Shown: piece after piece, positions 1-64,000 of the stretch | Layout of the letters: each line of letters opens with the position of its first letter | How positions within the stretch are numbered: the stretch's first letter is position 1 | Origin: Arthrobacter crystallopoietes | GTDB lineage: Bacteria > Actinomycetota > Actinomycetes > Actinomycetales > Micrococcaceae | Assembly: GCF_017603825.1 (NCBI RefSeq) | Contig: NZ_CP072014.1 | Location: forward strand, 1,860,001-1,924,000 | Length of the DNA: 64,000 bases | Reading direction: 5' to 3' | Notes under the pieces: model-generated | Database searches by the model: none | Told to the model about the DNA's origin: nothing | Seen by the model: only the letters and a program-made list of their open reading frames with translations | Translations under genes and position numbers: made by a program

Positions 1-8
1 GTCAGCAG

Positions 9-44
9 CGGGCGGGCTGCCCATTGCCGCCGGCGGCCCGCCCG
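9..44 (-). terminator. GC-rich hairpin downstream of the repeat protein
   Basis: The arms 9-21 and 32-44 pair over 13 bp with one G-U pair, around a 10-nt loop. The hairpin lies about 20 nt past the stop of the minus-strand gene at 65-826. There is no T-run on the exit side, so it is a stem-only terminator candidate. Confidence 0.5.
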
Positions 45-64
45 GTCTCATGCTCATTCAGGAA

Positions 65-826
65 CTACTGTTCGAGGTCGGACTGCTGGTCTGCGCTGGC
101 CTCGGCGGCGCCGTCGATCTGCTGGTTGATGATGGCGTCCTGCTGTGCCACAGCGGTCGCCTCGCTGTCCACCGAGCCGATGTTGGCCGCGACTGCGGCG
201 TCGATGGGCGCGGCAACGTTGGCATTGGCGGCCACAGCACCGTTGATCGGAGCGGCAATGTCAGCGTCCGCGGCCAGATCCAGGTTGACGTTCAGCAGAT
301 TCCCGTCAAGTGTGGATCCAAGGTCCTCCGTGACGGATCCAGTGTCTGGAAGCGTGGCGTCCGGCAGCGTCCCGTCGGGCAGCAAGGCCGGGTCCGCCGT
401 CTCCTGGCTAGCGCCGTCCAGCGGCACGCTCGAATCAGCGGTGGGGGAGTCCAAGCTGCCGGCCGTGCCCGAGGTGGTTTCGCCGTCGTCGATCGTTTCA
501 TTGCTTTGGTCGATGGTGCTGTCCTGTGCGGACTCGGCTGTCGCATCGGCGGCGATGCCCTGGTCGATAATGACGCCCTGGTCGGACAGCGCCTGCGCCG
601 TGGAGCCATCCGAGAGGATGTTGGCGGAGGCTGCGGCATCAATGGGGGCCGCGACGTTGGCGTTCGCCGCGACGGCGAGATCGATCGGCGCGGCTGCATC
701 GATGGCCAAGTCGAGATCCGCATTCAGATCGAGAATGGAAGCGACCTCCTTGTCCGGCAGCGCGGTGCCGGACTGGGATTCGAGTTCTTCCGGCGACAGC
801 GGCGTGGGTCCCTGTTCGTTGCTCAT
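65..826 (-). CDS. Ala/Asp-rich repeat protein of unknown function
   Basis: The product is 253 aa. The ATG at 826 was chosen because a GGAGA ribosome site lies just upstream; an upstream in-frame ATG has none. The protein is very acidic and rich in Ala, Asp and Asn. It carries two related blocks (about residues 35-75 and 179-220) built on motifs such as NANVAAPIDAA, joined by a Ser/Thr/Asp-rich linker. There is no signal peptide or membrane segment. Similar low-complexity proteins in related actinobacteria are sometimes labelled peptidoglycan-binding, but no catalytic or binding motif is visible, so no function is assigned. Confidence 0.75.
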   Translation of the reverse strand: MSNEQGPTPLSPEELESQSGTALPDKEVASILDLNADLDLAIDAAAPIDLAVAANANVAAPIDAAASANILSDGSTAQALSDQGVIIDQGIAADATAESAQDSTIDQSNETIDDGETTSGTAGSLDSPTADSSVPLDGASQETADPALLPDGTLPDATLPDTGSVTEDLGSTLDGNLLNVNLDLAADADIAAPINGAVAANANVAAPIDAAVAANIGSVDSEATAVAQQDAIINQQIDGAAEASADQQSDLEQ

Positions 827-1233
827 CAAAATCTCCGTCTCCCGGCGCGGTGCGCCATTCTGTTCAGTTATCTTCGGGGTCAAACGTCCACAGCTACTGG
901 AAAGCATACTGATGAATCCTTCCATTGGCATTTGAGGGCGTGAAATGTCAGGGGCGGCCACTGTGACGCCATGTTCCAAGCCGCTCCACCAGCAGGTTCA
1001 ACTTGCCTACACCAGACCGTGCCAGTTCCTTTTGATTCCCACAGTGCCTCGGGGGCAGACGAGACCGAGGGTCTTGGGGCTCCACGCCTCTTCGACCCCT
1101 GATGCCGACGCCGCGCTTTACCGTGCTGCCGTGCCGGAGCGATCGGAGCGGCAGCGCCGCCTGTCACACTATCCGCTTCCCCGGTGTCACATGGATACCA
1201 GTCAACCAATCGACACCGCAGGGAGTTAGAACC
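827..1233. other. Intergenic region between divergent genes
   Basis: This 407-bp stretch separates the minus-strand repeat protein from the plus-strand oxidoreductase. No convincing gene is seen. Its right end carries the tandem TGTCACA motifs described separately. The left end must hold the promoter of the repeat protein, but no clear -10/-35 pair could be picked. Confidence 0.5.
1162..1191 (+). promoter_or_regulatory. Putative ECF41-type promoter (tandem TGTCACA)
   Basis: Two exact TGTCACA heptamers lie at 1162-1168 and 1185-1191, 23 bp apart, upstream of the oxidoreductase start at 1234. ECF41 sigma factors are known to use a TGTCACA -35 element and a CGTC -10 element about 16-18 bp apart. 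After the first heptamer a 16-bp spacer leads to TGTC, one mismatch from CGTC. Because the downstream operon encodes an ECF41 sigma factor, autoregulation is likely (inference). Confidence 0.55.
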
Positions 1234-2433
1234 ATGGCACGCACGACAGACGTGGTCGTCATCGGGGGCGGATACGCCGGCGTCATCGCCGCGAACCGCC
1301 TCAGCACGAACCCGGACCTGAGAATCACCTTGATCAATCCCCGGCGCGCGTTCGTCGAACGCATCCGGCTGCACCAACGGGTCGCCGGCTCGCATGACGC
1401 GGTCGTCGACCTCTCCGAGGTCCTGGCGCCGTCTGTGCAGATCGCCGTCGACACGGTGAAAAGGATCGATGCCGGGTCCCAGACGCTCGAACAGGGTGGC
1501 GGCACCACCCGGTACGACTACCTGATCTACGCGGTCGGCAGCCACAGCGCGGCGCCGGTTGTGCCCGGCGCGGCGGAGCATGCCCACCCGCTGGGCACGC
1601 TCGAACAGGCCGATGCTCTGCAGCGGGCCCTCGCCGCGGACCCCGCGGCGCCTGTCACCGTCGTCGGCGGCGGCGCCACCGGCATCGAGACCGCCTCCGA
1701 GCTCGCAGAGCTCGGCCGTTCCGTCACGCTGGTCTGCGGCGACGAGCTCGGTCCGTACTTGCATCCGGCGGCGCGGCGCGAGGTCATGCGGCAGATGGAC
1801 CGGCTCGGCGTCACCGTCCTCGCGGGCACCGGTGCGCAGGCAACGGCCGTGGAGCACGACGCAGTCCGGCTTGCCGACGGCAGGGAGCTGCCTAGCGGGG
1901 TTACCGTGTGGACCGCGGGGTTCGGCGTCCCGGACCTCGCCGCCCGCAGCGGGCTGACCACCGACGCCGTCGGGCGACTGCTCACCGACGAGACGCTGAC
2001 CAGTGTCGACGACGACCACATCGTCGCTGCGGGAGACTCGGCCACCCCATCCGGCGTGCCTTACCGCATGTGCTGCGCGTCCGCGCAGCTGCTCGGTGCC
2101 CACGCGGCCGGCACCGTCCTGCGGCGCGTCGCAGGCCGGGAGCCCGAGCCGTTCTCGGCGCCGATCTCGGGCCAGTGTCTCAGCCTCGGACGAAGGGCCG
2201 GGGTGCTGCAGCTTTCCCGGCGCGACGACACCGCGATCGGCGTCCACGTGGGCGGCCGGCTCGGCGCCAAGATCAAGGAGTCCGTGAGCGCGGGCAGCGT
2301 GAAAGGGCTGGGTATGATGGCGCGGCGGCCACGGCTCATCGCCGGTCTGACGCTGGTCCAGGACCCGCGGCGGTCGCGGCTCCTCAGCAAAACCCCCGCC
2401 CCTGCCGGGATCCCAGGATCCCTGGCAGACTGA
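1234..2433 (+). CDS. NAD(P)/FAD-dependent oxidoreductase (NDH-2-like)
   Basis: The product is 399 aa. ATG 1234 follows GGGAG by about 9 nt; a longer in-frame reading from 1102 lacks a ribosome site and looks non-coding. An N-terminal FAD-binding GGGYAG motif (residues 10-15), a second Rossmann motif GGGATGIE near residue 147 and a C-terminal GDSA FAD motif mark a two-dinucleotide-binding-domain flavoprotein, related to type II NADH dehydrogenases and pyridine nucleotide-disulfide oxidoreductases. The gene lies 25 bp before an ECF41 sigma factor. Carboxymuconolactone decarboxylases, oxidoreductases or epimerases are the usual genomic partners and targets of ECF41 factors. The physiological substrate is unknown. 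Confidence 0.88.
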   Translation: MARTTDVVVIGGGYAGVIAANRLSTNPDLRITLINPRRAFVERIRLHQRVAGSHDAVVDLSEVLAPSVQIAVDTVKRIDAGSQTLEQGGGTTRYDYLIYAVGSHSAAPVVPGAAEHAHPLGTLEQADALQRALAADPAAPVTVVGGGATGIETASELAELGRSVTLVCGDELGPYLHPAARREVMRQMDRLGVTVLAGTGAQATAVEHDAVRLADGRELPSGVTVWTAGFGVPDLAARSGLTTDAVGRLLTDETLTSVDDDHIVAAGDSATPSGVPYRMCCASAQLLGAHAAGTVLRRVAGREPEPFSAPISGQCLSLGRRAGVLQLSRRDDTAIGVHVGGRLGAKIKESVSAGSVKGLGMMARRPRLIAGLTLVQDPRRSRLLSKTPAPAGIPGSLAD

Positions 2434-2458
2434 GAATTATCCCTCCGAGAGGTCGATC

Positions 2459-3355
2459 ATGACCGACGAATCAGCCGGCCCGGCGACCGACATCTTCGTC
2501 GCCCACCGCAACCTGCTGTTCACTGTGGCATACGAGATCCTTGGCTCCGCCACCGACGCCGAGGACGTGCTGCAGGAGACCTGGCTGCGGTGGGTCGACG
2601 TGGACCTCGACCAAATCCATAGCCGACGCGCCTACCTGGTGAGGATCACGACACGGCAGGCGCTGAATAGACTGCGAACGCTGCAGCGGCGAAAGGAGGA
2701 CTACGTCGGGCAGTGGCTGCCCGAGCCGCTGCTCACCGCCCCCGACGTCGCCGAGGACGTGCTGCTCGCCGAGGGCGTCTCGATGGCGCTCATGGTGGTG
2801 CTCGAGACGCTCGCCCCCACCGAGCGGGCTGTGTTCGTCTTGCACGAGTCGTTCGGTTTCACCCACGATGAGATCGCCGACGCCGTTGAGAAGTCGCCCG
2901 CCGCCGTCCGGCAGATCGCGCATCGAGCCCGTGCCTCCGTCGAGGCCCGCCGTCCCCGAAAGGCGGCGTCCCCGGCAGAGACCCGGAAGGTGCTCGCGGC
3001 CTTCAAGCTCTCGATCGAGACGGGCGACGTGCAGGCGCTCATGGACGTGCTGGCGCCCGACGTCGTCGTACTCGCCGACGGCGGCGGCATCAAGCAGGCC
3101 GTCCCGAACCCGGTCCGTGGTGCCGATAAAGTCGCACGCCTGTTCCTGGGCGGCCTGAAGAAGGCCGGCGGCGCGCTGGCCGCGCACCACACGACGATCA
3201 ACGGACGCCCGGCGTTGCTGGTCACCATGGACGACCAGCTGGACGGCGTCTTTGCCGCCAGCGTCCACGACGGACGGATCGCCGGGATCTACTACATCCG
3301 CAACCCCGAGAAGCTCTCGGGTGTGGAAGCAGAGATCGCGCTGGCACGATGGTGA
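2459..3355 (+). CDS. sigJ: ECF41 (SigJ-like) RNA polymerase sigma factor with SnoaL-like C-terminus
   Basis: The product is 298 aa, much longer than a minimal ECF sigma factor. ATG 2459 has GAGAGG upstream. Sigma region 2 covers about residues 8-70 and region 4 about 105-160. A SnoaL-like domain follows from about 180. Three hallmarks of group ECF41 are visible: WLPEP in the linker after region 2, DGGG in the C-terminal domain (here followed by IKQA, not the usual R) and NPEKL near the C-terminus. In ECF41 the C-terminal extension acts as a built-in regulator in place of a separate anti-sigma factor. The gene is probably co-transcribed with the oxidoreductase. Confidence 0.92.
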   Translation: MTDESAGPATDIFVAHRNLLFTVAYEILGSATDAEDVLQETWLRWVDVDLDQIHSRRAYLVRITTRQALNRLRTLQRRKEDYVGQWLPEPLLTAPDVAEDVLLAEGVSMALMVVLETLAPTERAVFVLHESFGFTHDEIADAVEKSPAAVRQIAHRARASVEARRPRKAASPAETRKVLAAFKLSIETGDVQALMDVLAPDVVVLADGGGIKQAVPNPVRGADKVARLFLGGLKKAGGALAAHHTTINGRPALLVTMDDQLDGVFAASVHDGRIAGIYYIRNPEKLSGVEAEIALARW

Positions 3356-3471
3356 GACAGGAGCGCGGGCTGGTCGCCGCGAGACCCTCATCGGGCACCC
3401 AGGAAAGGTAATCAGGTGGCGCCAGTGTTGTGATGAGTCACGATATCGAGGGGTTGAAGGGAGGCCGAACC

Positions 3472-5076
3472 TCAGGCTCCAATTCGGTCCAGCAGGTCAT
3501 TAGCCACGCGAACCATCTGCGCAGCACCCGATTTGGTCAGATAGCCGGCCTCGATCTGCCGCGAGTTGGATTCCTCGATGAGCTCCAGGTAGGCCTCGCG
3601 GCTGCCGTAGGTCTCGTCGAACTCTTCCCGTGAGATGAGCGAGTAGCTGCCGAACACCGAGCCCGGTGCAGAAGCGCCGTTGAACGTTGCCAGCGGGTAG
3701 TCCAGCAGACCGTAGCGCACGCCGCCGGTGACGTTGCCGTGCTCGTCGCGGACCAGTATGCCGTCGTCGTTCATGTCGAACCATTGCGACGGCGCCGCCG
3801 GCTCGCCGTCCTGCACCCAATCAACCAATGACTCGGTTGCAGCGATGATGGCTGGCTCCAGCGGGTACGGGTTAAGCGCGTCGATGAACTCCTGGTCCAT
3901 CAGGCGGGGGAGCCGGCCGCTGCGGTAGACCTCCTCATTGGCGGGCGTGACGGGGGAATTGACGTCCGTGTGTGGCGTTCCCGGGACCTGCCAGTGCCGG
4001 CGGTTCTCGGCCAGGTCCTCGTTTTCGGCGAGGATCCCGGTGCCGAACAGCGACGTATCGCCCTCCGAAGTAACGGTGATGAACGGCGTATCCAGTTCCG
4101 GTTCCGAGCCGGGTACCAGCTGGAGCCCGCCCACGCCGTCAGTGTCCTGGGCGAGCGGACGTTCGAGCACCGCGCCCACGCTGTTGAGGTAACCGTCGAA
4201 AACGTTGCCGCCATTAGCTTCGCGGGCCAGGTCGTGGAAGTTGCTGGTCCACGTATTCAGGTAGATGCCGGACTGCGACTGGCCCATCAGCAGCACGGTC
4301 TCGGCGTCCTGGCCGCCGAGCACGCGGCGGGACTGGTCGCTCTGCAGCAGCGTGCCGACCTGCGTGATGATGTCCCAGGCCAGGCCTTCTTCCGCTCCCT
4401 CGACCACCATGAACGGGTCGAAGGTGGCAGGGTTGTCCGGATCGGCGACGATCCGCTGGTCCGCGGTATCCTGGTCGGTGTTCCAGCTCAAGTCGGCGTA
4501 GCGTTCGGCGTCGAAATTTTTGAGGGCGTCCACGTTCAGGGGCTTCGAGGTGATGCCGATGTAGGTGTGGCCTTCGGCCATGGCGTGCTGCCAGACCCGG
4601 CGCCAGTGGTCCTCCACGTCGTACCCGTTGGAGGCGTTGAGGATGTCCACCAGCACCACGCCGGAAGCGTCCTGCGGGTTGGCCGGCCGCCGCACCAGGA
4701 TCCGGTTGGTGTAGGGAACATCTTCCGTGGCGACCTCGACGGCGCCGCTTTCGTTGCTGTACACATTGGCCGTGCCGGAGAGGAAGTACTCCTTCTCCAC
4801 GTAGCCGTGGTCCTTCACATCGAACGGCTCTTTTGCCTGGTCCATGGTGGAGAACATGTAGCTGTTGGCAGTCTCCGCGATGGGTCCCTTGACGGACGGG
4901 ACGGCACTGAGCGATTCGGCGATCGCGTCCTGCGACGGGCCGCTCGTCTCGGAAGTCTTGTCCTGGGACTTCCCAAAGGCCGACGCCGGTGCTGCCGCCA
5001 CCGTGAACGAAACGGCACCTATGCACAGCGCGGCCATCGGCAGACGCCAATTGCGTAGATTTCCCGGTCTCTTCAT
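3472..5076 (-). CDS. Secreted alpha/beta-hydrolase domain protein
   Basis: The product is 534 aa. ATG 5076 is preceded by GGAAGAAAG and starts a classic Sec signal peptide: basic N-terminus, hydrophobic core, then an Ala-rich cleavage region near residue 33. A nucleophile elbow GQSQSG lies near residue 265, the GxSxG pattern of serine esterases. Length and layout fit the 'alpha/beta hydrolase domain-containing' secreted family; the Asp/His partners were not assigned. The gene lies downstream of and parallel to a secreted beta-glucosidase, but a hairpin at 5139-5169 separates them. The pair suggests extracellular attack on plant glycosides and esters, which is inference. Confidence 0.85.
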   Translation of the reverse strand: MKRPGNLRNWRLPMAALCIGAVSFTVAAAPASAFGKSQDKTSETSGPSQDAIAESLSAVPSVKGPIAETANSYMFSTMDQAKEPFDVKDHGYVEKEYFLSGTANVYSNESGAVEVATEDVPYTNRILVRRPANPQDASGVVLVDILNASNGYDVEDHWRRVWQHAMAEGHTYIGITSKPLNVDALKNFDAERYADLSWNTDQDTADQRIVADPDNPATFDPFMVVEGAEEGLAWDIITQVGTLLQSDQSRRVLGGQDAETVLLMGQSQSGIYLNTWTSNFHDLAREANGGNVFDGYLNSVGAVLERPLAQDTDGVGGLQLVPGSEPELDTPFITVTSEGDTSLFGTGILAENEDLAENRRHWQVPGTPHTDVNSPVTPANEEVYRSGRLPRLMDQEFIDALNPYPLEPAIIAATESLVDWVQDGEPAAPSQWFDMNDDGILVRDEHGNVTGGVRYGLLDYPLATFNGASAPGSVFGSYSLISREEFDETYGSREAYLELIEESNSRQIEAGYLTKSGAAQMVRVANDLLDRIGA

Positions 5077-5138
5077 CTCAAATTCTTTCTTCCGGCGCCC
5101 GGCATGCTCGCCGTCGCGCCTGCTCTTAGTGCGAATGG

Positions 5139-5169
5139 TGCCGCCGGACCACAAAGTGGCCCGGCGGCA
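5139..5169 (-). terminator. Hairpin terminator between beta-glucosidase and hydrolase genes
   Basis: GCCGCCGG (5140-5147) pairs with CCGGCGGC (5161-5168), with one internal mismatch, two further G-C pairs and a 7-nt loop. It lies 26 nt after the stop codon of the minus-strand beta-glucosidase gene. No T-run follows. Confidence 0.6.
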
Positions 5170-5194
5170 TTACTGCTGTTGCTGCGGTGTCCGG

Positions 5195-7696
5195 TTACTG
5201 CTTGGCCGCGGGCATCCGGACGTCCACGGTCTCGGACAGCGTCACGTCGCCCGAGGAGCTGCCCACGCGGATATCGAACTCTCCGGCCGGCGTGCTCCAC
5301 TCGTCAGCCTCGGCATCCCAGACCGAGAGCGGGTGGTTGGACGCATCCGGATCGATGGTGATCTGCACGCGCTTCTTCTCGCCCGGCTGCAGTTCCACCT
5401 TCTCGAAGCCGACCAGGCGCTTGGGCGGCTCGTTGGCGGCGTCCGGCAGGCTCACGTAGAGCTGCGGTACCTCCGTGCCGGCCACATCGCCGGTGTTCTC
5501 CACGAAGAACTGGACCTTGATCGGCTTGGTCCCGTCCGATACCCGCGGCGTCACCGTGAGCTTGGACGTCTCGAACTCGGAGTAGGACAGGCCGTGACCA
5601 AACGGGAACGCTACGCAGGAGTTGGAGCCGTCTTCCGCGGCGTCGCATTCGCCGCTCACGTTGGAGTCGTACCAGCGGTAGCCGATGTTGAGCTTCTCGG
5701 TGTACTCGACGGTCTGTTTGCCGTCGATGATGTCACCGGGGAACTGCAGCGTGGAGACGTTGTCCATGAAACCCTTGCCGGTGTACGGATAGGTGACAGG
5801 CGACTTGCCGGATGGGTTTTCCACGCCGAAGAGCAGGTCCGCCACGATGTTGCCGTCTTCCTGACCGGGGAACCACGCTTCGAGGATGGCCGGACCTTTA
5901 TCGCCCACCAGGGCCGGATCCATGGCAACTCCCGCGTTGTCCTTCAGCACCAGGGACGTCTTCTCCGCCATCGAGGGAGCCGCAGCCATGACCGCCTTGA
6001 TCATGGCCACCGTGTTGCTGTTCTTCGCCGGGTTTTCGCCGTCGTCGGTTGCAATCTTGTTCGGCGCGGCCGCGTACCAGTCGAGGTTGTCGCCGACGGC
6101 CACACGCTGCTTGCCGGTGGTGTCGGTGAAGGTCGCACGGTCGGCGCCTTCTTCGGAGATCGTGCCGGCCATCATCACCACGCTGTCCGCGTTCCGGGCC
6201 TCCTCCAGCGCCGCGTCGAACGTGGTTTCCTCGCCGTCGATCGTCGCGTTGGTGTTCTCGTCGTCAACGAGGATCAGCTTGACCTTCGCCTCGGCATTGC
6301 CGAGGTTGCCCAACGCATTCTTGATGCCTTCCACCGGGGAAACAGAGTACGTAGGAACGACGTCGGAGCTTCCGCCGCCGGAGCCGAACGGCTCACCGAC
6401 CTTTGCACCGCCGGCCACAGCCTGCTGGGCGTAGACCTGCGAGGCCTTGCCGATCACCATGATCTCCTCCACCGAGGAGTCGATCGGCAGCGCGCCGTTG
6501 TTCTGCAGCAGCACGGCACCCTTGGTGCCGATCTCGCGTGCCTTCTCGCCGCCGGCCGCGTAGTCGATCGGGGTCTGCTCGAGCGGCCGGTCGAAGATGC
6601 CGTACTTGAACATCTGGACATAACGTCGGTCCAGCGCGGTATCGATGTCGGACACCTTGATGTCGCCGGCGTCGAGAGCGGCGGTCAACAGTTCCGGCGC
6701 CCACTGCTGCGGGGTCGGCATCATGTGGTCCAGGCCGCCGAGCAGCGTGTCCACAGTGCTCTTCGTTGCGAAGAAGTCGGACTGGACGTAGCCCTTGAAA
6801 CCCCACTGGTCGCGAAGCACGTCGTTCAGGATGTAGTCGTTCTCGCAGGAGGAGGTGCCGTTGACGTAGTTGTACGCGCACATGATGGAGCCCACGTCGC
6901 CGTCCTTGACAGCCATCTCGAACGGGAGCAGGTACATCTCGTGCAGCGTGCGCTCGTCGACGGTCTCCTGGATCGTCATCCGGTTGGTTTCCTGCTCGTT
7001 GGCGACGAAGTGCTTCGCCATGGCGATCAGACCGTGATCCTGGACCGACTGGGTCTCGGCGACGCCCATGGTGCCGGTCAGGTAGGGGTCCTCGCCGAAG
7101 TATTCGAAGTTGCGGCCCAGCACCGGCAGGCGTGCCATGTTCATGCCCGGAGCCTCGAACACATGCAGGCCGAGGTTTTTCATCTCGGTGCCGATCACGT
7201 CGCCGAACATCGAGGCGACAGCCGGATCGAAGGACGCGGCAACCGACGTGGCCGAGGGCAGCGCCGTCGCCTTGGCGGACGAGGGGTCTGTGTAGGCAGC
7301 GTACGGCGAGGCGTTCGGATCGTCGGCCAGCGCCGGGTCGACGCAGTCGTTCTGCCCCACGCCCACCGGGCCGTTGGTGATGCGCAGGGTCGGGATGGCC
7401 AGGTCGGCAATCCCGGTGACATGCCGGGCGCCGTAGCACTCGGGCAGGTCGGGGAGGATCTCGGGGTTGGCACCGGTCAGCTGCTGCATCTTCTGCTCGA
7501 GCGTCATGGCTTCGAGCAGCAGCGACGAGCGCTCTTCGGGCACCAGCGTGGTATCCATCCACGGCAGGTCAGCGGCAGCCACCTCGGGACTGCCTGTCGT
7601 AGCGGGGTCTGCAACGGCGATGCCGGCAGCGGCGAGAGCCACCGGCACGGCCGCGGCCAGCGCCAGCAGCCCGCGTCTGCGGTAACGGCTTGTCAT
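5195..7696 (-). CDS. Secreted glycoside hydrolase family 3 beta-glucosidase
   Basis: The product is 833 aa. ATG 7696 follows GGAGA, and the N-terminus is a twin-arginine-flavoured signal peptide (SRYRRRG then a long Ala/Leu core). The GH3 N-terminal barrel covers about residues 70-330; KHFVANEQE is the usual GH3 substrate-binding stretch, and Asp near residue 306 in QSDFFA occupies the nucleophile position (most family members have SDW). A GH3 C-terminal sandwich follows, then a fibronectin III-like domain at about 700-820. Length is normal for three-domain GH3 enzymes. It probably releases glucose or similar sugars from beta-glycosides outside the cell; exact specificity cannot be read. Confidence 0.93.
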   Translation of the reverse strand: MTSRYRRRGLLALAAAVPVALAAAGIAVADPATTGSPEVAAADLPWMDTTLVPEERSSLLLEAMTLEQKMQQLTGANPEILPDLPECYGARHVTGIADLAIPTLRITNGPVGVGQNDCVDPALADDPNASPYAAYTDPSSAKATALPSATSVAASFDPAVASMFGDVIGTEMKNLGLHVFEAPGMNMARLPVLGRNFEYFGEDPYLTGTMGVAETQSVQDHGLIAMAKHFVANEQETNRMTIQETVDERTLHEMYLLPFEMAVKDGDVGSIMCAYNYVNGTSSCENDYILNDVLRDQWGFKGYVQSDFFATKSTVDTLLGGLDHMMPTPQQWAPELLTAALDAGDIKVSDIDTALDRRYVQMFKYGIFDRPLEQTPIDYAAGGEKAREIGTKGAVLLQNNGALPIDSSVEEIMVIGKASQVYAQQAVAGGAKVGEPFGSGGGSSDVVPTYSVSPVEGIKNALGNLGNAEAKVKLILVDDENTNATIDGEETTFDAALEEARNADSVVMMAGTISEEGADRATFTDTTGKQRVAVGDNLDWYAAAPNKIATDDGENPAKNSNTVAMIKAVMAAAPSMAEKTSLVLKDNAGVAMDPALVGDKGPAILEAWFPGQEDGNIVADLLFGVENPSGKSPVTYPYTGKGFMDNVSTLQFPGDIIDGKQTVEYTEKLNIGYRWYDSNVSGECDAAEDGSNSCVAFPFGHGLSYSEFETSKLTVTPRVSDGTKPIKVQFFVENTGDVAGTEVPQLYVSLPDAANEPPKRLVGFEKVELQPGEKKRVQITIDPDASNHPLSVWDAEADEWSTPAGEFDIRVGSSSGDVTLSETVDVRMPAAKQ

Positions 7697-8444
7697 ATAC
7701 GGTCTCCTTCGACCTATCTCAGGACGAGGGCGCGGGGGAGCCACGCCCCCAACGGCCGCGGTCGCTGTGCAGCGGCGAGTCTGCTGCGCAGCGACGGGCG
7801 TCACAGGACAGCCTCCACTGCAAGGCAAGACCTGAACAACTGGTTGCCATCTGTTGCACTGAACTTGTTCGCACTCTAAAGGAGATAAAATAAGGACGGC
7901 GCCGTGTACCCGGTCCATGTCGACCGCGGCATGTACCGCTACCCGTCTCTCGATGCTCTTGGGACAGCAGCTGGCAGACCATCTGAGAATCCGAGTCATC
8001 ACCATCAGGAGCAGCTCGTCATAGCAGGTAAGCCACCAGGTATCCTTCGTGACGACGACAAGGATGGTAGTGAAGCATCGTCCGTGCGTCTTGGCGCGAA
8101 TCCGGCCGTCAGGCTGAGCCGGTAGGAGTTCGTGACACTGGCATAGAAAGCAGGCCAGCCCACGAACAGCGCCCGGGTGTGGATCCGTCGCGTCTGGCCG
8201 CGGCGGCATGGCTGAACTCGTCGAAGCCAGCAGGGAGGATGGTCACCGCGAACAGCAACAGCAGGGCAGGGCTGGCAAAGGCTTCATGAGTGGCCGAACG
8301 GACTGGGCCCCAAGGACCCACCTACAGCCCACCAGAAAGGGTGCGACCACATGAACAGGAGAGAAATACGGTCTGCGGCTTGTGGTTGAATTGGTGTCGC
8401 TACCACCGCCTATGGTGGATGTCAGTTTGGGGAGGGGACAAGAC
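7697..8444. other. Long intergenic region, possible decayed gene
   Basis: No intact gene is supported in these 748 bp. The left part must contain the beta-glucosidase promoter. On the minus strand around 8060-8300, short hydrophobic, membrane-like stretches occur in two different frames (one at about 8215-8290, the next at about 8095-8175). This would fit a frameshifted remnant of a membrane protein, but the signal is weak. Confidence 0.3.
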
Positions 8445-9758
8445 GTGACTACCGATAACAAGGCACCAGTGCCGGTATGGACACTCGCTACAGAGGCCGT
8501 GAACGTTCCGAGCGTGCTAGGCGACGAGGGCATGACACCTGCCCGACTCGCAGAACTGAGAACAGTTCTGGCAGCGCTTGCGGATTCCCCAATCGCGACG
8601 CTGGAAGCGCATCCGATGTCAGCCAAACGCGATCGGAATGGGGGGATTGCGCTTCATTCGGCCAGTCCGCTCGCTCAGCAGTTATCGCAGCTTGTGGCTG
8701 ATAGCGCGAAGTCTGCGCCCGCGAAGCTAAACGTCGTGGATGGCGGCGAGGTGCTTTATCGAATGGTGGTCCCGGCAAAGGTCGCCGCGCAGGTCGGTAA
8801 GGGACTCGTAAAGCCCATGGCTTCTAAGGCCGCTGCCGGAGGTGTGTACAGTGCGCTGCGCGACTCTACCGGCATCGTAGCCAAAGCAACGTTCGTGCCC
8901 GTTGCTGGCAAGGCCGCTGTTGCAGGTGCTGCAACCGGCTCGGCCGCCACGGCTGGCGTGGCCGTAGCCAGCGCCGGAGCGTTGACAGTGGCCGCGCCAC
9001 TCGTGCTGATGGCCGTCGCGGTCGGTGTCAGCGCCCACGCCGATCACCAACGCCAGCAAGCGATCGAGCGAATCACCGTCCTCCTGGAGCAATTACACGA
9101 AGACAACCTTGAGAAGGAACGCAATGAGCTAGACGGTTGTCGTGACGCGATCGACAAGGCGACATCGATTGTCTTGGACCAGGGCAGAATCGGACTATCG
9201 CTTGGCCTGGATTCCTCGTCGTACGCGATCAGCACTGCGTTCGAACGAGCCAAGCGTCGGCTCATGAAATGGCAAAACTCCCTAGATGCGCTGCCTGATG
9301 GCCCGGTTGAAGTCGGTGCACTGGCCAAATCATTCCCCGGTATCAACGAGGAAGGTGGCGCATTCCGTGCTCACTTGGAGCTTGCACGGCTCGCCATTGC
9401 TCTCAAGCGTCGAGTACTGGTGCTTCAAGCAGTTGAACACGCGCAGCTGGAGGGAACCGACAATCCGTTCAAGAGCTTCATCGGAATATTGCGCGACGAC
9501 GAACGTCGCGTCGACGAGTTGGAAGCAGGCATCAACTCAGTCCTCCTTCGACTGTCCACTCTTGAGTTGAAGCGCCATGGCGGTTTCCGGATCCCTGCAT
9601 TCACGCCAGGCGAGGTGGACGACCTACTCGACGCCGCTTATCGCCTTCGTGCGATAGGAGACGGCCTCAATGTGCGAATCCACCAAGCCGATGTCGCGAT
9701 TGAGATCGAACGAAGCAGCGACGGATCGCTCGTTGTGTTCCCTGCAGTCGCTGTCTAA
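8445..9758 (+). CDS. Unrecognised protein with Ala/Gly hydrophobic segment and helical C-terminus (paralogue A)
   Basis: The product is 437 aa. GTG 8445 was chosen because a GGGGAGGGG ribosome site lies about 8 nt upstream; a longer in-frame start at 8382 overlaps it. The N-terminal ~140 residues are mixed. Residues ~152-198 form an Ala/Gly/Val-rich hydrophobic stretch long enough to enter a membrane. From ~203 the protein is strongly helical and charged, starting with QQAIERI. The same layout and motif (QQAMDEI) occur in the protein at 27796-29052. No domain of known function was recognised. It is convergent with a RecB-like nuclease/helicase. A membrane-active, defence-type role is only a guess. 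Confidence 0.7.
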   Translation: MTTDNKAPVPVWTLATEAVNVPSVLGDEGMTPARLAELRTVLAALADSPIATLEAHPMSAKRDRNGGIALHSASPLAQQLSQLVADSAKSAPAKLNVVDGGEVLYRMVVPAKVAAQVGKGLVKPMASKAAAGGVYSALRDSTGIVAKATFVPVAGKAAVAGAATGSAATAGVAVASAGALTVAAPLVLMAVAVGVSAHADHQRQQAIERITVLLEQLHEDNLEKERNELDGCRDAIDKATSIVLDQGRIGLSLGLDSSSYAISTAFERAKRRLMKWQNSLDALPDGPVEVGALAKSFPGINEEGGAFRAHLELARLAIALKRRVLVLQAVEHAQLEGTDNPFKSFIGILRDDERRVDELEAGINSVLLRLSTLELKRHGGFRIPAFTPGEVDDLLDAAYRLRAIGDGLNVRIHQADVAIEIERSSDGSLVVFPAVAV

Positions 9759-9800
9759 CCGCGCTGGTACCGTCAGGAGCTGACATTTCTTGCTGCGTAT

Positions 9801-9853
9801 TGTCCTGTCCCCGGTGATGCTGTTTCGAGGGCAGCATCACCGGGGACAGGACA
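9801..9853. terminator. 22-bp perfect hairpin, bidirectional terminator
   Basis: Positions 9801-9822 and 9832-9853 are perfect inverted repeats of 22 bp around a 9-nt loop. The hairpin sits between the stop codons of two convergent genes (9758 and 9871), so it most likely ends transcription from both sides. The stem is unusually long and uninterrupted for a terminator. Confidence 0.75.
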
Positions 9854-9870
9854 TCTTGAGACGCGAGCTG

Positions 9871-12800
9871 TTAGTGACCTTCGGACAACCCGATGAATGC
9901 ACCAAGCTCCGCTAGAGCATGTGGTTGTTTGGGCAGATAGTGCGTCAAATGGGGCGAGCGTATAAGCACAGTGCGCCATTTTGCACGGGACACGGCCACG
10001 TTAATTCGATTCCGGTTGAGCAGGAACTCCATTCCTCGCGCTGCAGTCCGTGGCTCAGAACAAGCCATTGAAACAACGACGACGGGGGCCTCCTGCCCTT
10101 GGAATTTATCGACGGTGCCGACTCGCGCCGCTTCGAGACCGGCGTTGTCGAGCACACGCCGGAGCAGCTCCACCTGCGCGTTATAAGCAGCGACCACTAG
10201 GACGTCCGATGCCGCTAAAGGCCTTGGAACAACTCCTTCCTCGTCGACCCATGCCAGTCCGACATGCCGTCGGACCTGACGGACCACTTCATCTGCCTCC
10301 TCTGACGACGAGGTAGTCCTGTTCTCATGGTCAACGAATAAGGTCTCTACGCCGGCGGGCTCTCGCTCCATGTTTCGTTGGGAAGCGGCATCGGCAGAGC
10401 TGAGCCTTCCCCCATACGATAGACGGGACACGAAGTTACATAGCTCGGGGTGCATACGCCATGACTGGTCGAGGAAGTAGCCGAATTCGGACGGGAGCAC
10501 GGGCTTCTCCTGAGTGAGCCAGCCGAGTGCAGATCGGTTTACCGGTGCCGGGTGCTTACCTTGAGTGACCTGTGGCAGCTGATTCGGATCCCCTAGCAGG
10601 AGGAGCCGGCGGGAGTTGTGCGCAGCAGCCATAGTGTAAGCGAGCGAGTACTGACCGGCTTCGTCCACGACCATAAGGTCGAATTCGACATCGAGAGCCG
10701 GGTCGGTGAAGGTCCAAGCCGTACCGCCGACTACTACGCCTGAGGCCTTCTTAGCGAAGTCACGAAATGAATTGCCCTTAGCGAGCGTGGTCCAGAGCCG
10801 CACCCCATCGCCTTCGGGGACTTTACCCACGCAGTCGTTACTGAGACCTGCCTCCACTACACTGTCGAGCAAGTTTTCGACCACCGCGTGTGACTGAGCG
10901 ACAACGCCGATACGCCAGCCCTGTTCGACAAGGGCTTTGATGACCCGGGCGCCTACATACGTCTTTCCAGTTCCTGGAGGGCCCTGAACCGCTACGTAAG
11001 AGTGGTCAATCCTTTTAAGGGCCCTAACGGCTGCGGAGACGTAGTCGTGGCCGGCTACCCCAGCCAACGCATTGGCAAACAGATTGTTGGGTGATCGCCG
11101 TCGCAGTAGTTCAAACACGCAGTGTCTCGGCAGCTCGGGGTAGGTTTCGAGTAAACGCCGGGCCAAACCATGGATTGCGTCCTTGAGCTTGTCCGCAGGC
11201 ACCGGCATACGGGGAGCCAACGCCATAGGAAACTGCTCATAGCCCTCTTTGTCGACTTCATCGAAGATGATCGTCGACTGCCCGTTTTCACCAAGATCGA
11301 CGGAAATGATCTCGGTATTCCTGAAATGACCTCTCAGGTTGCGCATTTGTGACTCGTCCGCGGACAGCTTCGCAGGCCACGGATCTTCGAATATCCGAAC
11401 GTACCGCGCATCTTTCTTTAGGCTCGTCGGGATGAACCGGGATCCGTCCGCCAACCTGCCGGAGGCACGAATCCGTCGGCGCGGATATAAGCGGGCAGAC
11501 TTCCTCGCCCAATCGGCTTCGACAGTGCATTCCTCGATGAGGAAGACGTCGCGGTGGTCTTGCCAGTCCTCGACATCATCGTTGAGCCGGTCGAAGTGTT
11601 CTCGGAATGCGGTGTTGTTCTCGCGACGGTGATAAGCCAAGGCGGCCTCGACCAAGGTCAGCACGATATCTTCACCCGACCATTCGGATTCATCGGGCAG
11701 GGCGGCGACGAGATCGCCCATGGCGACCTCAAGCTCGGAAGGCTCAGTCAGGGGACGCGGATCGCTCCCTTCCTCGGCGGCGCCACTGACGTCTGGGTGC
11801 CGAAGGCTTTGTAGCCAATCACGCAATCTTAACGTTGAGAGGCAGTCATAGTGGTTATAGTCTTCGATCGAGCGCCAAATGCGGTCTGCAGCTTGCTGAT
11901 TCTTCGAGATGATGGCATCGCAGAACTCTTCGTATGCGACGACGGATGCGCCGGCGTCCTTGACATCACCAGTTCGAAGTTCATCGCCCATGTAGAGCGG
12001 CTCCAACTTCTTGATGGAGTAGGAGGTAGCTGCGATGCGCAAGCTGCGCCGAACGACCGCGTATAGGTCCACCAGGACGTTGTTACGGAGCCAGTCGTCG
12101 ATGGCATGTTCGCCGCCAGGATAAGTGTGCGACAGTCGTTTCAACGCTGTACGCTCGTAGGCCGCGTAATGGTAGATATGCATGTCAGGATGCTGCGCGC
12201 GCCGCTTCTGAACGTAGTCCACGAAGTCTAGGAATGCTTGCCTTTCCTGCTTGCGATCGTGCGCAACGAACTTTACAAAGACAGGCTCCAGCCCATCAAC
12301 TGGTGCCTCGATGACACCGAATAAATACTCGATGCCCCAGTCACCGGTTGCCGTGTCCTGCCACAATGGATCGCCCTCGAAATCGAAGAAGATGTCTCCT
12401 TCGGAGGGCCGGGGAATGGAGTGAAGGTTGTGTCCGGGCAAGACTTTGTACTTAGGGCATTCTTCGCTATCTGCTCCGGCCTGCATGACGGCTTGGTCAA
12501 CGAGCCTCGCAAAATATGCGTCGCCTTGTGCAGGGTCTGCGAGTGCTAGGTCTTTGACCGTGCTTATTCCTTGCGCCATCAACTCCTGACGGCGCGAGGT
12601 ACGCATTCCAGCTATGCAGAACAAATCGTCGTTAGCTTCGATGGCTTCGCTGCAATAGTCGCAAGTGCCGCAAACCGAAAAGTTTTCTCCAAACCATTCA
12701 ACCGGGAGTCCTGCACTTCTATGGCCAGACGCCATTTTCAGCAGGCGGCCGAACTGCTCCCGGTAGACGGGAAGGAGGTCTACAACGGCATGGTTGGATT

Positions 12801-13383
12801 CTTCCAACGTGCCGAGCACCAGAGTGACCTCTGGCGCGACTTGGAAACCCAACTTGAGAAGCTGATCGGCGTAGCTGGCGAGTTGCAAGAGTGCAGTGGT
12901 TTTTGGGTGCCGCGCAAGCTTCGTGTCATAGACTGCGTATGCGCCATTCGGCTGCTTGACTAGGAAGTCTGCCTTTCCGTGAAAAACGCCATCGAAGAAT
13001 GAGGCCTGAAAGACGACGTCAGCTCCGGCTCGAAGGGCGTCAACGGTTTCGTCGTGCTTGCGGATGTAAGCCTCTCGTACACCTTGAGAACGCTCGGCTG
13101 CTGTCACCTCTTCTACGATGTAGACTCCAGTGCCCTTCGCGGGGTTCCAACGCCCAAACTGGTTCACGTACCGGACAAGTACCTTCTTCTCGTGGGTGTC
13201 GCCCAGCCTGCTCGTCCGGTCCAACATAGCGTCGATAGCGAAATCGGGCTTTGGCGACCATTTAAGGGCGATGTCCAACCGCCGCAACGTGGCGAACTGA
13301 CAGGTGCTGAAGAGCACTAAATCGCTTGCAGAAAATACGACGTCTAGGCCGTTTGATGCGTCAGTAGATGGCAAAGTGAACAA
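9871..13383 (-). CDS. TM0106-family RecB-like nuclease / SF1 helicase
   Basis: The product is about 1170 aa. Near residues 135-160 a RecB/Cas4-like PD-(D/E)xK core is visible (KADF, then YDTK), followed by a Cys cluster (CGTCDYC) that may bind a metal. A middle RNase H-like stretch begins at FFDFEGD. The C-terminal half is a Dna2/Upf1-type SF1 helicase: Walker A GPPGTGKT near residue 798, VDEAGQ near 903, GDPNQLPQ, and a final RNRINVAVSRAK motif. The first in-frame start (TTG at 13395) overlaps the TTGGGGGA ribosome site, so TTG 13383 is the likelier start. The family is common in genome-defence islands and may repair or degrade DNA. Confidence 0.88.
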   Translation of the reverse strand: MFTLPSTDASNGLDVVFSASDLVLFSTCQFATLRRLDIALKWSPKPDFAIDAMLDRTSRLGDTHEKKVLVRYVNQFGRWNPAKGTGVYIVEEVTAAERSQGVREAYIRKHDETVDALRAGADVVFQASFFDGVFHGKADFLVKQPNGAYAVYDTKLARHPKTTALLQLASYADQLLKLGFQVAPEVTLVLGTLEESNHAVVDLLPVYREQFGRLLKMASGHRSAGLPVEWFGENFSVCGTCDYCSEAIEANDDLFCIAGMRTSRRQELMAQGISTVKDLALADPAQGDAYFARLVDQAVMQAGADSEECPKYKVLPGHNLHSIPRPSEGDIFFDFEGDPLWQDTATGDWGIEYLFGVIEAPVDGLEPVFVKFVAHDRKQERQAFLDFVDYVQKRRAQHPDMHIYHYAAYERTALKRLSHTYPGGEHAIDDWLRNNVLVDLYAVVRRSLRIAATSYSIKKLEPLYMGDELRTGDVKDAGASVVAYEEFCDAIISKNQQAADRIWRSIEDYNHYDCLSTLRLRDWLQSLRHPDVSGAAEEGSDPRPLTEPSELEVAMGDLVAALPDESEWSGEDIVLTLVEAALAYHRRENNTAFREHFDRLNDDVEDWQDHRDVFLIEECTVEADWARKSARLYPRRRIRASGRLADGSRFIPTSLKKDARYVRIFEDPWPAKLSADESQMRNLRGHFRNTEIISVDLGENGQSTIIFDEVDKEGYEQFPMALAPRMPVPADKLKDAIHGLARRLLETYPELPRHCVFELLRRRSPNNLFANALAGVAGHDYVSAAVRALKRIDHSYVAVQGPPGTGKTYVGARVIKALVEQGWRIGVVAQSHAVVENLLDSVVEAGLSNDCVGKVPEGDGVRLWTTLAKGNSFRDFAKKASGVVVGGTAWTFTDPALDVEFDLMVVDEAGQYSLAYTMAAAHNSRRLLLLGDPNQLPQVTQGKHPAPVNRSALGWLTQEKPVLPSEFGYFLDQSWRMHPELCNFVSRLSYGGRLSSADAASQRNMEREPAGVETLFVDHENRTTSSSEEADEVVRQVRRHVGLAWVDEEGVVPRPLAASDVLVVAAYNAQVELLRRVLDNAGLEAARVGTVDKFQGQEAPVVVVSMACSEPRTAARGMEFLLNRNRINVAVSRAKWRTVLIRSPHLTHYLPKQPHALAELGAFIGLSEGH

Positions 13384-13567
13384 AATTTCCCCCAATATTT
13401 GAACAAACCAAGTTTAGTGCAGGCACGGTACTAGTGGCAGCTGGGGCTCATATGCGTCATTGTCGGTAGAGCCAAACGCAGTCGAGCGGAGCCGAGCAGT
13501 CTCAATGAAGCCTTCGCACTGATTGTGCGTGATCCTGCAGGTTGAGTTCAGCGAAGAAGTCTCCCGT

Positions 13568-13957
13568 TCACCAGTCGCGGAAGCCATCGTGGCCAGCTCT
13601 GCTTACCGAGTCCACGCGCCATTCATAACCGCATTCTTCGTTCTGGCAGGCCCAGTCGGGCTCGTCTGGCCCAATGACACACCCGGCCATGACAGCTTTA
13701 GGCGCAGGTTTGTCCGGCTGAGGAACCCACATGCCGAAACGCACCGGCCAGGCCTCATGACCGCATCTGGGACACATGGTCGTTCCGTCTTTGGCCACCT
13801 TCGGTTTTTTCTTCTCGACAGCTGCCCAGCGGCCAAAGGCGCGGAGGACTTCCTCTTTCGAGTAGCCGAAGAGACCCGCCGCGGTTTCCACAGGGACTCC
13901 GCGCCGGCGGAGCTCAGCCAAGGCGTTCCACTCGGGGGTGTTCCTCAAATCGCGCAT
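13568..13957 (-). CDS. Small zinc-ribbon protein
   Basis: The product is 129 aa. ATG 13957 lies inside the 3' end of the upstream gene (13-nt overlap) and has AAGGAA about 10 nt before it, so translation is probably coupled. The N-terminal half is helical and HTH-like (WNALAELRRRG... FGYSKEEVLRAF). The C-terminal half holds CPRC and, 41 residues on, CQNEEC, a zinc-ribbon-like pairing. The Trp-rich tail resembles zinc-ribbon nucleic-acid-binding modules. It is the last gene of the array that begins with ARPP-1 at 19755. Function unknown. Confidence 0.7.
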   Translation of the reverse strand: MRDLRNTPEWNALAELRRRGVPVETAAGLFGYSKEEVLRAFGRWAAVEKKKPKVAKDGTTMCPRCGHEAWPVRFGMWVPQPDKPAPKAVMAGCVIGPDEPDWACQNEECGYEWRVDSVSRAGHDGFRDW

Positions 13958-15054
13958 GCCGGAATTTCCTTTTCGTGCTGGTCAACAACGTGCTGCTGGT
14001 CTTCGGCAGCACGGACCGCTGCGGACCAGCCGCCGAAGAAGTTTCGAACGGACGCTTCGGCGGGCCGCTTCACGCCTGCTGCCTTTTCGCTGGAGGCCCA
14101 TGGACCGTAGCGTTCGACGCTTGGGTGCAGGTCGAGAAGTCTCATCTCTTGGACGAAGGAGTCAATCGCATCCTGGTACTCGGCTTCGGAGAATTTGACG
14201 AGACCCGGCGGGCGTCCAATATTGGCGGTGGCTAGGCCCATCGATTCCAGTGCGGAATTCCAGTACTTGTAGCGGCCCATGAGTGTCTGGCGCGTAGGTG
14301 GCCAAGGCGTGGAACCTTGCCTGGATTCCCAGCCGAGCGCGGGTACCAGTTCATCACGGAGCTCTTCATAACGCGCGCCGGTAATCGTGGTTTCGGGGTG
14401 CTGGGCGACATGCCTATGAGCAGCCCCGATGATGCCCAGAATGGTGGCCACGTCGTCGTCGCTAGCAGTTCCGCCCCTGAGGATCCGTGCGAGTTCTTCC
14501 ATCAGCTCCAGGTCCACGTGTACTGCGGCGTACTCGGGATCCGGCGCCAGCCCCAGCTCGGCGCCAACCAGATAGTAGACGCCAGCTTTGATGACTGCGT
14601 CCGAAAAAACGTTCTGCGCTTGATGATTGAACACGATGCCCGCTGTGCGGAGGACTGAATCAGCAAGTTCCTCATCCATGGCAGGGAACACGAATTTCAG
14701 CCTGGCAAGGGTCTGCGGCTTGGTGCATCCTTGCGCCGCGATGCGCCTGGCGGACTCGCCGTATTTACCCATGAATGCTTCTGCAGCGGCCCGTGCCAGT
14801 GCTTGCCGCGCGTCCAGGCGCTTCTGCCGCGACTCCTGAGCAAGGCTGCCGCCGATCTTAGTGACGATCTGGCGGACTCGTTCGCGCGTGACTCCATAAT
14901 CGGAGCCGATGGCTTCCAGCGTTTCGCCGTCGATGTAGCGCCGCACCCAGATGGCATTGCGCTGGGCTTGCGTGAGCTGCTGTCCGGAAACGGCAGCTTC
15001 GACCGGGCTGATCCCGGAGACACCGGCGGGAGCCGGCGGAAGGGTTAGAGTCAT
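13945..15054 (-). CDS. Sigma-70 region-4-like HTH protein
   Basis: The product is 369 aa, starting at ATG 15054 with GGAG upstream. Residues ~30-70 carry a sigma region 4 type HTH (DGETLEAIGSDYGVTRERVRQI), as in the C-terminal part of housekeeping sigma factors. No region 2 is present, so it should not act as an ordinary sigma factor. The remaining ~300 residues are mostly helical, with a Trp-containing module (RYKYWNSALESMG) resembling homing-endonuclease-associated DNA-binding repeats. It overlaps the zinc-ribbon gene downstream and follows an RNase HI-like gene, which suggests a nucleic-acid-binding partner in the same array. Confidence 0.75.
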   Translation of the reverse strand: MTLTLPPAPAGVSGISPVEAAVSGQQLTQAQRNAIWVRRYIDGETLEAIGSDYGVTRERVRQIVTKIGGSLAQESRQKRLDARQALARAAAEAFMGKYGESARRIAAQGCTKPQTLARLKFVFPAMDEELADSVLRTAGIVFNHQAQNVFSDAVIKAGVYYLVGAELGLAPDPEYAAVHVDLELMEELARILRGGTASDDDVATILGIIGAAHRHVAQHPETTITGARYEELRDELVPALGWESRQGSTPWPPTRQTLMGRYKYWNSALESMGLATANIGRPPGLVKFSEAEYQDAIDSFVQEMRLLDLHPSVERYGPWASSEKAAGVKRPAEASVRNFFGGWSAAVRAAEDQQHVVDQHEKEIPACAI

Positions 15055-15184
15055 GCAATCTCCTCGGGTAGGAAACAGGGTCAGGAACGTTGCCAGGGGA
15101 AGTCCTGTTCGTTCTGGTTAAGGTTTATCAGCCGCCACTGACAGGATTTGAGCTCGGGCAACTGCTGCGGGCCGGAACAATGAT

Positions 15185-16111
15185 CTAGGCGGCCAGCGCC
15201 ACGTGCGAACTGAGAAGCTGACACTCTGCTTCCTCACGGACTGCAGCAGCGAGGCGGTCCGTTTCTTCCGGAGACAATCCGGCTTCCCGGCATCGCCGGG
15301 CGAGCACGGCCATTCGGTCAGCGAAGGTGTTCAACGGATCGCCTGAATGCCCTTTGACCCACCGGAAATGCACGTCCGCGTGCTTGGTCAACTCGCGGAT
15401 GCGCAGGACTTCGCTCGCGCAGCGGCCGTTTGACGACGGCGGCTCGAAACCTTGCTGCAGCAGCATCCGCAGTGCCAACTGACTATCCGTGCTGACGGTG
15501 ACCGCGCTTCGGCCGTCGAGGGCACCCGTATAAGCGCTCCGGGCAGCAAGGAGAGCGAAACGAAGGGCACGCAGCTCGCCTTCGAGGACATTGCCGACGT
15601 CCACGGCTTTGTATCCGAGGACAGGCCCAACGCTTCCCGCGAACGTCAGGACCCAGCCGTGGCCTACCCAGCGGGAGCCCCTGCCCCGCGATGCATCCGT
15701 GGCAATTTCGACGGCGGTGAACAAGCTATCGACGCAGGAACGCACAGCGTCGTCCATAGCCGTGATGGCAGCAACCGGCGGATAGAAGGCTGACACGGCC
15801 AGCCCCAGCTGGCGCAGCGACTCGGCCGTGTCCTCGCTTGTGCAGAAGATATCTACTTGATTGGAACCCCTCAGCAGGCGTACGGCGTCGTGCATTTCAT
15901 TGAGCAGTTTTCCTCGGTTAGCACCACAGGCTGTCGGCTCCATAGCTCCGGAGCGAATGCCAAGGACACGTTCGCCTTGTGTCCGTGCCGCGGCCCAGAT
16001 GTAATGACCGTGCTGCTGCCTAACATGAACGGAGATCCCGCTGCGGACGGATACTTCGTCCGCAGCACTAATGAACCGACGGACTGGTGGAACGGGTACT
16101 GGAAACTGCAT
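15185..16111 (-). CDS. RNase HI-like protein
   Basis: The product is 308 aa; ATG 16111 follows GGGAGG. The C-terminal ~170 residues form an RNase H fold with all four acidic catalytic positions: Asp139 (ATDAS), Glu179 (LEGEL), Asp209 (STDSQ) and Asp265 (FADR), plus His255 in VKGHSGD. It should therefore be able to cleave RNA in RNA-DNA hybrids. The N-terminal ~130 residues have no recognised domain and may carry specificity. The gene lies 48 bp behind a small gene in the ADP-ribose-related array, an unusual setting for RNase HI. Confidence 0.82.
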   Translation of the reverse strand: MQFPVPVPPVRRFISAADEVSVRSGISVHVRQQHGHYIWAAARTQGERVLGIRSGAMEPTACGANRGKLLNEMHDAVRLLRGSNQVDIFCTSEDTAESLRQLGLAVSAFYPPVAAITAMDDAVRSCVDSLFTAVEIATDASRGRGSRWVGHGWVLTFAGSVGPVLGYKAVDVGNVLEGELRALRFALLAARSAYTGALDGRSAVTVSTDSQLALRMLLQQGFEPPSSNGRCASEVLRIRELTKHADVHFRWVKGHSGDPLNTFADRMAVLARRCREAGLSPEETDRLAAAVREEAECQLLSSHVALAA

Positions 16112-16159
16112 GGCGACCTCCCTGGCCTGGTAGTTGGTTTGGCGGTGTTGTTCCCTTTC

Positions 16160-16423
16160 TTAGATTCGTTGGGATATCTGCGGTCGGCTGAGTTTGCTGA
16201 GCTCCCTCAAGATCTTGGCGCCTTCGACGTCGTAGACCTCTGTCAGATTGGCGATGGGACGGCCGGTCGTCCGCGTCAGGAAGGCCAGCGCGGCCTCTTT
16301 GGAACGAAACCCAGCACGCCGCAAGCCGTGAATAATTTCCAGCTTCTTGGCGTCGCCCAGCAGTAGCCTCACCGGTTTGCGCTGGTCATTGCCCGTGTCG
16401 AAAATTGCATAGCCGTCGCTCAT
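16160..16423 (-). CDS. Small protein of unknown function
   Basis: The product is 87 aa. ATG 16423 is the second of two adjacent ATGs; its spacing from TTGGGGGA matches that of the ARPP-1 gene at 19755, so it is preferred. The frame stays open further upstream, to 16630, and overlaps the preceding gene, so a longer form cannot be excluded. The middle is rich in basic helical sequence (RRAGFRSKEAALAFL). No family was recognised. It sits in the array between the 245-aa zinc-finger protein and the RNase HI-like gene. Confidence 0.6.
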   Translation of the reverse strand: MSDGYAIFDTGNDQRKPVRLLLGDAKKLEIIHGLRRAGFRSKEAALAFLTRTTGRPIANLTEVYDVEGAKILRELSKLSRPQISQRI

Positions 16424-16580
16424 CATTCCCCCAAGAATGTTCGTCGTTCTGACGTGGCAGCTGATGCCTGCCCCCGTGATTTCACAGTAGGGCTTGCCAC
16501 TGACATTTTTACGGGCAGCCATCGCGAGTACGACGGCGATGGAGACTTTCCGCCTTCGCGGAAGTCGGTGAGACGACGGC

Positions 16581-17318
16581 TTACAGCTCTGGCGGAGCCG
16601 TTGCAACATGCCAGCTAAGTTGGCGGACATCCGGGCAGGACCGGCCGTGTCTGAGGCCAGCCAGCACTTCCCCGGCAGTGAGCTGCGGTCCGGTGCGCAT
16701 ACTGCTCCAGTTGGGGCAGGACGTATCCGGTGCGTTCCAGCCGGCCGCCTTCAACACGTCACCGTGCAGCGGCCAGGTGTCTCCGGGTAGATAGTCATTC
16801 GACACGATCTCGCACCAGTAGCCCTCTTCGTCCAAGGCGACCTGAGCGTAGGGTGCACAGGCGTCTTCCGTTGACTCTCCGTACTCGACCAGGACGAAGT
16901 CACCATCCTTGAGCCACTCGATGTCCTCGGCCAGCGCCAGCGTGGCGCCCTGCCAGTAAAGTTCCATCTCATCCGGATGCGGTTCTGTCTCCTTCGCAGC
17001 TGGAGCCGGCGAGGCGAGGGGCCACATACATGTTCCGCCGAAACGGCCTTCGCCCGCCTGATAGGCAGCCCCGTCAACGTATGCGATGCCGCGCTCGGCA
17101 ACCTCCCGGCACAGGCTACCGTCCTCGTGTTCTGCGCCTCGGCCGGAGGCGCTGATACGGTCCGCTTGGTCTTCGAAGCCGTTGAACATCCGGACCTTGC
17201 GGCCCATGACATGGGTGGCACGGTCCGTGCATGCCGGGCACAAGTAATTCCGCGGGATCAAATGCTCCGGCCTGTCGCCACCGCAATGCGGGCAGGCCCG
17301 CCCCAGCCCGCTGTTCAC
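16581..17318 (-). CDS. Protein with N-terminal zinc-finger motif, unknown function
   Basis: The product is 245 aa. Its GTG start (17318) overlaps the TGA stop of the upstream ADP-ribosylglycohydrolase gene in a GTGA arrangement, so the two are translationally coupled. An N-terminal CPHC/CPAC pair (residues 9-30) forms a likely zinc knuckle. The rest is acidic and Trp-rich (DGDFVLVEYGE, GYWCEIVSNDYLPG) with no recognised enzyme motif. Tight coupling to a de-ADP-ribosylating enzyme suggests it works on the same substrate or complex; this is inference from gene order. Confidence 0.75.
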   Translation of the reverse strand: MNSGLGRACPHCGGDRPEHLIPRNYLCPACTDRATHVMGRKVRMFNGFEDQADRISASGRGAEHEDGSLCREVAERGIAYVDGAAYQAGEGRFGGTCMWPLASPAPAAKETEPHPDEMELYWQGATLALAEDIEWLKDGDFVLVEYGESTEDACAPYAQVALDEEGYWCEIVSNDYLPGDTWPLHGDVLKAAGWNAPDTSCPNWSSMRTGPQLTAGEVLAGLRHGRSCPDVRQLSWHVATAPPEL

Positions 17319-18805
17319 TGGGCCTCCTGCGAAAGACGCCGCAGCAGTCGGCGGAATCCGGGGTTCGGGTTGGCGTGGGGGAGGACCTCACGGACCTTCT
17401 CCAGTGCTTGCTCCGGAGTCATGCCCGTAACCAGGGCACCGTAGAGAGCAGCGACGGTTGGCGTACGGCTTTCCATCCGAACGCAGTGCAGCAGCACACG
17501 CTTACCTTCGGAGCGGAAGAGAGCGACGGCGGCAGCGGCCTCCCGGAGCGCGAATTCCAGATGGGCGTTAGCGTCAGCCGCCGCTTCATCCAGTACCCAC
17601 AAGGAGGCATGGTCGGACGGATCCACGTGGGTTTCGGCGGTGCCAACACGGGAGAGGGAGACGACGGCGTCGTAGTCGGTCCGGGACAGGGCCGGGGCTC
17701 CGCCCAGGAGCACGCCGTCATCCAGCGGGTGGGCAACGACGGCGGTCTTGGCTGCACTGATGAACGCCGAGTTGTCGAAGACCGGCAGGTCCGGCCAGCG
17801 GCCTTCCGTCCGACCCTCGCCGCGGGCCAGCTGCAGGGCCAGCCGCTGCAGATCCCGGGCCTCGTACCCGGGCCAACCGTGCAACTTCCGCCGCCACTCG
17901 AACGGCACTGCAGTAAAGCCATGCGCGGCGCCGAGCAGTCCACCGGCAATTGCGGCGACCGTGTCGGTATCGTTCCCGCCGCGGACCGCAGCCTCAAGCG
18001 CGGCACGAAGATGCGCCGGGCCGGAAGCTGCGTCCGTCGTCGTCGTAATAGCGGACCAAGCAGCCTGGAAGGCTTCGACTACCCAGCCGTTGCGGGTGAA
18101 GTCGCGCGGCCGGCTGCGTTCAGCGGTTTCGATCCGCTCCAGCCACAAGGCTGCCCGTTCACCGGGCAGGAGCTCCAGCCCCTTCCGGATGTCCAGATCG
18201 CCGGTGAGGACAGCATGCCGGATGGCCAGGCACCAGAGCGCGCAGGCCTCACCCGCCTCCGGATCGAAGTGGGTCAGTGCGCTGACCTCCATGGCCGCGT
18301 CGAACAGCTCCCGCTCGGGCCGGTCGAGGAAGGCCAGCGCCAGGGGAGCAGTGCGCATCAGCGAGCCGTTGCCGCCGGAACGGCCGGAGGAGCGGTGCAC
18401 CTGCTCGGACGCCGCGTAGGCATCTGCTGCGGTGATCGCGGTGCGCCCCTCGGCGGCGGCCGCACTCCGTGCCCGGCCCAGCACGGAGCTGGTCTGGACG
18501 CCCACATCCTTGGCCTCACGTGCCCACTCGGACCAAGCCTGCGCCATCGCGCTCTTGGCTTGCTCGTCCAGTCCGCGGCGCTCGCCGGCGGCTTCGAGCA
18601 GGGCGTCGGCGATAACGATCGCCATGGACGTGTCGTCCGTCCACTCGGAGGGGGCGAACCCGAACGGGCCGCCGCCCTTCATGCTGACGTCGGCGGTGTC
18701 CGGCAGGGCGGGTCCGAATTCGTAGCCGGCGCCCAGGGCGTCGCCGGCGGCGAGGGTGACCAGGACGCCGGCGGCGCGGTCATTCTGCAAAGAGTTCAGG
18801 TTCAT
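17315..18805 (-). CDS. ADP-ribosylglycohydrolase fused to a dual-specificity-type phosphatase
   Basis: The product is 496 aa; ATG 18805 follows GGAGG. Residues 1-330 are a DraG/ARH-type ADP-ribosylglycohydrolase with intact motifs: GDALG (21-25), metal-binding TDDT (56-59), GGNGSLMR (144-151) and GGNDTDT (276-282). Residues ~340-490 form a Cys-based phosphatase with HC-x5-R active site (Cys441, Arg447). The enzyme should remove ADP-ribose from a target and hydrolyse a phosphate, perhaps from a phosphorylated ADP-ribose product or the same target. This fusion with an ARPP-1 neighbour is a known genomic association; the substrate is not known. Confidence 0.92.
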   Translation of the reverse strand: MNLNSLQNDRAAGVLVTLAAGDALGAGYEFGPALPDTADVSMKGGGPFGFAPSEWTDDTSMAIVIADALLEAAGERRGLDEQAKSAMAQAWSEWAREAKDVGVQTSSVLGRARSAAAAEGRTAITAADAYAASEQVHRSSGRSGGNGSLMRTAPLALAFLDRPERELFDAAMEVSALTHFDPEAGEACALWCLAIRHAVLTGDLDIRKGLELLPGERAALWLERIETAERSRPRDFTRNGWVVEAFQAAWSAITTTTDAASGPAHLRAALEAAVRGGNDTDTVAAIAGGLLGAAHGFTAVPFEWRRKLHGWPGYEARDLQRLALQLARGEGRTEGRWPDLPVFDNSAFISAAKTAVVAHPLDDGVLLGGAPALSRTDYDAVVSLSRVGTAETHVDPSDHASLWVLDEAAADANAHLEFALREAAAAVALFRSEGKRVLLHCVRMESRTPTVAALYGALVTGMTPEQALEKVREVLPHANPNPGFRRLLRRLSQEAQ

Positions 18806-18867
18806 GGGGCCTCCAAGGGCGCGAAGTGATGAGGTCAAGTGTTGCGGATGAGGTGGAGCAGCGGCGG

Positions 18868-19755
18868 TTAGATCGCCATCATTGGGTGGTGCGTGTCCCA
18901 GCTGCTCAGGTGCGCCAACGCTGGCAGCCGCTTCGGCGGTGCCCAAGCGATGCCGCTGGCGGTGACCCGGCCGTCACCGGTGGTGATCGCCGAGCCATCC
19001 AGGCGGGCTCCCATCTCGGTCAGCCGTACGGCGAGATCGCGGGCGGATTGTGCCGGCGTCTTGATGCTGGGTACGTTGCCGGCGAACACCTGGATGTCCA
19101 GCCACGCCGCTTCCACCAGCGGCCGGTAGTGCTGCACGAACAGACGGTGGCTGCCGAAAAGCTCCAGCATCAGGGCGTTGCCACCAAAACCAACGACGAC
19201 GCCGCGTTGGCCTTCGATCGGCTGCGGCAGCTTGGCAAGGTCAAGACCTGCGTGACGGGTGCCGGCGTCCAGGTGGTCAACCAGCGAGCCGGAACCGGAG
19301 ACCGTGTGCAGGCCCTGATAACGGGCGACCCGCTCCCACACCCTGCCCTGCGTTTCCGGCCCACGGGTTTCGCGGTTCAGCTCCGCCCGGACGTTCAGCG
19401 GCGCCCGCCGTGCGGAGCGGCCGTGAACGGAAGCTCCGCCCCAGCGGCCCTGCTCCACGCAGTACGTTTCGACGTCGCGGCTTTCGCCCGGTGCCAGGAT
19501 CACGTCCCGGGCGCATACCCGGTGCTGATGGCCGCCCTCCAGCAGTTCGCCTTCGAGCAGCAGAAAGGGCTTGGTGTCCTTGTTGCTAACGGTCAGTTTG
19601 GAAACCTGCGGACCGGAGGCCAACTCCGTGACCTGGAGGTTCGCGGCGGCACCGCTCGTTAGGCCGACGGCGCCCCGGCCTTCGGTCCAGACCGGGAAGA
19701 GAGTGAGCGGGCCGAGCTTGGTGCCGGCTCCAATGTGTAAGGTGCTGATCTTCAT
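18868..19755 (-). CDS. ARPP-1 domain protein
   Basis: The product is 295 aa; ATG 19755 follows TTGGGGGAATC. The sequence matches the ARPP-1 family (named for association with ADP-ribosylglycohydrolases and Cys-phosphatases): a beta-rich start, then the diagnostic LLLEGELLEGG stretch near residues 65-75 and a CVEQGRW motif near 100. No catalytic residues are established for the family. It is the first gene of the seven-gene minus-strand array, 62 bp before the glycohydrolase-phosphatase, and divergent from the NrtR-like repressor, so it is probably controlled from the inverted repeat at 19831-19868. Confidence 0.85.
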   Translation of the reverse strand: MKISTLHIGAGTKLGPLTLFPVWTEGRGAVGLTSGAAANLQVTELASGPQVSKLTVSNKDTKPFLLLEGELLEGGHQHRVCARDVILAPGESRDVETYCVEQGRWGGASVHGRSARRAPLNVRAELNRETRGPETQGRVWERVARYQGLHTVSGSGSLVDHLDAGTRHAGLDLAKLPQPIEGQRGVVVGFGGNALMLELFGSHRLFVQHYRPLVEAAWLDIQVFAGNVPSIKTPAQSARDLAVRLTEMGARLDGSAITTGDGRVTASGIAWAPPKRLPALAHLSSWDTHHPMMAI

Positions 19756-19830
19756 GATTCCCCCAAATCTGCCGCCGGTGCCCCTTCAACCAAAGAGGTC
19801 GGTCCGGCGGTTAATCTTTTACGCATCATC

Positions 19831-19868
19831 GCGCTAATTCAAAGATAGAGCAGTTTGGTAATTAGCGC
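19831..19868. promoter_or_regulatory. Inverted-repeat operator between ARPP-1 and NrtR-like genes
   Basis: GCGCTAATT (19831-19839) is the exact reverse complement of AATTAGCGC (19860-19868), with a 20-bp spacer. It lies in the short divergent promoter region. Half-sites about 29 bp centre to centre fall on roughly one DNA face, as expected for a dimeric repressor. NrtR proteins usually bind palindromes in such divergent regions; binding here is inferred. Confidence 0.55.
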
Positions 19869-19881
19869 AATCCTGCGTTTA

Positions 19882-20556
19882 ATGGGTTCTGTGGCTAAAA
19901 CTAACGACGTCGGCAAGAGCCTGAGCGACTATCCCTGCCCCTCAGTAGCAGTAGACACCGCGGTACTGACAGTTTCCGGTGGCGAGCTCGGTGTCTTGGT
20001 CGTCGCGCACGACAAGGTGCCTGGCCATGGGTGGGCCCTTCCCGGCACCTTTTTGCACGAGGGGGAGCGGTTGGCAGATGCAGTGCTTCGCTCCCTGCGT
20101 GAGAAGGCGCATGTGTCCGGGCGACAACCACAACAACTGCATGTATTCGACGATCCGAAGCGGGATCCCCGCGGTTGGATCCTTTCTGTCGCTCACGTCG
20201 ACGTCGTTCCAATACAAGACCTGGAGCCAGCCATCAAGGCCACTGGTGTTAAGCTCTTGCCCCTGTGCGGCGACATCCCTAACCTGCCCTACGACCACCC
20301 GGCCATCGTCGCCAAAGCAATCGAACGGACTCGAACCGCCTACTCCGCCGAACCAGATCCCGGGGGCTTGCTCACCGGCGCATTTACTCTGCGCGACCTG
20401 CGCAGATTACATGAGACGGTCATGGGAGAGGAGCTCATGCGCGACACCTTTCGCCGCTTCATGGAACCCAAGCTCGTCCCCACCGGGGAAATGACCGACG
20501 GTGGCCGGGGCCGACCATCGCGATTGTTCCGTCAGCCAAACTGCGATAATCGCTAG
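19882..20556 (+). CDS. nrtR: NrtR-like Nudix-wHTH transcriptional regulator
   Basis: The product is 224 aa from ATG 19882. No Shine-Dalgarno is visible, so the mRNA may be leaderless; GTG 19891 is an alternative. The N-terminal Nudix domain has an aberrant Nudix box (residues 55-78), with RSLREKA in place of the catalytic REUxEExGU, so it should bind but not hydrolyse its ligand, as in NrtR repressors that sense ADP-ribose. The C-terminal ~80 residues (GAFTLRDLRRLHETVMG) form the winged HTH. It is divergent from an ADP-ribose-related array and probably represses it when NAD-derived metabolites are low. Confidence 0.87.
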   Translation: MGSVAKTNDVGKSLSDYPCPSVAVDTAVLTVSGGELGVLVVAHDKVPGHGWALPGTFLHEGERLADAVLRSLREKAHVSGRQPQQLHVFDDPKRDPRGWILSVAHVDVVPIQDLEPAIKATGVKLLPLCGDIPNLPYDHPAIVAKAIERTRTAYSAEPDPGGLLTGAFTLRDLRRLHETVMGEELMRDTFRRFMEPKLVPTGEMTDGGRGRPSRLFRQPNCDNR

Positions 20557-21155
20557 GAGTTCCGGAACATCACCAGACAACGTACTCTGTCGTGCGGTTG
20601 TGCTACCGCTTGCCTCTCGTCTCGCATATATGTCACCGAGATTGGAAAGAAGCGCTGATGCCAAGCTCAGTGAGAGATGGGGCGACGTCCAAATAAATAC
20701 GCCACGGTAGTGGCGGTTCCCTACTACTTCCGAGCGGGAACCGGCTGGAGACCTTCGCTCCAAAGGCACTAGTTTCCGTGCACCGGCGGTCTCAATTTGT
20801 CGCGTCGAAGGACGCGTCTTCGTCGTCTGGGTGCTGTGGCCTGGAAGCAGGGGTAACGGCGGGATCGCCGGCTTGAAGTCCAGAAAACTGGATTAGTCCC
20901 GCGGCTACACCAAGACGACGGGCCACGAATTGCCCGAAACGATCACGGTTAAGATGCGTCATTGCTGGGCGACATGTTGGCGAAGTCAGACTAAGGATCC
21001 AACCGGGGCCGATGGATAGTGGTCACCAGGCACCGCTATAGGAGATCCGCCGCGCCCGTGGGGCGCCGGGCACGTGACCGAGAAGCTGACAGCACACGAC
21101 GAGTCATAAAGCTCGCAGCCCCGATTCCAGCACGAATTCACCATCCCCTGACTCC
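20557..21155. other. Intergenic region with possible gene remnant
   Basis: These 599 bp separate the NrtR-like and DUF1643 genes. Apart from the short reading frame at 20792-20962 described separately, no gene, tRNA or mobile-element end was found. Confidence 0.4.
20792..20962 (-). pseudogene. Short reading frame, possible truncated gene 3' end
   Basis: A 56-codon frame runs from ATG 20962 to TGA 20792, and its upstream extension stays open to about 21023. The translation looks protein-like: a basic amphipathic start (RDRFGQFVARRLGVAAGL), then a Pro/Asp-rich acidic tail. No ribosome site precedes the ATG, so it may be the surviving C-terminal end of a lost gene. Family not recognised. Confidence 0.25.
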
Positions 21156-21704
21156 TCATTTCGGTGTGCCATTTTCGTTCGCTCTTGAATATTGGTTACT
21201 CGGTTTCCAGGATTGCAGTTGACTCGAATTACGTAAGTAGAGCGGGTGGCGCGGATGTCCGTCCTTGGTCGTTCCCCAGCACTCAAGCGGGACGTCCTCA
21301 TTCCGGAGCATCTCGTAGACTATGTTCGCCCGGCGTGCCGCAAATGGGTGAGCGCTCCACGCGGCGACCATCCGAGTGCTCTCCCTAGCGGCAGTTAGGA
21401 TGTGCTCGTCGTTCTCTGGTCCAATCGGGTCGTTGGCCTGAGCAAGAGCACCCGGGTCGGTACTACGCAGTGCGAAGAGGTTAACAATCCGCAGCCCTTC
21501 GGCTCCAGCCGCCTTTGCGAGTCCTATGCACCTGCGGATCGTGGGATCGTCTTGAGTCGCGTCGGCTGTTGAAGGATTCAGCATGACGACGGTGAGCATC
21601 GATGGATTGTCCGATACCACCCAGTGCCGGGTTAGCTCGTACCGATAAGGGCCTTGGACGACAGCGGATGGCGCACAGTGTCCTCCGGAGGTTACCGGAT
21701 CCAT
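21156..21704 (-). CDS. DUF1643 domain protein
   Basis: The product is 182 aa; ATG 21704 follows AAGGAG by 7 nt. The protein opens with the family pattern: RYELTRHW, then VVMLNPSTADATQDDPTIRRC near residues 39-59, and a later LFALRSTDP. DUF1643 proteins are of unknown biochemical function and often occur on mobile or defence-rich segments. It is followed 102 bp later by a small HTH gene in the opposite direction of reading order, that is, upstream on the same strand. Confidence 0.85.
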   Translation of the reverse strand: MDPVTSGGHCAPSAVVQGPYRYELTRHWVVSDNPSMLTVVMLNPSTADATQDDPTIRRCIGLAKAAGAEGLRIVNLFALRSTDPGALAQANDPIGPENDEHILTAARESTRMVAAWSAHPFAARRANIVYEMLRNEDVPLECWGTTKDGHPRHPLYLRNSSQLQSWKPSNQYSRANENGTPK

Positions 21705-21806
21705 GTCGTTACTCCTTCACTCCTCCAGAGCGGCGACATGATCGCCCGGGACAGGCACTGTCGTATACATCATGCAGAACGAACGAGAAACCTGCAGGGG
21801 ATTGTG

Positions 21807-22046
21807 CTAACCATCTGCGTTTTCGTCGTCCTCGGGGGGACTCGTAAGCCGGGCGGCGGCGGCCGATTTCTCGTACGCTTTGGCAATGAACTCCTCCAAA
21901 ATCCGAATCTCCACACGCCACTGACCACGGCCTCCAACCTGGATCGCAGGCAGCTCGCCGGAGCGCACTAATGCATATGCCTGTGTAGAGGAAATATTCA
22001 GCTCCGCACCGACATCACCGAGCGTCATGAATCGTCTGTCCGTCAC
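21807..22046 (-). CDS. Small excisionase/BldC-type HTH protein
   Basis: The product is 79 aa. GTG 22046 is preferred, with GGAGGG about 10 nt upstream; an in-frame TTG at 22067 lies before this site. Residues ~6-55 match the MerR-like excisionase fold (MTLGDVGAELNISSTQAYALVRSGELP followed by the GGRGQWRV wing; both parts are under the usual length). Such proteins bind DNA as small regulators. The neighbouring m5C methyltransferase has a related HTH at its own N-terminus. Confidence 0.8.
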   Translation of the reverse strand: MTDRRFMTLGDVGAELNISSTQAYALVRSGELPAIQVGGRGQWRVEIRILEEFIAKAYEKSAAAARLTSPPEDDENADG

Positions 22047-22320
22047 TGTGGAACTGCCCTCCTTCAACTCGATTCATCATGCCTTCATACAGCACGTTTC
22101 TTATCCACCCTATAAGTTTGAATCTATGTGAAGATTCTGTTGCCTCAAAAATTGGATTGTCGGCAACGCGCCCGAGCGAACCGTTACGTATGCCTGAGAT
22201 GATGAAGCATTCAATATATCCCTCCCGTCGCCAAAAGTTATGAGCGGCGTCTGAGCCACCGCTGAGCTTTCTTTTTAAAGGACGAATAGCAATGGATTAA
22301 GATGAAATTGCGATGACGTC
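22047..22320. other. AT-richer intergenic region
   Basis: This 274-bp spacer is clearly less GC-rich than the window average. It contains the inverted repeat GAATCT/AGATTC around 22122-22139 and should include the promoter of the small HTH gene. No coding sequence is seen. The composition shift continues through the restriction-modification genes. Confidence 0.4.
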
Positions 22321-23742
22321 CTAGACCTTCGTCAGAGTGCGACTATCAGTCGGAGCGAGAAGTATATCTTTATCGCTGGTTCGCTTGTATCTTGAATAGG
22401 GGAATCCACTAGGTTCCGTCCAGGATATGCCAGCATTGTGATTTAGGAGAGCTTTTCCGATAGCTTCTCCCAACTTCAGGGGTACAGCATTTCCTAGCTG
22501 CTTGTACTGCGACACTAAGTTGCCTTGGAGTATCCAGTCATCGGGAAAATCTTGGAGCCGCTTGTACTCCTCAACACTTAGAGGCCGGTTTTCCACCGGA
22601 TGCGCTAGGTCTGTGGCAGGCATTGTCGGATGCGTCACAAGAGTAGGGGACGGCTTGTCCCAAGCCAGGCGTCTGAAGAAACCGGTCTTCCCTCCTCCAC
22701 TGAAATAGCTGTTGCCCATCGCTTCCTTCTGCAGCTCTTCTGGCAGATGTTTCCAATATTGTCCTGGCCCGAGTAGTTTGTAATAGCGGAGGCGGTTTTC
22801 GGGAAACTCCAAATGATTCAGATCATTCTCATCTAAGCCTTCAACGGATTCTCTGAAAGTTTTCCAACGCGGTAAGCCAAATGAAGTATCGTTGGAATTC
22901 GTGGGGCTCAGAAAAGGCACGCGTTCCCCATCCCGAGTGCAAATCAATATGACTCTTTCGCGAACTTGCGCGCTACCATAATTAGCTGCATTGTATAGGT
23001 TGAAAGAAACGGAATAGCCAGCCTCGCGAAGCTTTTGAACCACATAAGCAAGGGCGCCTCCTGGCTTCTCCTCTTCAGATAGTGGTGGGAATTCAGGGCC
23101 ACGCTGATTGTGAGGCCTATGTTTTAGCGCGGCAGACAGTAGGCCTCGAACGTTCTCTAGCACCGCATATTTAGGGTTGAGTTCGGAAATCAAGTCAATA
23201 AAGTGTAGAAAGACGTTACCCCTGATATCTTCGAATCCACGGCGCGCACCTGCAGTGCTAAATGCTTGACAGGGCGGGCCGCCGGCGACGACATCAATCT
23301 CCTCGTTGGCTCCTAGGCCTGCAATGGCTCGTATGTCGGCGGCCGAGTACTGCCAGATATCACCGAGAAGTGGTAAATCAGGTCTATTGTACTGAATCGT
23401 TTGACGGCAAGTTCTGTCGAATTCACACGCAAGAACCGTTTCGAGTCCAGCTTTCTCTAATCCGAGATCTAGTCCCATAGCTCCAGAAAAGAAACTGAGT
23501 ACTTTCATTTTTTCCTTATCCAATTGTTCTTCCGGATGCGATTTAGGCATAACAAGGGTTCCGCGCTCTAGGGCCGAACGCCGCACGTCGTTGGCGGCTA
23601 TTCCCCAGGTGCGGCCAATGCGTCGGCCTCCAAGTTCACCGGTTCTAAGGAGGGTGCGTATTCTTTGCGGGCTAACTTTGAGCACATCAGCTGCTTCCGC
23701 AACTGAGATCAAGTCGTCGGGACTTCTAGAAGTTTCGGTCAC
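22321..23742 (-). CDS. HTH-fused DNA cytosine-5 methyltransferase
   Basis: The product is 473 aa from GTG 23742; an upstream in-frame ATG (23802) adds an unlikely Arg/Cys-rich leader. Residues ~8-55 form an excisionase-type HTH (ISVAEAADVLKVSPQRIRTLL). The methyltransferase begins at ~80 with motif I (FFSGAMGLDLGLEKAG), motif IV GGPPCQAFS with catalytic Cys158, ENVRG at 196-200, QVRERV, and motif X QLGNAVP. The family methylates C5 of cytosine in a specific site. It lies 130 bp downstream of a TdeIII-type endonuclease and should protect the host; the HTH may let it regulate the locus. Base composition is lower in GC than neighbours, which points to transfer. Confidence 0.93.
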   Translation of the reverse strand: MTETSRSPDDLISVAEAADVLKVSPQRIRTLLRTGELGGRRIGRTWGIAANDVRRSALERGTLVMPKSHPEEQLDKEKMKVLSFFSGAMGLDLGLEKAGLETVLACEFDRTCRQTIQYNRPDLPLLGDIWQYSAADIRAIAGLGANEEIDVVAGGPPCQAFSTAGARRGFEDIRGNVFLHFIDLISELNPKYAVLENVRGLLSAALKHRPHNQRGPEFPPLSEEEKPGGALAYVVQKLREAGYSVSFNLYNAANYGSAQVRERVILICTRDGERVPFLSPTNSNDTSFGLPRWKTFRESVEGLDENDLNHLEFPENRLRYYKLLGPGQYWKHLPEELQKEAMGNSYFSGGGKTGFFRRLAWDKPSPTLVTHPTMPATDLAHPVENRPLSVEEYKRLQDFPDDWILQGNLVSQYKQLGNAVPLKLGEAIGKALLNHNAGISWTEPSGFPYSRYKRTSDKDILLAPTDSRTLTKV

Positions 23743-23872
23743 GAAACCTACGCTATACCGACACCAGGGCGTGCCGCGGCACCTGGCCGTGCGTGTCGTC
23801 ATCGCGGATGTAAATCACAGGCGATGCAACAGCTGCCGTTCTCTGGCACGCCGATGAATACTCGCCGTTGGG

Positions 23873-24637
23873 CTACTTCGTGAGAGCGTACTTTTCTATG
23901 ATGAGTTTGGTCTGTGCACCGACCTGTTCAGCTACGCTCAGCACCTTTTCGTACGTACCTGGGCCACCGAGCGTATCCCAGTAGTCCCTTCCAATGAGAA
24001 CCGGCTCGTCGTTCAAGAAATCGAATACGCGTAGGGGAGGGGTCCAAGAGTAGGTGGATCGGCTTTCGCCGTAGGGATTGTAGTACAAGCCAAAGTACAC
24101 ATTTCTAGTGGAGTCTTCGCCGCCCAATTTGAGGAGGTCACGCTTTGCTTCTGCAGTCTGATCAATATTGGGTTTGACCGTCTTGATGCTCATGTAGTTC
24201 TCGATGCCATCCTTGACCCAGTAGAGGTCGGATCGTACCCGTCGTGTATCCGGGGATCCGTACGCGCCGGCTTGAAGTACCTTGCCCAGGTCATTCTGCC
24301 AATTTGGTAGGTACAGGTTGCCTGCGACTCTTGAAGATCTAACAATATCTTCGATCGCTTCCCATTGAACCGTAGTTAGAGTTACATGGGTGTCGTGTTG
24401 CGTCTCAGCGACCGTGGCTCCCGAACCTAGGGCCACCAGCCGCGATATTTTTTCGATGACCGACTGTCCGAAGGACGTAGAGAAGGAGCGCTCGAATCGG
24501 CTCCAAAAGACGACTTCATTCGTGAGAAGAGCGGTGTGAAAAGGGCGGTGCGTATCTTCAGCACTGAGTCGTGAAACGGTGCGTAATACACAGTCCTCCA
24601 GTAGTGCGTGTATTTGTGTCATAACGTTCGTGCTCAT
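23873..24637 (-). CDS. TdeIII-family type II restriction endonuclease
   Basis: The product is 254 aa; ATG 24637 follows GGGGGGA. The sequence matches the TdeIII restriction family; a likely nuclease core is Asp137 (RSDLYWVKDG) and Lys152 (SIKTVKPN). TdeIII itself belongs to enzymes cutting GGNCC; the same site here is inferred, not shown. It is paired with the m5C methyltransferase downstream on the same strand. It is transcribed first, so delayed or controlled expression would be needed for safe establishment; an inverted repeat lies just upstream at 24656-24678. Confidence 0.85.
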   Translation of the reverse strand: MSTNVMTQIHALLEDCVLRTVSRLSAEDTHRPFHTALLTNEVVFWSRFERSFSTSFGQSVIEKISRLVALGSGATVAETQHDTHVTLTTVQWEAIEDIVRSSRVAGNLYLPNWQNDLGKVLQAGAYGSPDTRRVRSDLYWVKDGIENYMSIKTVKPNIDQTAEAKRDLLKLGGEDSTRNVYFGLYYNPYGESRSTYSWTPPLRVFDFLNDEPVLIGRDYWDTLGGPGTYEKVLSVAEQVGAQTKLIIEKYALTK

Positions 24638-24655
24638 TGTGTCCCCCCTGTCTAG

Positions 24656-24678
24656 ATCGGTAGATTAGAACTACCGAT
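24656..24678. promoter_or_regulatory. Inverted repeat upstream of the restriction gene
   Basis: ATCGGTAG (24656-24663) and CTACCGAT (24671-24678) are perfect inverted repeats around a 7-nt loop, starting 19 bp before the restriction gene start codon. It could be an operator, possibly for the HTH of the methyltransferase or the small HTH protein at 21807-22046. No second copy was found upstream of the methyltransferase. Confidence 0.45.
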
Positions 24679-25032
24679 TACGCCTCAGATGATCTTGCCG
24701 GAAAGTTGCGCAACATCCAATTTGGTCGCCTGAGGGACATCTTTGGGTGCGGGGTGTTGTCCATAATACGGTCAGGGCTGGCAGCGCACTGTGTTCGTAA
24801 TCAAAGCGTTGGTTGGTTGGTTGTTCCACTCACCCGCCCTGTGGTCGCGCTTCTGGAGCCGGTGCATAATGGCATCGTACCGAGCCGAGGCCAAGAGCGG
24901 AGTACGTCCGGCATCATATCCAATGAGAAACGCGATAGAAGCAGACAAACTACCCGACTACGAGGAAGGCGCCTTGAACGGCGCGGGCAACGTCGATGCC
25001 TGTTAGATGCGTCAATCGGAGGAGACGTTTCT

Positions 25033-25205
25033 AGGGTGCTGCAGTGACAGAAGAGCTGGTTAGACGACAGGGCAATGCTGCCAGTGGTTTGCACGCTGGA
25101 TCCGCCATAGCTAACAGCTGTCCCAAATCGCAGGCTTTCGATCAGCGAGGCGAACGAGGCGGCACTGGTGCGGCAGATCTCGTCAGCCGGCAGAATCCCA
25201 TTCCG
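25033..25205 (-). pseudogene. PucR regulator remnant with internal deletion
   Basis: Positions 25129-25205 align with 37791-37867 (the N-terminal part of the intact PucR gene; the first 35 bases are identical), and 25033-25090 align with 36911-36968 (the C-terminal HTH part). The two pieces keep their order, but about 0.78 kb between them is missing. The rest of the gene is gone on both sides. It lies between the restriction gene and the AspBHI-like gene. Confidence 0.85.
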
Positions 25206-25330
25206 ATTTGGAGTGGGCCTTTTGAATCCCATGCTTAGCGTCAGGCTACCGAGTATGTGCGACTCAAGACGAAAAGAGATATTCACCAACTGGTCGTGCG
25301 CCCTGCAGATGCTGCATACAGACCACGCGG

Positions 25331-26530
25331 TCATATGCTCGGATGAGAAATCGAGCCCTCGATCGTCGGAAACTCATTCATGAGGAGCTCCAAGAGGTGT
25401 TCTGACCGGCTGTACCCTGCCTGTATAAGTGTCTTCGCCACATCCCTGGCCGCGACGATCACGACAGGATGGCCATCCTCAACTATTTCTTCATAAGCTT
25501 GGCTGGAGACATACGACGTCGTGACAAGTACTCCGAATTGCCGATGACGAAGTCTTGAGATGAGCCTAGAGACGGCGCGGACACCGATTCCATTAGACAA
25601 CTCATAACATTTTGCCTCGATGGCGCAGTCAACGAATATCGCGCCGTCACCATGACCTATTCGGAACTTGGCTAGAGCGTCTCGCCCCCCGTCGCGATGC
25701 CTCCTCGTAACGTCGTACGAAACCACCGTTCCTAAATGCAATTTAGCGATCCAAGCAGCGAAGTCCTCAAATGCGTACGGATCCTCACGAAAGTGATGGT
25801 AGATCGTATGTATGAGATTCTTCTGCCTGGGTTCATTAGGGAGCTGAGCGTTCTTACTGCGATAACGCACCGTCTTAGGCGCTTCCAGCGGTATTCGAAT
25901 GCCGTTTTCAATCCAGCGTTCCCAGGGCGCAGGCATGAATTGCTGCTTTTCAAAGGCCACGCCGGACTGAAGCTCGGTTAGCCACCGCCGCTCGATGCGT
26001 TCCACATTAAGTACAGTGAATTGAGCCCGGTAATTCAGAAACCTCTGATTGTCTTTAGTTCGCCAGATAGCAACGAGCGAACTTTCAGTCGTTGATCCGT
26101 TGACACCAGGCACCCCGAGACCAAGGAAACGAACATCGCGGCCAACTCCCGTTGATTCAAATAAGAAGACCGGTGGCATGAGCTTACGAACGGCGGCAGG
26201 CTTTTCGTACGCTGTAAACAGCTCTCTCAAGAAGGAATTTCCGCGCCTGGGAGTCCCATGCAGGTCTCGGCCTGGCGCCTTGTTATCTCCGAAGTAGGTG
26301 AAAATTCCCGTCTCAGGATCTAGTCCGTCAGGCCAGTCTGGGTCAGAAGAGTTGGTGACGAGCACAGCCAATCGAGCACGTCCTGTACCCATGAGTCGAA
26401 AACCGCCCTGATTGCCGACTCCCATTAGTTTGGAAATTGGATCATCACCAACATGACCAGATGTGCCGCCTCTAAACTGCGCGTCTATTGTCAAATCAGA
26501 TATGGGTAGTTGGATAAAGTCCACTGCCAT
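25331..26530 (-). CDS. AspBHI-like modification-dependent restriction endonuclease
   Basis: The product is 399 aa, the usual size for the AspBHI/MspJI family; ATG 26530 follows AGAGG. The N-terminal ~200 residues have the AspBHI recognition-domain pattern (GVGNQGGFR, DWPDGLDPETGIFTYFGDN near 64-82, TPRRGN). The C-terminal domain is Mrr-like, with Asp284 in GGRDA and Glu305-x-Lys307 in the IEAK motif. Family members recognise 5-methylcytosine through an SRA-like fold and cut nearby. It would restrict incoming methylated DNA. The neighbouring m5C methyltransferase means its recognition must avoid self-methylated sites. It is flanked by PucR remnants, a sign of insertion into an older locus. Confidence 0.82.
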   Translation of the reverse strand: MAVDFIQLPISDLTIDAQFRGGTSGHVGDDPISKLMGVGNQGGFRLMGTGRARLAVLVTNSSDPDWPDGLDPETGIFTYFGDNKAPGRDLHGTPRRGNSFLRELFTAYEKPAAVRKLMPPVFLFESTGVGRDVRFLGLGVPGVNGSTTESSLVAIWRTKDNQRFLNYRAQFTVLNVERIERRWLTELQSGVAFEKQQFMPAPWERWIENGIRIPLEAPKTVRYRSKNAQLPNEPRQKNLIHTIYHHFREDPYAFEDFAAWIAKLHLGTVVSYDVTRRHRDGGRDALAKFRIGHGDGAIFVDCAIEAKCYELSNGIGVRAVSRLISRLRHRQFGVLVTTSYVSSQAYEEIVEDGHPVVIVAARDVAKTLIQAGYSRSEHLLELLMNEFPTIEGSISHPSI

Positions 26531-26667
26531 GGCGTCGCGCCTCTGTTCTCGGTTATTTATAGGCCTCCAATACTCATCCTTAGGTTAGCCGTTCCATCAA
26601 GTAGGAGTCCTAGCCATCGACGGATTCCTTCTGATGTGCTTAGTCGCCCCTTTAACGAGTGGGTGAA

Positions 26668-27550
26668 CTATGACCACGCGACGACGAGGCGGGCGGCTTG
26701 GTGGGGGATGGTGACGTCGATGCCGGTGAGGTCGGTGAAGCGGCGGGGGCGGTTCATGAGGGTGTTGCGGTGGCAAAAGAGCTGGTCGGCGGACTGGGCA
26801 ATGCTGCCGGTGGCTAGGTAAGAGCGGACTGCCTCCTCCAGTCGTGCTCGTTCCACTGGTCCGCTCTGCGCGAGCGCGGCCTCGACGTCGGGGACGACGG
26901 GGACGCCGGTTTCCGAGAGGCGGTGTCGGGCTAGGCGTGCCCAGGCGTTTCGCATGGTCAGCGCCTGCTGATCGTCGTCTTCGACGAGGGAGGCCAAGGC
27001 GCGGGCCGCCTGGGCGGCGACGCGCAGGTCAGCTAGTCCGCGGACTTGTTCAACCAGGCCGCACCTGATCTGCCGAACCTGCTCGATGGCTTCGCGGACT
27101 GCGCTGCCGGGGCGGTCGTCAGCTGCCCAAAACGCGACCAGTCCGTCGGGCAGCGGGTGGGTGAATACCTCCGTGCCACGACGGGAAGCCGCGGCAATGA
27201 CGACGCGGAGGGCGGCGGCGTCGTCCGTTGTTGCTGCTGCCACGACGAGGGGAGCGTCTTCGTCGATGCCGAGTTCGTTGGCGATGCGGGTGAGCATTTG
27301 CGGGGCCGGGCTGACCGGGCCGAACATGGTGGCGACGTGGCCCTGCCGCACGGAGGACGCTTCCTGGGCCATGCGCTGGCGCTCGGCGATGTAGGTGGCC
27401 TGGGTCTGGGCGGCGTAGGAGTCCACCACCTGCCACACCGTCTCCGCCCTGCGCACCAGCAGCTCGGCGTCGCCCGGGTCGGCCAGGGCCATGAGCTCAC
27501 CCCAGATAACGATGAAGTCGATTCGGATGGCCGCAAGTAACAACTCCACA
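26668..27550 (-). pseudogene. 5'-truncated PucR-family regulator
   Basis: From about 27550 down to the TAG at 26668 the translation follows the intact PucR protein of 36821-38002 from its residue ~105 to its C-terminus, including the PucR-type HTH (QLFCHRNTLMNR, with Pro replacing the following Leu). The first third of the gene and its promoter are missing. Beyond 27550 the frame runs antisense through an amidase fragment and is not PucR. It may still be an open frame, but lacks its normal start, so it is called a pseudogene. Confidence 0.85.
27008..27439. repeat. Near-identical tract, copy 1 (gene-conversion tract)
   Basis: This 432-bp tract matches 37161-37592 in direct orientation with one visible mismatch (27358 versus 37511). 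On both sides the two PucR copies suddenly differ at roughly one base in ten or more. Such sharp borders suggest recent gene conversion between the copies. Confidence 0.85.
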
Positions 27551-27552
27551 GA

Positions 27553-27709
27553 CGGTCCGGTACTCGCCGTCCCCAGCGGCCTCGCCGACGTCGGCATCCC
27601 CACCGGCGTGCAGATCGTCGGACCCCCTTCGACGACCACACTGTCTTCCGTATCCGCTATCGCCGTCGAGCAGCTCAAGCCTTGGGCGCATTTGGTGCCG
27701 TCGCTGTAG
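27553..27709 (+). pseudogene. Amidase C-terminal fragment
   Basis: On the plus strand 27553-27709 matches the last ~50 codons of the amidase at 62038-63477 (VLAVPSGLADVGIPTGVQIVG against VLAVPSGLSDVGVPTG..., same end ...PWA). A one-base loss after the IVG codons and a compensating gain before VEQ put about 12 codons out of frame. The fragment starts exactly where the truncated PucR copy ends. Confidence 0.85.
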
Positions 27710-27721
27710 TCACCTTTCGTT

Positions 27722-27744
27722 CGACAGCCATTTTGTCGCTGTCG
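27722..27744. promoter_or_regulatory. Inverted repeat upstream of paralogue B
   Basis: CGACAGC (27722-27728) and GCTGTCG (27738-27744) are perfect inverted repeats around 9 nt. The site lies just after the amidase remnant stop and 52 bp before the GTG start of the next gene, so it may be the old amidase terminator or an operator for that gene. Confidence 0.35.
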
Positions 27745-27795
27745 GCTTGTACTCTGAGGGGGTCAAACAATTCATTTTTAGTTGGGGGAACCGAA

Positions 27796-29052
27796 GTGTC
27801 TTCGATGGTGGACAACGAAATTGAGCTGATCTGCGACGGCGATGGCCTCGCTGTCATCGGGGCCCCCACGGCTGTTGAACGCTTTCTCGTCTCGGAGGGA
27901 TTGCCATCGAGGGAACTCGGGCTGCAACGGCTCCGACCTGCCATCGGTGCCGCGTCTGGAGTGGTACAGGCAGGGTCTGAGATTGCAGCGAACTCAGGTC
28001 GCTGGGTGAAGTTGACTGAGAAGTCTGCGCAGCTTGCTAAGAAACACAATCTTATGAAGGGTTCGGAGACGGGCTTCAGCCGTGCAGTGTTGACGGAGAA
28101 TGGCAAGATCAAGGGCATCCTCGAAGTGGTGAACACGCCCGGATCGCTTCTGACCAACCCGGCGATTCTGTCTGGTGCCGCCGGCATCATGCAGCAGGCT
28201 GCGATGCAACAGGCCATGGACGAGATCACCGACTATCTCGCCGCGATCGATGAGAAGGTCGACGACATTCTCCGCACCCAGAGGGACGCCGTACTGGCGG
28301 ACATGATCGGTGTGGACTTCCTCATCGAGGAGGCCATGACCGTCCGAAACAAGACTGGCCGGGTCTCCGAGGTCACGTGGTCGAAGGTTCAGGCCACGTC
28401 GGCGACGATTGCGCGGACTCAGGGGTACGCGTTGCGTCAGCTTGACGCACTCGCCGAGAAGGTGGACCACAAGGCCAAGATCGGCGATCTCGCGAAGGTG
28501 TCGAAGGAAGTCGAGTCCAAGATCCAGGAATGGCTCGCCGTTCTGGCGCGTTGCTTCCAACTGCAGGATGCGATCGCCTTGCTGGAACTCGACCGCGTGC
28601 TGGATGCTTCTCCAGATGAGTTGGACCGGCATCGCATCGGACTCCGGGCTGCGCGGCAGAACCGGTTGGAACTCATCTCGCGGAGCACCGAGCATATGTT
28701 GGCTCGGATCGATGCGGCCGCCAAATGGGCCAATACTAAGGTACTGCTACACCCGAATTCTTCCCGCTCGATAGTGCATTCAAGCAACTACGTCGCCACC
28801 GGCGTCATCGACTTCCATGAGAGGCTTGGGATCGAGACTGGCCGCGAGTCCTTAGAAGCGCAGCGTTGGCGAGATGCGGTCGTAGGGGCGAAGGACAAGA
28901 TGCTTGAGACAGGCGCAGAGGGCGTCGGCGCCGCCGTGAACCTCGGCAACGAAGGACTCGACCGAGTCCGATCAACGAAGGACAGACTCTCCAACGGGGT
29001 GCGGGCGTTCCGTCAGGCTATCAAAGACGACGAACGCGACGCGGAAAGCTGA
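27796..29052 (+). CDS. Unrecognised helical protein (paralogue B)
   Basis: The product is 418 aa. GTG 27796 is preferred, 7 nt after GGGGG; ATG 27805 is possible. The N-terminus is mixed alpha/beta. Residues ~110-137 are Gly/Ala/Leu-rich and hydrophobic (LLTNPAILSGAAGIM), followed by a long helical, charged region starting QQAMDEITDYL. This order and the QQA(I/M)-x2-I start of the helical part match the 437-aa protein at 8445-9758, and both are the only such genes in the window. No enzyme motif was found. The C-terminus is charged and helical. Function unknown; position at the island edge fits an accessory or defence role. Confidence 0.72.
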   Translation: MSSMVDNEIELICDGDGLAVIGAPTAVERFLVSEGLPSRELGLQRLRPAIGAASGVVQAGSEIAANSGRWVKLTEKSAQLAKKHNLMKGSETGFSRAVLTENGKIKGILEVVNTPGSLLTNPAILSGAAGIMQQAAMQQAMDEITDYLAAIDEKVDDILRTQRDAVLADMIGVDFLIEEAMTVRNKTGRVSEVTWSKVQATSATIARTQGYALRQLDALAEKVDHKAKIGDLAKVSKEVESKIQEWLAVLARCFQLQDAIALLELDRVLDASPDELDRHRIGLRAARQNRLELISRSTEHMLARIDAAAKWANTKVLLHPNSSRSIVHSSNYVATGVIDFHERLGIETGRESLEAQRWRDAVVGAKDKMLETGAEGVGAAVNLGNEGLDRVRSTKDRLSNGVRAFRQAIKDDERDAES

Positions 29053-29415
29053 GTGGCCGGCTGCGTTAGCTAGGCGGGCTAAAGGCGAGGAGCCGCTACA
29101 GAGAAGCGGCCGCCGCCCACCGCGCCTTTGGGGGTTGGTCTTGTAGGTAGACCCCTCGGGACTCCGCCGAGTGAGCGCCTCCCGCAGCGTGTCAACGTAC
29201 TTGGCCGACGGCATCTGGTGGGGGTTGCCGAGTAGCCTTATCGTGCTCTTTTAAGAGCGATGGAGAGCAACATGTTCTGCATCGTTCCGTACAAGGGTTC
29301 ATCTCTGTGAGGCGTGTCAGGGCCATGAGCCAAGGAGATTCAGTATGGCGATGCAGGTGCCCGGATGTACTGTCCCGGCACCTGCACTCGATCGCGAACC
29401 GATGGTGCCGCCTGC
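29053..29415. other. Intergenic region after paralogue B
   Basis: This 363-bp convergent spacer holds the hairpin at 29092-29110 and a GCTCTT/AAGAGC inverted repeat near 29240-29253. A minus-strand frame from 29214 looks protein-like for only ~20 codons. No gene is supported. Confidence 0.4.
29092..29110 (+). terminator. Small hairpin after paralogue B
   Basis: GCCGCT (29092-29097) pairs with AGCGGC (29105-29110) around 7 nt, 40 nt past the stop codon of the plus-strand gene. There is no T-run, so it is only a candidate. Confidence 0.35.
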
Positions 29416-29946
29416 TCAGACCTTTGCGAAGTCCGCTTGCCATTCCTCGACAGTTTTGAAAGTGGGATCCGCGCGGCAGATTCGCTCTGTTTCCGACCAG
29501 ATCTCCACGTCATCTTTCTCGAGGTCTAGGGGCTCCCCGTGTGGCTGGGCTACGTACCAAGGCGTGTCGAGGTACACCTCAACTGTGTTGCCCTCGGGGT
29601 CCGCGAAGTAGATGGACAGGGCGTTGCCATGGTTAAGCCCGCGCATCTGGGTTGCGCCGCGTTCCAAGGCCCGCTGCCGTGCCTCGCGCAGGTTGTCGAT
29701 CTCGCTGATCTTGAACGAAATCTGCATGACAGTGCTCGGTTGGTTAGGGTCGCGCCCTGTTGCTAGAGCGAGTTGATGATGCTGGGTGGGGTTGCCGCTG
29801 AGGAAGGCGATGGTGAAAGGCATCGTTTGCCCCTCTCCGCTGTCCGTGACGACCATTCCGAAAACATCACAGTAAAACTTGGACATCAGGTCGAGGTCGT
29901 GAACGAAAACGCCGAAGTGCGACAGCGCGGGTGTGTATTCAGGCAT
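29416..29946 (-). CDS. VOC-family (extradiol dioxygenase-like) protein
   Basis: The product is 176 aa; ATG 29946 follows AAGGAG. Two beta-alpha-beta-beta-beta modules of the vicinal oxygen chelate fold are visible. Candidate metal ligands are His10 (LSHFGVF), His56 or His57 (QHHQLAL) and Glu near 123 (TVEVYLDTPW), the 2-His-1-carboxylate set of type I extradiol dioxygenases. A single-unit size also fits glyoxalase or isomerase roles. It is the last gene of the P450 cluster and could open an aromatic ring or isomerise a product; the substrate cannot be read. Confidence 0.85.
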   Translation of the reverse strand: MPEYTPALSHFGVFVHDLDLMSKFYCDVFGMVVTDSGEGQTMPFTIAFLSGNPTQHHQLALATGRDPNQPSTVMQISFKISEIDNLREARQRALERGATQMRGLNHGNALSIYFADPEGNTVEVYLDTPWYVAQPHGEPLDLEKDDVEIWSETERICRADPTFKTVEEWQADFAKV

Positions 29947-29981
29947 TGCTTCTCCTTCTCGATTAATCGTGGGACAGCGAA

Positions 29982-30563
29982 CTAGCGTTGACCATCATGG
30001 ACGCTCACGGCATCGGTGGTTAGTCCACCCAACCGAGAGTGGATCCGGCCGCCGTCGGCCATCACCACAGCGAACAAAATCTCCGCTGGCCGGGGGGAGT
30101 CCTGGAGCCCGATCTCCATAGCGGTGTAGTGGCTGCGTACGTATGCGGCGCGGATGTAGTGCATCGGCACCATGAGCCGGTAGCCTGCGGACGCGACGGC
30201 CTTGGCGGAGGGGACCATCGCCGGCGGGTCACCCAGGACCTGCCGCATAGCCCAGCCGCCGGCTTCGTGCCAGACTGCACCGTGCTCGGTCTCACCGCCA
30301 ACGCCCACGATGGCGCCTTTTCCATAGGCCTCGATCCGTTCCGGCCCGCCCATTGCGTCCGCCAGCTCCGTAGCCAGTTCTGTACCCAAAGCTCGCAGTT
30401 CGGTCATGAAGGGCAGCAGGTCTTTCTCATAGCGCCCGGCGTACGGGTTGCTGACGACGGCGCAGGCCGCGCCCATCCGCACCGGGATTTCGGGTGCGGG
30501 TCCACCTTCGTGGAATACGGTTTCGATTGACAGAGATCGTTTACGGACTTCGTACAGGGTCAC
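29982..30563 (-). CDS. DUF1185 ('amino acid synthesis') family protein
   Basis: The product is 193 aa; the start is GTG 30563 with AGGGTGAG upstream. It has the family pattern: RKRSLSIETVFHEGG at the start, AACAVVSNPYAGRY near 32-45, then GKGAIVGVGGETEHGAVWHE near 80-100 (pieces of longer conserved runs). The biochemical role of this family is not settled; members often lie in aromatic or heterocycle degradation clusters. It starts 7 nt after the stop of the fumarylacetoacetate hydrolase gene, so both are surely co-transcribed. Confidence 0.82.
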   Translation of the reverse strand: MTLYEVRKRSLSIETVFHEGGPAPEIPVRMGAACAVVSNPYAGRYEKDLLPFMTELRALGTELATELADAMGGPERIEAYGKGAIVGVGGETEHGAVWHEAGGWAMRQVLGDPPAMVPSAKAVASAGYRLMVPMHYIRAAYVRSHYTAMEIGLQDSPRPAEILFAVVMADGGRIHSRLGGLTTDAVSVHDGQR

Positions 30564-30570
30564 CGGTCAC

Positions 30571-31428
30571 TCACCCTTGGGCCGTAACAGGGTTCTTCAA
30601 GATCCCGATCGATTCGATCTCAACCTCGACAGTGTCCCCGGGTTTCATGAATCGTTGGGGTTTCCTGCTCCATCCCACGCCCGCGGGCGTGCCTGTGACA
30701 ATCACATCGCCCGGTACAAGAGTAAATATGGTGGACGCGTAATTGATCAGCTGCGGAACGGAAAAGATCAGGTGGCTGGTATCCCCGGATTGGACGACCT
30801 CGTCGTTCAGGCGGGTGGTGATCTTCAGCGTCTGTCCGGGAACTACCTCATCGGCAGTCACCAGCCAAGGACCGAAGCCGCCGGTGTTCTCGAAGTTTTT
30901 TCCAGCGGCTATCTGCTTCGCATGGAATTGCCATTCACGTACGCTGGCGTCGTTGTAGCAGCTGTAACCGGCAACGTGATCCCAAGCATCGTCCTCTGCA
31001 ATATCCCGGCCTTCCTTGCCGATGATCACGGCGAGTTCGCCCTCCCAGTCCAGCGATTCGGAGGCCCGTGGACGAACAATTGGCTGGCCATGCGCCGACT
31101 GCGACCTCCACACGCGCAGGAAAATCGGCGGATACTCGGTGAGTTCCCGCTGCATTCCTGCTGCCAGCACTTCCTTATGGTGGTCCATGTAATTCCGCAC
31201 CGCACAGACGATTTTCTCCGGCCTCGGGATTGGAGGCAGGAGGGTTACCTGATTTAGCGGTGTCGAATCTATGCCCCTAATCAGTTCCTCTCGATTGGCG
31301 AAGGCATTACTGCCTACGAACTCGGCCAGGTTTCCGCAGCTGGATGGTCCACGCAAGTCCACTACGTTCTCGCCGATAACGGCTCCGAACGACTCTTCAC
31401 CGTTATGCGTGTAGGACACTAGTTTCAT
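30571..31428 (-). CDS. Fumarylacetoacetate hydrolase family protein
   Basis: The product is 285 aa; ATG 31428 follows GAGGAG. The C-terminal FAH domain (from ~70) contains the acidic metal-binding stretch (LDWEGELAVIIG near 127-138) and the TGTPAGVG loop near 246. FAH-family enzymes hydrolyse or decarboxylate beta-keto or acylpyruvate-type acids in the last steps of aromatic catabolism. In this cluster it probably processes the ring-cleavage or oxidised product made by upstream enzymes. Confidence 0.92.
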   Translation of the reverse strand: MKLVSYTHNGEESFGAVIGENVVDLRGPSSCGNLAEFVGSNAFANREELIRGIDSTPLNQVTLLPPIPRPEKIVCAVRNYMDHHKEVLAAGMQRELTEYPPIFLRVWRSQSAHGQPIVRPRASESLDWEGELAVIIGKEGRDIAEDDAWDHVAGYSCYNDASVREWQFHAKQIAAGKNFENTGGFGPWLVTADEVVPGQTLKITTRLNDEVVQSGDTSHLIFSVPQLINYASTIFTLVPGDVIVTGTPAGVGWSRKPQRFMKPGDTVEVEIESIGILKNPVTAQG

Positions 31429-31521
31429 TTGATACTCCTCGTTTTTGGCTTTCAGGGCGCAGCTTTGCTCGATCCGCCCTTATAGGGTGGGTTTGCCCAT
31501 GGCTTGTTGTGTGCGGACTTG

Positions 31522-32055
31522 TCAGTTGACGACGGCAGATCCCATTAGCACGATGAAGATCGTCGCCGGTGCGTCCGTCGGGTTTCGCCATGCATGCCGG
31601 GTCGCGTTCTGTACCACGATGTCTCCAACGGTCAGTGGTACTGTCACGCCGTCATCTAGTTCCAGGACTAGTTCGCCGTGGGTCACGACCGCGTAGTCGA
31701 CTGTTGGAGACGTATGCATCCCCGGGGCGTCGGCCTCGAAGAGTTCGTAGAGGCCCGGGTTCATCGCCTGGTCTTCGGAGCTGGCAGCCTCCGGATCGAA
31801 GGCTGGGTCTGTGTAGACCGTGCCCGGAGGGAAGGTAATGGTCAACGCGACAGTCTCACCGGCACTGGGTACGAAGCAGGCCAAGGGCCTGTCGACGCTT
31901 TCGGTTGCCGGGGCGACGCTCGCATCTGTCCGCCAGATGAGTGCATCGGCAAATCCTGGAGTGTGTACGTAGTTGCGGGATACCGGTGGCTGTCCGTCCT
32001 TCACTACTATCGATTTTCCGGACTCGTCGACTCCGGTCACTACCCGTCGTTGCAT
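31522..32055 (-). CDS. Cupin-domain protein
   Basis: The product is 177 aa; ATG 32055 has an excellent AGGAGGTAAGG site. A single C-terminal cupin barrel is visible: a His near residue 117 (GMHTSPTVDYAVVTHGEL) and a second motif VGDIVVQNATRHAWRNP near 143-159. Such proteins bind a metal and act as dioxygenases or isomerases, or bind small ligands. It lies between the IclR regulator and the FAH gene on the same strand. Confidence 0.88.
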   Translation of the reverse strand: MQRRVVTGVDESGKSIVVKDGQPPVSRNYVHTPGFADALIWRTDASVAPATESVDRPLACFVPSAGETVALTITFPPGTVYTDPAFDPEAASSEDQAMNPGLYELFEADAPGMHTSPTVDYAVVTHGELVLELDDGVTVPLTVGDIVVQNATRHAWRNPTDAPATIFIVLMGSAVVN

Positions 32056-32117
32056 CCTTACCTCCTGTTCGTTGTGAGTACTGGTCCTGATAACGCCATC
32101 AGTTTGGCCGGTGTCGG

Positions 32118-32957
32118 TCATCCGGCACGGTCCCTCGTCTCGTTCCGATCCCAATGGCGCAGCACCGGACGGAACAAGGGCCCTGAAAAGGTTTCCCGGG
32201 CAGGACCGTTGAGGAACACCGTCAGTTCCTTGGCTGCTGCCCTGACTGACCGCTCCACGTCCTGTAACGACGCTGACCCAGCAGGAATGATGGCGCCAAT
32301 GCTACCCACCAGCGTCCGGCGCTCCCCGAAAACAGGCGCGGCACAGGCATCCAAGCCGGTGACCAACTCGCTGCAAGACCTAGACACTCCTTGCCGGCGA
32401 ACGACAGCTAATCGGTTATCCAGGTCACCGGGGTCCGTGAGGGTTTTGGCGGTGTAAACGTCCAGCGGAGTCCGGAGGATCCCGTCCGCCAGGCCGCGGG
32501 GGCCGTAAGCGAGGAGGACTTGTCCGGCAGCAGTAGCGTGTAACGGAAGATGGCTTCCTGCGCGGGAAATTCTCTCGTCCGCTTCGGGTGGGGACAGCTT
32601 TTCCAACACCAATGCCTGAGGTCCATGCAGTACGGCAAGGTGGACATGGCCGCCCGTCGCATCCAGCAGTTGCTGCAGGTAGGGCATGGCTGCCTCGCCG
32701 AGGGAGAAACTGTGCGGCGTGTGCGCCGCGATGCCCCACAGGTTCAACCCCACGACGTACTGTCCGGAGGGCGTGCGTTCCAAGGCGCCGCACTCGACCA
32801 GATCCTGGACTAGCCGGTGTGCGGTGCTGGTTGGCAACCCCGACGCCCGCGAAATCTCTGTCAGGCTCAGCTCGATCCGGTCCCCGGAGTATGCCATCAG
32901 AATTGCTACAACTTTGCTGACAACTGATTGACCCGGCATTGCGCTGTTCCCAGCCAT
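32118..32957 (-). CDS. IclR-family transcriptional regulator
   Basis: The product is 279 aa. ATG 32957 follows TTGGGGGAAAT; the longer in-frame reading upstream is Arg-rich and implausible. The N-terminal winged HTH (LSLTEISRASGLPTSTAHRLVQ, about residues 30-52) and C-terminal effector domain (LLDATGGHVHLAV, SRSCSELVTGLDACAAPVFG) are typical. IclR proteins usually control adjacent aromatic-degradation genes in response to a pathway metabolite. It is encoded in line with, rather than divergent from, the cluster. Confidence 0.92.
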   Translation of the reverse strand: MAGNSAMPGQSVVSKVVAILMAYSGDRIELSLTEISRASGLPTSTAHRLVQDLVECGALERTPSGQYVVGLNLWGIAAHTPHSFSLGEAAMPYLQQLLDATGGHVHLAVLHGPQALVLEKLSPPEADERISRAGSHLPLHATAAGQVLLAYGPRGLADGILRTPLDVYTAKTLTDPGDLDNRLAVVRRQGVSRSCSELVTGLDACAAPVFGERRTLVGSIGAIIPAGSASLQDVERSVRAAAKELTVFLNGPARETFSGPLFRPVLRHWDRNETRDRAG

Positions 32958-33057
32958 ATTTCCCCCAAACACCCCACAGTCAGTTCGAGACATCAATGGC
33001 TCGACGGGTCTGATCCTAGCCCTGTTACGGACTCTCGTTCTCTGCGCGGGCACCAGA

Positions 33058-34374
33058 TCACGCATCTGCCGAACCCCTGGCTGCTGCCGGCGCCACATCC
33101 CAGCTGACCCGAAGTTCCTCAGGACCGCGGAAAGAAGTGTTCGCCATGTAACGGAATTCCTGGTCACTCAACCGCATCCCAGGGAGGCGGCGCGTCAATT
33201 CCTCCAGGAATACCCGCATTTCCAGACGAGCTAAGTGATTGCCTAGGCACATGTGTGGTCCATGGCCGAAGGCCACGTGCTCACCGTTGTTCGGACGCTC
33301 CGGATCAAAATCGTCCGGCGCGTCGAAGACCTGCTCGTCATAGTTCGCGGACCCAATGACCATGAGGACCTTGGCACCTTCCGGGATTATTGTGCCGCCG
33401 ACCTCGACGTCCGTCTTGGCTTTCCGCCTCCACGCCACCACTGAGCCGCTGTGACGCAGGCATTCCTCGACGACACTGGGAATCAGCGACGGATCCCGGC
33501 AGATAGCATCCCACTGCTCAGGGTTCCGCAGCAGCGTTACCAACGCATTCGCCGTCGCGTTTGTTGTGGTTTCGTGGGCGGCCATGGTTCCGCCCATCAC
33601 ATTTGTCTGCAAATACGAGTCGGGAAACAGGTCCGGATACTCACGCTGAAGTTTGATGGTGTGCCCGATCCAGCCTGGCGGGTTTTCCAGTTCCTTCAGT
33701 TTTTCGACGATCCGCCCGCCCATTGCCCAGAACTTACCCAGTCCATCTGCGGCGCGTAACTCGTCCTCCGGCGACGGCTGCCCCCAAAGGAACTCCGTCA
33801 TCGAAGTAGCCAGGAGACGGACCGTGTCGACGTCCTCGTCAGGGACTCCGAGGAATTCGAGGGCGATGAGGCAGGGCAGGTCCCAGAGCAGGTCGGCGAT
33901 GAGATCTGCGTGTCCGCGGTCGACGAACCGGTCAATGTAGGTGTTGGTCGTGTCCCTGATAAAACCTTCCAGTGGATCGATATTCTCTGGCATAAAGACG
34001 GGCGCATTAAGCCGCCGGATTTTGCGGTGCACCGGCTGGTCTGAATCCACGAGCACCGGTGTGGGCCCGAATGCATATTTCCCCAGAATCTCGCCTGCCT
34101 CCTGCGATGGCGGTGTCACGGGAGCCAAAGTAATTGCGGCCGAGAAGGACGCGGAGTCGCTGAATACCTTCTTCACGTCTTCGTGCCGGGTAACGACCCA
34201 GTATCCGGTTTCCTCGTCGTGGAAAACGGGCTCATTCGCCCTGGCCCAACTCAGAGACCCTGCGGGATCCTGCTGATAGCCACCCTTGAAGAAGGAAAAC
34301 TCATTGCCCGCTCCGCCGGCAAACGGGCAACGTCCTGTTGCTGGGGCGGCGTTCGATGTGGATTGTGTAGTCAT
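33058..34374 (-). CDS. CYP116-like cytochrome P450
   Basis: The product is 438 aa from ATG 34374. Heme-binding FGHGPHMCLGN gives the Cys ligand near residue 375; the ExxR motif is ECLR; the I-helix reads AAHETT. The overall sequence, including EYxxLF-type helices and the NTSFRGPEELRV ending, resembles CYP116 enzymes (ThcB, and the heme domain of self-sufficient P450RhF). It ends where the heme domain ends, without a fused reductase, but the matching phthalate-dioxygenase-type reductase is the next gene upstream on the same strand (68 bp). Family reactions are hydroxylation and dealkylation. Confidence 0.92.
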   Translation of the reverse strand: MTTQSTSNAAPATGRCPFAGGAGNEFSFFKGGYQQDPAGSLSWARANEPVFHDEETGYWVVTRHEDVKKVFSDSASFSAAITLAPVTPPSQEAGEILGKYAFGPTPVLVDSDQPVHRKIRRLNAPVFMPENIDPLEGFIRDTTNTYIDRFVDRGHADLIADLLWDLPCLIALEFLGVPDEDVDTVRLLATSMTEFLWGQPSPEDELRAADGLGKFWAMGGRIVEKLKELENPPGWIGHTIKLQREYPDLFPDSYLQTNVMGGTMAAHETTTNATANALVTLLRNPEQWDAICRDPSLIPSVVEECLRHSGSVVAWRRKAKTDVEVGGTIIPEGAKVLMVIGSANYDEQVFDAPDDFDPERPNNGEHVAFGHGPHMCLGNHLARLEMRVFLEELTRRLPGMRLSDQEFRYMANTSFRGPEELRVSWDVAPAAARGSADA

Positions 34375-34442
34375 GGTGTACGTCCTTGTACTCGAGGTGA
34401 AATTGTCTTCGGTGGAATGGATCGCAAGGATCCGGAGTGGTT

Positions 34443-35402
34443 TTAGAGGTCGAGCACCAGCCGCTGACCTGCCGCACGACTGACGCAAATCATCAGAGAT
34501 TCGTTCCCGTCTTGCTCTTCCTGCGTCAGTACCGAATCCCGGTGGCAAACTTTCCCGAAGATGACCGGGGTTTCGCAGGTTCCGCAGGTGCCTTCAGCAC
34601 AGGAAAAAAGCACTGGCACGCCAGCGGAGCGCGCGACTTCCATAATGGAAGCGTTTGGGCCGACGTTGAGGGTGATTCCGGACTTGGCGAATTCGACCTC
34701 GAAAGCGTCGTCGCGGGCCGTTTCCTCGATCGCCTTGGGCGCGAACCGTTCGGTCCGCACCCGAACGGGGTCAACCCCAGCTGCCTGCGTGGCCGACTCG
34801 AGGGCTTTGAGCATCGGCTCGGGTCCACAGCCGTATAGCAGCGCATCGTCTCCTGCCGTACGAATAATGCCCTGCAGGTCCAGAAGCCCCTTTTCGTCCT
34901 GTGGCCACAGGACTACCTTGTCCAAATAGCGATCTTGGAGCTGCGCCGCCTCCGCCATGCTGACCAGGCTTCTTCCTCCATATGTGAGAGTCCAAGGAGT
35001 GCCTTCGGCTTCTGCTTGTTCGATCATGGGCAGGATCGGGGTTATCCCGATTCCCCCAGCGATGAAGATATACCTGCCAGTTGGCTTCAGTTCGAAATTG
35101 TTCCGTGGGCCTCGCACTGCGATGTGATCGCCAGCCTTGAGGTCGTCACATACGCGAAGGGAGCCACCCCGTCCGTTCTCTTCCCGGAGGACACATATGC
35201 GCCAGCGCTTACGGTCACTAACCGGGCCGCACAGAGAGTATTGACGGAGGATGCCGGACCCCAGATCGAGTTCGATATGCGCCCCAGGTGACCACGCTGG
35301 CAGGTCGTGTCCCTCGCTGTCGGTCAGCCAAAGGGCAACGACGCCGTCGGCCTCGTACTGCCGGCTCTCTACTCGCAGTGTTCTTGTTCCGTTTTGTTCC
35401 AT
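34443..35402 (-). CDS. Phthalate-dioxygenase-reductase-type FMN/2Fe-2S oxidoreductase
   Basis: The product is 319 aa; ATG 35402 follows AGGAGG. Domain order is FMN-binding barrel (RQYSLCG near 53-59), NAD-binding domain (AGGIGITPILPM near 115) and C-terminal plant-type ferredoxin with Cys268, Cys273, Cys276 and Cys306 (C-x4-C-x2-C-x29-C). It passes electrons from NADH to an oxygenase. The same domain order is fused to the heme domain in CYP116B enzymes, so it is very likely the redox partner of the adjacent P450. Confidence 0.93.
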   Translation of the reverse strand: MEQNGTRTLRVESRQYEADGVVALWLTDSEGHDLPAWSPGAHIELDLGSGILRQYSLCGPVSDRKRWRICVLREENGRGGSLRVCDDLKAGDHIAVRGPRNNFELKPTGRYIFIAGGIGITPILPMIEQAEAEGTPWTLTYGGRSLVSMAEAAQLQDRYLDKVVLWPQDEKGLLDLQGIIRTAGDDALLYGCGPEPMLKALESATQAAGVDPVRVRTERFAPKAIEETARDDAFEVEFAKSGITLNVGPNASIMEVARSAGVPVLFSCAEGTCGTCETPVIFGKVCHRDSVLTQEEQDGNESLMICVSRAAGQRLVLDL

Positions 35403-35435
35403 TACAGCCTCCTAGCTGCTGATGGCATGTTCCGT

Positions 35436-36545
35436 TCAGGAGGGGGAGATGATGAAATTGCTGAATCCGCCGTTTCGGACTGAGATGCCCGAAATGGCGT
35501 CGTTGACCTGTTCGAGCGGGTACACGATGTGCTCGAAGACTGAGAGGTCGACCGCTCCGGACGCGGCCATATCAACCATTGCCTGCCCCTCACCGGCGCT
35601 GAACCAGCAGGACCCGATGAGCTTCTGCTGCTGGTCCATCATGTGATGAACATCGATAGGCACAGGGCCGGCCGTGGCACCAATGTTTACCGCGACTCCA
35701 CCCCTTCTCAGCGACTTCAGTCCTTCATTGAAGACGGAGTGGTCCGCGCCTGGGCCGAGGGCGTCAATATGGACGTCGACGCCTTCGGCAATGAGTTCTT
35801 TGACCCAGCCGTCCACCGGTCCGTCTGCCAGCGAGTGAGTGTGGATTCTTTGTGGATCCAAGGCTTTCACCTCGTCCAGCAGTTCCCGGTTGCGGCCGGT
35901 ACCTAGAACCATGGGCGCCCCCAACGCCAATGCGAACAGCGCCACCCCTAAACCTAGAGTCCCGCTGATTCCGTTGATGAGGACAGTTGTCGTCGGCCCA
36001 ACTCCCGCCTTGCGGAGGGCGGCAAAGCCCGTCCCTAGGTATCCCAGCCGGGCTCCGGTCTCGAAGCTGATGCTCTCGGGCAAGCGCACCAGCGAATACT
36101 GCGGTGCGATGGTGTATTCGGCGAGGCCGCCGTAGGGATACCGGTCGAGCATGATTCCGCTGGACGGGGTCAGACCGAAGTATCCGGAGAAAGCAAAGTT
36201 CTGGCAGTGCATGCGATTATTCGACCGGCACTCACGACATGAATCGCAGTAGCGGCCGGGATTGACATAAACGCGATCACCGGGCTTAAAGCCCTTCACA
36301 TCTGTACCGACCGCGTCCACCACACCCGCGGGATCCAGTCCGAAGATGGCGGGCAAAGAGGGGAGCGGATTCTGTGGAAACCAGGTCGTCCAGTTCTGCA
36401 GGACATTGGCCAGATTGGGCACGATATTGCAGGCTTTGACTCGAACCCGCACATCCGACGGACCAGGCTCGGGCGTCGGTATTCGCTCAAGCAACATCGG
36501 TGCGCTGACATCGTGCATCCTTGCTGCCAGCATCGTCTCTGTCAT
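35436..36545 (-). CDS. Zinc-type alcohol dehydrogenase (MDR family)
   Basis: The product is 369 aa; ATG 36545 follows AGGAG. GroES-like N-terminal domain with a structural-zinc Cys set (CDSCRECRSNNRMHC near residues 103-117) and a Rossmann domain. The catalytic-zinc Cys is replaced by CN in KACNIVPN, so the active-site zinc may be absent or differently bound. It probably oxidises the alcohol made by the P450. It is the first gene of the cluster, followed by the reductase 33 bp later. Confidence 0.9.
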   Translation of the reverse strand: MTETMLAARMHDVSAPMLLERIPTPEPGPSDVRVRVKACNIVPNLANVLQNWTTWFPQNPLPSLPAIFGLDPAGVVDAVGTDVKGFKPGDRVYVNPGRYCDSCRECRSNNRMHCQNFAFSGYFGLTPSSGIMLDRYPYGGLAEYTIAPQYSLVRLPESISFETGARLGYLGTGFAALRKAGVGPTTTVLINGISGTLGLGVALFALALGAPMVLGTGRNRELLDEVKALDPQRIHTHSLADGPVDGWVKELIAEGVDVHIDALGPGADHSVFNEGLKSLRRGGVAVNIGATAGPVPIDVHHMMDQQQKLIGSCWFSAGEGQAMVDMAASGAVDLSVFEHIVYPLEQVNDAISGISVRNGGFSNFIISPS

Positions 36546-36820
36546 GTTCGCTCCTGAAGACGTATGGAATAAGAAACCGGCTAAGGAGTGGGAGGACCAG
36601 TTGGAACCTCTCCAGAATGACCTCGAAAGCCTGTCCCAAGAGTGTCGTATGTCACAGGAGCGCACCTCTAGGAAGATCCCGCTGAGCGGGAAAACTGCTG
36701 ACGCGGCTATGGACTTTCGGCATCATCCGGAGAGTCGCTGCCGCGGATTCTGGTGAAGGATGCCGGTTCGCGCGGTGGTCTTCATATTCGCGGCCCGACA
36801 GCAAATTCGGCGTTCCGCGG

Positions 36821-38002
36821 CTAGGACCAGGCGACGACGAGGCGGGCGGCTTGTTGGGGGATGGTGACGTCGATGCCGGTGAGGTCTGAGAAGCGGCGGA
36901 GCCGGTTCATAAGGGTGTTGCGGTGGCAGAAGAGCTGGTCGGCGGACTGGGCGATGCTGCCGGTGGTTAGATAGGAGCGGACTGCTTCCTCCAGCCGAGT
37001 CCGTTCCACCGGTCCACTTTGAGCAAGCGCCGATTCGACGTCAGGGACGACGGGGACGCCGGTTTCCGAGAGGCGGTATCGGGCCAGTCGGGCCCAGGCG
37101 TTGCGCATAGTGAGCGCCTGCTGGTCGCTGTCTTCAACCAGGGAAGCCAGAGCCCGGGCTGCCTGGGCGGCGACGCGCAGGTCAGCTAGTCCGCGGACTT
37201 GTTCAACCAGGCCGCACCTGATCTGCCGAACCTGCTCGATGGCTTCGCGGACTGCGCTGCCGGGGCGGTCGTCAGCTGCCCAAAACGCGACCAGTCCGTC
37301 GGGCAGCGGGTGGGTGAATACCTCCGTGCCACGACGGGAAGCCGCGGCAATGACGACGCGGAGGGCGGCGGCGTCGTCCGTTGTTGCTGCTGCCACGACG
37401 AGGGGAGCGTCTTCGTCGATGCCGAGTTCGTTGGCGATGCGGGTGAGCATTTGCGGGGCCGGGCTGACCGGGCCGAACATGGTGGCGACGTGGCCCTGCC
37501 GCACGGAGGATGCTTCCTGGGCCATGCGCTGGCGCTCGGCGATGTAGGTGGCCTGGGTCTGGGCGGCGTAGGAGTCCACCACCTGCCACACGGTCTCGGC
37601 CCGGCGGACCAGCAGCTCGGCGTCGCCCGGATCCGCCAGAGCCATGAGCTCGCCCCAGATAACGGTGAAGTCGATCCGGATGGCCGTCATGAGCGATTCC
37701 ACGGGGATTCCGGCGCGGGCGCGGGAGACGCCGACGTCGAGGGAGATGTTCTGCCGCTCGGCCACAAGCCGGTCGCTGTCCGCACCCGGGCGCAGGCTTT
37801 CGATCAGCGAGGCGAACGAGGCGGCGCCGGTGCGGCGGATCTCGCTGGCGGGCAGGACGCCGTCCCGGTAGTCGTCCAGCTGCAGGACGCGCTCGATGAA
37901 CTGGTCCGTCAGCACGTCCACAGAGAGCTGGTCGAGCAGGCCGTTCCAGCGGGCGGCCGACGCGGCGTCGTCGTCGTTCTTTTGTTTCCTGGGTATTGCC
38001 AT
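36821..38002 (-). CDS. PucR-family transcriptional regulator
   Basis: The product is 393 aa; ATG 38002 is taken because an upstream in-frame extension is Cys/His-rich and implausible, although the ribosome site (GGCGGA) is weak. The C-terminal PucR HTH lies near residues 345-375 (SADQLFCHRNTLMNRLRRF). The central part resembles the GGDEF-like domain of PucR/CdaR activators. It is divergent from an MHS transporter gene and the catabolic genes beyond it, which it probably controls. Two damaged copies lie at 25.0-25.2 and 26.7-27.6 kb. Confidence 0.92.
   Translation of the reverse strand: MAIPRKQKNDDDAASAARWNGLLDQLSVDVLTDQFIERVLQLDDYRDGVLPASEIRRTGAASFASLIESLRPGADSDRLVAERQNISLDVGVSRARAGIPVESLMTAIRIDFTVIWGELMALADPGDAELLVRRAETVWQVVDSYAAQTQATYIAERQRMAQEASSVRQGHVATMFGPVSPAPQMLTRIANELGIDEDAPLVVAAATTDDAAALRVVIAAASRRGTEVFTHPLPDGLVAFWAADDRPGSAVREAIEQVRQIRCGLVEQVRGLADLRVAAQAARALASLVEDSDQQALTMRNAWARLARYRLSETGVPVVPDVESALAQSGPVERTRLEEAVRSYLTTGSIAQSADQLFCHRNTLMNRLRRFSDLTGIDVTIPQQAARLVVAWS
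37161..37592. repeat. Near-identical tract, copy 2
   Basis: Direct-repeat partner of 27008-27439 (offset 10153 bp), lying inside the intact PucR gene; one mismatch in 432 bp. Confidence 0.85.
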
Positions 38003-38113
38003 GGTGTTATCCGCCCCGATTTTTGTGCTTTTGCACATTCTAGCCGTCGAAACCCGCGACTTTTCGTGCGGGTGTGATGCGGCGCACTCTGGCAGGCTGG
38101 ATGCATTCCCAGT

Positions 38114-38139
38114 CCGTTGCGCACCGTTCGGCGCAACGG
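38114..38139. promoter_or_regulatory. Inverted repeat in the PucR/MHS divergent region
   Basis: CCGTTGCGC (38114-38122) and GCGCAACGG (38131-38139) are perfect 9-bp inverted repeats with an 8-nt centre, 31 bp before the transporter start. It is a good candidate operator for the divergent PucR regulator, or a leader hairpin of the transporter mRNA. Confidence 0.5.
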
Positions 38140-38169
38140 GCACGTCCGTACACCAAGCGTGGAGGCACC

Positions 38170-39492
38170 ATGTCACAGACCCTGAACCTCGAGGCCGGGG
38201 CTACCCGGAAGATTACCGACAAGGAGGCGATGAAGGTCTCCATGGGCGCCCTCATCGGCACCGCGATGGAGTGGTACGACTTCTTCCTCTTCAGCGCCGC
38301 GGCTGCGCTGGTGTTCAACGTCCAGTACTTCGCCAACGAGAACGCCACGGCGGCGGCGCTGGCTTCCTTCGCCACCTTCGGCGTGGGCCTGGTGGCGCGT
38401 CCGCTGGGCGGCATGTTCTTCGGTGCGATGGGTGACAGGATCGGCCGCCGCAAGACGCTGATGGTCACGATTGTGGGTATCGGCGCGGTAACCGGTCTGA
38501 TCGGCCTGCTCCCGACCTACGCTGCCATCGGCATTGCTGCTCCGGTGCTGCTGGTGCTGCTGCGCGTGTTCCAGGGCCTGTTTGTGGGCGGCGAGTGGTC
38601 CGGTGCGATGACCATTGTGGTGGAGAACGCGCCGCTGGAGCGCCGTGCCCGCTACGCGGCAATGCCGCAGATTGGTTCGCCCATCGGCACCATCCTCTCC
38701 TCGGGTGGCTTCTTCCTGATGACGCTGTTCTTCTCGCAGGAGAGCTTCAACTCGTTCGGCTGGCGCATCCCGTTCCTGGCCGCCATCCCGATGCTCCTGA
38801 TTGCTCTCTACATCCGCAGCCGGCTCGAAGAGTCCCCGGTCTTCACCGAGCTGATGGAGCACGACCAGGTGGAGAAAGCCCCGATTCGCACCACGCTGCG
38901 GGAGTCCTGGAAGCACATCATCATCGGCATGGCCGCGGCCTTGCTGGGCGTCGGCGGTTTCTACCTGGTGACCGCGTTTGTGGTCTACTACGGTGTGGCC
39001 ATCCTGGGCTATTCTCCCCGGCTGATGCTGCTGGGCGGCATGATCGCCGCCATCGTGGAAATCCCCATCCTGATCCTGGGCGGACGGCTGGGCGAGCGGT
39101 TCGGCTGCAGCCGCGTGATCCTGGTGGGCGGCATCGCCTCCGCCATTGCCGCAGTTCCGTCCTTCATGCTGGTGGCCAGCGGCAACCCCGTGCTGGTGGT
39201 CATCGGCATGGTCCTCGCGGTGGCAACGCTGTCCTTCCCGTACGCCGCCTCCGGCACGGTGCTGACCGGCCTGTTCCCGGCCCGCACCCGCTACACCGGC
39301 GTGGGCTTCGCGCAGAACACCGCCGGCATGCTCTCCGGCTTCGTGCCGCTGCTGGCCACCGGCATGGTGGCCGCGGCCGGAAACCACTGGTGGCCGGCCG
39401 CCGCGATGCTGGTGTTCCTGAGCCTGTTCACCGCCGTCGCCGGTGCCGTGGCCCCGCGCATGAGCGTGGACCTGCCCGGCTTCAAGCACTAA
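38170..39492 (+). CDS. MHS-family MFS transporter (proton symporter)
   Basis: The product is 440 aa; ATG 38170 closely follows GGAGG. Twelve hydrophobic segments and the family signatures are present: AMEWYDFFLF in helix 1, then GDRIGRRKTL between helices 2 and 3, and RVFQGLFVGGEWSGA. MHS transporters move organic acids and similar metabolites with protons. The gene is divergent from PucR and heads a run of plus-strand catabolic genes, so it likely imports the substrate of that pathway. Confidence 0.93.
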   Translation: MSQTLNLEAGATRKITDKEAMKVSMGALIGTAMEWYDFFLFSAAAALVFNVQYFANENATAAALASFATFGVGLVARPLGGMFFGAMGDRIGRRKTLMVTIVGIGAVTGLIGLLPTYAAIGIAAPVLLVLLRVFQGLFVGGEWSGAMTIVVENAPLERRARYAAMPQIGSPIGTILSSGGFFLMTLFFSQESFNSFGWRIPFLAAIPMLLIALYIRSRLEESPVFTELMEHDQVEKAPIRTTLRESWKHIIIGMAAALLGVGGFYLVTAFVVYYGVAILGYSPRLMLLGGMIAAIVEIPILILGGRLGERFGCSRVILVGGIASAIAAVPSFMLVASGNPVLVVIGMVLAVATLSFPYAASGTVLTGLFPARTRYTGVGFAQNTAGMLSGFVPLLATGMVAAAGNHWWPAAAMLVFLSLFTAVAGAVAPRMSVDLPGFKH

Positions 39493-39572
39493 ATTCAACG
39501 TACGACGACGACCTGCCGCCGAGGCTCGATCCGCTTCCGGCGTCGACCTTCCTGATGAAAGAGCTCCACACT

Positions 39573-41234
39573 ATGTCCCAGTCAGCCGGCCACCTGATAG
39601 TCCGCCAGCTTGAGGCGCACGGCGTCCGCCGCGTGTATTCCGTCCCGGGGGAGAGCTTCCTCGACGTGCTGGACGGGCTGCACGATTCGCCCGTGTCCAC
39701 GGTGGTCTGCCGCCAGGAGGGCGGCGCCGGGTTCATGGCGCTGGCCGAGGGGCGCAAGACCGGCATCCCGGGGATCGCGATGGTCACCCGCGGTCCGGGC
39801 GCGGCGAACGCGATGATCGCCGTGCATACCGCGTGGCAGGACGCGACGCCGCTGGTGCTCTTCGTCGGGCTGATCCCGGTGGCGGACCGGGGCCGGGATT
39901 CGTTCCAGGAGTTCAGCCTGGAGGGCTGGTTCTCGACGACGGCCAAGCGTGTGGTGGTGCTCGACGACGAACACCGCGCGGCGGAGACCGTGGCCGAGGC
40001 GATGCAGCTGGCGGTCTCCGGCCGGCCCGGGCCGGTGGTGATCGGGCTGCCGGAGGACGTGCTGGTCCGGCTGACCGACGCCGACGTGGTTCCGCCGCGC
40101 GCGCTGGCAACTGCGGTGCCGCCGCGGGCCGCGATGGAGGAACTGACCGGCCGGCTGGCCGCAGCCGACCGGCCGCTGATTGTGGCCGGCGGGGACGGCT
40201 GGGGCGACGACGGTACAAAGCTCGCCGGGTGGGCGGCTGACGCGCAGGTTCCGGTGGCCGCGGACTGGCGGGCGTACGACGTCGTTCCGCATGGTTCTCC
40301 GGCGTGGGCGGGCTGGCTGGGCTACGGCCGCGCGGACACGCTGGCTGCCCGGCTGGACGAGGCGGACCTGCTGGTGTTTGTCGGGTGCGGGCGGACCGAT
40401 GTGCTCAGCGACGGCTACACCAAGGGATTCAAGGCGCCGACCGTGCTGGTGCTGCCGGACCCGGATGCCGCGACGCATTCCGGCCGGATCGACCTGCATC
40501 TGGCCGTGCCGCCGTCGTCGTTCGTTGCGGCTTTGCCGGCCGCCGCGGAGGCGCGCGGGAGCCGGGGGAGCAGCTGGATGGAAGCTCTCGCCGAGGACCA
40601 GCGCCGGTACGCCACCCCGCGGCCGGATAACAGCCCCGGCGTGGACCTGGGCGTGGCCTTCGGCGTGCTGGAAGACCGGCTGCCCGCGGACAAGGTGGTC
40701 ACGTACGGCGCCGGCAACGCGACGCTCTGGGGTCACCGCTACCTGACGCACCACGGGTTCGGCTCGCTGATCGGGCCGCGCAACGGGGCCATGGGGCTGG
40801 CCGTCCCGGCCGCCGTTGCTGCGTCGCTGATCGAGCCGGAGCGGCAGGTGGTGGCGGTCTGCGGCGACGGCGACTTCCTGATGAACGCGCAGGAACTGGC
40901 CGTGGCGGCGGCGCACGGTGCCGCCCCGCTGGTGATCGTGGTGGACAACGGTATCTACGGCACCATTGTGCTGCACCAGCGCAACCACTACCCGGACCGG
41001 CCGTCCGGCACCTCGATGTTCAACCCGGACTTCGCCGACTGGATCCGCAGCTTCGGCGGGCACGGCGAACGGGTCGAGACGACCGCCGAGTTCGGGCCCG
41101 CGCTGGATCGTGCGCTGGCCAGCGGGCGGCTGGCGCTGCTGCACCTGGTGACCGATCCGGAGACGATGCCGCCGGGCACCGCGAATGGGCCGGAAGAGCT
41201 GGCCGAGGTTGCCGTGGAAGAGGGCGCGCGATGA
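39573..41234 (+). CDS. Thiamine-diphosphate-dependent decarboxylase/synthase
   Basis: The product is 553 aa; ATG 39573 follows AAAGAG, and ATG 39555 is an alternative six codons earlier. All three domains of the benzoylformate decarboxylase/acetolactate synthase family are seen: the catalytic Glu in CRQEGGAGFM (near residue 50), a central domain, and the ThDP/Mg motif GDGDFLMN...NGIYGT at ~430-457. The reaction is decarboxylation or carboligation of a 2-oxo acid. The next gene overlaps by 4 nt (ATGA), so both enzymes are translated together. Confidence 0.92.
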   Translation: MSQSAGHLIVRQLEAHGVRRVYSVPGESFLDVLDGLHDSPVSTVVCRQEGGAGFMALAEGRKTGIPGIAMVTRGPGAANAMIAVHTAWQDATPLVLFVGLIPVADRGRDSFQEFSLEGWFSTTAKRVVVLDDEHRAAETVAEAMQLAVSGRPGPVVIGLPEDVLVRLTDADVVPPRALATAVPPRAAMEELTGRLAAADRPLIVAGGDGWGDDGTKLAGWAADAQVPVAADWRAYDVVPHGSPAWAGWLGYGRADTLAARLDEADLLVFVGCGRTDVLSDGYTKGFKAPTVLVLPDPDAATHSGRIDLHLAVPPSSFVAALPAAAEARGSRGSSWMEALAEDQRRYATPRPDNSPGVDLGVAFGVLEDRLPADKVVTYGAGNATLWGHRYLTHHGFGSLIGPRNGAMGLAVPAAVAASLIEPERQVVAVCGDGDFLMNAQELAVAAAHGAAPLVIVVDNGIYGTIVLHQRNHYPDRPSGTSMFNPDFADWIRSFGGHGERVETTAEFGPALDRALASGRLALLHLVTDPETMPPGTANGPEELAEVAVEEGAR

Positions 41235-42958
41235 AGTTGGACCTGATCCTGCGCGACGCCGACATAATCACCCTCGAGGCCGACCGTCCCCGGGCAACAT
41301 CTGTGGGCGTGCTGGGCGGGCGGATCGCCGGCTTCGACGAGGAGCTTGAGGGGTGCACGGCCGAGCGGGAAGTCTCGCTGGGCGGCGCCACCGTGGTCCC
41401 CGGCTTCATCGACGCCCACTGCCACACCACCTGGTGGGGGCTGGGTCTGGGCGCCGTCGAACTGGAGCAGGCGCGAGGCCTCGAGGAACTCTATGCGCTG
41501 CTCGAAGCCGAGGTCCAAAGGCTGGATGCGCTGCCCGGCGGCGCCCCCGACGCTTGGGTCAACGGCACCGGCTTCAACCACAAGCACCACGGCGGGGCCT
41601 TCCCTGACATCCGCCGGCTTGACGCGATCACCGGCGACCGGCCGCTCTACCTGCGGCACGTCTCCGGGCACCTGTCCATCACCAACTCCGCCACGCTGCG
41701 GCTGGCCGGCGTCGTCGAGCCCGGCTTTGCCGATCCCACCGGCGGTGCCTTGCTGCGTGGGGCCGACGGGTACCCGACGGGCGTGGTCGAAGAGTCCGCG
41801 CAGCAGCTGATCCAGAACCTGCTGCTGCCGTATCCGGTGGAGCGCATTGTCGAGGCGCTGGACGCGGCGACGACACGGTACGCAGCCGAAGGCATCACCA
41901 GTTTCACCGAAGCCGGTATTGGCGGCGGCTGGATCGGGCACAGCCCGGTGGAAGTTCAGGCGTATCTGACGGCCCAGCGGGCCGGCAAGCTGCACGCCCG
42001 CGCCCAGCTGATGCCCGCGCTTGATTCGCTGCGGCCGATCGAGGCCAACGCCGTGGATATGCACGGCACGGGCTCCGGCCGTGGGCTGGACCTTGGCGCC
42101 GTTGCGGGTTTCGGCGACGAGTGGGTGTCGCTGGGGCCGGTGAAGGTCTTCATGGACGGCTCGTTGCTGGGCGCGACTGCGGCGGTGACCGAGGACTACT
42201 GCGGCCACCAGCACAACACCGGCTACCTGCTGGATTCACCCGAGGCCTACCGCGAACGTGTCGACGCCGCCTACCGCGCCGGCTGGCCGATCGCGCTGCA
42301 TGCGATCGGCGATGCGGCCATCGATCTGGCCACCGAGATCATCGTCGGCTGCCAGGAGCGCTACGGCCGCAACCACCTGCCCAACCGGATCGAGCACTTC
42401 GGCATCGCCCGGCCGGACCAGTTGGCGCCCGTGGCTGCGGCCGGGATCGCCGTGGCTCCGCAGGCCGCGTTCATCGGTCCTTTGGGTGATCAGTTTGCCG
42501 CCTTGGTGGGGCCCGAGCGCGAAGGCTGGCTGTACCGGGGACGTTCGCTGGTGGACGCCGGCATTCTCGTGGCCGGCAGCTCCGACCTGCCGGTGGCCGA
42601 CAACAACGTGCTCCGCGCGATGCAGTCCTGGGTGGACCGGCGAACCGAGCAAGGCAAGATCCTCGGGGGAGCGGCCGAGGGCCTCACCGCCGAGGAGGCA
42701 CTGCGGACCTACACGGATTGGGCCGCCCGGGCCACCGGCACCGCCGACCAGAAGGGTACCCTGCGCCGGGGTAAGCTCGCGGATTTCGCCGTGCTCTCCG
42801 GGTCGCCGCTGGACGCCCCGGATATCTCCGGCCTCGAGGTGCTGGCCACTATCGTTGGCGGTGAATTCAGCTTCGATCGGCTGGATTCCGGCGCTGCTGC
42901 CAGCCCCGCAGCCGAGTCTCTCTTCGCGCCCGAGCCGGACGCCGCCGTCGTTCGCTGA
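41231..42958 (+). CDS. Amidohydrolase (YtcJ-like)
   Basis: The product is 575 aa; its ATG overlaps the preceding stop. The metal-binding DAHCHTTWWG motif lies near residue 60, a His-containing ALHAIGDAA stretch near 355, and a late Asp in AGSSDLPV near 453; this is the Amidohydrolase_3 layout. Such enzymes hydrolyse amide or imine bonds of diverse cyclic or N-substituted compounds. Coupling to the ThDP enzyme suggests a shared pathway. Substrate unknown. Confidence 0.92.
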   Translation: MKLDLILRDADIITLEADRPRATSVGVLGGRIAGFDEELEGCTAEREVSLGGATVVPGFIDAHCHTTWWGLGLGAVELEQARGLEELYALLEAEVQRLDALPGGAPDAWVNGTGFNHKHHGGAFPDIRRLDAITGDRPLYLRHVSGHLSITNSATLRLAGVVEPGFADPTGGALLRGADGYPTGVVEESAQQLIQNLLLPYPVERIVEALDAATTRYAAEGITSFTEAGIGGGWIGHSPVEVQAYLTAQRAGKLHARAQLMPALDSLRPIEANAVDMHGTGSGRGLDLGAVAGFGDEWVSLGPVKVFMDGSLLGATAAVTEDYCGHQHNTGYLLDSPEAYRERVDAAYRAGWPIALHAIGDAAIDLATEIIVGCQERYGRNHLPNRIEHFGIARPDQLAPVAAAGIAVAPQAAFIGPLGDQFAALVGPEREGWLYRGRSLVDAGILVAGSSDLPVADNNVLRAMQSWVDRRTEQGKILGGAAEGLTAEEALRTYTDWAARATGTADQKGTLRRGKLADFAVLSGSPLDAPDISGLEVLATIVGGEFSFDRLDSGAAASPAAESLFAPEPDAAVVR

Positions 42959-42996
42959 ACATCTATACGTCAGACCGAGCCGTTAGGATTCCATCC

Positions 42997-44286
42997 ATGA
43001 CCACCACCTCCGCCCAGTCCGCCCCGGCCGTCTCCGGTGACGACGCGCGCGCCTTCCTGCACGACTTCCGCTCGATGAGCACGTTCGGGGCCACGGCCGG
43101 CGGGGGAGTGGACCGCCAGGCGGGAACATTCGTCGACGGCCAGACGCGGACCTGGTTCCGCGGCCTGGTGGAAGGCCATGGCTTCGACGTCCGCTACGAC
43201 GCGGTGGGGAACCAGTTCGCGCTGCTCGAGCTGGCGCCCGGCGCCCCGTACATCGCGGTCGGATCGCACCTGGACTCGCAGCCGCTGGGCGGGCGGTTCG
43301 ACGGCGCCTATGGCGTGCTGGCCGGTGCCCACGCGGCCGTCCGGCTGAAGCAGCGGTTGGCGGCAGAGGGCACGGAGCCGGCGTTCAACATCGCCGTCAT
43401 CAACTGGTTCAACGAGGAAGGCTGCCGGTTCAAGCCCTCCATGATGGGCAGTTCCGTCTTCACGGGCAAGCTGCCCGCCGAGCAGGTCCTGGCCACCACC
43501 GACCCGCACGGCACCACCGTCCGCGAGGCGCTGGAGGCCATCGGGACCATCGGCGACTTCTCGCTGGATCTTGCCGCGTACGTGGAAATCCACATTGAGC
43601 AGGGCCGCTCGCTCGAGGACGCCGGGCTGACCATCGGCCTCGTCGAATCCACCTGGGGCGCCAACAAGTACGAGTTCGTCGTGCACGGCGAGCAGGCGCA
43701 CACCGGCGCCACCGTGATCGCCGACCGGCACGACGCGCTGCTCGGGGCGTCCTCCCTGGTGGTTGCCGCGCGTGAGATCGCCGACGAGTTCAGTACCGAG
43801 GAGCATTCCGTCATCACCTCTTGCGGCGAGTTCACGGTCTACCCGAACTCGCCAGTGGTGGTGGCCAGCCGGGTGGAGCTGCTCGTCGACGTGCGCAGCA
43901 CGGACCCCGATGTGCTGGCCGCCGCCGACGCCGAACTGCACCGCCGTGTGGCCGAGATCGAGGGGAAGGCGAGCGTACGGATCGAGCGCGGTGCCGAGCA
44001 TGTCTGGGCCGCCAAGGCCTATGACGAGGCCGGCATGCGCCTGGCAGCCAAAAGCGCGGAGGCGCTGGAACTGCCGTACGGCACCGTCCGGACGCTGGCC
44101 GGGCATGACTCGACGAACATGAAGGACATCGTCCCGACCATCATGCTGTTCGTGCCCAGCGTCGAGGGCATCTCGCACAATGAGAAGGAACTGACTAACG
44201 ACGACGACATGCTCGCCGGCGTGGATCTGCTCACTGAGGTACTGGGACGCGTGGTGGTCGGGGACTTCGTGTCGCCGAACGGCTAG
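42997..44286 (+). CDS. M20-family Zn-hydrolase (N-carbamoylase/allantoate amidohydrolase type)
   Basis: The product is 429 aa from ATG 42997; the ribosome site is weak. Metal ligands and signatures: GSHLDSQPLGGRFDGAYG near 88, NWFNEEG near 135, IHIEQG near 199 and SHNEKE near 394. These mark the hydantoinase/carbamoylase branch of M20, which releases carbamoyl or ureido groups from amino acids. A paralogue lies at 60746-62041. Confidence 0.93.
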   Translation: MTTTSAQSAPAVSGDDARAFLHDFRSMSTFGATAGGGVDRQAGTFVDGQTRTWFRGLVEGHGFDVRYDAVGNQFALLELAPGAPYIAVGSHLDSQPLGGRFDGAYGVLAGAHAAVRLKQRLAAEGTEPAFNIAVINWFNEEGCRFKPSMMGSSVFTGKLPAEQVLATTDPHGTTVREALEAIGTIGDFSLDLAAYVEIHIEQGRSLEDAGLTIGLVESTWGANKYEFVVHGEQAHTGATVIADRHDALLGASSLVVAAREIADEFSTEEHSVITSCGEFTVYPNSPVVVASRVELLVDVRSTDPDVLAAADAELHRRVAEIEGKASVRIERGAEHVWAAKAYDEAGMRLAAKSAEALELPYGTVRTLAGHDSTNMKDIVPTIMLFVPSVEGISHNEKELTNDDDMLAGVDLLTEVLGRVVVGDFVSPNG

Positions 44287-44408
44287 GGGGACCGAAGGCC
44301 GTTCCGCTGGCAGTTGCTTGCTGAAAGCGCGCCCCTGTGGCGGCGTGTCGCAAAAGCCCCGGTGGGATCATCGAATCAGGGGATTTGCAGCCAGCGAAGG
44401 AGCGGATC

Positions 44409-44825
44409 ATGGGACGCGCATCGGGAATTATCGAGCGGTTCTACCGGGAAATCATGGAGGGAGGGAACCTGGACCTGATCGACCAGCTGGGCAGTGAGAG
44501 CTACACGGACCACGAGGAGCCCATGCCCGGGCAGCCGTCAGGTCTGGACGGCATCAGGTTCTACGTCGACACATTCAGGAAGGCTTTCCCCGACATCAAG
44601 GCGAAGTCTATCGAACCCACAATGGCCGATGGGGATCTGGAGGCGGCCCGCGTGGTCCTCACCGGGACCCACCAGGGCGAACTGATGGGGACTGCCCCCA
44701 CCGGCAACACTGTGGAATTTGGCGGCATCGACATCATCCGTGTTCAGGACGGCCAAGTAGTCGAGCATTGGGGAGCGACGGACATGCTGAAACTGCTGCA
44801 GCAGATCGGCGCCGTTAAGTTGTAA
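44409..44825 (+). CDS. SnoaL-like/ester cyclase family protein
   Basis: The product is 138 aa; ATG 44409 follows AAGGAG, and earlier in-frame GTG lacks a site. It has the small cone-shaped NTF2-like fold pattern: IIERFYREIMEGGNLD at the start, YTDHEEP, then GLDGIRFYVDTFRKAFPD and a final beta strand DGQVVEHWG. Such proteins isomerise or cyclise small substrates, or simply bind them. It is a single gene between the M20 enzyme and a convergent GntR regulator. Confidence 0.88.
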   Translation: MGRASGIIERFYREIMEGGNLDLIDQLGSESYTDHEEPMPGQPSGLDGIRFYVDTFRKAFPDIKAKSIEPTMADGDLEAARVVLTGTHQGELMGTAPTGNTVEFGGIDIIRVQDGQVVEHWGATDMLKLLQQIGAVKL

Positions 44826-44853
44826 AAATGGAAAGTGGAGCCACGCCGCGGGT

Positions 44854-45624
44854 TTAGGGTGTCGGGCGCTCCGCCCCGGTCAGGGCGCTAAGGCCGCGTG
44901 CGCCTTCTTCGTCAAGGTATTCGGCGAAGTAGGCGGCGATGGCATTGCGGGCGGTGGTGCCGGCGGCCGTGGCATCGCCGGCGGCGATGGCCTGGAAAAT
45001 TGCGCGGTCGCGTTCGACGGCTCCTTCCATGGCCGCGGTGGAATTGCCGGAGCGTTCCATTCGGTCGTTCATGAGGTTGAGGATGGAGCCGGCGACCGCT
45101 TCGCCACAGATCCGCAGCAGGCTGTTGTGGCTGGCTTCCCAGACTGCAGCGTGGAAGTCCAGGTCCGCGCGGTTGAAGCTGTCCGAACCATTGGCGACTT
45201 CCGCTTCCATGCGCTCGACCGCGTCGCGCATTTTCTCGACTTGTTCCTCCGTGTGCAGGGCCGCGGCCAACTGGCAGGCGGAGCTCTCCAGCACGATGCG
45301 GAACTGCACCAGTTCGGACAGGGACAGCGAGGCGATCCGCGCCATCGTCGTGAAGGAACGTCCCAGGCTGTCGGGGGAGACGGCGAGAACCTCAGGTCCG
45401 CTGCGTCCACCGGGACGGGACGCGATCAGGCCCTGGCTTTGCAGAACGCGCAGGGCTTCGCGGATGGTGGGGCGGCTGACCGAGAACTGCACCATGAGCT
45501 CGCGTTCACTGGGAAGATGCTGGCCCGGCTCGATCTCCCTGGACAGGATCGCCTCTTCGATCTGCTGCACCACGCGCTCGTAAGTCAGCGTGGGCACGGC
45601 CGGCGTGAAGGTCAGCTTGCTCAT
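44854..45624 (-). CDS. FadR-type GntR regulator
   Basis: The product is 256 aa; ATG 45624 follows GAAGG. The N-terminal winged HTH (LPSERELMVQFSVSRPTIREALRVL) and a C-terminal helical FCD domain with metal-binding His/Asp residues (ADLDFHAAVWEASHN) are clear. It is divergent from the peptide-type ABC importer operon and probably represses it through the palindrome at 45729-45739. It has a paralogue at 53011-53781. Confidence 0.93.
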   Translation of the reverse strand: MSKLTFTPAVPTLTYERVVQQIEEAILSREIEPGQHLPSERELMVQFSVSRPTIREALRVLQSQGLIASRPGGRSGPEVLAVSPDSLGRSFTTMARIASLSLSELVQFRIVLESSACQLAAALHTEEQVEKMRDAVERMEAEVANGSDSFNRADLDFHAAVWEASHNSLLRICGEAVAGSILNLMNDRMERSGNSTAAMEGAVERDRAIFQAIAAGDATAAGTTARNAIAAYFAEYLDEEGARGLSALTGAERPTP

Positions 45625-45728
45625 GAGGTGCCTTCCGTCGTCGTACGTTTGGGGCTTTTCGGCAAGCATACTGCCGTTGAGCGCGCCTCCGTCAGTAAAG
45701 ATTGCCCCCGAAAGCAGTTTTACGCAAC

Positions 45729-45739
45729 TGGTAAGACCA
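45729..45739. promoter_or_regulatory. FadR/GntR-type operator
   Basis: TGGTAAGACCA is a perfect match to the FadR-subfamily pattern TNGTNNNACNA and lies between the GntR gene (start 45624) and the ABC importer (start 45824). A similar site, TGGTCTGACCA, occurs at 56108-56118. Confidence 0.7.
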
Positions 45740-45823
45740 TGTAACTAGGTAGAAATATAGACATGGGATGGTGTTGGATAGATCACATCACTGAAGTGTC
45801 GTTCCTAATCGATGGAGAACGCT

Positions 45824-47344
45824 ATGCGCCTGAGTAAGAATTACGGCCGTGCGGCAGTTGTACTGCTGGCCGGATCGCTGTCCTTGACTGCCTGCTCGGC
45901 CGGGTCCGGGGGCTCTACAGCCGACGGCGCTGCGGAGAATACCGCCGTCACCGTGGCGTTGACGGGAGAACCGGTGAACCTGGACTTCACCACGACGGCG
46001 GGCGCGGCGATTCCCCAGGCGCTGATGTCCAACGTGTACGAAGGGCTGGTGGAGATCGACCAGGATGGCGAAATCCAGCCGCTGCTGGCGGAGTCCTGGG
46101 AACTGAGCGAGGACCGCAAGACCTACACCTTCAAGCTGCGCGAAGGGGCAAAGTTCTCCAACGGCGAGGCGTTCACCGCAGAAGACGTGAAGTTCAGCAT
46201 TGAGCGCGTCCAGTCCGACGCGTGGGTTTCCAGCCTGAAGGCAAAGATGGACGTGGTGGATTTCGTTGAGGTGGTCAGCGACACCGAAGTCGCGGTCACC
46301 CTTAAGCAGCCCAGCAACGCCTGGCTGTTCGACATGGGCACACTGGTGGGAGCGATGTTCGATCCCAGCGGCGTGGACGATCTGGCCAACACCGCCATCG
46401 GCACCGGCCCGTACGCCATCGAGGCGTGGAACCGCGGCCAGTCCATCGAGCTGGCGGCCCGCGACGACTACTGGGGCGAGAAGCCGGGTGTGGAGACCGC
46501 ATCGCTGCGCTACTTCGCCGACGCCGTCGCCACCACCAACGCCCTGCAGTCCGGCGACGTGGATGTGGTCTACAACATGCAGGCACCGGAGCTGCTCTCC
46601 AGCTTTGAAAGCGACGACAAGTTCCAGGTCCTGGAGGGCACCTCCAACGGCGAGATTGTCCTGTCCATGAACAACAACGAGGCACCGTTCGACGACGTGC
46701 GCGTCCGCCAGGCCGTGATGCACGCGATCGACCGCCAGGCGGTTGTGGACACCGCGTGGAACGGCTACGGCACGGTGGTCGGCGGCCCGGTTCCGCCGAC
46801 GGACCCGTACTACGAGGACCTCAACGACGTCTACCCGTACGATCCGGCCAAGGCCAAGGAACTGCTGAAGGAAGCCGGCGCGGAGAACCTGAACATCACC
46901 TTCACCGTTCCCACCCGTCCCTATGCCACCGCCGTCTCCGAGATCGTGGTGTCGCAGCTGGCCGAAGTGGGCATCAACGCGAAGATCGAGTCCTCCGAAT
47001 TCCCGGCAGTGTGGCTGGATGAGGTCTTCACCAAGCAGGACTACCAGATGTCCGTGGTGCTGGCCGTGGAGGGCCGGGACGTGCTCTCGATGTTCAACAA
47101 CCCGGACTATTACCTGGGCTACGACAATTCCAAGATCAAGGACAAGGCTGCCGAGGCCGACGCCGCGGACGAGGCCGGCTACGTCTCCGGAATGCAGGAC
47201 GTGGTCCGCACCATTGTCGACGACGCCGCTGCCAACGTTCTGTTCATCTTCCCCAACATTGTGGTGGCGGATGCGAACGTGACCGGCATCCCGGCGAACT
47301 CCGTCACCGAAGCGCTGGACCTGACCAACATCGGCTGGAAGTAA
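45824..47344 (+). CDS. ABC importer substrate-binding lipoprotein (family 5)
   Basis: The product is 506 aa. ATG 45824 is preferred because GGAG lies 6-7 nt upstream; it overlaps the earlier in-frame ATG 45812. A lipobox (LTAC, Cys24) ends the signal peptide. The family 5 peptide/nickel-binding pattern is seen (LLAESWELSEDRKTYTFKLR near 80-100, in shorter matching pieces). It captures peptides or similar compounds at the cell surface for the downstream permeases. Confidence 0.93.
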   Translation: MRLSKNYGRAAVVLLAGSLSLTACSAGSGGSTADGAAENTAVTVALTGEPVNLDFTTTAGAAIPQALMSNVYEGLVEIDQDGEIQPLLAESWELSEDRKTYTFKLREGAKFSNGEAFTAEDVKFSIERVQSDAWVSSLKAKMDVVDFVEVVSDTEVAVTLKQPSNAWLFDMGTLVGAMFDPSGVDDLANTAIGTGPYAIEAWNRGQSIELAARDDYWGEKPGVETASLRYFADAVATTNALQSGDVDVVYNMQAPELLSSFESDDKFQVLEGTSNGEIVLSMNNNEAPFDDVRVRQAVMHAIDRQAVVDTAWNGYGTVVGGPVPPTDPYYEDLNDVYPYDPAKAKELLKEAGAENLNITFTVPTRPYATAVSEIVVSQLAEVGINAKIESSEFPAVWLDEVFTKQDYQMSVVLAVEGRDVLSMFNNPDYYLGYDNSKIKDKAAEADAADEAGYVSGMQDVVRTIVDDAAANVLFIFPNIVVADANVTGIPANSVTEALDLTNIGWK

Positions 47345-47375
47345 GCTCTACAACCTCGAGTAAGGAGGGGCCGGC

Positions 47376-48323
47376 GTGGCAATCCGTTTGCTGATCAACC
47401 TGGCCCGGTTTGTGGTCACCTACGTGGCCGCTACGGTGCTGGTGTTCCTGTTCATGCGCACCATCCCGGGCGACCCGGCACAGATCGCGCTGGGCGTGAA
47501 CGCCACGCCGGAGCTGCTGGCCCAGACCCGGGCGGAATTCGGCACCGACCGGCCCCTCATCGTGCAGTACTTCGACTGGGCTCTGGGACTGCCCTTCGGG
47601 GACTTCGGCATCTCCTATGTGACCCGGCAGGACATCAGCCCGCTGGTGCTGGACCGGGTGCAGGTGAGCCTGATCCTGGTGGTGCTGGCGATGATCGTCG
47701 CGCTGCTGATCGCGATTCCGTTCGGCACCTACGCCGCGGTCAAGCACCGCAATCCCAGCGGCATTGTGATCAGCGGGATCAGCCAGCTCGGCGTCGCGCT
47801 GCCGAACTTCCTGGCCGGCATCCTGCTGGTGGTGGTCTTCGCTGTGGGGCTGGGCTGGTTCCCGGCCAACGGCTGGACGCCGCCGGGGGAAGACTTCGGC
47901 GATTTCTTGTCCCGGGTGTTCCTCCCCGTGCTGGCACTGGCGTCCGTGCAGGGCGCCATCCTGACCCGGTACGTGCGCTCCGCCGTCATGGAAGTGATGA
48001 GCGAAGACTACCTGCGCACCGCCCGGGCGAAGGGCCTGGGCAAGCTGGAAGCTTTGGTCAAGCACGGCCTGCGCAACGCTTCCATCCCGGTCCTGACCGT
48101 GACCAGCGTGCAGCTGGCCGCGCTGATCATCGGCGCCGTGGTCATCGAACGGGTCTTCGTCATCCCCGGTCTGGGCTCGATGCTGCTGGACGCGGTGGGC
48201 AACCGCGACCTGCTGACCGTGCAGTCCGTGGTGATGGTGCTGGTGGCCATAACCCTGATCATCAACCTGGTGGTGGACGTGCTTTACACCGTCCTTGACC
48301 CCCGCATCCGGAAGAAGGCGTAA
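47376..48323 (+). CDS. ABC importer permease (DppB-like)
   Basis: The product is 315 aa; GTG 47376 follows AAGGAGGGG. Six hydrophobic segments and the EAA-loop (YLRTARAKGLGKLE near 211-224) are typical of the first permease of peptide importers. The next permease gene starts on its stop codon (TAATG). Confidence 0.93.
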   Translation: MAIRLLINLARFVVTYVAATVLVFLFMRTIPGDPAQIALGVNATPELLAQTRAEFGTDRPLIVQYFDWALGLPFGDFGISYVTRQDISPLVLDRVQVSLILVVLAMIVALLIAIPFGTYAAVKHRNPSGIVISGISQLGVALPNFLAGILLVVVFAVGLGWFPANGWTPPGEDFGDFLSRVFLPVLALASVQGAILTRYVRSAVMEVMSEDYLRTARAKGLGKLEALVKHGLRNASIPVLTVTSVQLAALIIGAVVIERVFVIPGLGSMLLDAVGNRDLLTVQSVVMVLVAITLIINLVVDVLYTVLDPRIRKKA

Positions 48324-49177
48324 TGACAGCCGAGTCCGCCGTCGTCGTCCGCAGTTCCCGGCGCAAGCCGGCACCCACCCTACTGATCGGGGCGTCCCTG
48401 GTTGCCCTGGTGGTGCTGGCCGCGCTGGTCTCCCTGGTCTGGACGCCTTACGATCCGGTGCAGGCGTTCCCGGCCGACCGGCTGCAGGGTTCCAGCGCCG
48501 AGCACCTGATGGGCACGGACCGCTACGGGCGCGATGTGTTCTCCGGGATTCTGTACGGGGCGCGGATCACGCTGCTGGTGGGGTTGATCGCTGTCGGCAT
48601 TGCGTTGGTGATCGGCACGCCGCTGGGCATCCTGGCCGGCATGCGCGGCGGCGCCACCGAAGAAGTAACCATGCGCGGGGCGGACATTCTGCTGGCCTTT
48701 CCCGCGCTGCTGGTGGCCATCATGTTCGGCGCCGTTTTCGGTGCGAGCACGCTGACGGCGATGCTGGCCATCGGGATCGGGTCCATCCCCGGCTTCGCGC
48801 GGGTGGCCCGCAGCGGCACCCTGCAGGTGATGAGCACCGAGTATGTGCTGGCGGCGAAGGCCTCGAGCCAGAGCGCGTTCCGGATCGCCCGGCGGCATGT
48901 GCTGCCGAACATCGCGGGCATGGTGGTGGTGCAGTGCTCGGTTTCCTTCGCGATCGCGGTGCTGGCCGAGGCCGCCCTGTCCTTCCTTGGTCTGGGGACG
49001 CCGCCGCCGGTGCCGTCCTGGGGCCGAATGCTGCAGGAGTCCCAGCAGTTCCTGGGCACCTACCCGATGCTGGCCGTCTGGCCCGGCGTGGCCATCGCCG
49101 TGGCGGTGCTGGGCTTCAACCTGCTGGGCGACGGACTGCGCGATAAGTTCGACCCGAAACTGAACGGAGAGCGCTGA
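48323..49177 (+). CDS. ABC importer permease (DppC-like)
   Basis: The product is 284 aa, starting within the upstream stop codon. It has the DppC features: N-terminal anchor, [12 protein letters not shown] near 62-73 and an EAA-loop ([19 protein letters not shown]). It pairs with the DppB-like permease to form the channel. Confidence 0.93.
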
Positions 49178-49179
49178 GC

Positions 49180-51048
49180 ATGGACAGCACTGCGAACAAC
49201 AGCCGGCTGCTTGAAGTAGCCGGACTTTCCGTGGCCACCAAGGACCGCGCCCTGGTTTCGGACTTCAACCTGGTCATGGACCGCGGCGAGCGGGTGGGGC
49301 TGATCGGCGAATCCGGCTCCGGCAAATCCATGACGACGACGGCGCTGATGGGCCTGCTGCCCGAAGGCGTCCGGGCTACCGGCTCCATCCGCTTGGCGGG
49401 GCACGACGGCGACCTGGTCACCGCGTCGGATAAACAGCTGCGCCGGATACGCGGGAACGACATGACCATGGTCTTCCAGGAACCCCTCACCGCGCTGAAT
49501 CCGTTGATGAAGGTCGGCCCCCAGGTTGCCGAGATCATGCTCAAGCACAAGTCGGTGTCCGGACGGGCAGCGGCAAGTGCCAAGGCGGTGGAGCTGCTGG
49601 CCGGAGTGAAGCTCCCGGATCCGGGCGAGGCCGCTAAGGCGTATCCGCACCAGCTCTCCGGCGGGCAGCGCCAGCGGGTCATGCTGGCCATGGCACTCGC
49701 AAATGACCCGGCGCTGCTGCTGTGCGACGAACCCACGACGGCGCTGGACGTCACGGTGCAGCGGCAGGTGCTGGACCTGATCCTTGAGTCCGTGCAGCAG
49801 CGCGGAACCGGCCTGCTCTTCATCACGCACGATTTGTCGGTGGTGGCTAACGTCTGCGACCGCGTGCTGGTCATGAACAACGGCCAGGTAGTGGAAGAGG
49901 GCAGTACCGAAGACGTGTTTTCCCGGCCGCAGCACCCCTACACGCGGGGCTTGCTGGCCGCCTCGGACTTGGACGCAACCGACGCGGACGGGCGGCTCTT
50001 CACCGTGGCCTCCGCGGCGGCATATGTGCCTCCGGTGCCGGAGCAGGTTGTTGCCGAGGTGCCGAAGGCTGCCCTGCACGTGCCGGAAGCTGGGACTGCT
50101 GCGCGGGCACAGGATTCGGTTCCGGCTGCCGCTGTTACCCCTGAACCTGCAGAGGCAGCGGTTAGCCTCGGTGAGCCGGCGCGAACGGAACCATCCATCG
50201 CGGAGCCTGCCGCCGCCGTCGTTAGTCCGGTGATCAGCGTCAAGGACCTGGTCCGCACGTACCAGCGCGGGCGCACGAGCCTGTTCGGCAAGCCCACCGA
50301 AGTGCAGGCATTGCGCGGCGTCTCCTTCGACGTCGCCGCCGGACAGCGGTTCGGTGTAGTCGGCGAATCCGGTTCCGGGAAGTCCACCTTGCTGCGGATC
50401 CTGGCCGGGCTGGACCAGCCGACGTCCGGCAGCGTCCGGGTAGCCGGCAATGAAGTGGCCGGGGCGAAAGAAAGCGAGCTGGCCCAGCTGCGACAGCAGC
50501 TCCAGATTGTCTTCCAGGACCCGATGGGTTCGCTGGATCCGCGCATGCGGGTGCAGGACATCATCGCCGAGCCGCTGCTGGCCCCCGGGCAGAAAGTGGA
50601 CAGTGCCAGGCAGCGCAAGCTGGTGGGGGAGATGCTCTCCGCCGTCGGCCTTCCCGTGGACGCTGCCGAGCGGTTCCCGCACCAGTTCTCCGGCGGCCAG
50701 CGCCAGCGCATTTCCATCGCCCGTGCGCTGATCTGCCAGCCGCGCGTACTGGTGGCCGATGAGCCGGTCAGCGCACTGGACGTCTCCGTGCGGGCACAGG
50801 TGCTCAATCTGCTCTCCGACCTCGTGGACGAATACCAGCTGACCCTTGTGTTCGTGTCGCACGATCTGGGCGTGGTGCGCTACATCTGCGACAACGTGGT
50901 GGTCATGAACAAGGGCCGGATCGTGGAAAGCGGCAGCACCGCGCAGATCTACGAGGCGCCCCGGCACGAGTACACCCGTACGCTCGTTAACTCCTCCATG
51001 TCCCTTCGATCAGAACTTGCCGCGCGCGAAGCCGCGCTGTCCCGCTGA
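49180..51048 (+). CDS. Dual-ATPase ABC transporter protein (DppD-DppF fusion)
   Basis: The product is 622 aa; ATG 49180 follows GGAG and comes 2 bp after the previous stop. It contains two complete nucleotide-binding domains, each with Walker A GESGSGKS (near 45 and 393), an LSGGQ-like signature (QLSGGQRQR, QFSGGQRQR) and Walker B. An Ala/Pro/Glu-rich linker (about 280-345) joins them. It energises the importer as a single chain. Confidence 0.93.
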   Translation: MDSTANNSRLLEVAGLSVATKDRALVSDFNLVMDRGERVGLIGESGSGKSMTTTALMGLLPEGVRATGSIRLAGHDGDLVTASDKQLRRIRGNDMTMVFQEPLTALNPLMKVGPQVAEIMLKHKSVSGRAAASAKAVELLAGVKLPDPGEAAKAYPHQLSGGQRQRVMLAMALANDPALLLCDEPTTALDVTVQRQVLDLILESVQQRGTGLLFITHDLSVVANVCDRVLVMNNGQVVEEGSTEDVFSRPQHPYTRGLLAASDLDATDADGRLFTVASAAAYVPPVPEQVVAEVPKAALHVPEAGTAARAQDSVPAAAVTPEPAEAAVSLGEPARTEPSIAEPAAAVVSPVISVKDLVRTYQRGRTSLFGKPTEVQALRGVSFDVAAGQRFGVVGESGSGKSTLLRILAGLDQPTSGSVRVAGNEVAGAKESELAQLRQQLQIVFQDPMGSLDPRMRVQDIIAEPLLAPGQKVDSARQRKLVGEMLSAVGLPVDAAERFPHQFSGGQRQRISIARALICQPRVLVADEPVSALDVSVRAQVLNLLSDLVDEYQLTLVFVSHDLGVVRYICDNVVVMNKGRIVESGSTAQIYEAPRHEYTRTLVNSSMSLRSELAAREAALSR

Positions 51049-51066
51049 ACACTCCGGAAGGCACCC

Positions 51067-52476
51067 ATGTCCCAGCTATCCTCGTCGCCGCTCCACAACC
51101 TTTCCGCCCGGGAACTCGGGGATGCCTACGCCGCCAAGGAACTCTCTCCGGTGGACGTCGCCGATGCGGTGATCGAGCGGATCGAAGAGCGGGAGCCGGT
51201 TCTCAACGCCCTCTACCAGTTCGAGCCGGAGGCTGTCCGCAAGGACGCCAAGGCCAGTGAACGGCGCTGGCTGGAAGGATCCCAGCGCGGCCCGCTGGAC
51301 GGCGTGCCCATGTCGGTGAAGGAAAACATCGCCCGGGCCGGAGTGCCGATGCCCTCGGGAACGGCGCTGTCCAACCCGAAGGTGCCGCAGAACAACTCGC
51401 CGATCACGGACCGGATTCTCGAAGCCGGGGGAGTGATCGTCGGTTCCACCACCATGCCGGACTGGGGCATGCTCTCCTCCGGGGTTTCCAGCCTGCATGG
51501 CATCTCGCGCAGCGCGTGGAACCCGGCCTGGACTACGGGCGGCTCCAGCGCCGGCGCCGGGTCCGCGGCCGCGGCAGGCTACGGCCCGCTGCATGTAGGC
51601 ACGGACATCGGCGGATCCATCCGGCTGCCGGGTGCGTGGCAAGGCCTCGCCACGCTGAAGCCGAGCGCCGGCCTGATTCCGCTGGACGTTCCCTACATCG
51701 GCCGGGCCGCCGGTCCGATGGCCCGCACCGTGGCCGACGCCGCGCTGTTCATGACCATCCTTGCCCAGCCGGACATCCGTGACTACACCGCCCGGCCTTA
51801 CCCGGCCATGGACTGGGCAGTGGACGGCTGCGATGTGTCCTCGCTGAAGGTGGCGCTGCAGACGGAGGCGAACGCGGGAGCTGCGGTGGATCCTGAAGTG
51901 CTCGCGGCGGTGGAGGCCGTGGCCCGGCAGTTCGCCGACGCAGGCGCGCACGTGGAACGGCTGGAGCCGTTCATCAACCAGGACATGCTGGACCGGCTGG
52001 ACCGGTTCTGGCGGACGCGGTCCTGGGCGGACTATCGGGAACTGTCCGCTGCCGAGCAGGAGAAGGTCCTGCCGTACATTGCCCGCTGGTGCCAGGGCGG
52101 TTCGCAGTTCGACGGCGCTGAAACCATCCGCAACTTCGGCAGTATCGACCAGATGCAGAAGGCCACCATCGCCGCCACGGCCGAGTACGACGTCGTGATC
52201 TCGCCGGTCGCGCCGATGGCCGCTTTCCCCGCCGAGCAGCCCATGCCGGTGGACGACCCCGACCAGACGATGGCGCACATCGCCTTCACCGTCCCGTACA
52301 ACATGTCCGGCCAGCCGGCGGCAACGGTCAACTGCGGCTTCACCTCCGACGGCCGGCCGATCGGCGTGCAACTGTCCGGGCGGCTGGGAGCCGACGACGA
52401 CGTGCTGCGCGCGGCGGCCTGGTACGAAAGTGTGCGTCCCGTGGGGGCGGTGCCGGACTGGAGCAGCCTGGACTAA
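51067..52476 (+). CDS. Amidase (amidase-signature family)
   Basis: The product is 469 aa; ATG 51067 follows GGAAGG. The Ser-cisSer-Lys triad can be placed: Lys in SVKENIA (near 84), GGSSAGAGSAAAAG (near 157-170) and Ser in DIGGSIRLPG (near 184). It hydrolyses an amide to acid and ammonia. It is the last gene of the ABC importer operon, so it likely acts on the imported compound. Confidence 0.93.
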   Translation: MSQLSSSPLHNLSARELGDAYAAKELSPVDVADAVIERIEEREPVLNALYQFEPEAVRKDAKASERRWLEGSQRGPLDGVPMSVKENIARAGVPMPSGTALSNPKVPQNNSPITDRILEAGGVIVGSTTMPDWGMLSSGVSSLHGISRSAWNPAWTTGGSSAGAGSAAAAGYGPLHVGTDIGGSIRLPGAWQGLATLKPSAGLIPLDVPYIGRAAGPMARTVADAALFMTILAQPDIRDYTARPYPAMDWAVDGCDVSSLKVALQTEANAGAAVDPEVLAAVEAVARQFADAGAHVERLEPFINQDMLDRLDRFWRTRSWADYRELSAAEQEKVLPYIARWCQGGSQFDGAETIRNFGSIDQMQKATIAATAEYDVVISPVAPMAAFPAEQPMPVDDPDQTMAHIAFTVPYNMSGQPAATVNCGFTSDGRPIGVQLSGRLGADDDVLRAAAWYESVRPVGAVPDWSSLD

Positions 52477-52525
52477 CCACCGGCCTGGCGGCAGGCGCGA
52501 CTAGCTCTCAACAGCGGCGGCCGCG

Positions 52526-52900
52526 TCAGCGGGAGTGGTACACGACCACTAGATCTGAAATTTCGACGCTCCCTTCGCCCTGGACCGCGATTGTCAGCAC
52601 GTTGTCAGTGTCTTTCAGATGGTTTCCGGGAATAACCTCATGCCATGACCGCGGTCGAGTGGCTTCCGGCTCCGGGGGATCAAAGTTGTAGTCGACAATG
52701 TGTTCGTGGTCGTTGAAGTGCATCAGTAAACGAACCACATTATTGACCTTGAGCCGAAAGAGGAGAAGCGCAGAGCGGCTCCTTTCAACTCCATGACAGT
52801 CGATGTTCTTGATGTGCAGGTCATTGATGGAGTTGTTTGCCGGGTCAGGAAGAAGGAAGAGATCGTCGCGGATGGCGACGAACTGAGCGAAGCTTGGCAT
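52526..52900 (-). CDS. Small protein of unknown function
   Basis: The product is 124 aa from ATG 52900; the ribosome site (TTAGGTG) is weak. The sequence suggests a beta-sandwich (RLLMHFNDHEHIVDYNF, NVLTIAVQGEGSVEISDL) with no catalytic motif. The GC content is lower than in the neighbours. It is isolated between an amidase operon and a GntR gene. No family recognised. Confidence 0.65.
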   Translation of the reverse strand: MPSFAQFVAIRDDLFLLPDPANNSINDLHIKNIDCHGVERSRSALLLFRLKVNNVVRLLMHFNDHEHIVDYNFDPPEPEATRPRSWHEVIPGNHLKDTDNVLTIAVQGEGSVEISDLVVVYHSR

Positions 52901-53010
52901 GGTCGCACCTAACTCTAGTTCTGCCGATGCAACAGTTTGCGCCTGAATCCAGACCCTGACAAGGCTTGCGATCCGGCACAATCAGCGCGCCTACCGGGAG
53001 GTGAAGCAAC

Positions 53011-53781
53011 CTACTCCGGCGTACCGAAGGAGGCCAGCGCGGCCAGCGCCTCGCGGTCTGCGTCCTGGAGCAGGTGCCCGTAGTACTCGAACAGGCTGCT
53101 GCGGGCCAGGTGCTCGGCCCGGTGCGCGTCCCGGTCGCGGATGGCCTCGAACACATCGCTGTGGTGGGCAATGGTGCGCAGCATCAGCTCGCGGTCATCC
53201 CCGCTCTCCTGGATGGAAGAGGTGATGAGTTCCTCGATGGACTGACGGACGGCCTCGCCGGAGATCTGGATCATCGTGTTGCCGCTGGCCCGGGCCACTA
53301 CATCGTGGAAGTCCAGGTCTGCCTGGCTAAAGGCCTGCTGGCCCTGCTGCCGGGCCTGGCGCATCCGGGCCATGGCTTTCTCCAGCTGCAGCATGTCCGC
53401 CTCCGTGCGCCGGGTTGCCGCCAGGGAGTTCGCGGCGGACTCAAGGGTCATGCGGTAGATCAACAGATCGGACAGGCTGGACGAGGACGCCTGCGTCAGC
53501 CGGGTCATGAGCTTGCGCAGCGGTGCGGAAGTGGGCGCGAGGATGACGGCGCCGCGCGGATCGCCGGGGCGGGCAGCTACCAGGCCGCTGCTTTCGAGGA
53601 CGCGCATGGCCTCGCGGACCGAGGAGCGGCTGACCTCGAAACGGGTGACGAGTTCGCGTTCGCCGGGCAGCCTGTCACCGGTTTTGAGCTCACCGCTGAG
53701 AACAGCTTGTTCTACGTGCTGGACGATCGCTTCGAAAGCTCGGACTTTCGGTGCCGACTGTACTGGTGGTGTCTCGCCCAT
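53011..53781 (-). CDS. FadR-type GntR regulator
   Basis: The product is 256 aa; ATG 53781 follows GGGAGGG. Winged HTH (LPGERELVTRFEVSRSSVREAMRVL) and FCD effector domain (ADLDFHDVVARASGN) are clear. It is the last gene of an ALDH-SDR-GntR operon. The palindrome 56108-56118 upstream of the ALDH gene fits its binding class, suggesting autoregulation of the operon. Paralogue of 44854-45624. Confidence 0.93.
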   Translation of the reverse strand: MGETPPVQSAPKVRAFEAIVQHVEQAVLSGELKTGDRLPGERELVTRFEVSRSSVREAMRVLESSGLVAARPGDPRGAVILAPTSAPLRKLMTRLTQASSSSLSDLLIYRMTLESAANSLAATRRTEADMLQLEKAMARMRQARQQGQQAFSQADLDFHDVVARASGNTMIQISGEAVRQSIEELITSSIQESGDDRELMLRTIAHHSDVFEAIRDRDAHRAEHLARSSLFEYYGHLLQDADREALAALASFGTPE

Positions 53782-53815
53782 CAGCGTTCCCTCCCTGAAA
53801 GCGCCTGATCCAAGC

Positions 53816-54589
53816 CTAGGAATTCGGCGGGTCGAAGCGGCCGTCCACCGCGGTCCAACCGCCGTCCACCATGAGCACCGAACCGGTTACGTAGCTGGAG
53901 GCGTTCGAGGCCAGGTAGACCACGGCCCCGGCGAGCTCTTCGGGCTTGGACCAGCGGCCCAAGGCACCCTTCTGGGCATAGGCGTTATACCACTCGGGGT
54001 TGTTCTTGATTTGGGCGGTCAGCGGCGTCTCGACCACGCCAGGCGCGATCACGTTTACGCGTACGCCGTCGGGGCCGAATTCGGCGGCGGCGGTCCGCGC
54101 GAGCTGCACCAGCGCGGCCTTGGTTGCCGCGTAGACGCCCTGCCCTGGCTCCACCACGTAGGCCCGGATGGAAGCGAAGCCGATGATGGACCCGCCGCCG
54201 TTGGCCGCCATCTTCGGCGCGAAGGCCTGGATCAGCGCGAAGGAGGAGCGCAGGTTCAGGTTCACCACGCGGTCGAAATCCTCCATGGTGTAGTCCGCGA
54301 TCCGCTTGCGCACGTTCATGGCGGCGGTGAAGACCAGGGCGGAGATGTCGCTGAATTCATCCGCCGCGGCGCGGACCGCGTCGAGGTCCAGGACGTCCAG
54401 CTCGGTAGAGGTCGCGGAGCCGCCGATCATCGCGGCGGTCTCGGCCGCCGTCGTACCATCCCTGTCGGCGCACACTACAGCGGCGCCGTGTGCGCCAAGG
54501 GCAAGCGCTGCTTCGCGGCCGATGCCGCTGCCGGCGCCGATCACCAGGACGCGGTCGCCGGAAAACTGGAAGAGCTGGGTGTAGTCCAT
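53816..54589 (-). CDS. Short-chain dehydrogenase/reductase
   Basis: The product is 257 aa; ATG 54589 follows AAGGA. Cofactor motif GAGSGIG (near 19-25), catalytic Ser in GFASIRAYV and YAATK (Tyr near 152) are intact. It is a classical SDR that interconverts an alcohol and a ketone with NAD(P). It lies 34 bp before the GntR gene and 28 bp after the ALDH gene. Confidence 0.93.
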   Translation of the reverse strand: MDYTQLFQFSGDRVLVIGAGSGIGREAALALGAHGAAVVCADRDGTTAAETAAMIGGSATSTELDVLDLDAVRAAADEFSDISALVFTAAMNVRKRIADYTMEDFDRVVNLNLRSSFALIQAFAPKMAANGGGSIIGFASIRAYVVEPGQGVYAATKAALVQLARTAAAEFGPDGVRVNVIAPGVVETPLTAQIKNNPEWYNAYAQKGALGRWSKPEELAGAVVYLASNASSYVTGSVLMVDGGWTAVDGRFDPPNS

Positions 54590-54617
54590 TCGTGGGTCCT
54601 TCGTGGAGAGCTGGTGC

Positions 54618-56066
54618 TTACGGTCTGATCATGGCCATGCGGGTCACGGTGAATTCCTCGATGGCGAAACGCGGTCCCTCGCGGCCGATTCCGGAATCCT
54701 TCACCCCGCCGTAGGGCATGATGTCGGAGCGGAAGCCGGGAATTTCATTGACGACTACGCCGCCCACCTCCAGCTCGTTGACGGCGCGGAAGGCGGTCTC
54801 CAGCGACTTGGTGAAGACCGCAGCCTGCAGGCCGTAGCGCGACTGGTTGACCAGCTGGATCGCCGCGTCCACGTCCGGGACCGTCTGCAGGCAGACCACG
54901 GGTCCGAAGATCTCCTCGCACCACAGCTCTGCATCGGCGGGGACGCCGGTGACTACGGTGGGCTGGATGCTGCCGCCGCTGAGTTCGCCGCCGGCCAACA
55001 CCTGTGCACCGCGGGCGGTGGCGCTGCCGATCCAGCCCAGAATGCGTTTCGTGGAGGCCTCGTTGATGACGGGGGCAACCCGGGTGTCCGCCGAACGGGG
55101 ATCGCCGACGGTGACTTCACCCAGCCTGGCCAGCAGGGCCTGCTCGAATTCGGCCGCGATCGGCTGCTCCAGGACAATCCGCTGGACGGAAATGCACGCC
55201 TGCCCGTTGGCATAGAAGCCGCCGCGGAGCACCGCATCGACCGCATCGGCGATGACGGCGTCGGCGGCAACAATGAAGCCGGTATTGGACCCGAGTTCCA
55301 GCACGGCCTTGCGCGGTGCGGCGTTCCTGGCAATCTGGTGGCCGACCGCGGCGGAGCCGGTAAAGGAAACGACGGCGGCGCGCGGGTCCGCCACGAGCGT
55401 CTCGCCCACCTCGATGCCGCCGGTGACCAGTTGCACGGCGGCGGACGTGACGCCGTAGTCGGCGAGGACCTCGCGGATCAGGTGCACCGCCCACAGCGTG
55501 GCCAGGGGAGTGTTCGGGGCCGGTTTGATGATGATCGGGCAGCCGGCGGCAATGGCCGGAGCGAGCTTGTGGCTGGCCAGCAACAGCGGGTAGTTGAAAC
55601 CGGCAATACCAACGACGACGCCGGCGGGCCGCCGCGTCCAGTACCCCACCATGCCCTCGCCGAGGGGCTGCAGATCCAGCGGCACGGTTTCGCCGTGCGT
55701 GTGGGCGACTTCCTCTGCCGCTGCGGCCCAGGTGGTCAGGGTCCGGGCGACCTCGGTACGGCAGTCGACCAAGGGCTTGCCCGTTTCCAGGACGAGGAGC
55801 TCTTCCAGTTCGCTGCGATGGGCGGCCAGCGCATCGTGAACCGCCATCAGGACCGCACGCTTCTTGCCGGCACTGAGCTTGGCGGTTTCGGCGAAGGCTT
55901 TCTCCGCTGCATCGAGTGCCAGCCGCGCATGGTCCACCGTGCCCACCGGTGCCGTGGCGACCACCGATCCGTCGAAGGGGAAGAGCACGTCTGCGCTGTC
56001 TTCGCAGGGCGCCCAGCCGTCGCCTACGGGGAGTCCGTCCGGATACGCGTTCAAGTAGGGGGACAC
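54618..56066 (-). CDS. Aldehyde dehydrogenase
   Basis: The product is 482 aa; GTG 56066 follows AGGA. Catalytic Cys in FYANGQACIS (near 288), general-base Glu in LELGSN (near 254) and the NAD-binding FTGSAAVG are present. It oxidises an aldehyde to an acid. It is the first gene of the ALDH-SDR-GntR operon and is divergent from a second GntR gene. Confidence 0.93.
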   Translation of the reverse strand: MSPYLNAYPDGLPVGDGWAPCEDSADVLFPFDGSVVATAPVGTVDHARLALDAAEKAFAETAKLSAGKKRAVLMAVHDALAAHRSELEELLVLETGKPLVDCRTEVARTLTTWAAAAEEVAHTHGETVPLDLQPLGEGMVGYWTRRPAGVVVGIAGFNYPLLLASHKLAPAIAAGCPIIIKPAPNTPLATLWAVHLIREVLADYGVTSAAVQLVTGGIEVGETLVADPRAAVVSFTGSAAVGHQIARNAAPRKAVLELGSNTGFIVAADAVIADAVDAVLRGGFYANGQACISVQRIVLEQPIAAEFEQALLARLGEVTVGDPRSADTRVAPVINEASTKRILGWIGSATARGAQVLAGGELSGGSIQPTVVTGVPADAELWCEEIFGPVVCLQTVPDVDAAIQLVNQSRYGLQAAVFTKSLETAFRAVNELEVGGVVVNEIPGFRSDIMPYGGVKDSGIGREGPRFAIEEFTVTRMAMIRP

Positions 56067-56107
56067 CGTTCCTGCCTTCGCCGTTGAGGAGTTGGTCTAA
56101 TTCCTGC

Positions 56108-56118
56108 TGGTCTGACCA
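56108..56118. promoter_or_regulatory. FadR/GntR-type operator
   Basis: TGGTCTGACCA fits TNGTNNNACNA; symmetry extends outward to CTGGTC/GACCAG. It lies 42 bp upstream of the ALDH start codon in the divergent region with the GntR gene at 56308. A further half-site, TTGGTC, is just beside it. Confidence 0.65.
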
Positions 56119-56307
56119 GTAGATGTTCAAGGCTAGCCAGAGCAGGACCACGCGGTCAATCGGTTTCCCGATTTTCGTGGGGCTTGGCGTCATTTTTGCT
56201 GCAACCGTTGACAAGTGTCGGCTGGGCGGGAACAGTCGGAGCCAACAACCCGCTTCTGGATCCCGGACCTTCCCCGGATGATCCAGCCGACTCCACGGAC
56301 GGTATCG

Positions 56308-56958
56308 ATGACTTCGGCATGGCGCAGCAGTGTCTCCTTGGTGGAGGAGACGGCGGCGTTGATCCGTGAGCGGGTTTTCGCCGGCCGTTACCGGCCGGGG
56401 GACCGGCTTACGCAGACCGGGCTCTCCGCCGAGCTCGGGCTCAGCCGGACCCCGTTGCGCGAAGCTCTGCGGCTGCTCGAACAGGACGGGATTGTTGTCC
56501 TCGATTCGGCAGGGAGCACATCCGTGGCGACGGCGACCCCTGCCCAGCTTCAGGACGCCTATGCCTTCCGCGAGGCGTTGGAAACGGCCGCCTGCAGGCT
56601 GGCGTGCCCGCGACTCACGCCCGGAACACTGGCGGAACTGGACCGGCTGGTCGACGAGCAGCGGAGGGTTGGCGGACCGCGCTTCCATCAACTGGTTTCG
56701 CGCTTCCACGCCGTCCTGCTCGAAGCCTCCGGCAACAGCTATCTGCAAAAGCACCTGAGCCTGGTGCGGATGACGGAGGAAGTGTTCCGTCCGCGCTACG
56801 GGCTCACCACGGAAGCCGCACTGGAAACGGTAGGTGCCCACGCCGCCGTCGTAAATTCCTTGCGGCAGCGTGCGCCGGACGAGGCGGAACGGCACATCCG
56901 CACGTACTTGGCCCAACAACTCGACATCATGATGCAGCAGGAAAGGCAGCCCCAGTGA
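56308..56958 (+). CDS. GntR-family regulator (FCD)
   Basis: The product is 216 aa if ATG 56308 is used; ATG 56278 is a possible earlier start and neither has a strong ribosome site. HTH RLTQTGLSAELGLSRTPLREAL and an FCD domain (RFHAVLLEASGN) are present. Its 3' end overlaps the next gene by GTGA, so it is translationally coupled to the dehydrogenase it probably controls. Confidence 0.88.
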   Translation: MTSAWRSSVSLVEETAALIRERVFAGRYRPGDRLTQTGLSAELGLSRTPLREALRLLEQDGIVVLDSAGSTSVATATPAQLQDAYAFREALETAACRLACPRLTPGTLAELDRLVDEQRRVGGPRFHQLVSRFHAVLLEASGNSYLQKHLSLVRMTEEVFRPRYGLTTEAALETVGAHAAVVNSLRQRAPDEAERHIRTYLAQQLDIMMQQERQPQ

Positions 56959-58073
56959 GAACCCATAACATCGCCGTCATCCCCGGAGACGGCATCGGCC
57001 CCGAGGTGATGGACGCGTCCCTGATGGTGCTGGCGGCCGCGGAAAGCGCGTTCGGTTTCACCGCGGAACTGACACAGTACGAGGCAGGGGCACAGCATTA
57101 CCTGCGCACGGGCGAGCTGTGGACTTCGAAACTCGAAGAGCGGCTGCGCGGCCAGGACGCCATCCTGTTCGGAGCCATGGGCGATCCCGCCGTCAAACCC
57201 GGGATTCTGGAACGCGGGTTCATTCTTGCCATGCGGAAGGCGTTTCAACAGGCGGTGAACTTGCGGCCGGTCAAGCTCTATCCGGGGGTCGCGACGCCGA
57301 TCGCCGGGCTCACTCCGGAGCGTTGTGATCTGGTGATTGTGCGGGAAAACACCGAGGGCGCGTATGTGGGCCAAGGCTCCACGGTCCACGCCGGCACGTC
57401 CTATGCGGTCGCCGTGCAGGAATCGGTGAACACCCGTCCCGGGATCGAACGGGTGGTGGACTATTCGTTCCGTCTGGCGGCGAGTCGGCGCGGGAAGCTG
57501 ACGCTGTGCCACAAGAAGAACATCCTGATCGAGGCAGGGAACCTATGGCAGGACACCGTGGACGATCTTAGCGCCAAGTACCCGGAGATCGAGGTGGACT
57601 ACGTGCACGTGGACGCCATGTGCTTCCATCTGCCCGTGGCGCCGGAGCGCTTCGACGTTGTGGTCACGGACAACCTCTTCGGTGACATCATTACCGACCT
57701 CGGCGCCGTCATCCAAGGCGGGCTGGGCGTGGCCGCAAGCGCTAATCTGAACCTGGATGGCTCCGCACCCAGCATGTTCGAAGCGATCCATGGCTCTGCC
57801 CCGGACATCGCTGGCAAGGGCTGGGCCAATCCCGTGGGCGCGGTGCTCTCCACCGCCATGTGCCTGGCGCAGCTGGGCGAGCAGGACGCTGCGCTGGCTA
57901 TTGAAGCCGCTGCCGTCCAGGTTCTCGCCGGCCTGCCGGAGCTCTCCGCGCCGGGAATGGGTACGGACACCGCGGGAGTCGGGAAGGAAATCGCCGCCCT
58001 GGTGGGAGCCGGGCTGCCGCCGGTTTCCGGGCGCTCGGTCATGGAGGACTTGGCCGGGCTGAAGGCGAAATAA
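56955..58073 (+). CDS. Isopropylmalate/tartrate dehydrogenase-type enzyme
   Basis: The product is 372 aa; GTG 56955 overlaps the stop of the GntR gene. N-terminal PGDGIGPEV, substrate-site RENTEGAYVG near 130, Lys in HKKNIL near 182, and metal-binding TDNLFGDIITDLGA near 237 mark the beta-decarboxylating hydroxyacid dehydrogenase family. Catabolic position, away from leucine genes, makes tartrate or a malate-like acid more likely than isopropylmalate. Confidence 0.9.
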   Translation: MRTHNIAVIPGDGIGPEVMDASLMVLAAAESAFGFTAELTQYEAGAQHYLRTGELWTSKLEERLRGQDAILFGAMGDPAVKPGILERGFILAMRKAFQQAVNLRPVKLYPGVATPIAGLTPERCDLVIVRENTEGAYVGQGSTVHAGTSYAVAVQESVNTRPGIERVVDYSFRLAASRRGKLTLCHKKNILIEAGNLWQDTVDDLSAKYPEIEVDYVHVDAMCFHLPVAPERFDVVVTDNLFGDIITDLGAVIQGGLGVAASANLNLDGSAPSMFEAIHGSAPDIAGKGWANPVGAVLSTAMCLAQLGEQDAALAIEAAAVQVLAGLPELSAPGMGTDTAGVGKEIAALVGAGLPPVSGRSVMEDLAGLKAK

Positions 58074-58077
58074 CCGC

Positions 58078-58992
58078 ATGCCCAAGCCCTTCACGCTAAT
58101 CCAGCTGCGCTACTTCGCCGTGGTCGCCGAGACCGAGAACATGACGGCCGCTGCCCAGCGGCTGAACATCACGCAGTCGGCGCTGTCCAACGCGATTTCG
58201 CAGCTGGAGCAGGAGCTGGGGGTGCAGTTGTTCATCCGGCTTTCGCAGCGGGGGCTGAGGCTGAGTCCCGCCGGGCGGCAGTTTGCGCAGGAACTGCCGG
58301 CGTTCCTGGAGCACGTGGATTCGCTGTACGAGTCGGCCCGGGGGCTCGCGGAGAACCTGACGGGCGAGTTGAAGGTGGGGATCTTTGCCCCGCTGGCGCC
58401 TTTCCGGGCACCGGTGATCCTGCAGGCCTTCGAGCGGCAGTATCCCGACGTGAATGTGTCCTTCCTCGAGGGCGACCAGGAGTTCCTGCGCCGTTCGCTG
58501 CTGGAGGGGCACTGCGAGCTGGCGCTGATGTACACGCTGGGGCTCGGCGGAGGTGTCAGCACGCAGTTGGTGGAGCGCGTTCCGGCTCACGTGCTGGTCC
58601 ACGAGGAGCACCCGCTGGCGGCGAATCCGGAGCAGGAGGTGGCTTTGCGGGACCTGGAGGAGGAGCCGATGATCCTGCTGGACCTGCCGCATACCCGCGA
58701 GTACTACCTGCAGTTGTTCCAGCTGGCCGGGGTGAAGCCGAACGTCCGGCACCGGGTGTCCGGCTACGAGACCGTGCGCTCCTTCGTGGCCCGCGGGCAC
58801 GGGTATTCGCTGCTGAACCAGCGGTTGCACCACGATCTGACCTACGCCGGCGGACGCGTGGTGCCGCTGCGGCTGGTGGACGAAGTGCCGGGCATAGAGG
58901 TGGTGCTGGTCCGGCCGGAGGGAATGCGGCCGACCCGGCGCGCGTTGGCATTCGAAGCCGTGTGCAAGCAGCTGTACGGCGCCGAGCGGTAG
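58078..58992 (+). CDS. LysR-family regulator
   Basis: The product is 304 aa from ATG 58078, 4 bp after the dehydrogenase stop. N-terminal HTH (NMTAAAQRLNITQSALSNAISQLE, residues ~22-45 in part) and a C-terminal substrate-binding domain are clear. It likely regulates the dehydrogenase or the transporter that follows, in response to a small acid. Confidence 0.93.
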   Translation: MPKPFTLIQLRYFAVVAETENMTAAAQRLNITQSALSNAISQLEQELGVQLFIRLSQRGLRLSPAGRQFAQELPAFLEHVDSLYESARGLAENLTGELKVGIFAPLAPFRAPVILQAFERQYPDVNVSFLEGDQEFLRRSLLEGHCELALMYTLGLGGGVSTQLVERVPAHVLVHEEHPLAANPEQEVALRDLEEEPMILLDLPHTREYYLQLFQLAGVKPNVRHRVSGYETVRSFVARGHGYSLLNQRLHHDLTYAGGRVVPLRLVDEVPGIEVVLVRPEGMRPTRRALAFEAVCKQLYGAER

Positions 58993-59268
58993 GCGAGCCC
59001 TCGCCGTCGTTCTTCGCATCGAGAACATCGATAAGAGTTGCAGAAATAATGAATTAGACAGCTGTGAGCGCTGTCACAGAGACTGGAAGGCATCCCGAAG
59101 AGGTCTTCCCAGCGGCGGTCCTGAATTCCGGCAACGACGCCGTGGACCGGCCCGGCCTCAGCAAAAACACACAGGAGGAACCGCAGTGCGAGTTCACCAG
59201 TCATGTTTCCGCCACGTCATGCACGACCCCGCCGGCCCCGGCAATCCACGCCCCGAAGGGTGGCAGCG
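58993..59268. other. Promoter region of the second MHS transporter
   Basis: This 276-bp spacer begins with a small GGCGAG/CTCGCC hairpin right after the LysR gene and contains the CRP/GlxR-type palindrome at 59063-59078. No other gene is seen. Confidence 0.5.
59063..59078. promoter_or_regulatory. CRP/GlxR-type binding site
   Basis: TGTGAGCGCTGTCACA has both exact half-sites of the CRP-family consensus TGTGA-N6-TCACA, also used by actinobacterial GlxR. Flanking C and G extend the symmetry. It lies 190 bp upstream of the transporter start codon, fitting carbon-catabolite control. Confidence 0.65.
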
Positions 59269-60609
59269 ATGACCACCAACGAAACCCAGACGCGGCCCGG
59301 AGCGGCCAGCGCAACGGCCTTCGCCCAGTCCGGCAAGACCACCGGGATGCAGAAACGCGTCCTGGCCGGCGGCAGCGTGGGGCAGTTCATCGAGTTCTAC
59401 GACTTCGCCCTCTACGGGCTGTCCGCCGTCACTCTTTCGCAGCTGTTCTTCCCGGGCGAGAACGCCCTGATCGGACTGCTGGCCACGTTCGCCACCTTCG
59501 GCGTCGCCTTTGTGGCCCGCCCGATCGGCGGCCTGTTCTTCGGCCAGCTGGGCGATAGGATCGGCCGGCGCAAGGTCCTCTACATCACCCTGGTCACCAT
59601 CGGCGGAGCTACCGCCGCGATCGGCCTGCTGCCGCCGTATGCCGCCGCCGGTGCCCTCGCCCCGGCGCTGCTGGTGCTCTGCCGGCTGCTGCAGGGCTTC
59701 TCAGCCGGCGGTGAATCCGTGGGCGCCCCGGCCTTCGTATTCGAGCACGCCCCGGTCAACCGCCGCGGCTTCTGGCTCAACATCACGCTGGCCGCCACCG
59801 CGCTGCCGTCCGTGGTGGCCGGCGCGATGATCCTGATCCTCAGCCAAAGCCTGTCCGACGACGCCTTCTTCGCCTGGGGCTGGCGCATTCCGTTCCTGCT
59901 GGCGCTGCCGCTGTCCCTGTTCGGCGTCTGGATCCGCTCCAAGACCGAGGAGTCCGAGGCCTTCAAGCAGGTGGCCGCGAAGGCCGAGCAGAAGGAATAC
60001 AGCCCCATCCGCGACGCGTTCCGCGAGAACAAGGTGCGGATGCTGCAGGTCATCTTCGTCATGGGCCTGACCGCCATGGGCTTCTACTTCCTCTCCGGCT
60101 ACTTTGTCGGCTACGTGCAGACCACCGGCAACCTCAGCCGCGAGGCGTCCCTGATGGCCAACGCCGCGGCGATGCTGTTCTACGCGCTGCTGCTGCCGAT
60201 CGGCGGAATCATCGGCGACAGGGTGGGCCGCAAGCCGATGCTGGTCGCCGGGTCCGCCGCGATCGCCCTGCTGGCCTTCCCCTGCTTCATGCTGGTGACC
60301 AGCGGTTCCTTCGGCCTGGCGATGCTGGGGCAGCTGCTCTTCGTGGTCCCGCTGTGCATCTACGGCGGCGGCTGCTACACGTTCTTCGTGGAAATCTTCA
60401 GCACGAAGACCCGCTTCACCTCCGCCGCGGTCAGCTACAACCTGGGCTACGCGCTCTTCGGCGGCACGGCCCCGTTCATCGGCACCGCCCTGGTCACCGC
60501 CACCGGCATCGGCTTCTCGCCAGCGTTCTGGCTCTGCGGTGCGGCAGTCATCGTGTTCCTGCTGCTCACGCTGACCAAGGTCCCGGAAACCCGCGGCCGC
60601 CTCGGCTAA
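59269..60609 (+). CDS. MHS-family MFS transporter
   Basis: The product is 446 aa; ATG 59269 follows AAGGGTGG. Twelve membrane segments and family signatures are present: FIEFYDFALYG in helix 1, GDRIGRRKVL in loop 2-3, RLLQGFSAGGE. It probably imports an organic acid for the M20 hydrolase and amidase encoded next. It ends in a strong terminator hairpin, so those genes are probably a separate transcript. Paralogue of 38170-39492. Confidence 0.93.
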   Translation: MTTNETQTRPGAASATAFAQSGKTTGMQKRVLAGGSVGQFIEFYDFALYGLSAVTLSQLFFPGENALIGLLATFATFGVAFVARPIGGLFFGQLGDRIGRRKVLYITLVTIGGATAAIGLLPPYAAAGALAPALLVLCRLLQGFSAGGESVGAPAFVFEHAPVNRRGFWLNITLAATALPSVVAGAMILILSQSLSDDAFFAWGWRIPFLLALPLSLFGVWIRSKTEESEAFKQVAAKAEQKEYSPIRDAFRENKVRMLQVIFVMGLTAMGFYFLSGYFVGYVQTTGNLSREASLMANAAAMLFYALLLPIGGIIGDRVGRKPMLVAGSAAIALLAFPCFMLVTSGSFGLAMLGQLLFVVPLCIYGGGCYTFFVEIFSTKTRFTSAAVSYNLGYALFGGTAPFIGTALVTATGIGFSPAFWLCGAAVIVFLLLTLTKVPETRGRLG

Positions 60610-60611
60610 CC

Positions 60612-60650
60612 AAGAACGACGGCGGAAGCCCGCCTTCCGCTGTCGTTCTT
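60612..60650 (+). terminator. Strong hairpin terminator after the MHS transporter
   Basis: Positions 60612-60628 and 60634-60650 form a 17-bp stem with one G-U pair and a 5-nt loop, 3 nt after the stop codon. Confidence 0.8.
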
Positions 60651-60667
60651 CGCAAACGCACTTATCA

Positions 60668-60697
60668 CCTTCGCCTTTATCGCCTTCGCCTTTATCG
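60668..60697. repeat. Two tandem 15-bp repeats
   Basis: CCTTCGCCTTTATCG occurs twice back to back (60668-60682 and 60683-60697) in the leader region before the M20 gene. A partial third unit follows. No function is evident. Confidence 0.7.
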
Positions 60698-60745
60698 CCT
60701 GCGCCGACCCGTGCGGCCGGCCCTCAGCCTTCCAGGAGTTCCACC

Positions 60746-62041
60746 ATGACAGCCGAAGCCTTCCTCCAGGACTTCCACCACGTGGCCACCATTGGCGCGA
60801 CGCCGAACAACGGGGTGCACCGCCAGGCCGGCACCGACGAGGACCGGCAGACCCGCGACTGGTTCGCCGGGTTCGCTGCCGAGCACGGCTGGGAGGTGCG
60901 GGTGGATAGCATCGGCAACATGTTCGCGTTGCTGGAGTTCCGGCCAGGGGCGAAGTTCGTACTGATCGGCTCGCATCTCGACAGCCAGCCGCTGGGCGGG
61001 CGCTTCGACGGCGCGTACGGCGTCCTCGCGGGGCTGCACGCCGCGGCCCGGATCGAGGCGAAGGTGCGTGCCGGCGGTGAGCTGCCGCCGTTCAACCTGG
61101 CAGTGGTCAACTGGTTCAACGAGGAGGGCGGGCGGTTTGCCCCCTCCATCATGGGCAGCTCGGTCTACGCCGGGATCATGGACCGCGAGCAGATGCTGGA
61201 CGTGCGGGACCTGCAGGGCGTTTCGGTGCGCGAGGCGCTCGCCGGGATCGGCTACCTCGGCACGGACGAGGCGCCGGAGCCGGTGAGCTACGCGGAAATC
61301 CACATCGAGCAGGGCCGCATCCTGGAGCGCGAGGGCCTGACCATCGGCGCCGTGGACTCCAGCTGGTACACGCAGAAGCTGGACATCGAGGTGCTCGGCG
61401 AGCAGTCCCACACCGGCGCCACCGCGATGGCGGACCGGCACGATGCGCTGGTGGCGGCGTCCAAGATTGTCCTGATGGTCCACGATGTCACCGGGAACTT
61501 CGAGGAGGAGGCGCTGGTCTCCTCGGTGGGGCAGCTGACGTTGGAACCGAACTCGCCGATTGTGGTGGCGCGCCGCGTGCACCTGGTCGCGGACCTGCGC
61601 TCCAACAGCCCCGAGATCGTAAAGTCCGCGCGCGACAGCCTGCTGGCGGACATCGCCGCGCTGGCCGAGGAGCACGACATCAAGATCAACGTGAAGGACT
61701 TCGACATCCGCGCCAACCAGTACTACCCGGAATCCGGGGTGGAGCTGACCGAGAAGATGGCAGCCAACCTGGGCCTGGGCGTGCGCCGGATCCAGACCAT
61801 GGCCGGCCACGATTCGGTCGCAATGAACCGGATTGTCCCGTCGGTGATGATGTTCATCCCGTCCGTGGACGGCGTCTCGCACTGCGAGCGGGAGTTCACC
61901 ACGGACGCGGACATGCTGGCCGGCCTCGACGCGCTGACCGCGGTTGCTGCTGAGCTGGTCAACGGCGCGCTGCTCGAGGACGAAGGTTCGGTCCGGGCCG
62001 CCGAAGGCGATGCTACCTCTGCCGCCGGAGCCAACTCATGA
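60746..62041 (+). CDS. M20-family Zn-hydrolase (N-carbamoylase type)
   Basis: The product is 431 aa; ATG 60746 follows AGGAG. GSHLDSQPLGGRFDGAYG near 75, NWFNEEG near 122, IHIEQG near 186 and VDGVSHCE near 374 match the carbamoylase branch of M20, as in the paralogue at 42997-44286. It is translationally coupled (ATGA) to the amidase. Confidence 0.93.
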   Translation: MTAEAFLQDFHHVATIGATPNNGVHRQAGTDEDRQTRDWFAGFAAEHGWEVRVDSIGNMFALLEFRPGAKFVLIGSHLDSQPLGGRFDGAYGVLAGLHAAARIEAKVRAGGELPPFNLAVVNWFNEEGGRFAPSIMGSSVYAGIMDREQMLDVRDLQGVSVREALAGIGYLGTDEAPEPVSYAEIHIEQGRILEREGLTIGAVDSSWYTQKLDIEVLGEQSHTGATAMADRHDALVAASKIVLMVHDVTGNFEEEALVSSVGQLTLEPNSPIVVARRVHLVADLRSNSPEIVKSARDSLLADIAALAEEHDIKINVKDFDIRANQYYPESGVELTEKMAANLGLGVRRIQTMAGHDSVAMNRIVPSVMMFIPSVDGVSHCEREFTTDADMLAGLDALTAVAAELVNGALLEDEGSVRAAEGDATSAAGANS

Positions 62042-63477
62042 GCAAGCCGCATTACCTGAGCGCGGTTGAGGCGCTGCGGTTGTTCCGTTCCCGCGAACTG
62101 TCCCCGGTGGAGCTGATGGAGTCCGTGGTCGAGCGTACGGCGGAAACCAACGGGACCATCAACGCGTTCACCGAGACCATGTTCGACGACGCCCTCGCCG
62201 CCGCCCGAGACGCCGAGCAGCGCTACCAGCGCAGGGATTACGACGCCGGGGCCGCGGGTTCCGCTGCCGGTTCCGCATTGCTGGGCCTGCCCATCGCAAC
62301 CAAGGAGAAGCACGCCATCGCCGGGCGCAGCCTGAGTCAGGGCCTGTTGTCCTGTGCCGACGATACCGCTGACGCCGACCACCCGGTGGTCGAGCGGATC
62401 AAGGCCGCGGGCGGAATCATCCATGCCCGGACCACCTCGCCCGAGTTCAGCTGCGCCACCATCACGCACAGCCCGATGTGGGGTGTCACCCGGAACCCTT
62501 GGAACCCGGAGTACTCGCCGGGCGGGTCGTCCGGAGGGGCCGGCGCCGCGCTCGCCGCCGGCATGGCCACGCTTGCCACGGCGTCGGACATCGCCGGGTC
62601 TACCCGGCTGCCCGCGTCCTTCACCGGGAACGTCGGGTACAAGGCGCCGTACGGCCGGATCCCCGGGATGCCGCCGCTCTCCGCCGACTGGTACCGCGGC
62701 GACGGACCGATGGCGCGCACGGTCGCGGACACCGCGCTGCTGACCAACGTCATGACCGGACCGCACCCCATCGACCACACCACCGTGGGGCCGGCCGAGC
62801 CGCTGCCGCTGGACTTCGGCCCCGTCGACGGGATGCGCATCGCCCTGTGTCTCCGGCTTGGCGACTACCCGGTCATGGCCGACGTGGAAGCCAACACGCG
62901 CGCTGTCGCCGCTGCGCTGGAAGCAGCAGGCGCCGTCGTCGTCGAAATTGAACTGCCCTGGTCCAGCCGGGAGATCAGCGAAACCATCTTCACCCACTTC
63001 GGCCACCTCCTCGGCCCCGCCATGGAGGAAGCGACCGCAGACAGCGAGAACCAGCTCGCCGCCTATACCCGCCGCTTCATGGCCGATGCCCGGGCCGCCG
63101 CAACGCGCAACAGCCTGCTCGACGGGCTGAAGGCCGAGACCCGCATCCAGGCGCAACTCGCCACAGCCATGGCCGGGTTCGATGCCTTGGTCTGTCCCGC
63201 GTCCGCGGTCTCGGCGCTGAAGGCTGACGAGGATTACCTCGACGGGATTGACGTCGGGGGAGTGCACCTGGACCACTACTGGCAGGCGCACATGACCGCG
63301 CCGTTCAACATTAACAACCGCTGCCCGGTGCTCGCCGTCCCCAGCGGACTGTCCGACGTCGGTGTGCCCACCGGCGTGCAGATCGTCGGCCACCCCTATG
63401 ACGACCTCACGGTCTTCCGCATCGGCGCTGCCGTAGAGCAGGCCCGCCCTTGGGCCCAAAAGCTCCCGCCACTATAA
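62038..63477 (+). CDS. Amidase (amidase-signature family)
   Basis: The product is 479 aa; its ATG overlaps the M20 stop. Catalytic Lys in IATKEKHAIAG (near 88), GGSSGGAGAALAAG (near 162-175) and Ser in DIAGSTRLPAS (near 188; most family members have GGS). Its C-terminal 50 codons are the parent type of the fragment at 27553-27709. It probably hydrolyses an amide linked to the carbamoylase step. Confidence 0.93.
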   Translation: MSKPHYLSAVEALRLFRSRELSPVELMESVVERTAETNGTINAFTETMFDDALAAARDAEQRYQRRDYDAGAAGSAAGSALLGLPIATKEKHAIAGRSLSQGLLSCADDTADADHPVVERIKAAGGIIHARTTSPEFSCATITHSPMWGVTRNPWNPEYSPGGSSGGAGAALAAGMATLATASDIAGSTRLPASFTGNVGYKAPYGRIPGMPPLSADWYRGDGPMARTVADTALLTNVMTGPHPIDHTTVGPAEPLPLDFGPVDGMRIALCLRLGDYPVMADVEANTRAVAAALEAAGAVVVEIELPWSSREISETIFTHFGHLLGPAMEEATADSENQLAAYTRRFMADARAAATRNSLLDGLKAETRIQAQLATAMAGFDALVCPASAVSALKADEDYLDGIDVGGVHLDHYWQAHMTAPFNINNRCPVLAVPSGLSDVGVPTGVQIVGHPYDDLTVFRIGAAVEQARPWAQKLPPL

Positions 63478-63548
63478 GTGTTGTTTACATCACATGAGAA
63501 GCATGCTTACATTGATTGCACGTTCCATGTTGGGGGAGGGGGACAGCC

Positions 63549-64000
63549 ATGGGAAACCGCCTGGGGAAGCCAGTTGCTGTCTCTGCCCGTGTTTTCCTCG
63601 CCGCCGGTCTCGGCGCTCTCGGATGGACGTTCCTTTCAACAACGACGGCGGCTGCCTCCGACGAGTCCGCAGGTCTACCGGCGCTCGAAACGACGGTTCA
63701 AACAGTGGAGACCCCGGCCGTCGAATTGGCTGACCCCGCAGCTGCAGCCGTCGACGCGGTGGTCGGGCATGCCGCTTCTGGCCTGACCGCGGCTGTGGCA
63801 CCTGCGCCCCAGCCGGCTCCGGCTGATCTTGGTGTAGTTCAGGAAATCGAGGCCGTGGTCCAGGATTTGGATGCCACGGTGGAGCACCTCGACGCTGCGG
63901 TGCAGGACGCGGGGCTGCCCTCCGTCCTGCCGGAGAAGCCCCTTACGACCGTCACTGACGCCGTCGTCGGCCGGTTGGATGAAGCCGTTGACGTTGTCAC
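63549..64000 (+). CDS. Secreted Ala/Val-rich protein, 5' part (runs off the window)
   Basis: From ATG 63549, after a GGAGGGGGA ribosome site, the frame stays open to the window end (over 150 codons). The N-terminus is a signal peptide (basic start, then FLAAGLGALGWTFL), with probable cleavage near residue 36 (TAA-AS). The mature part is rich in Ala, Val, Asp and Glu and shows repeating helical units such as VVQDLDATVEHLDAAVQ, suggesting a coiled-coil cell-surface protein. No function assigned. Confidence 0.75.
   Translation, partial: MGNRLGKPVAVSARVFLAAGLGALGWTFLSTTTAAASDESAGLPALETTVQTVETPAVELADPAAAAVDAVVGHAASGLTAAVAPAPQPAPADLGVVQEIEAVVQDLDATVEHLDAAVQDAGLPSVLPEKPLTTVTDAVVGRLDEAVDVV

Follow-up and report, generated by a model that had tools for sequence, protein, structure and literature searches.

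Gene content and layout of the locus

We analyzed a 64-kb window of the Arthrobacter crystallopoietes genome in which a gene for an NrtR-like repressor lies divergent from an array of minus-strand genes headed by ARPP-1. All eight open reading frames listed in the first-pass annotation (the repressor and seven array genes) were present in the order given there, and Pfam assignments agreed with that gene set. The features of the locus are listed below, with the basis for each assignment in parentheses.

19882..20556, plus strand: NrtR-like repressor, degenerate Nudix domain and NrtR winged helix (Pfam)
19861..19882, no strand: predicted NrtR operator 1, a 22-bp palindrome covering the presumed -35 element upstream of ARPP-1 (matrix score 22.9)
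19817..19838, no strand: predicted NrtR operator 2, 44 bp from operator 1, covering the presumed transcription start (matrix score 20.9)
18868..19755, minus strand: ARPP-1, PF20208, called DUF6569 in other annotation (Pfam, alignment)
17315..18805, minus strand: ADP-ribosylglycohydrolase (ARG) fused to a CX5R phosphatase (Pfam; TDDT, NDTDT and HCVRMESR motifs)
16581..17318, minus strand: TY-Chap3 predicted peptide-binding chaperone with a zinc-ribbon-like N-terminus (PF22552, 3.1e-15)
16160..16426, minus strand: conserved protein of 87/88 aa with no family match (homologs in relatives)
15185..16111, minus strand: RNase H, an N-terminal domain plus a catalytic RNase HI domain (Pfam, alignment, structure model)
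13945..15054, minus strand: sigma-region-4-like protein with an HNH_repeat-like C-terminal part and no region 2 (Pfam, alignment, model)
13568..13957, minus strand: zinc-ribbon protein (alignment; fusions in other loci)
9871..13395, minus strand: TM0106 RecB-like nuclease - RNase_H_2 - IGHMBP2/UPF1-type helicase (putative array member; start codon uncertain)

The two claimed gene overlaps were found, with lengths of 4 bp (17315-17318) and 13 bp (13945-13957). Gaps in the array had been put at up to 157 bp; the largest we measured is 154 bp. No minus-strand terminator-like sites were found in the array gaps, and the total for the window was six, against 4.5 expected. Two start codons were corrected: ATG 19882 (giving 224 aa) is the probable start of NrtR rather than TTG 19855, and the glycohydrolase starts at ATG 18805. 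The 245-aa product originally called a zinc-finger protein belongs to the TY-Chap3 family, and the earlier name holds only for its N-terminal CxxC..CxxC motif. Homologs of the 87/88-aa protein are 69% identical in two genomes (G006 and G003) and 25-33% identical in three further loci.

Restriction enzyme genes adjoin the array. A gene flanking the island on the left matched just one of ten genus genomes, this genome itself, and so did not locate the left edge. The right flank gene was present in all ten, in several copies.

A predicted ADP-ribose core with a putative NrtR-type repressor

The first genes of the array encode a recognizable ADP-ribose-processing set. ARPP-1 matched PF20208 at 1.6e-55, and the glycohydrolase domain matched ADP_ribosyl_GH (PF03747) at 1.5e-50. 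The phosphatase part retains an intact HCxxxxxR motif (HCVRMESR) and matched DSPc at 8.4e-08, with a score of 32.5 bits that falls just under the cut-off of 33.5. ARPP-1 is patchily distributed, occurring in 35 of 395 family genomes and in 4 of 193 genomes of an order sample. ARG was present at 32 of the 35 ARPP-1 loci. In eight of the 35, the gene next after ARG codes for SIR2_2; a SIR2_2 protein among these accessories had ThsA-like matches. We found no ADP-ribosyltransferase or sirtuin among the window proteins scanned, which were a subset of the open reading frames.

This arrangement corresponds to the ARG-centric conflict systems predicted in 2022 by Iyer, Burroughs, Anantharaman and Aravind (PMC9503650), the one paper on this operon type that our literature search found. 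Their main text describes a Nudix-HTH repressor, ARG with a rhodanese/phosphatase-superfamily domain, ARPP, TY-Chap3 and variable nuclease/helicase accessories. The window has ARG coupled to a phosphatase, a predicted Nudix-HTH regulator, and ARPP together with TY-Chap. Judged by its sequence features, the NrtR/ARPP-1/ARG-phosphatase/TY-Chap3 core is an ARG-centric conflict system. The core is thus not new, having been predicted in print in 2022, and the first-pass annotation was correct in treating ARPP-1 plus the ARG-phosphatase as a known association. Unlike the window, the main text of PMC9503650 (figures and supplements aside) does not contain the terms "RNase H", "RNaseH", "sigma", "ribbon", "NERD" or "operator", and "zinc" appears once.

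The repressor matched NrtR_WHD (PF21906) at 1.5e-12 and NUDIX (PF00293) at 8.8e-08. Against the NCBIfam NtrR equivalog it scored 76.7, below the curated threshold of 400. All 32 aligned sequences have S/C and K in place of two Nudix-box glutamates. The protein resembles NrtR repressors of NAD metabolism in its degenerate Nudix domain, NrtR winged helix and palindromic sites, but it adjoins ARPP-1 rather than NAD synthesis genes.

The pair of 22-bp palindromes at the ARPP-1 promoter is kept in 31 of 33 loci, and these shared sites bear out the proposed link between NrtR and the array. A matrix trained without the window scored the two sites at 22.9 and 20.9, compared with at most 15.9 for the best of 40 simulated 64-kb sequences. 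The next best site in the window scored 3.3, and extra operators inside the array were rejected on that basis. A genome-wide pattern search returned the two promoter sites plus one distant site with two mismatches; the reversed control gave two matches. In Zafaria, which was outside the training set, a third predicted operator lies between NrtR and the RNase H gene, scoring 18.6 against a best background score of 14.0 in 1.196 Mb. Conservation marks both palindromes in the window as predicted operators that NrtR would occupy.

The RNase H gene and its linkage to the core

The RNase H protein contains an RNase_H domain (Pfam, 3.3e-09) whose four catalytic acids (D139, E179, D209 and D265) are invariant across 19 aligned sequences, as expected of the RNase HI-like enzyme first described. 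It scored 26.1 against the NCBIfam Ribonuclease HI equivalog, whose cut-off is 160. The N-terminal domain lacks conserved acids; two observations weakly suggest that it too is RNase H-like, namely the strand and helix order in a five-sequence model and Foldseek hits on reverse transcriptases, which spanned 262-311 alignment columns at a poor rmsd of about 15-18 A. The reading is weak because the hits carried no per-domain ranges. RNase H relatives that are 31-34% identical occur on five Arthrobacter-group plasmids, and the one plasmid neighborhood viewed contains VWA-like and MoxR genes. Eleven Arthrobacter phage records carry an RNase that is 32-34% identical across half the length.

We compared the linkage of these genes across relatives. 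A. crystallopoietes BAB-32 (loci L017/L146) carries nearly the whole array, and many other relatives hold parts of it. The predicted conservation of gene order thus held for most of the array in BAB-32, with the exception of TY-Chap3, which is replaced by an EcsC-family protein. Among the 15 family genomes carrying the closest RNase H proteins, 13 contain ARPP-1, always within 14 kb (1.3 expected, P about 2e-13, with a threshold chosen after viewing the list at a point with no E-value gap). The sigma-4-like protein co-occurs with ARPP-1 in 13 of 16 genomes (P about 9e-13); both P values ignore shared descent. Across all 32 family genomes with an RNase H match (E up to 1e-20), 15 contain ARPP-1, against 2.8 expected. 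Since linkage of the RNase H, sigma-4-like and ribbon genes to ARPP-1/ARG recurs in relatives, the proposition that they are unlinked there does not hold. The added genes are not chance neighbors of the core.

We also considered the linkage as an accident of a widespread RNase H family and rejected it. The 17 genomes with only distant relatives (7.7e-49 to 8.3e-23) include two with ARPP-1. The distant RNase H lies on a different contig from ARPP-1 in G055 and about 175 kb away in G451. G400 has a close copy and, on another contig, a second one that is distant; counting that second copy, ARPP-1 is present in 3 of 18, against 1.6 expected.

A looser association is a lesser but real possibility, in which two independent defense or repair modules (NrtR/ARPP-1/ARG-phosphatase, and RNase H/sigma4-ribbon/nuclease-helicase) cluster in defense islands and swap neighbors, each working on its own and sharing at most read-through. 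At only 8 of the 35 ARPP-1 loci is RNase H encoded downstream (within 13 kb) on the same strand as ARPP-1, which makes it an optional part. Five genomes (G377, G400, G349, G260 and G342) carry an operator-free RNase H - sigma4::ribbon - AddB - AddA operon. In the first four it sits beyond NrtR, and a distance of 9-11 kb separates RNase H from ARPP-1; G342 gave no match to ARPP-1. Some core loci have SIR2_2 in the place of the module, and restriction genes are nearby. Against independence stand the eight downstream loci, including L137 and L140, where RNase H directly follows ARG with 39-bp gaps, the co-occurrence counts, and the predicted operator in Zafaria. The operator-free operons argue against the original view of the whole array as one dedicated system, and we read the window as a core followed by a nucleic-acid module that is partly independent of it.

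The sigma-4-like protein, zinc ribbon and nuclease-helicase

The sigma-4-like protein matched Sigma70_r4 (4e-08), and Pfam and NCBIfam profiles found no region 2 in it. With region 4 alone, as first noted, the protein is not a sigma factor. Region 4 of the protein resembles solved SigA chains, and a stretch about 54% identical to its residues 42-80 occurs in most of the genomes sampled, presumably in the principal sigma factors. The structure model was poor (pLDDT 67), and Foldseek gave nothing at E <0.001 among solved folds. Plasmid and phage searches gave no match to this protein.

These similarities to SigA and presumed principal sigma factors would also suit a transcription regulator of the array (an anti-sigma or activator) rather than a targeting subunit of an effector. 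We regard such a role as unlikely: in other loci the zinc ribbon forms one polypeptide with the sigma-4-like protein or a relative of it, relatives of the protein are also fused to TY-Chap3, the protein co-occurs with nuclease-helicases, and NrtR is already available to regulate the operon.

The nuclease-helicase gene at 9871-13395 lies outside the coordinates first given for the array and probably fills its effector slot. Modules in relatives have a NERD-helicase, AddB-AddA or TM0106 nearby. On a Pimelobacter plasmid, ARG is followed after 26 bp by a nuclease annotated as TM0106, and this protein is only weakly similar to the window nuclease-helicase. We did not find the latter in the other ARPP-1 loci (35 compared); its helicase part alone matches large neighbors in L239 and L242 at 26%. 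The NERD-helicase family of L016 has matches at 21 of the 35 loci. The L016 protein matches the PADLOC RTasNERD-Hel model at 1.2e-27, whereas the window has the TM0106 RecB - UPF1-type helicase instead.

A model for the array

We propose, at a probability of about 0.5, that the locus is an ARG-centric ADP-ribose conflict operon controlled by an NrtR-type repressor that senses ADP-ribose, with a module for attack on nucleic acids placed behind its core. The operon is probably switched on by ADP-ribose. It joins a known kind of ADP-ribose-removal set to an RNase H, a helicase that cuts DNA and a protein resembling promoter binders, probably for antiviral defense. The defense setting suggested earlier fits the restriction enzymes next door and the prediction in PMC9503650, in which such systems would counter viral ADP-ribosylation.

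At rest, NrtR would sit on the two palindromes across the ARPP-1 promoter. By analogy with NrtR biology, ADP-ribose released by an invader's ADP-ribosyltransferase action or by NAD breakdown would relieve repression. The glycohydrolase-phosphatase and ARPP-1 would then remove or process ADP-ribose on host targets, and TY-Chap3 would hold modified proteins, as proposed in PMC9503650. The sigma-4-like protein keeps a helix like that for -35 recognition but lacks the promoter-melting region; together with the zinc ribbon, it would direct RNase H and the nuclease-helicase to invader DNA undergoing transcription. That the array's targets are ADP-ribosylated nucleic acid or RNA-DNA hybrids, as first proposed, is conjectural.

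A more specific version, which we hold to be quite unlikely, borrows from TOTE and TALON, which combine a TATA-binding protein (TBP) with effectors or a helicase/nuclease, often with RNase H domains, as described in PMC12458937. The array likewise has RNase H and a helicase/nuclease, but unlike TOTE it has no TBP, TPR or OB domain among the array proteins scanned. Sigma region 4 could be the bacterial counterpart of TBP by analogy: with the ribbon, it would recognize -35-like invader promoters and recruit the two-domain RNase H and nuclease-helicase to R-loop-forming DNA under NrtR/ADP-ribose gating.

Least probable among the readings is housekeeping repair, in which the operon would mend ADP-ribosylated molecules and R-loops of the cell itself following NAD or DNA damage, with RNase H and the nuclease-helicase acting in repair. 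Enzymes of the AddAB and RecB types, like RNase H and helicases, have established repair roles, and more distant RNase H relatives occur in loci without ARPP-1, but the patchy distribution of ARPP-1, the swapping accessories (such as SIR2_2) and the restriction neighbors are more typical of defense.

The specific palindrome pair and the recurrent accessory set make a published ADP-ribose operon prediction testable. The accessories (RNase H, sigma-4-like protein, zinc ribbon and nuclease-helicase) suggest that transcribed nucleic acid is a further target of such systems. Should the sigma-4-like protein aim nucleases at promoters, bacteria would possess a transcription-guided immune module.

Gene content and genomic setting of the array

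ORF and domain searches confirmed all array genes as stated in the first-pass annotation. The 245-aa "zinc-finger" protein does carry an N-terminal CxxC..CxxC motif, but it is a TY-Chap3 protein. The most likely start codons of NrtR and the ADP-ribosylglycohydrolase (ARG) are ATG 19882 and ATG 18805. The TDDT, NDTDT and HCVRMESR motifs of the glycohydrolase-phosphatase are all intact, as are the four catalytic acids of RNase H. Two of the three glutamates in the NrtR Nudix box are replaced in all 32 aligned sequences, one by S or C and the other by K; at the third position most sequences have E or D. This pattern fits a sensing rather than a catalytic role for NrtR.

The main features of the region are as follows.

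Window features and their setting
G000:C1:1860001-1924000: the window, part of a single 4.38-Mb contig
9871-13395 (-): nuclease-helicase with TM0106 RecB, RNase_H_2 and AAA_11/12 helicase domains
22321-26530: restriction cluster right of the array (C5 methyltransferase with excisionase-type HTH, TdeIII-type endonuclease, AspBHI/Mrr-type endonuclease)

G+C content is 0.51-0.64 in most 2-kb steps from 9 to 36 kb and mostly 0.63-0.72 around this stretch; the ARPP-1/ARG core reaches up to 0.69. The surroundings of the array look like a defence island. Two further ORFs have relatives at other loci. A 448-aa ORF (8412-9758; counterpart at L084 2823-3965), possibly mobile, has no Pfam family above the cut-off and shares 88% identity with a G003 gene that is flanked by the partial ARG gene on one side and the genes for the 83-aa protein and RNase H on the other. 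A 415-aa ORF (27805-29052), for which no Pfam family was found, shares 64% identity with L015 12513-13817, from an ARPP-1 locus, which in turn is 58% identical to L020 1977-3221.

Linkage of the RNase H and sigma-4-like genes to ARPP-1

The named genomes closest to that of the window are Arthrobacter species and Zafaria, and its family is presumably Micrococcaceae. Of the 395 genomes sampled from this family, 35 carry ARPP-1, and the same sample contains 32 genomes with RNase H at E values up to 1e-20. Among the 15 best RNase H genomes (E up to 6e-50, a cut chosen after the list was known and marked by no E-value gap), 13 contain ARPP-1 against 1.33 expected (hypergeometric P 1.9e-13; this and the co-occurrence P values below ignore shared descent). 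The two genes lie 1.7-13.7 kb apart on the same contig in these 13. The genome just past the cut (G115; 7.7e-49, 34% identity) lacks ARPP-1. Across all 32 RNase H genomes, ARPP-1 occurs in 15 against 2.8 expected (P 1.5e-09). For the sigma-4-like protein, 13 of the 16 best genomes (E up to 5.7e-97; next 2.2e-39) contain ARPP-1 (P 9e-13) at a distance of 1.2-10.3 kb, and the number is still 13 among all 25 genomes at E up to 1e-30.

We also built a tree of RNase H with 25 rows, which leaves out the shortened copy of G294 and some hits and has several long branches; the linked label takes 3 changes on it against 8.7 in shuffles. The linkage is therefore clustered on the tree, and at least two of the changes are forced. 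When 84,980 species genomes were scanned with a pattern, 341 loci were confirmed and 80 of them kept. Among the 80 are five close copies of RNase H, with E values up to 1e-57; all five have ARPP-1 within 9 kb, a figure that covers the close copies, the other 75 loci being weak matches (E 2e-9 or worse). The first-pass annotation had grouped the RNase H, sigma-like and ribbon genes with ARPP-1/ARG, and in relatives they did not prove unlinked (13 of the 15 best genomes for RNase H and 13 of 16 for the sigma-4-like protein). Its interpretation is partly supported overall.

Locus organization in relatives

We compared 35 ARPP-1 loci: the window, 33 of the other 34 family loci (a fragment in G334 was left out) and one from another family (G167). 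Within -4 to +13 kb of ARPP-1, ARG is found in 32 of the 35 (some split or partial), a NERD-helicase in 21 (some beyond NrtR on its far side), the sigma-4 family in 14 (its two labels pooled), SIR2_2 in 14 (directly after ARG in 8), RNase H downstream of ARPP-1 in 8, and a fusion of an SF2 helicase with a complete sigma-70 in 8.

A. crystallopoietes BAB-32 (G006) encodes NrtR divergent from ARPP-1, ARG-phosphatase, an EcsC-family protein, an 86-aa protein, RNase H, sigma-4, ribbon, two unknowns, a small protein and a NERD-helicase. This is the window's order with the EcsC-family protein for TY-Chap3 and extra genes at the end. The G009 array lacks sigma-4. G003 has the genes for an 83-aa protein, RNase H and ribbon at a distance, 14 kb downstream and past a second, partial ARG gene. 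In Edens01 (G318), ARG is followed by a sigma-4-relative::ribbon fusion, RNase H, AddB and AddA; in G304 it is followed by RNase H, sigma-4, a sigma-4-relative::TY-Chap3 fusion and, farther on, a NERD-helicase. Sigma-4 is the next gene after ARG in L020, L125, L128, L139 and L144, separated from it by no more than 46 bp.

Accessory genes at other loci
L131 8156-10705: SF2 (ResIII/DEAD) helicase::sigma-70, sigma regions 1.2, 2, 3, 4
L019 1467-4076: SF2 (ResIII/DEAD) helicase::sigma-70, sigma regions 1.2, 2, 4
L136 12608-15148, L140 4569-7136, L244 11553-14102: SF2 helicase::sigma-70, by similarity
L123 10539-12113: SIR2_2 protein, this copy with ThsA-like PADLOC matches
L019 6002-7540, L098 8919-10370: sigma-4-protein-like helical region and TY-Chap3 domain in one protein

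The helicase::sigma-70 genes recur near ARPP-1 and NERD-helicase genes, and the two halves of the L131 protein match the PADLOC PbeA and MzaA models. The eight loci with SIR2_2 next after ARG-phosphatase are L123, L124, L126, L127, L133-L135 and L142; its product may be an effector that consumes NAD and is controlled by the same operator. A Pycsar-effector-type membrane protein (PycTM, 2.2e-12) is encoded near ARG-phosphatase at L143 10199-10744. The L019 and L098 proteins tie the chaperone to the sigma-4 family; an ARPP-1 search of the L098 genome (G066) gave no match.

Several genomes suggest that the module can also exist alone. An RNase H - sigma-4::ribbon - AddB - AddA operon occurs in G377, G400, G349, G260 (ribbon part incomplete in the called gene) and G342, and a matrix scan found the operator in none of the five. 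In the first four, the operon lies beyond NrtR, on its far side, and therefore cannot share the ARPP-1 transcript. The genome search of G342 gave no ARPP-1 match, but four genes past AddA this genome has a TY-Chap3 gene that shares 59% identity with that of the window. Sigma-4 or RNase H is likewise present, and ARPP-1 absent, in G101, G316 and G332.

Predicted NrtR operators

Most NrtR/ARPP-1 intergenic regions contain two 22-bp palindromes, TTTAkCGCA-N4-TGCGCTAAA, 44-48 bp apart. We built a matrix from 55 sites at 29 loci, excluding the window, L015 and L022 and dropping three candidates below 13 of 18. The window's palindromes score 22.9 and 20.9; the next window site scores 3.3, and the best in 40 simulated 64-kb sequences 15.9. 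In the whole window genome, the pattern with up to 2 mismatches matches both sites and one distant site, and the reversed control gives two matches.

A wider scan with a matrix including the window covered 60 loci (1.196 Mb), four of which repeat ARPP-1 genomes. Both NrtR and ARPP-1 were identified at 33 loci, and at 31 of these (exceptions L015 and L022) a pair of sites scoring above 8 precedes ARPP-1, a partly circular count in which most loci are training loci and L014 is weak; L023 and L141 gave no NrtR. At other positions, three sites exceed 8: L088 (14.0), L125 (10.8) and the following.

Third predicted operator in Zafaria
L018 12265-12286: score 18.6; L018 is in neither training set

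Here NrtR lies between ARG and RNase H, and the site precedes the NrtR start by 7 bp and RNase H by 207 bp. The site is suggestive, not proof, of NrtR control over RNase H, and it may serve NrtR alone.

From the sequence, we read a possible ARPP-1 promoter, TTGCGC, 17 bp and TATCTT at 19870-19842, with a poorly matching -35; the promoter scan does not list it. Predicted operator 1 (19861-19882) would cover the -35 and operator 2 (19817-19838) the start.

A proposed mechanism and its relation to published operons

Over residues 42-80 the sigma-4-like protein shares about 54% identity with a stretch found in most genomes sampled, presumably that of principal sigma factors; the protein's profile also hits SigA region-4 chains of solved structure. 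We take this stretch to be the -35-recognition helix. Because the protein lacks region 2, it should bind promoters without melting them. That its partners are RNase H and a nuclease-helicase suggests that transcribed invader DNA would be attacked, with cutting, substrate and target all putative.

If translation starts at TTG 13395, the nuclease-helicase begins 172 bp after the ribbon gene; its best PADLOC match is MkoA, over the helicase part only. We infer its membership in the array from this position, from nuclease-helicases near the module elsewhere and from a neighbour on a Pimelobacter plasmid. There a TM0106-annotated nuclease, weakly similar to the window's protein (E 4e-04 over 62 residues), follows ARG by 26 bp.

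Gene content, motifs, linkage, fusions and palindrome conservation form the established part of this account. Beyond it, ADP-ribose would induce the operon, whose products may strip ADP-ribose; a chaperoning and a targeting step would complete a putative role in defence.

The core of the array is already known as a prediction. According to this prediction (PMC9503650, section 3.8), operons centred on ARG are widespread and combine Nudix-HTH or WYL repressors with fusions of ARG to a phosphatase, ARPP, TY-Chap1-3 chaperones and variable REase/helicase accessories; their proposed role is to undo viral ADP-ribosylation. The main text of that paper, figures and supplements apart, does not contain the words RNase H, RNaseH, sigma, NERD, UvrD, operator, SIR2-like, ribbon or EcsC. 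What is worth testing beyond the published core is the RNase H / sigma-4 / ribbon / nuclease-helicase module together with the palindromes.
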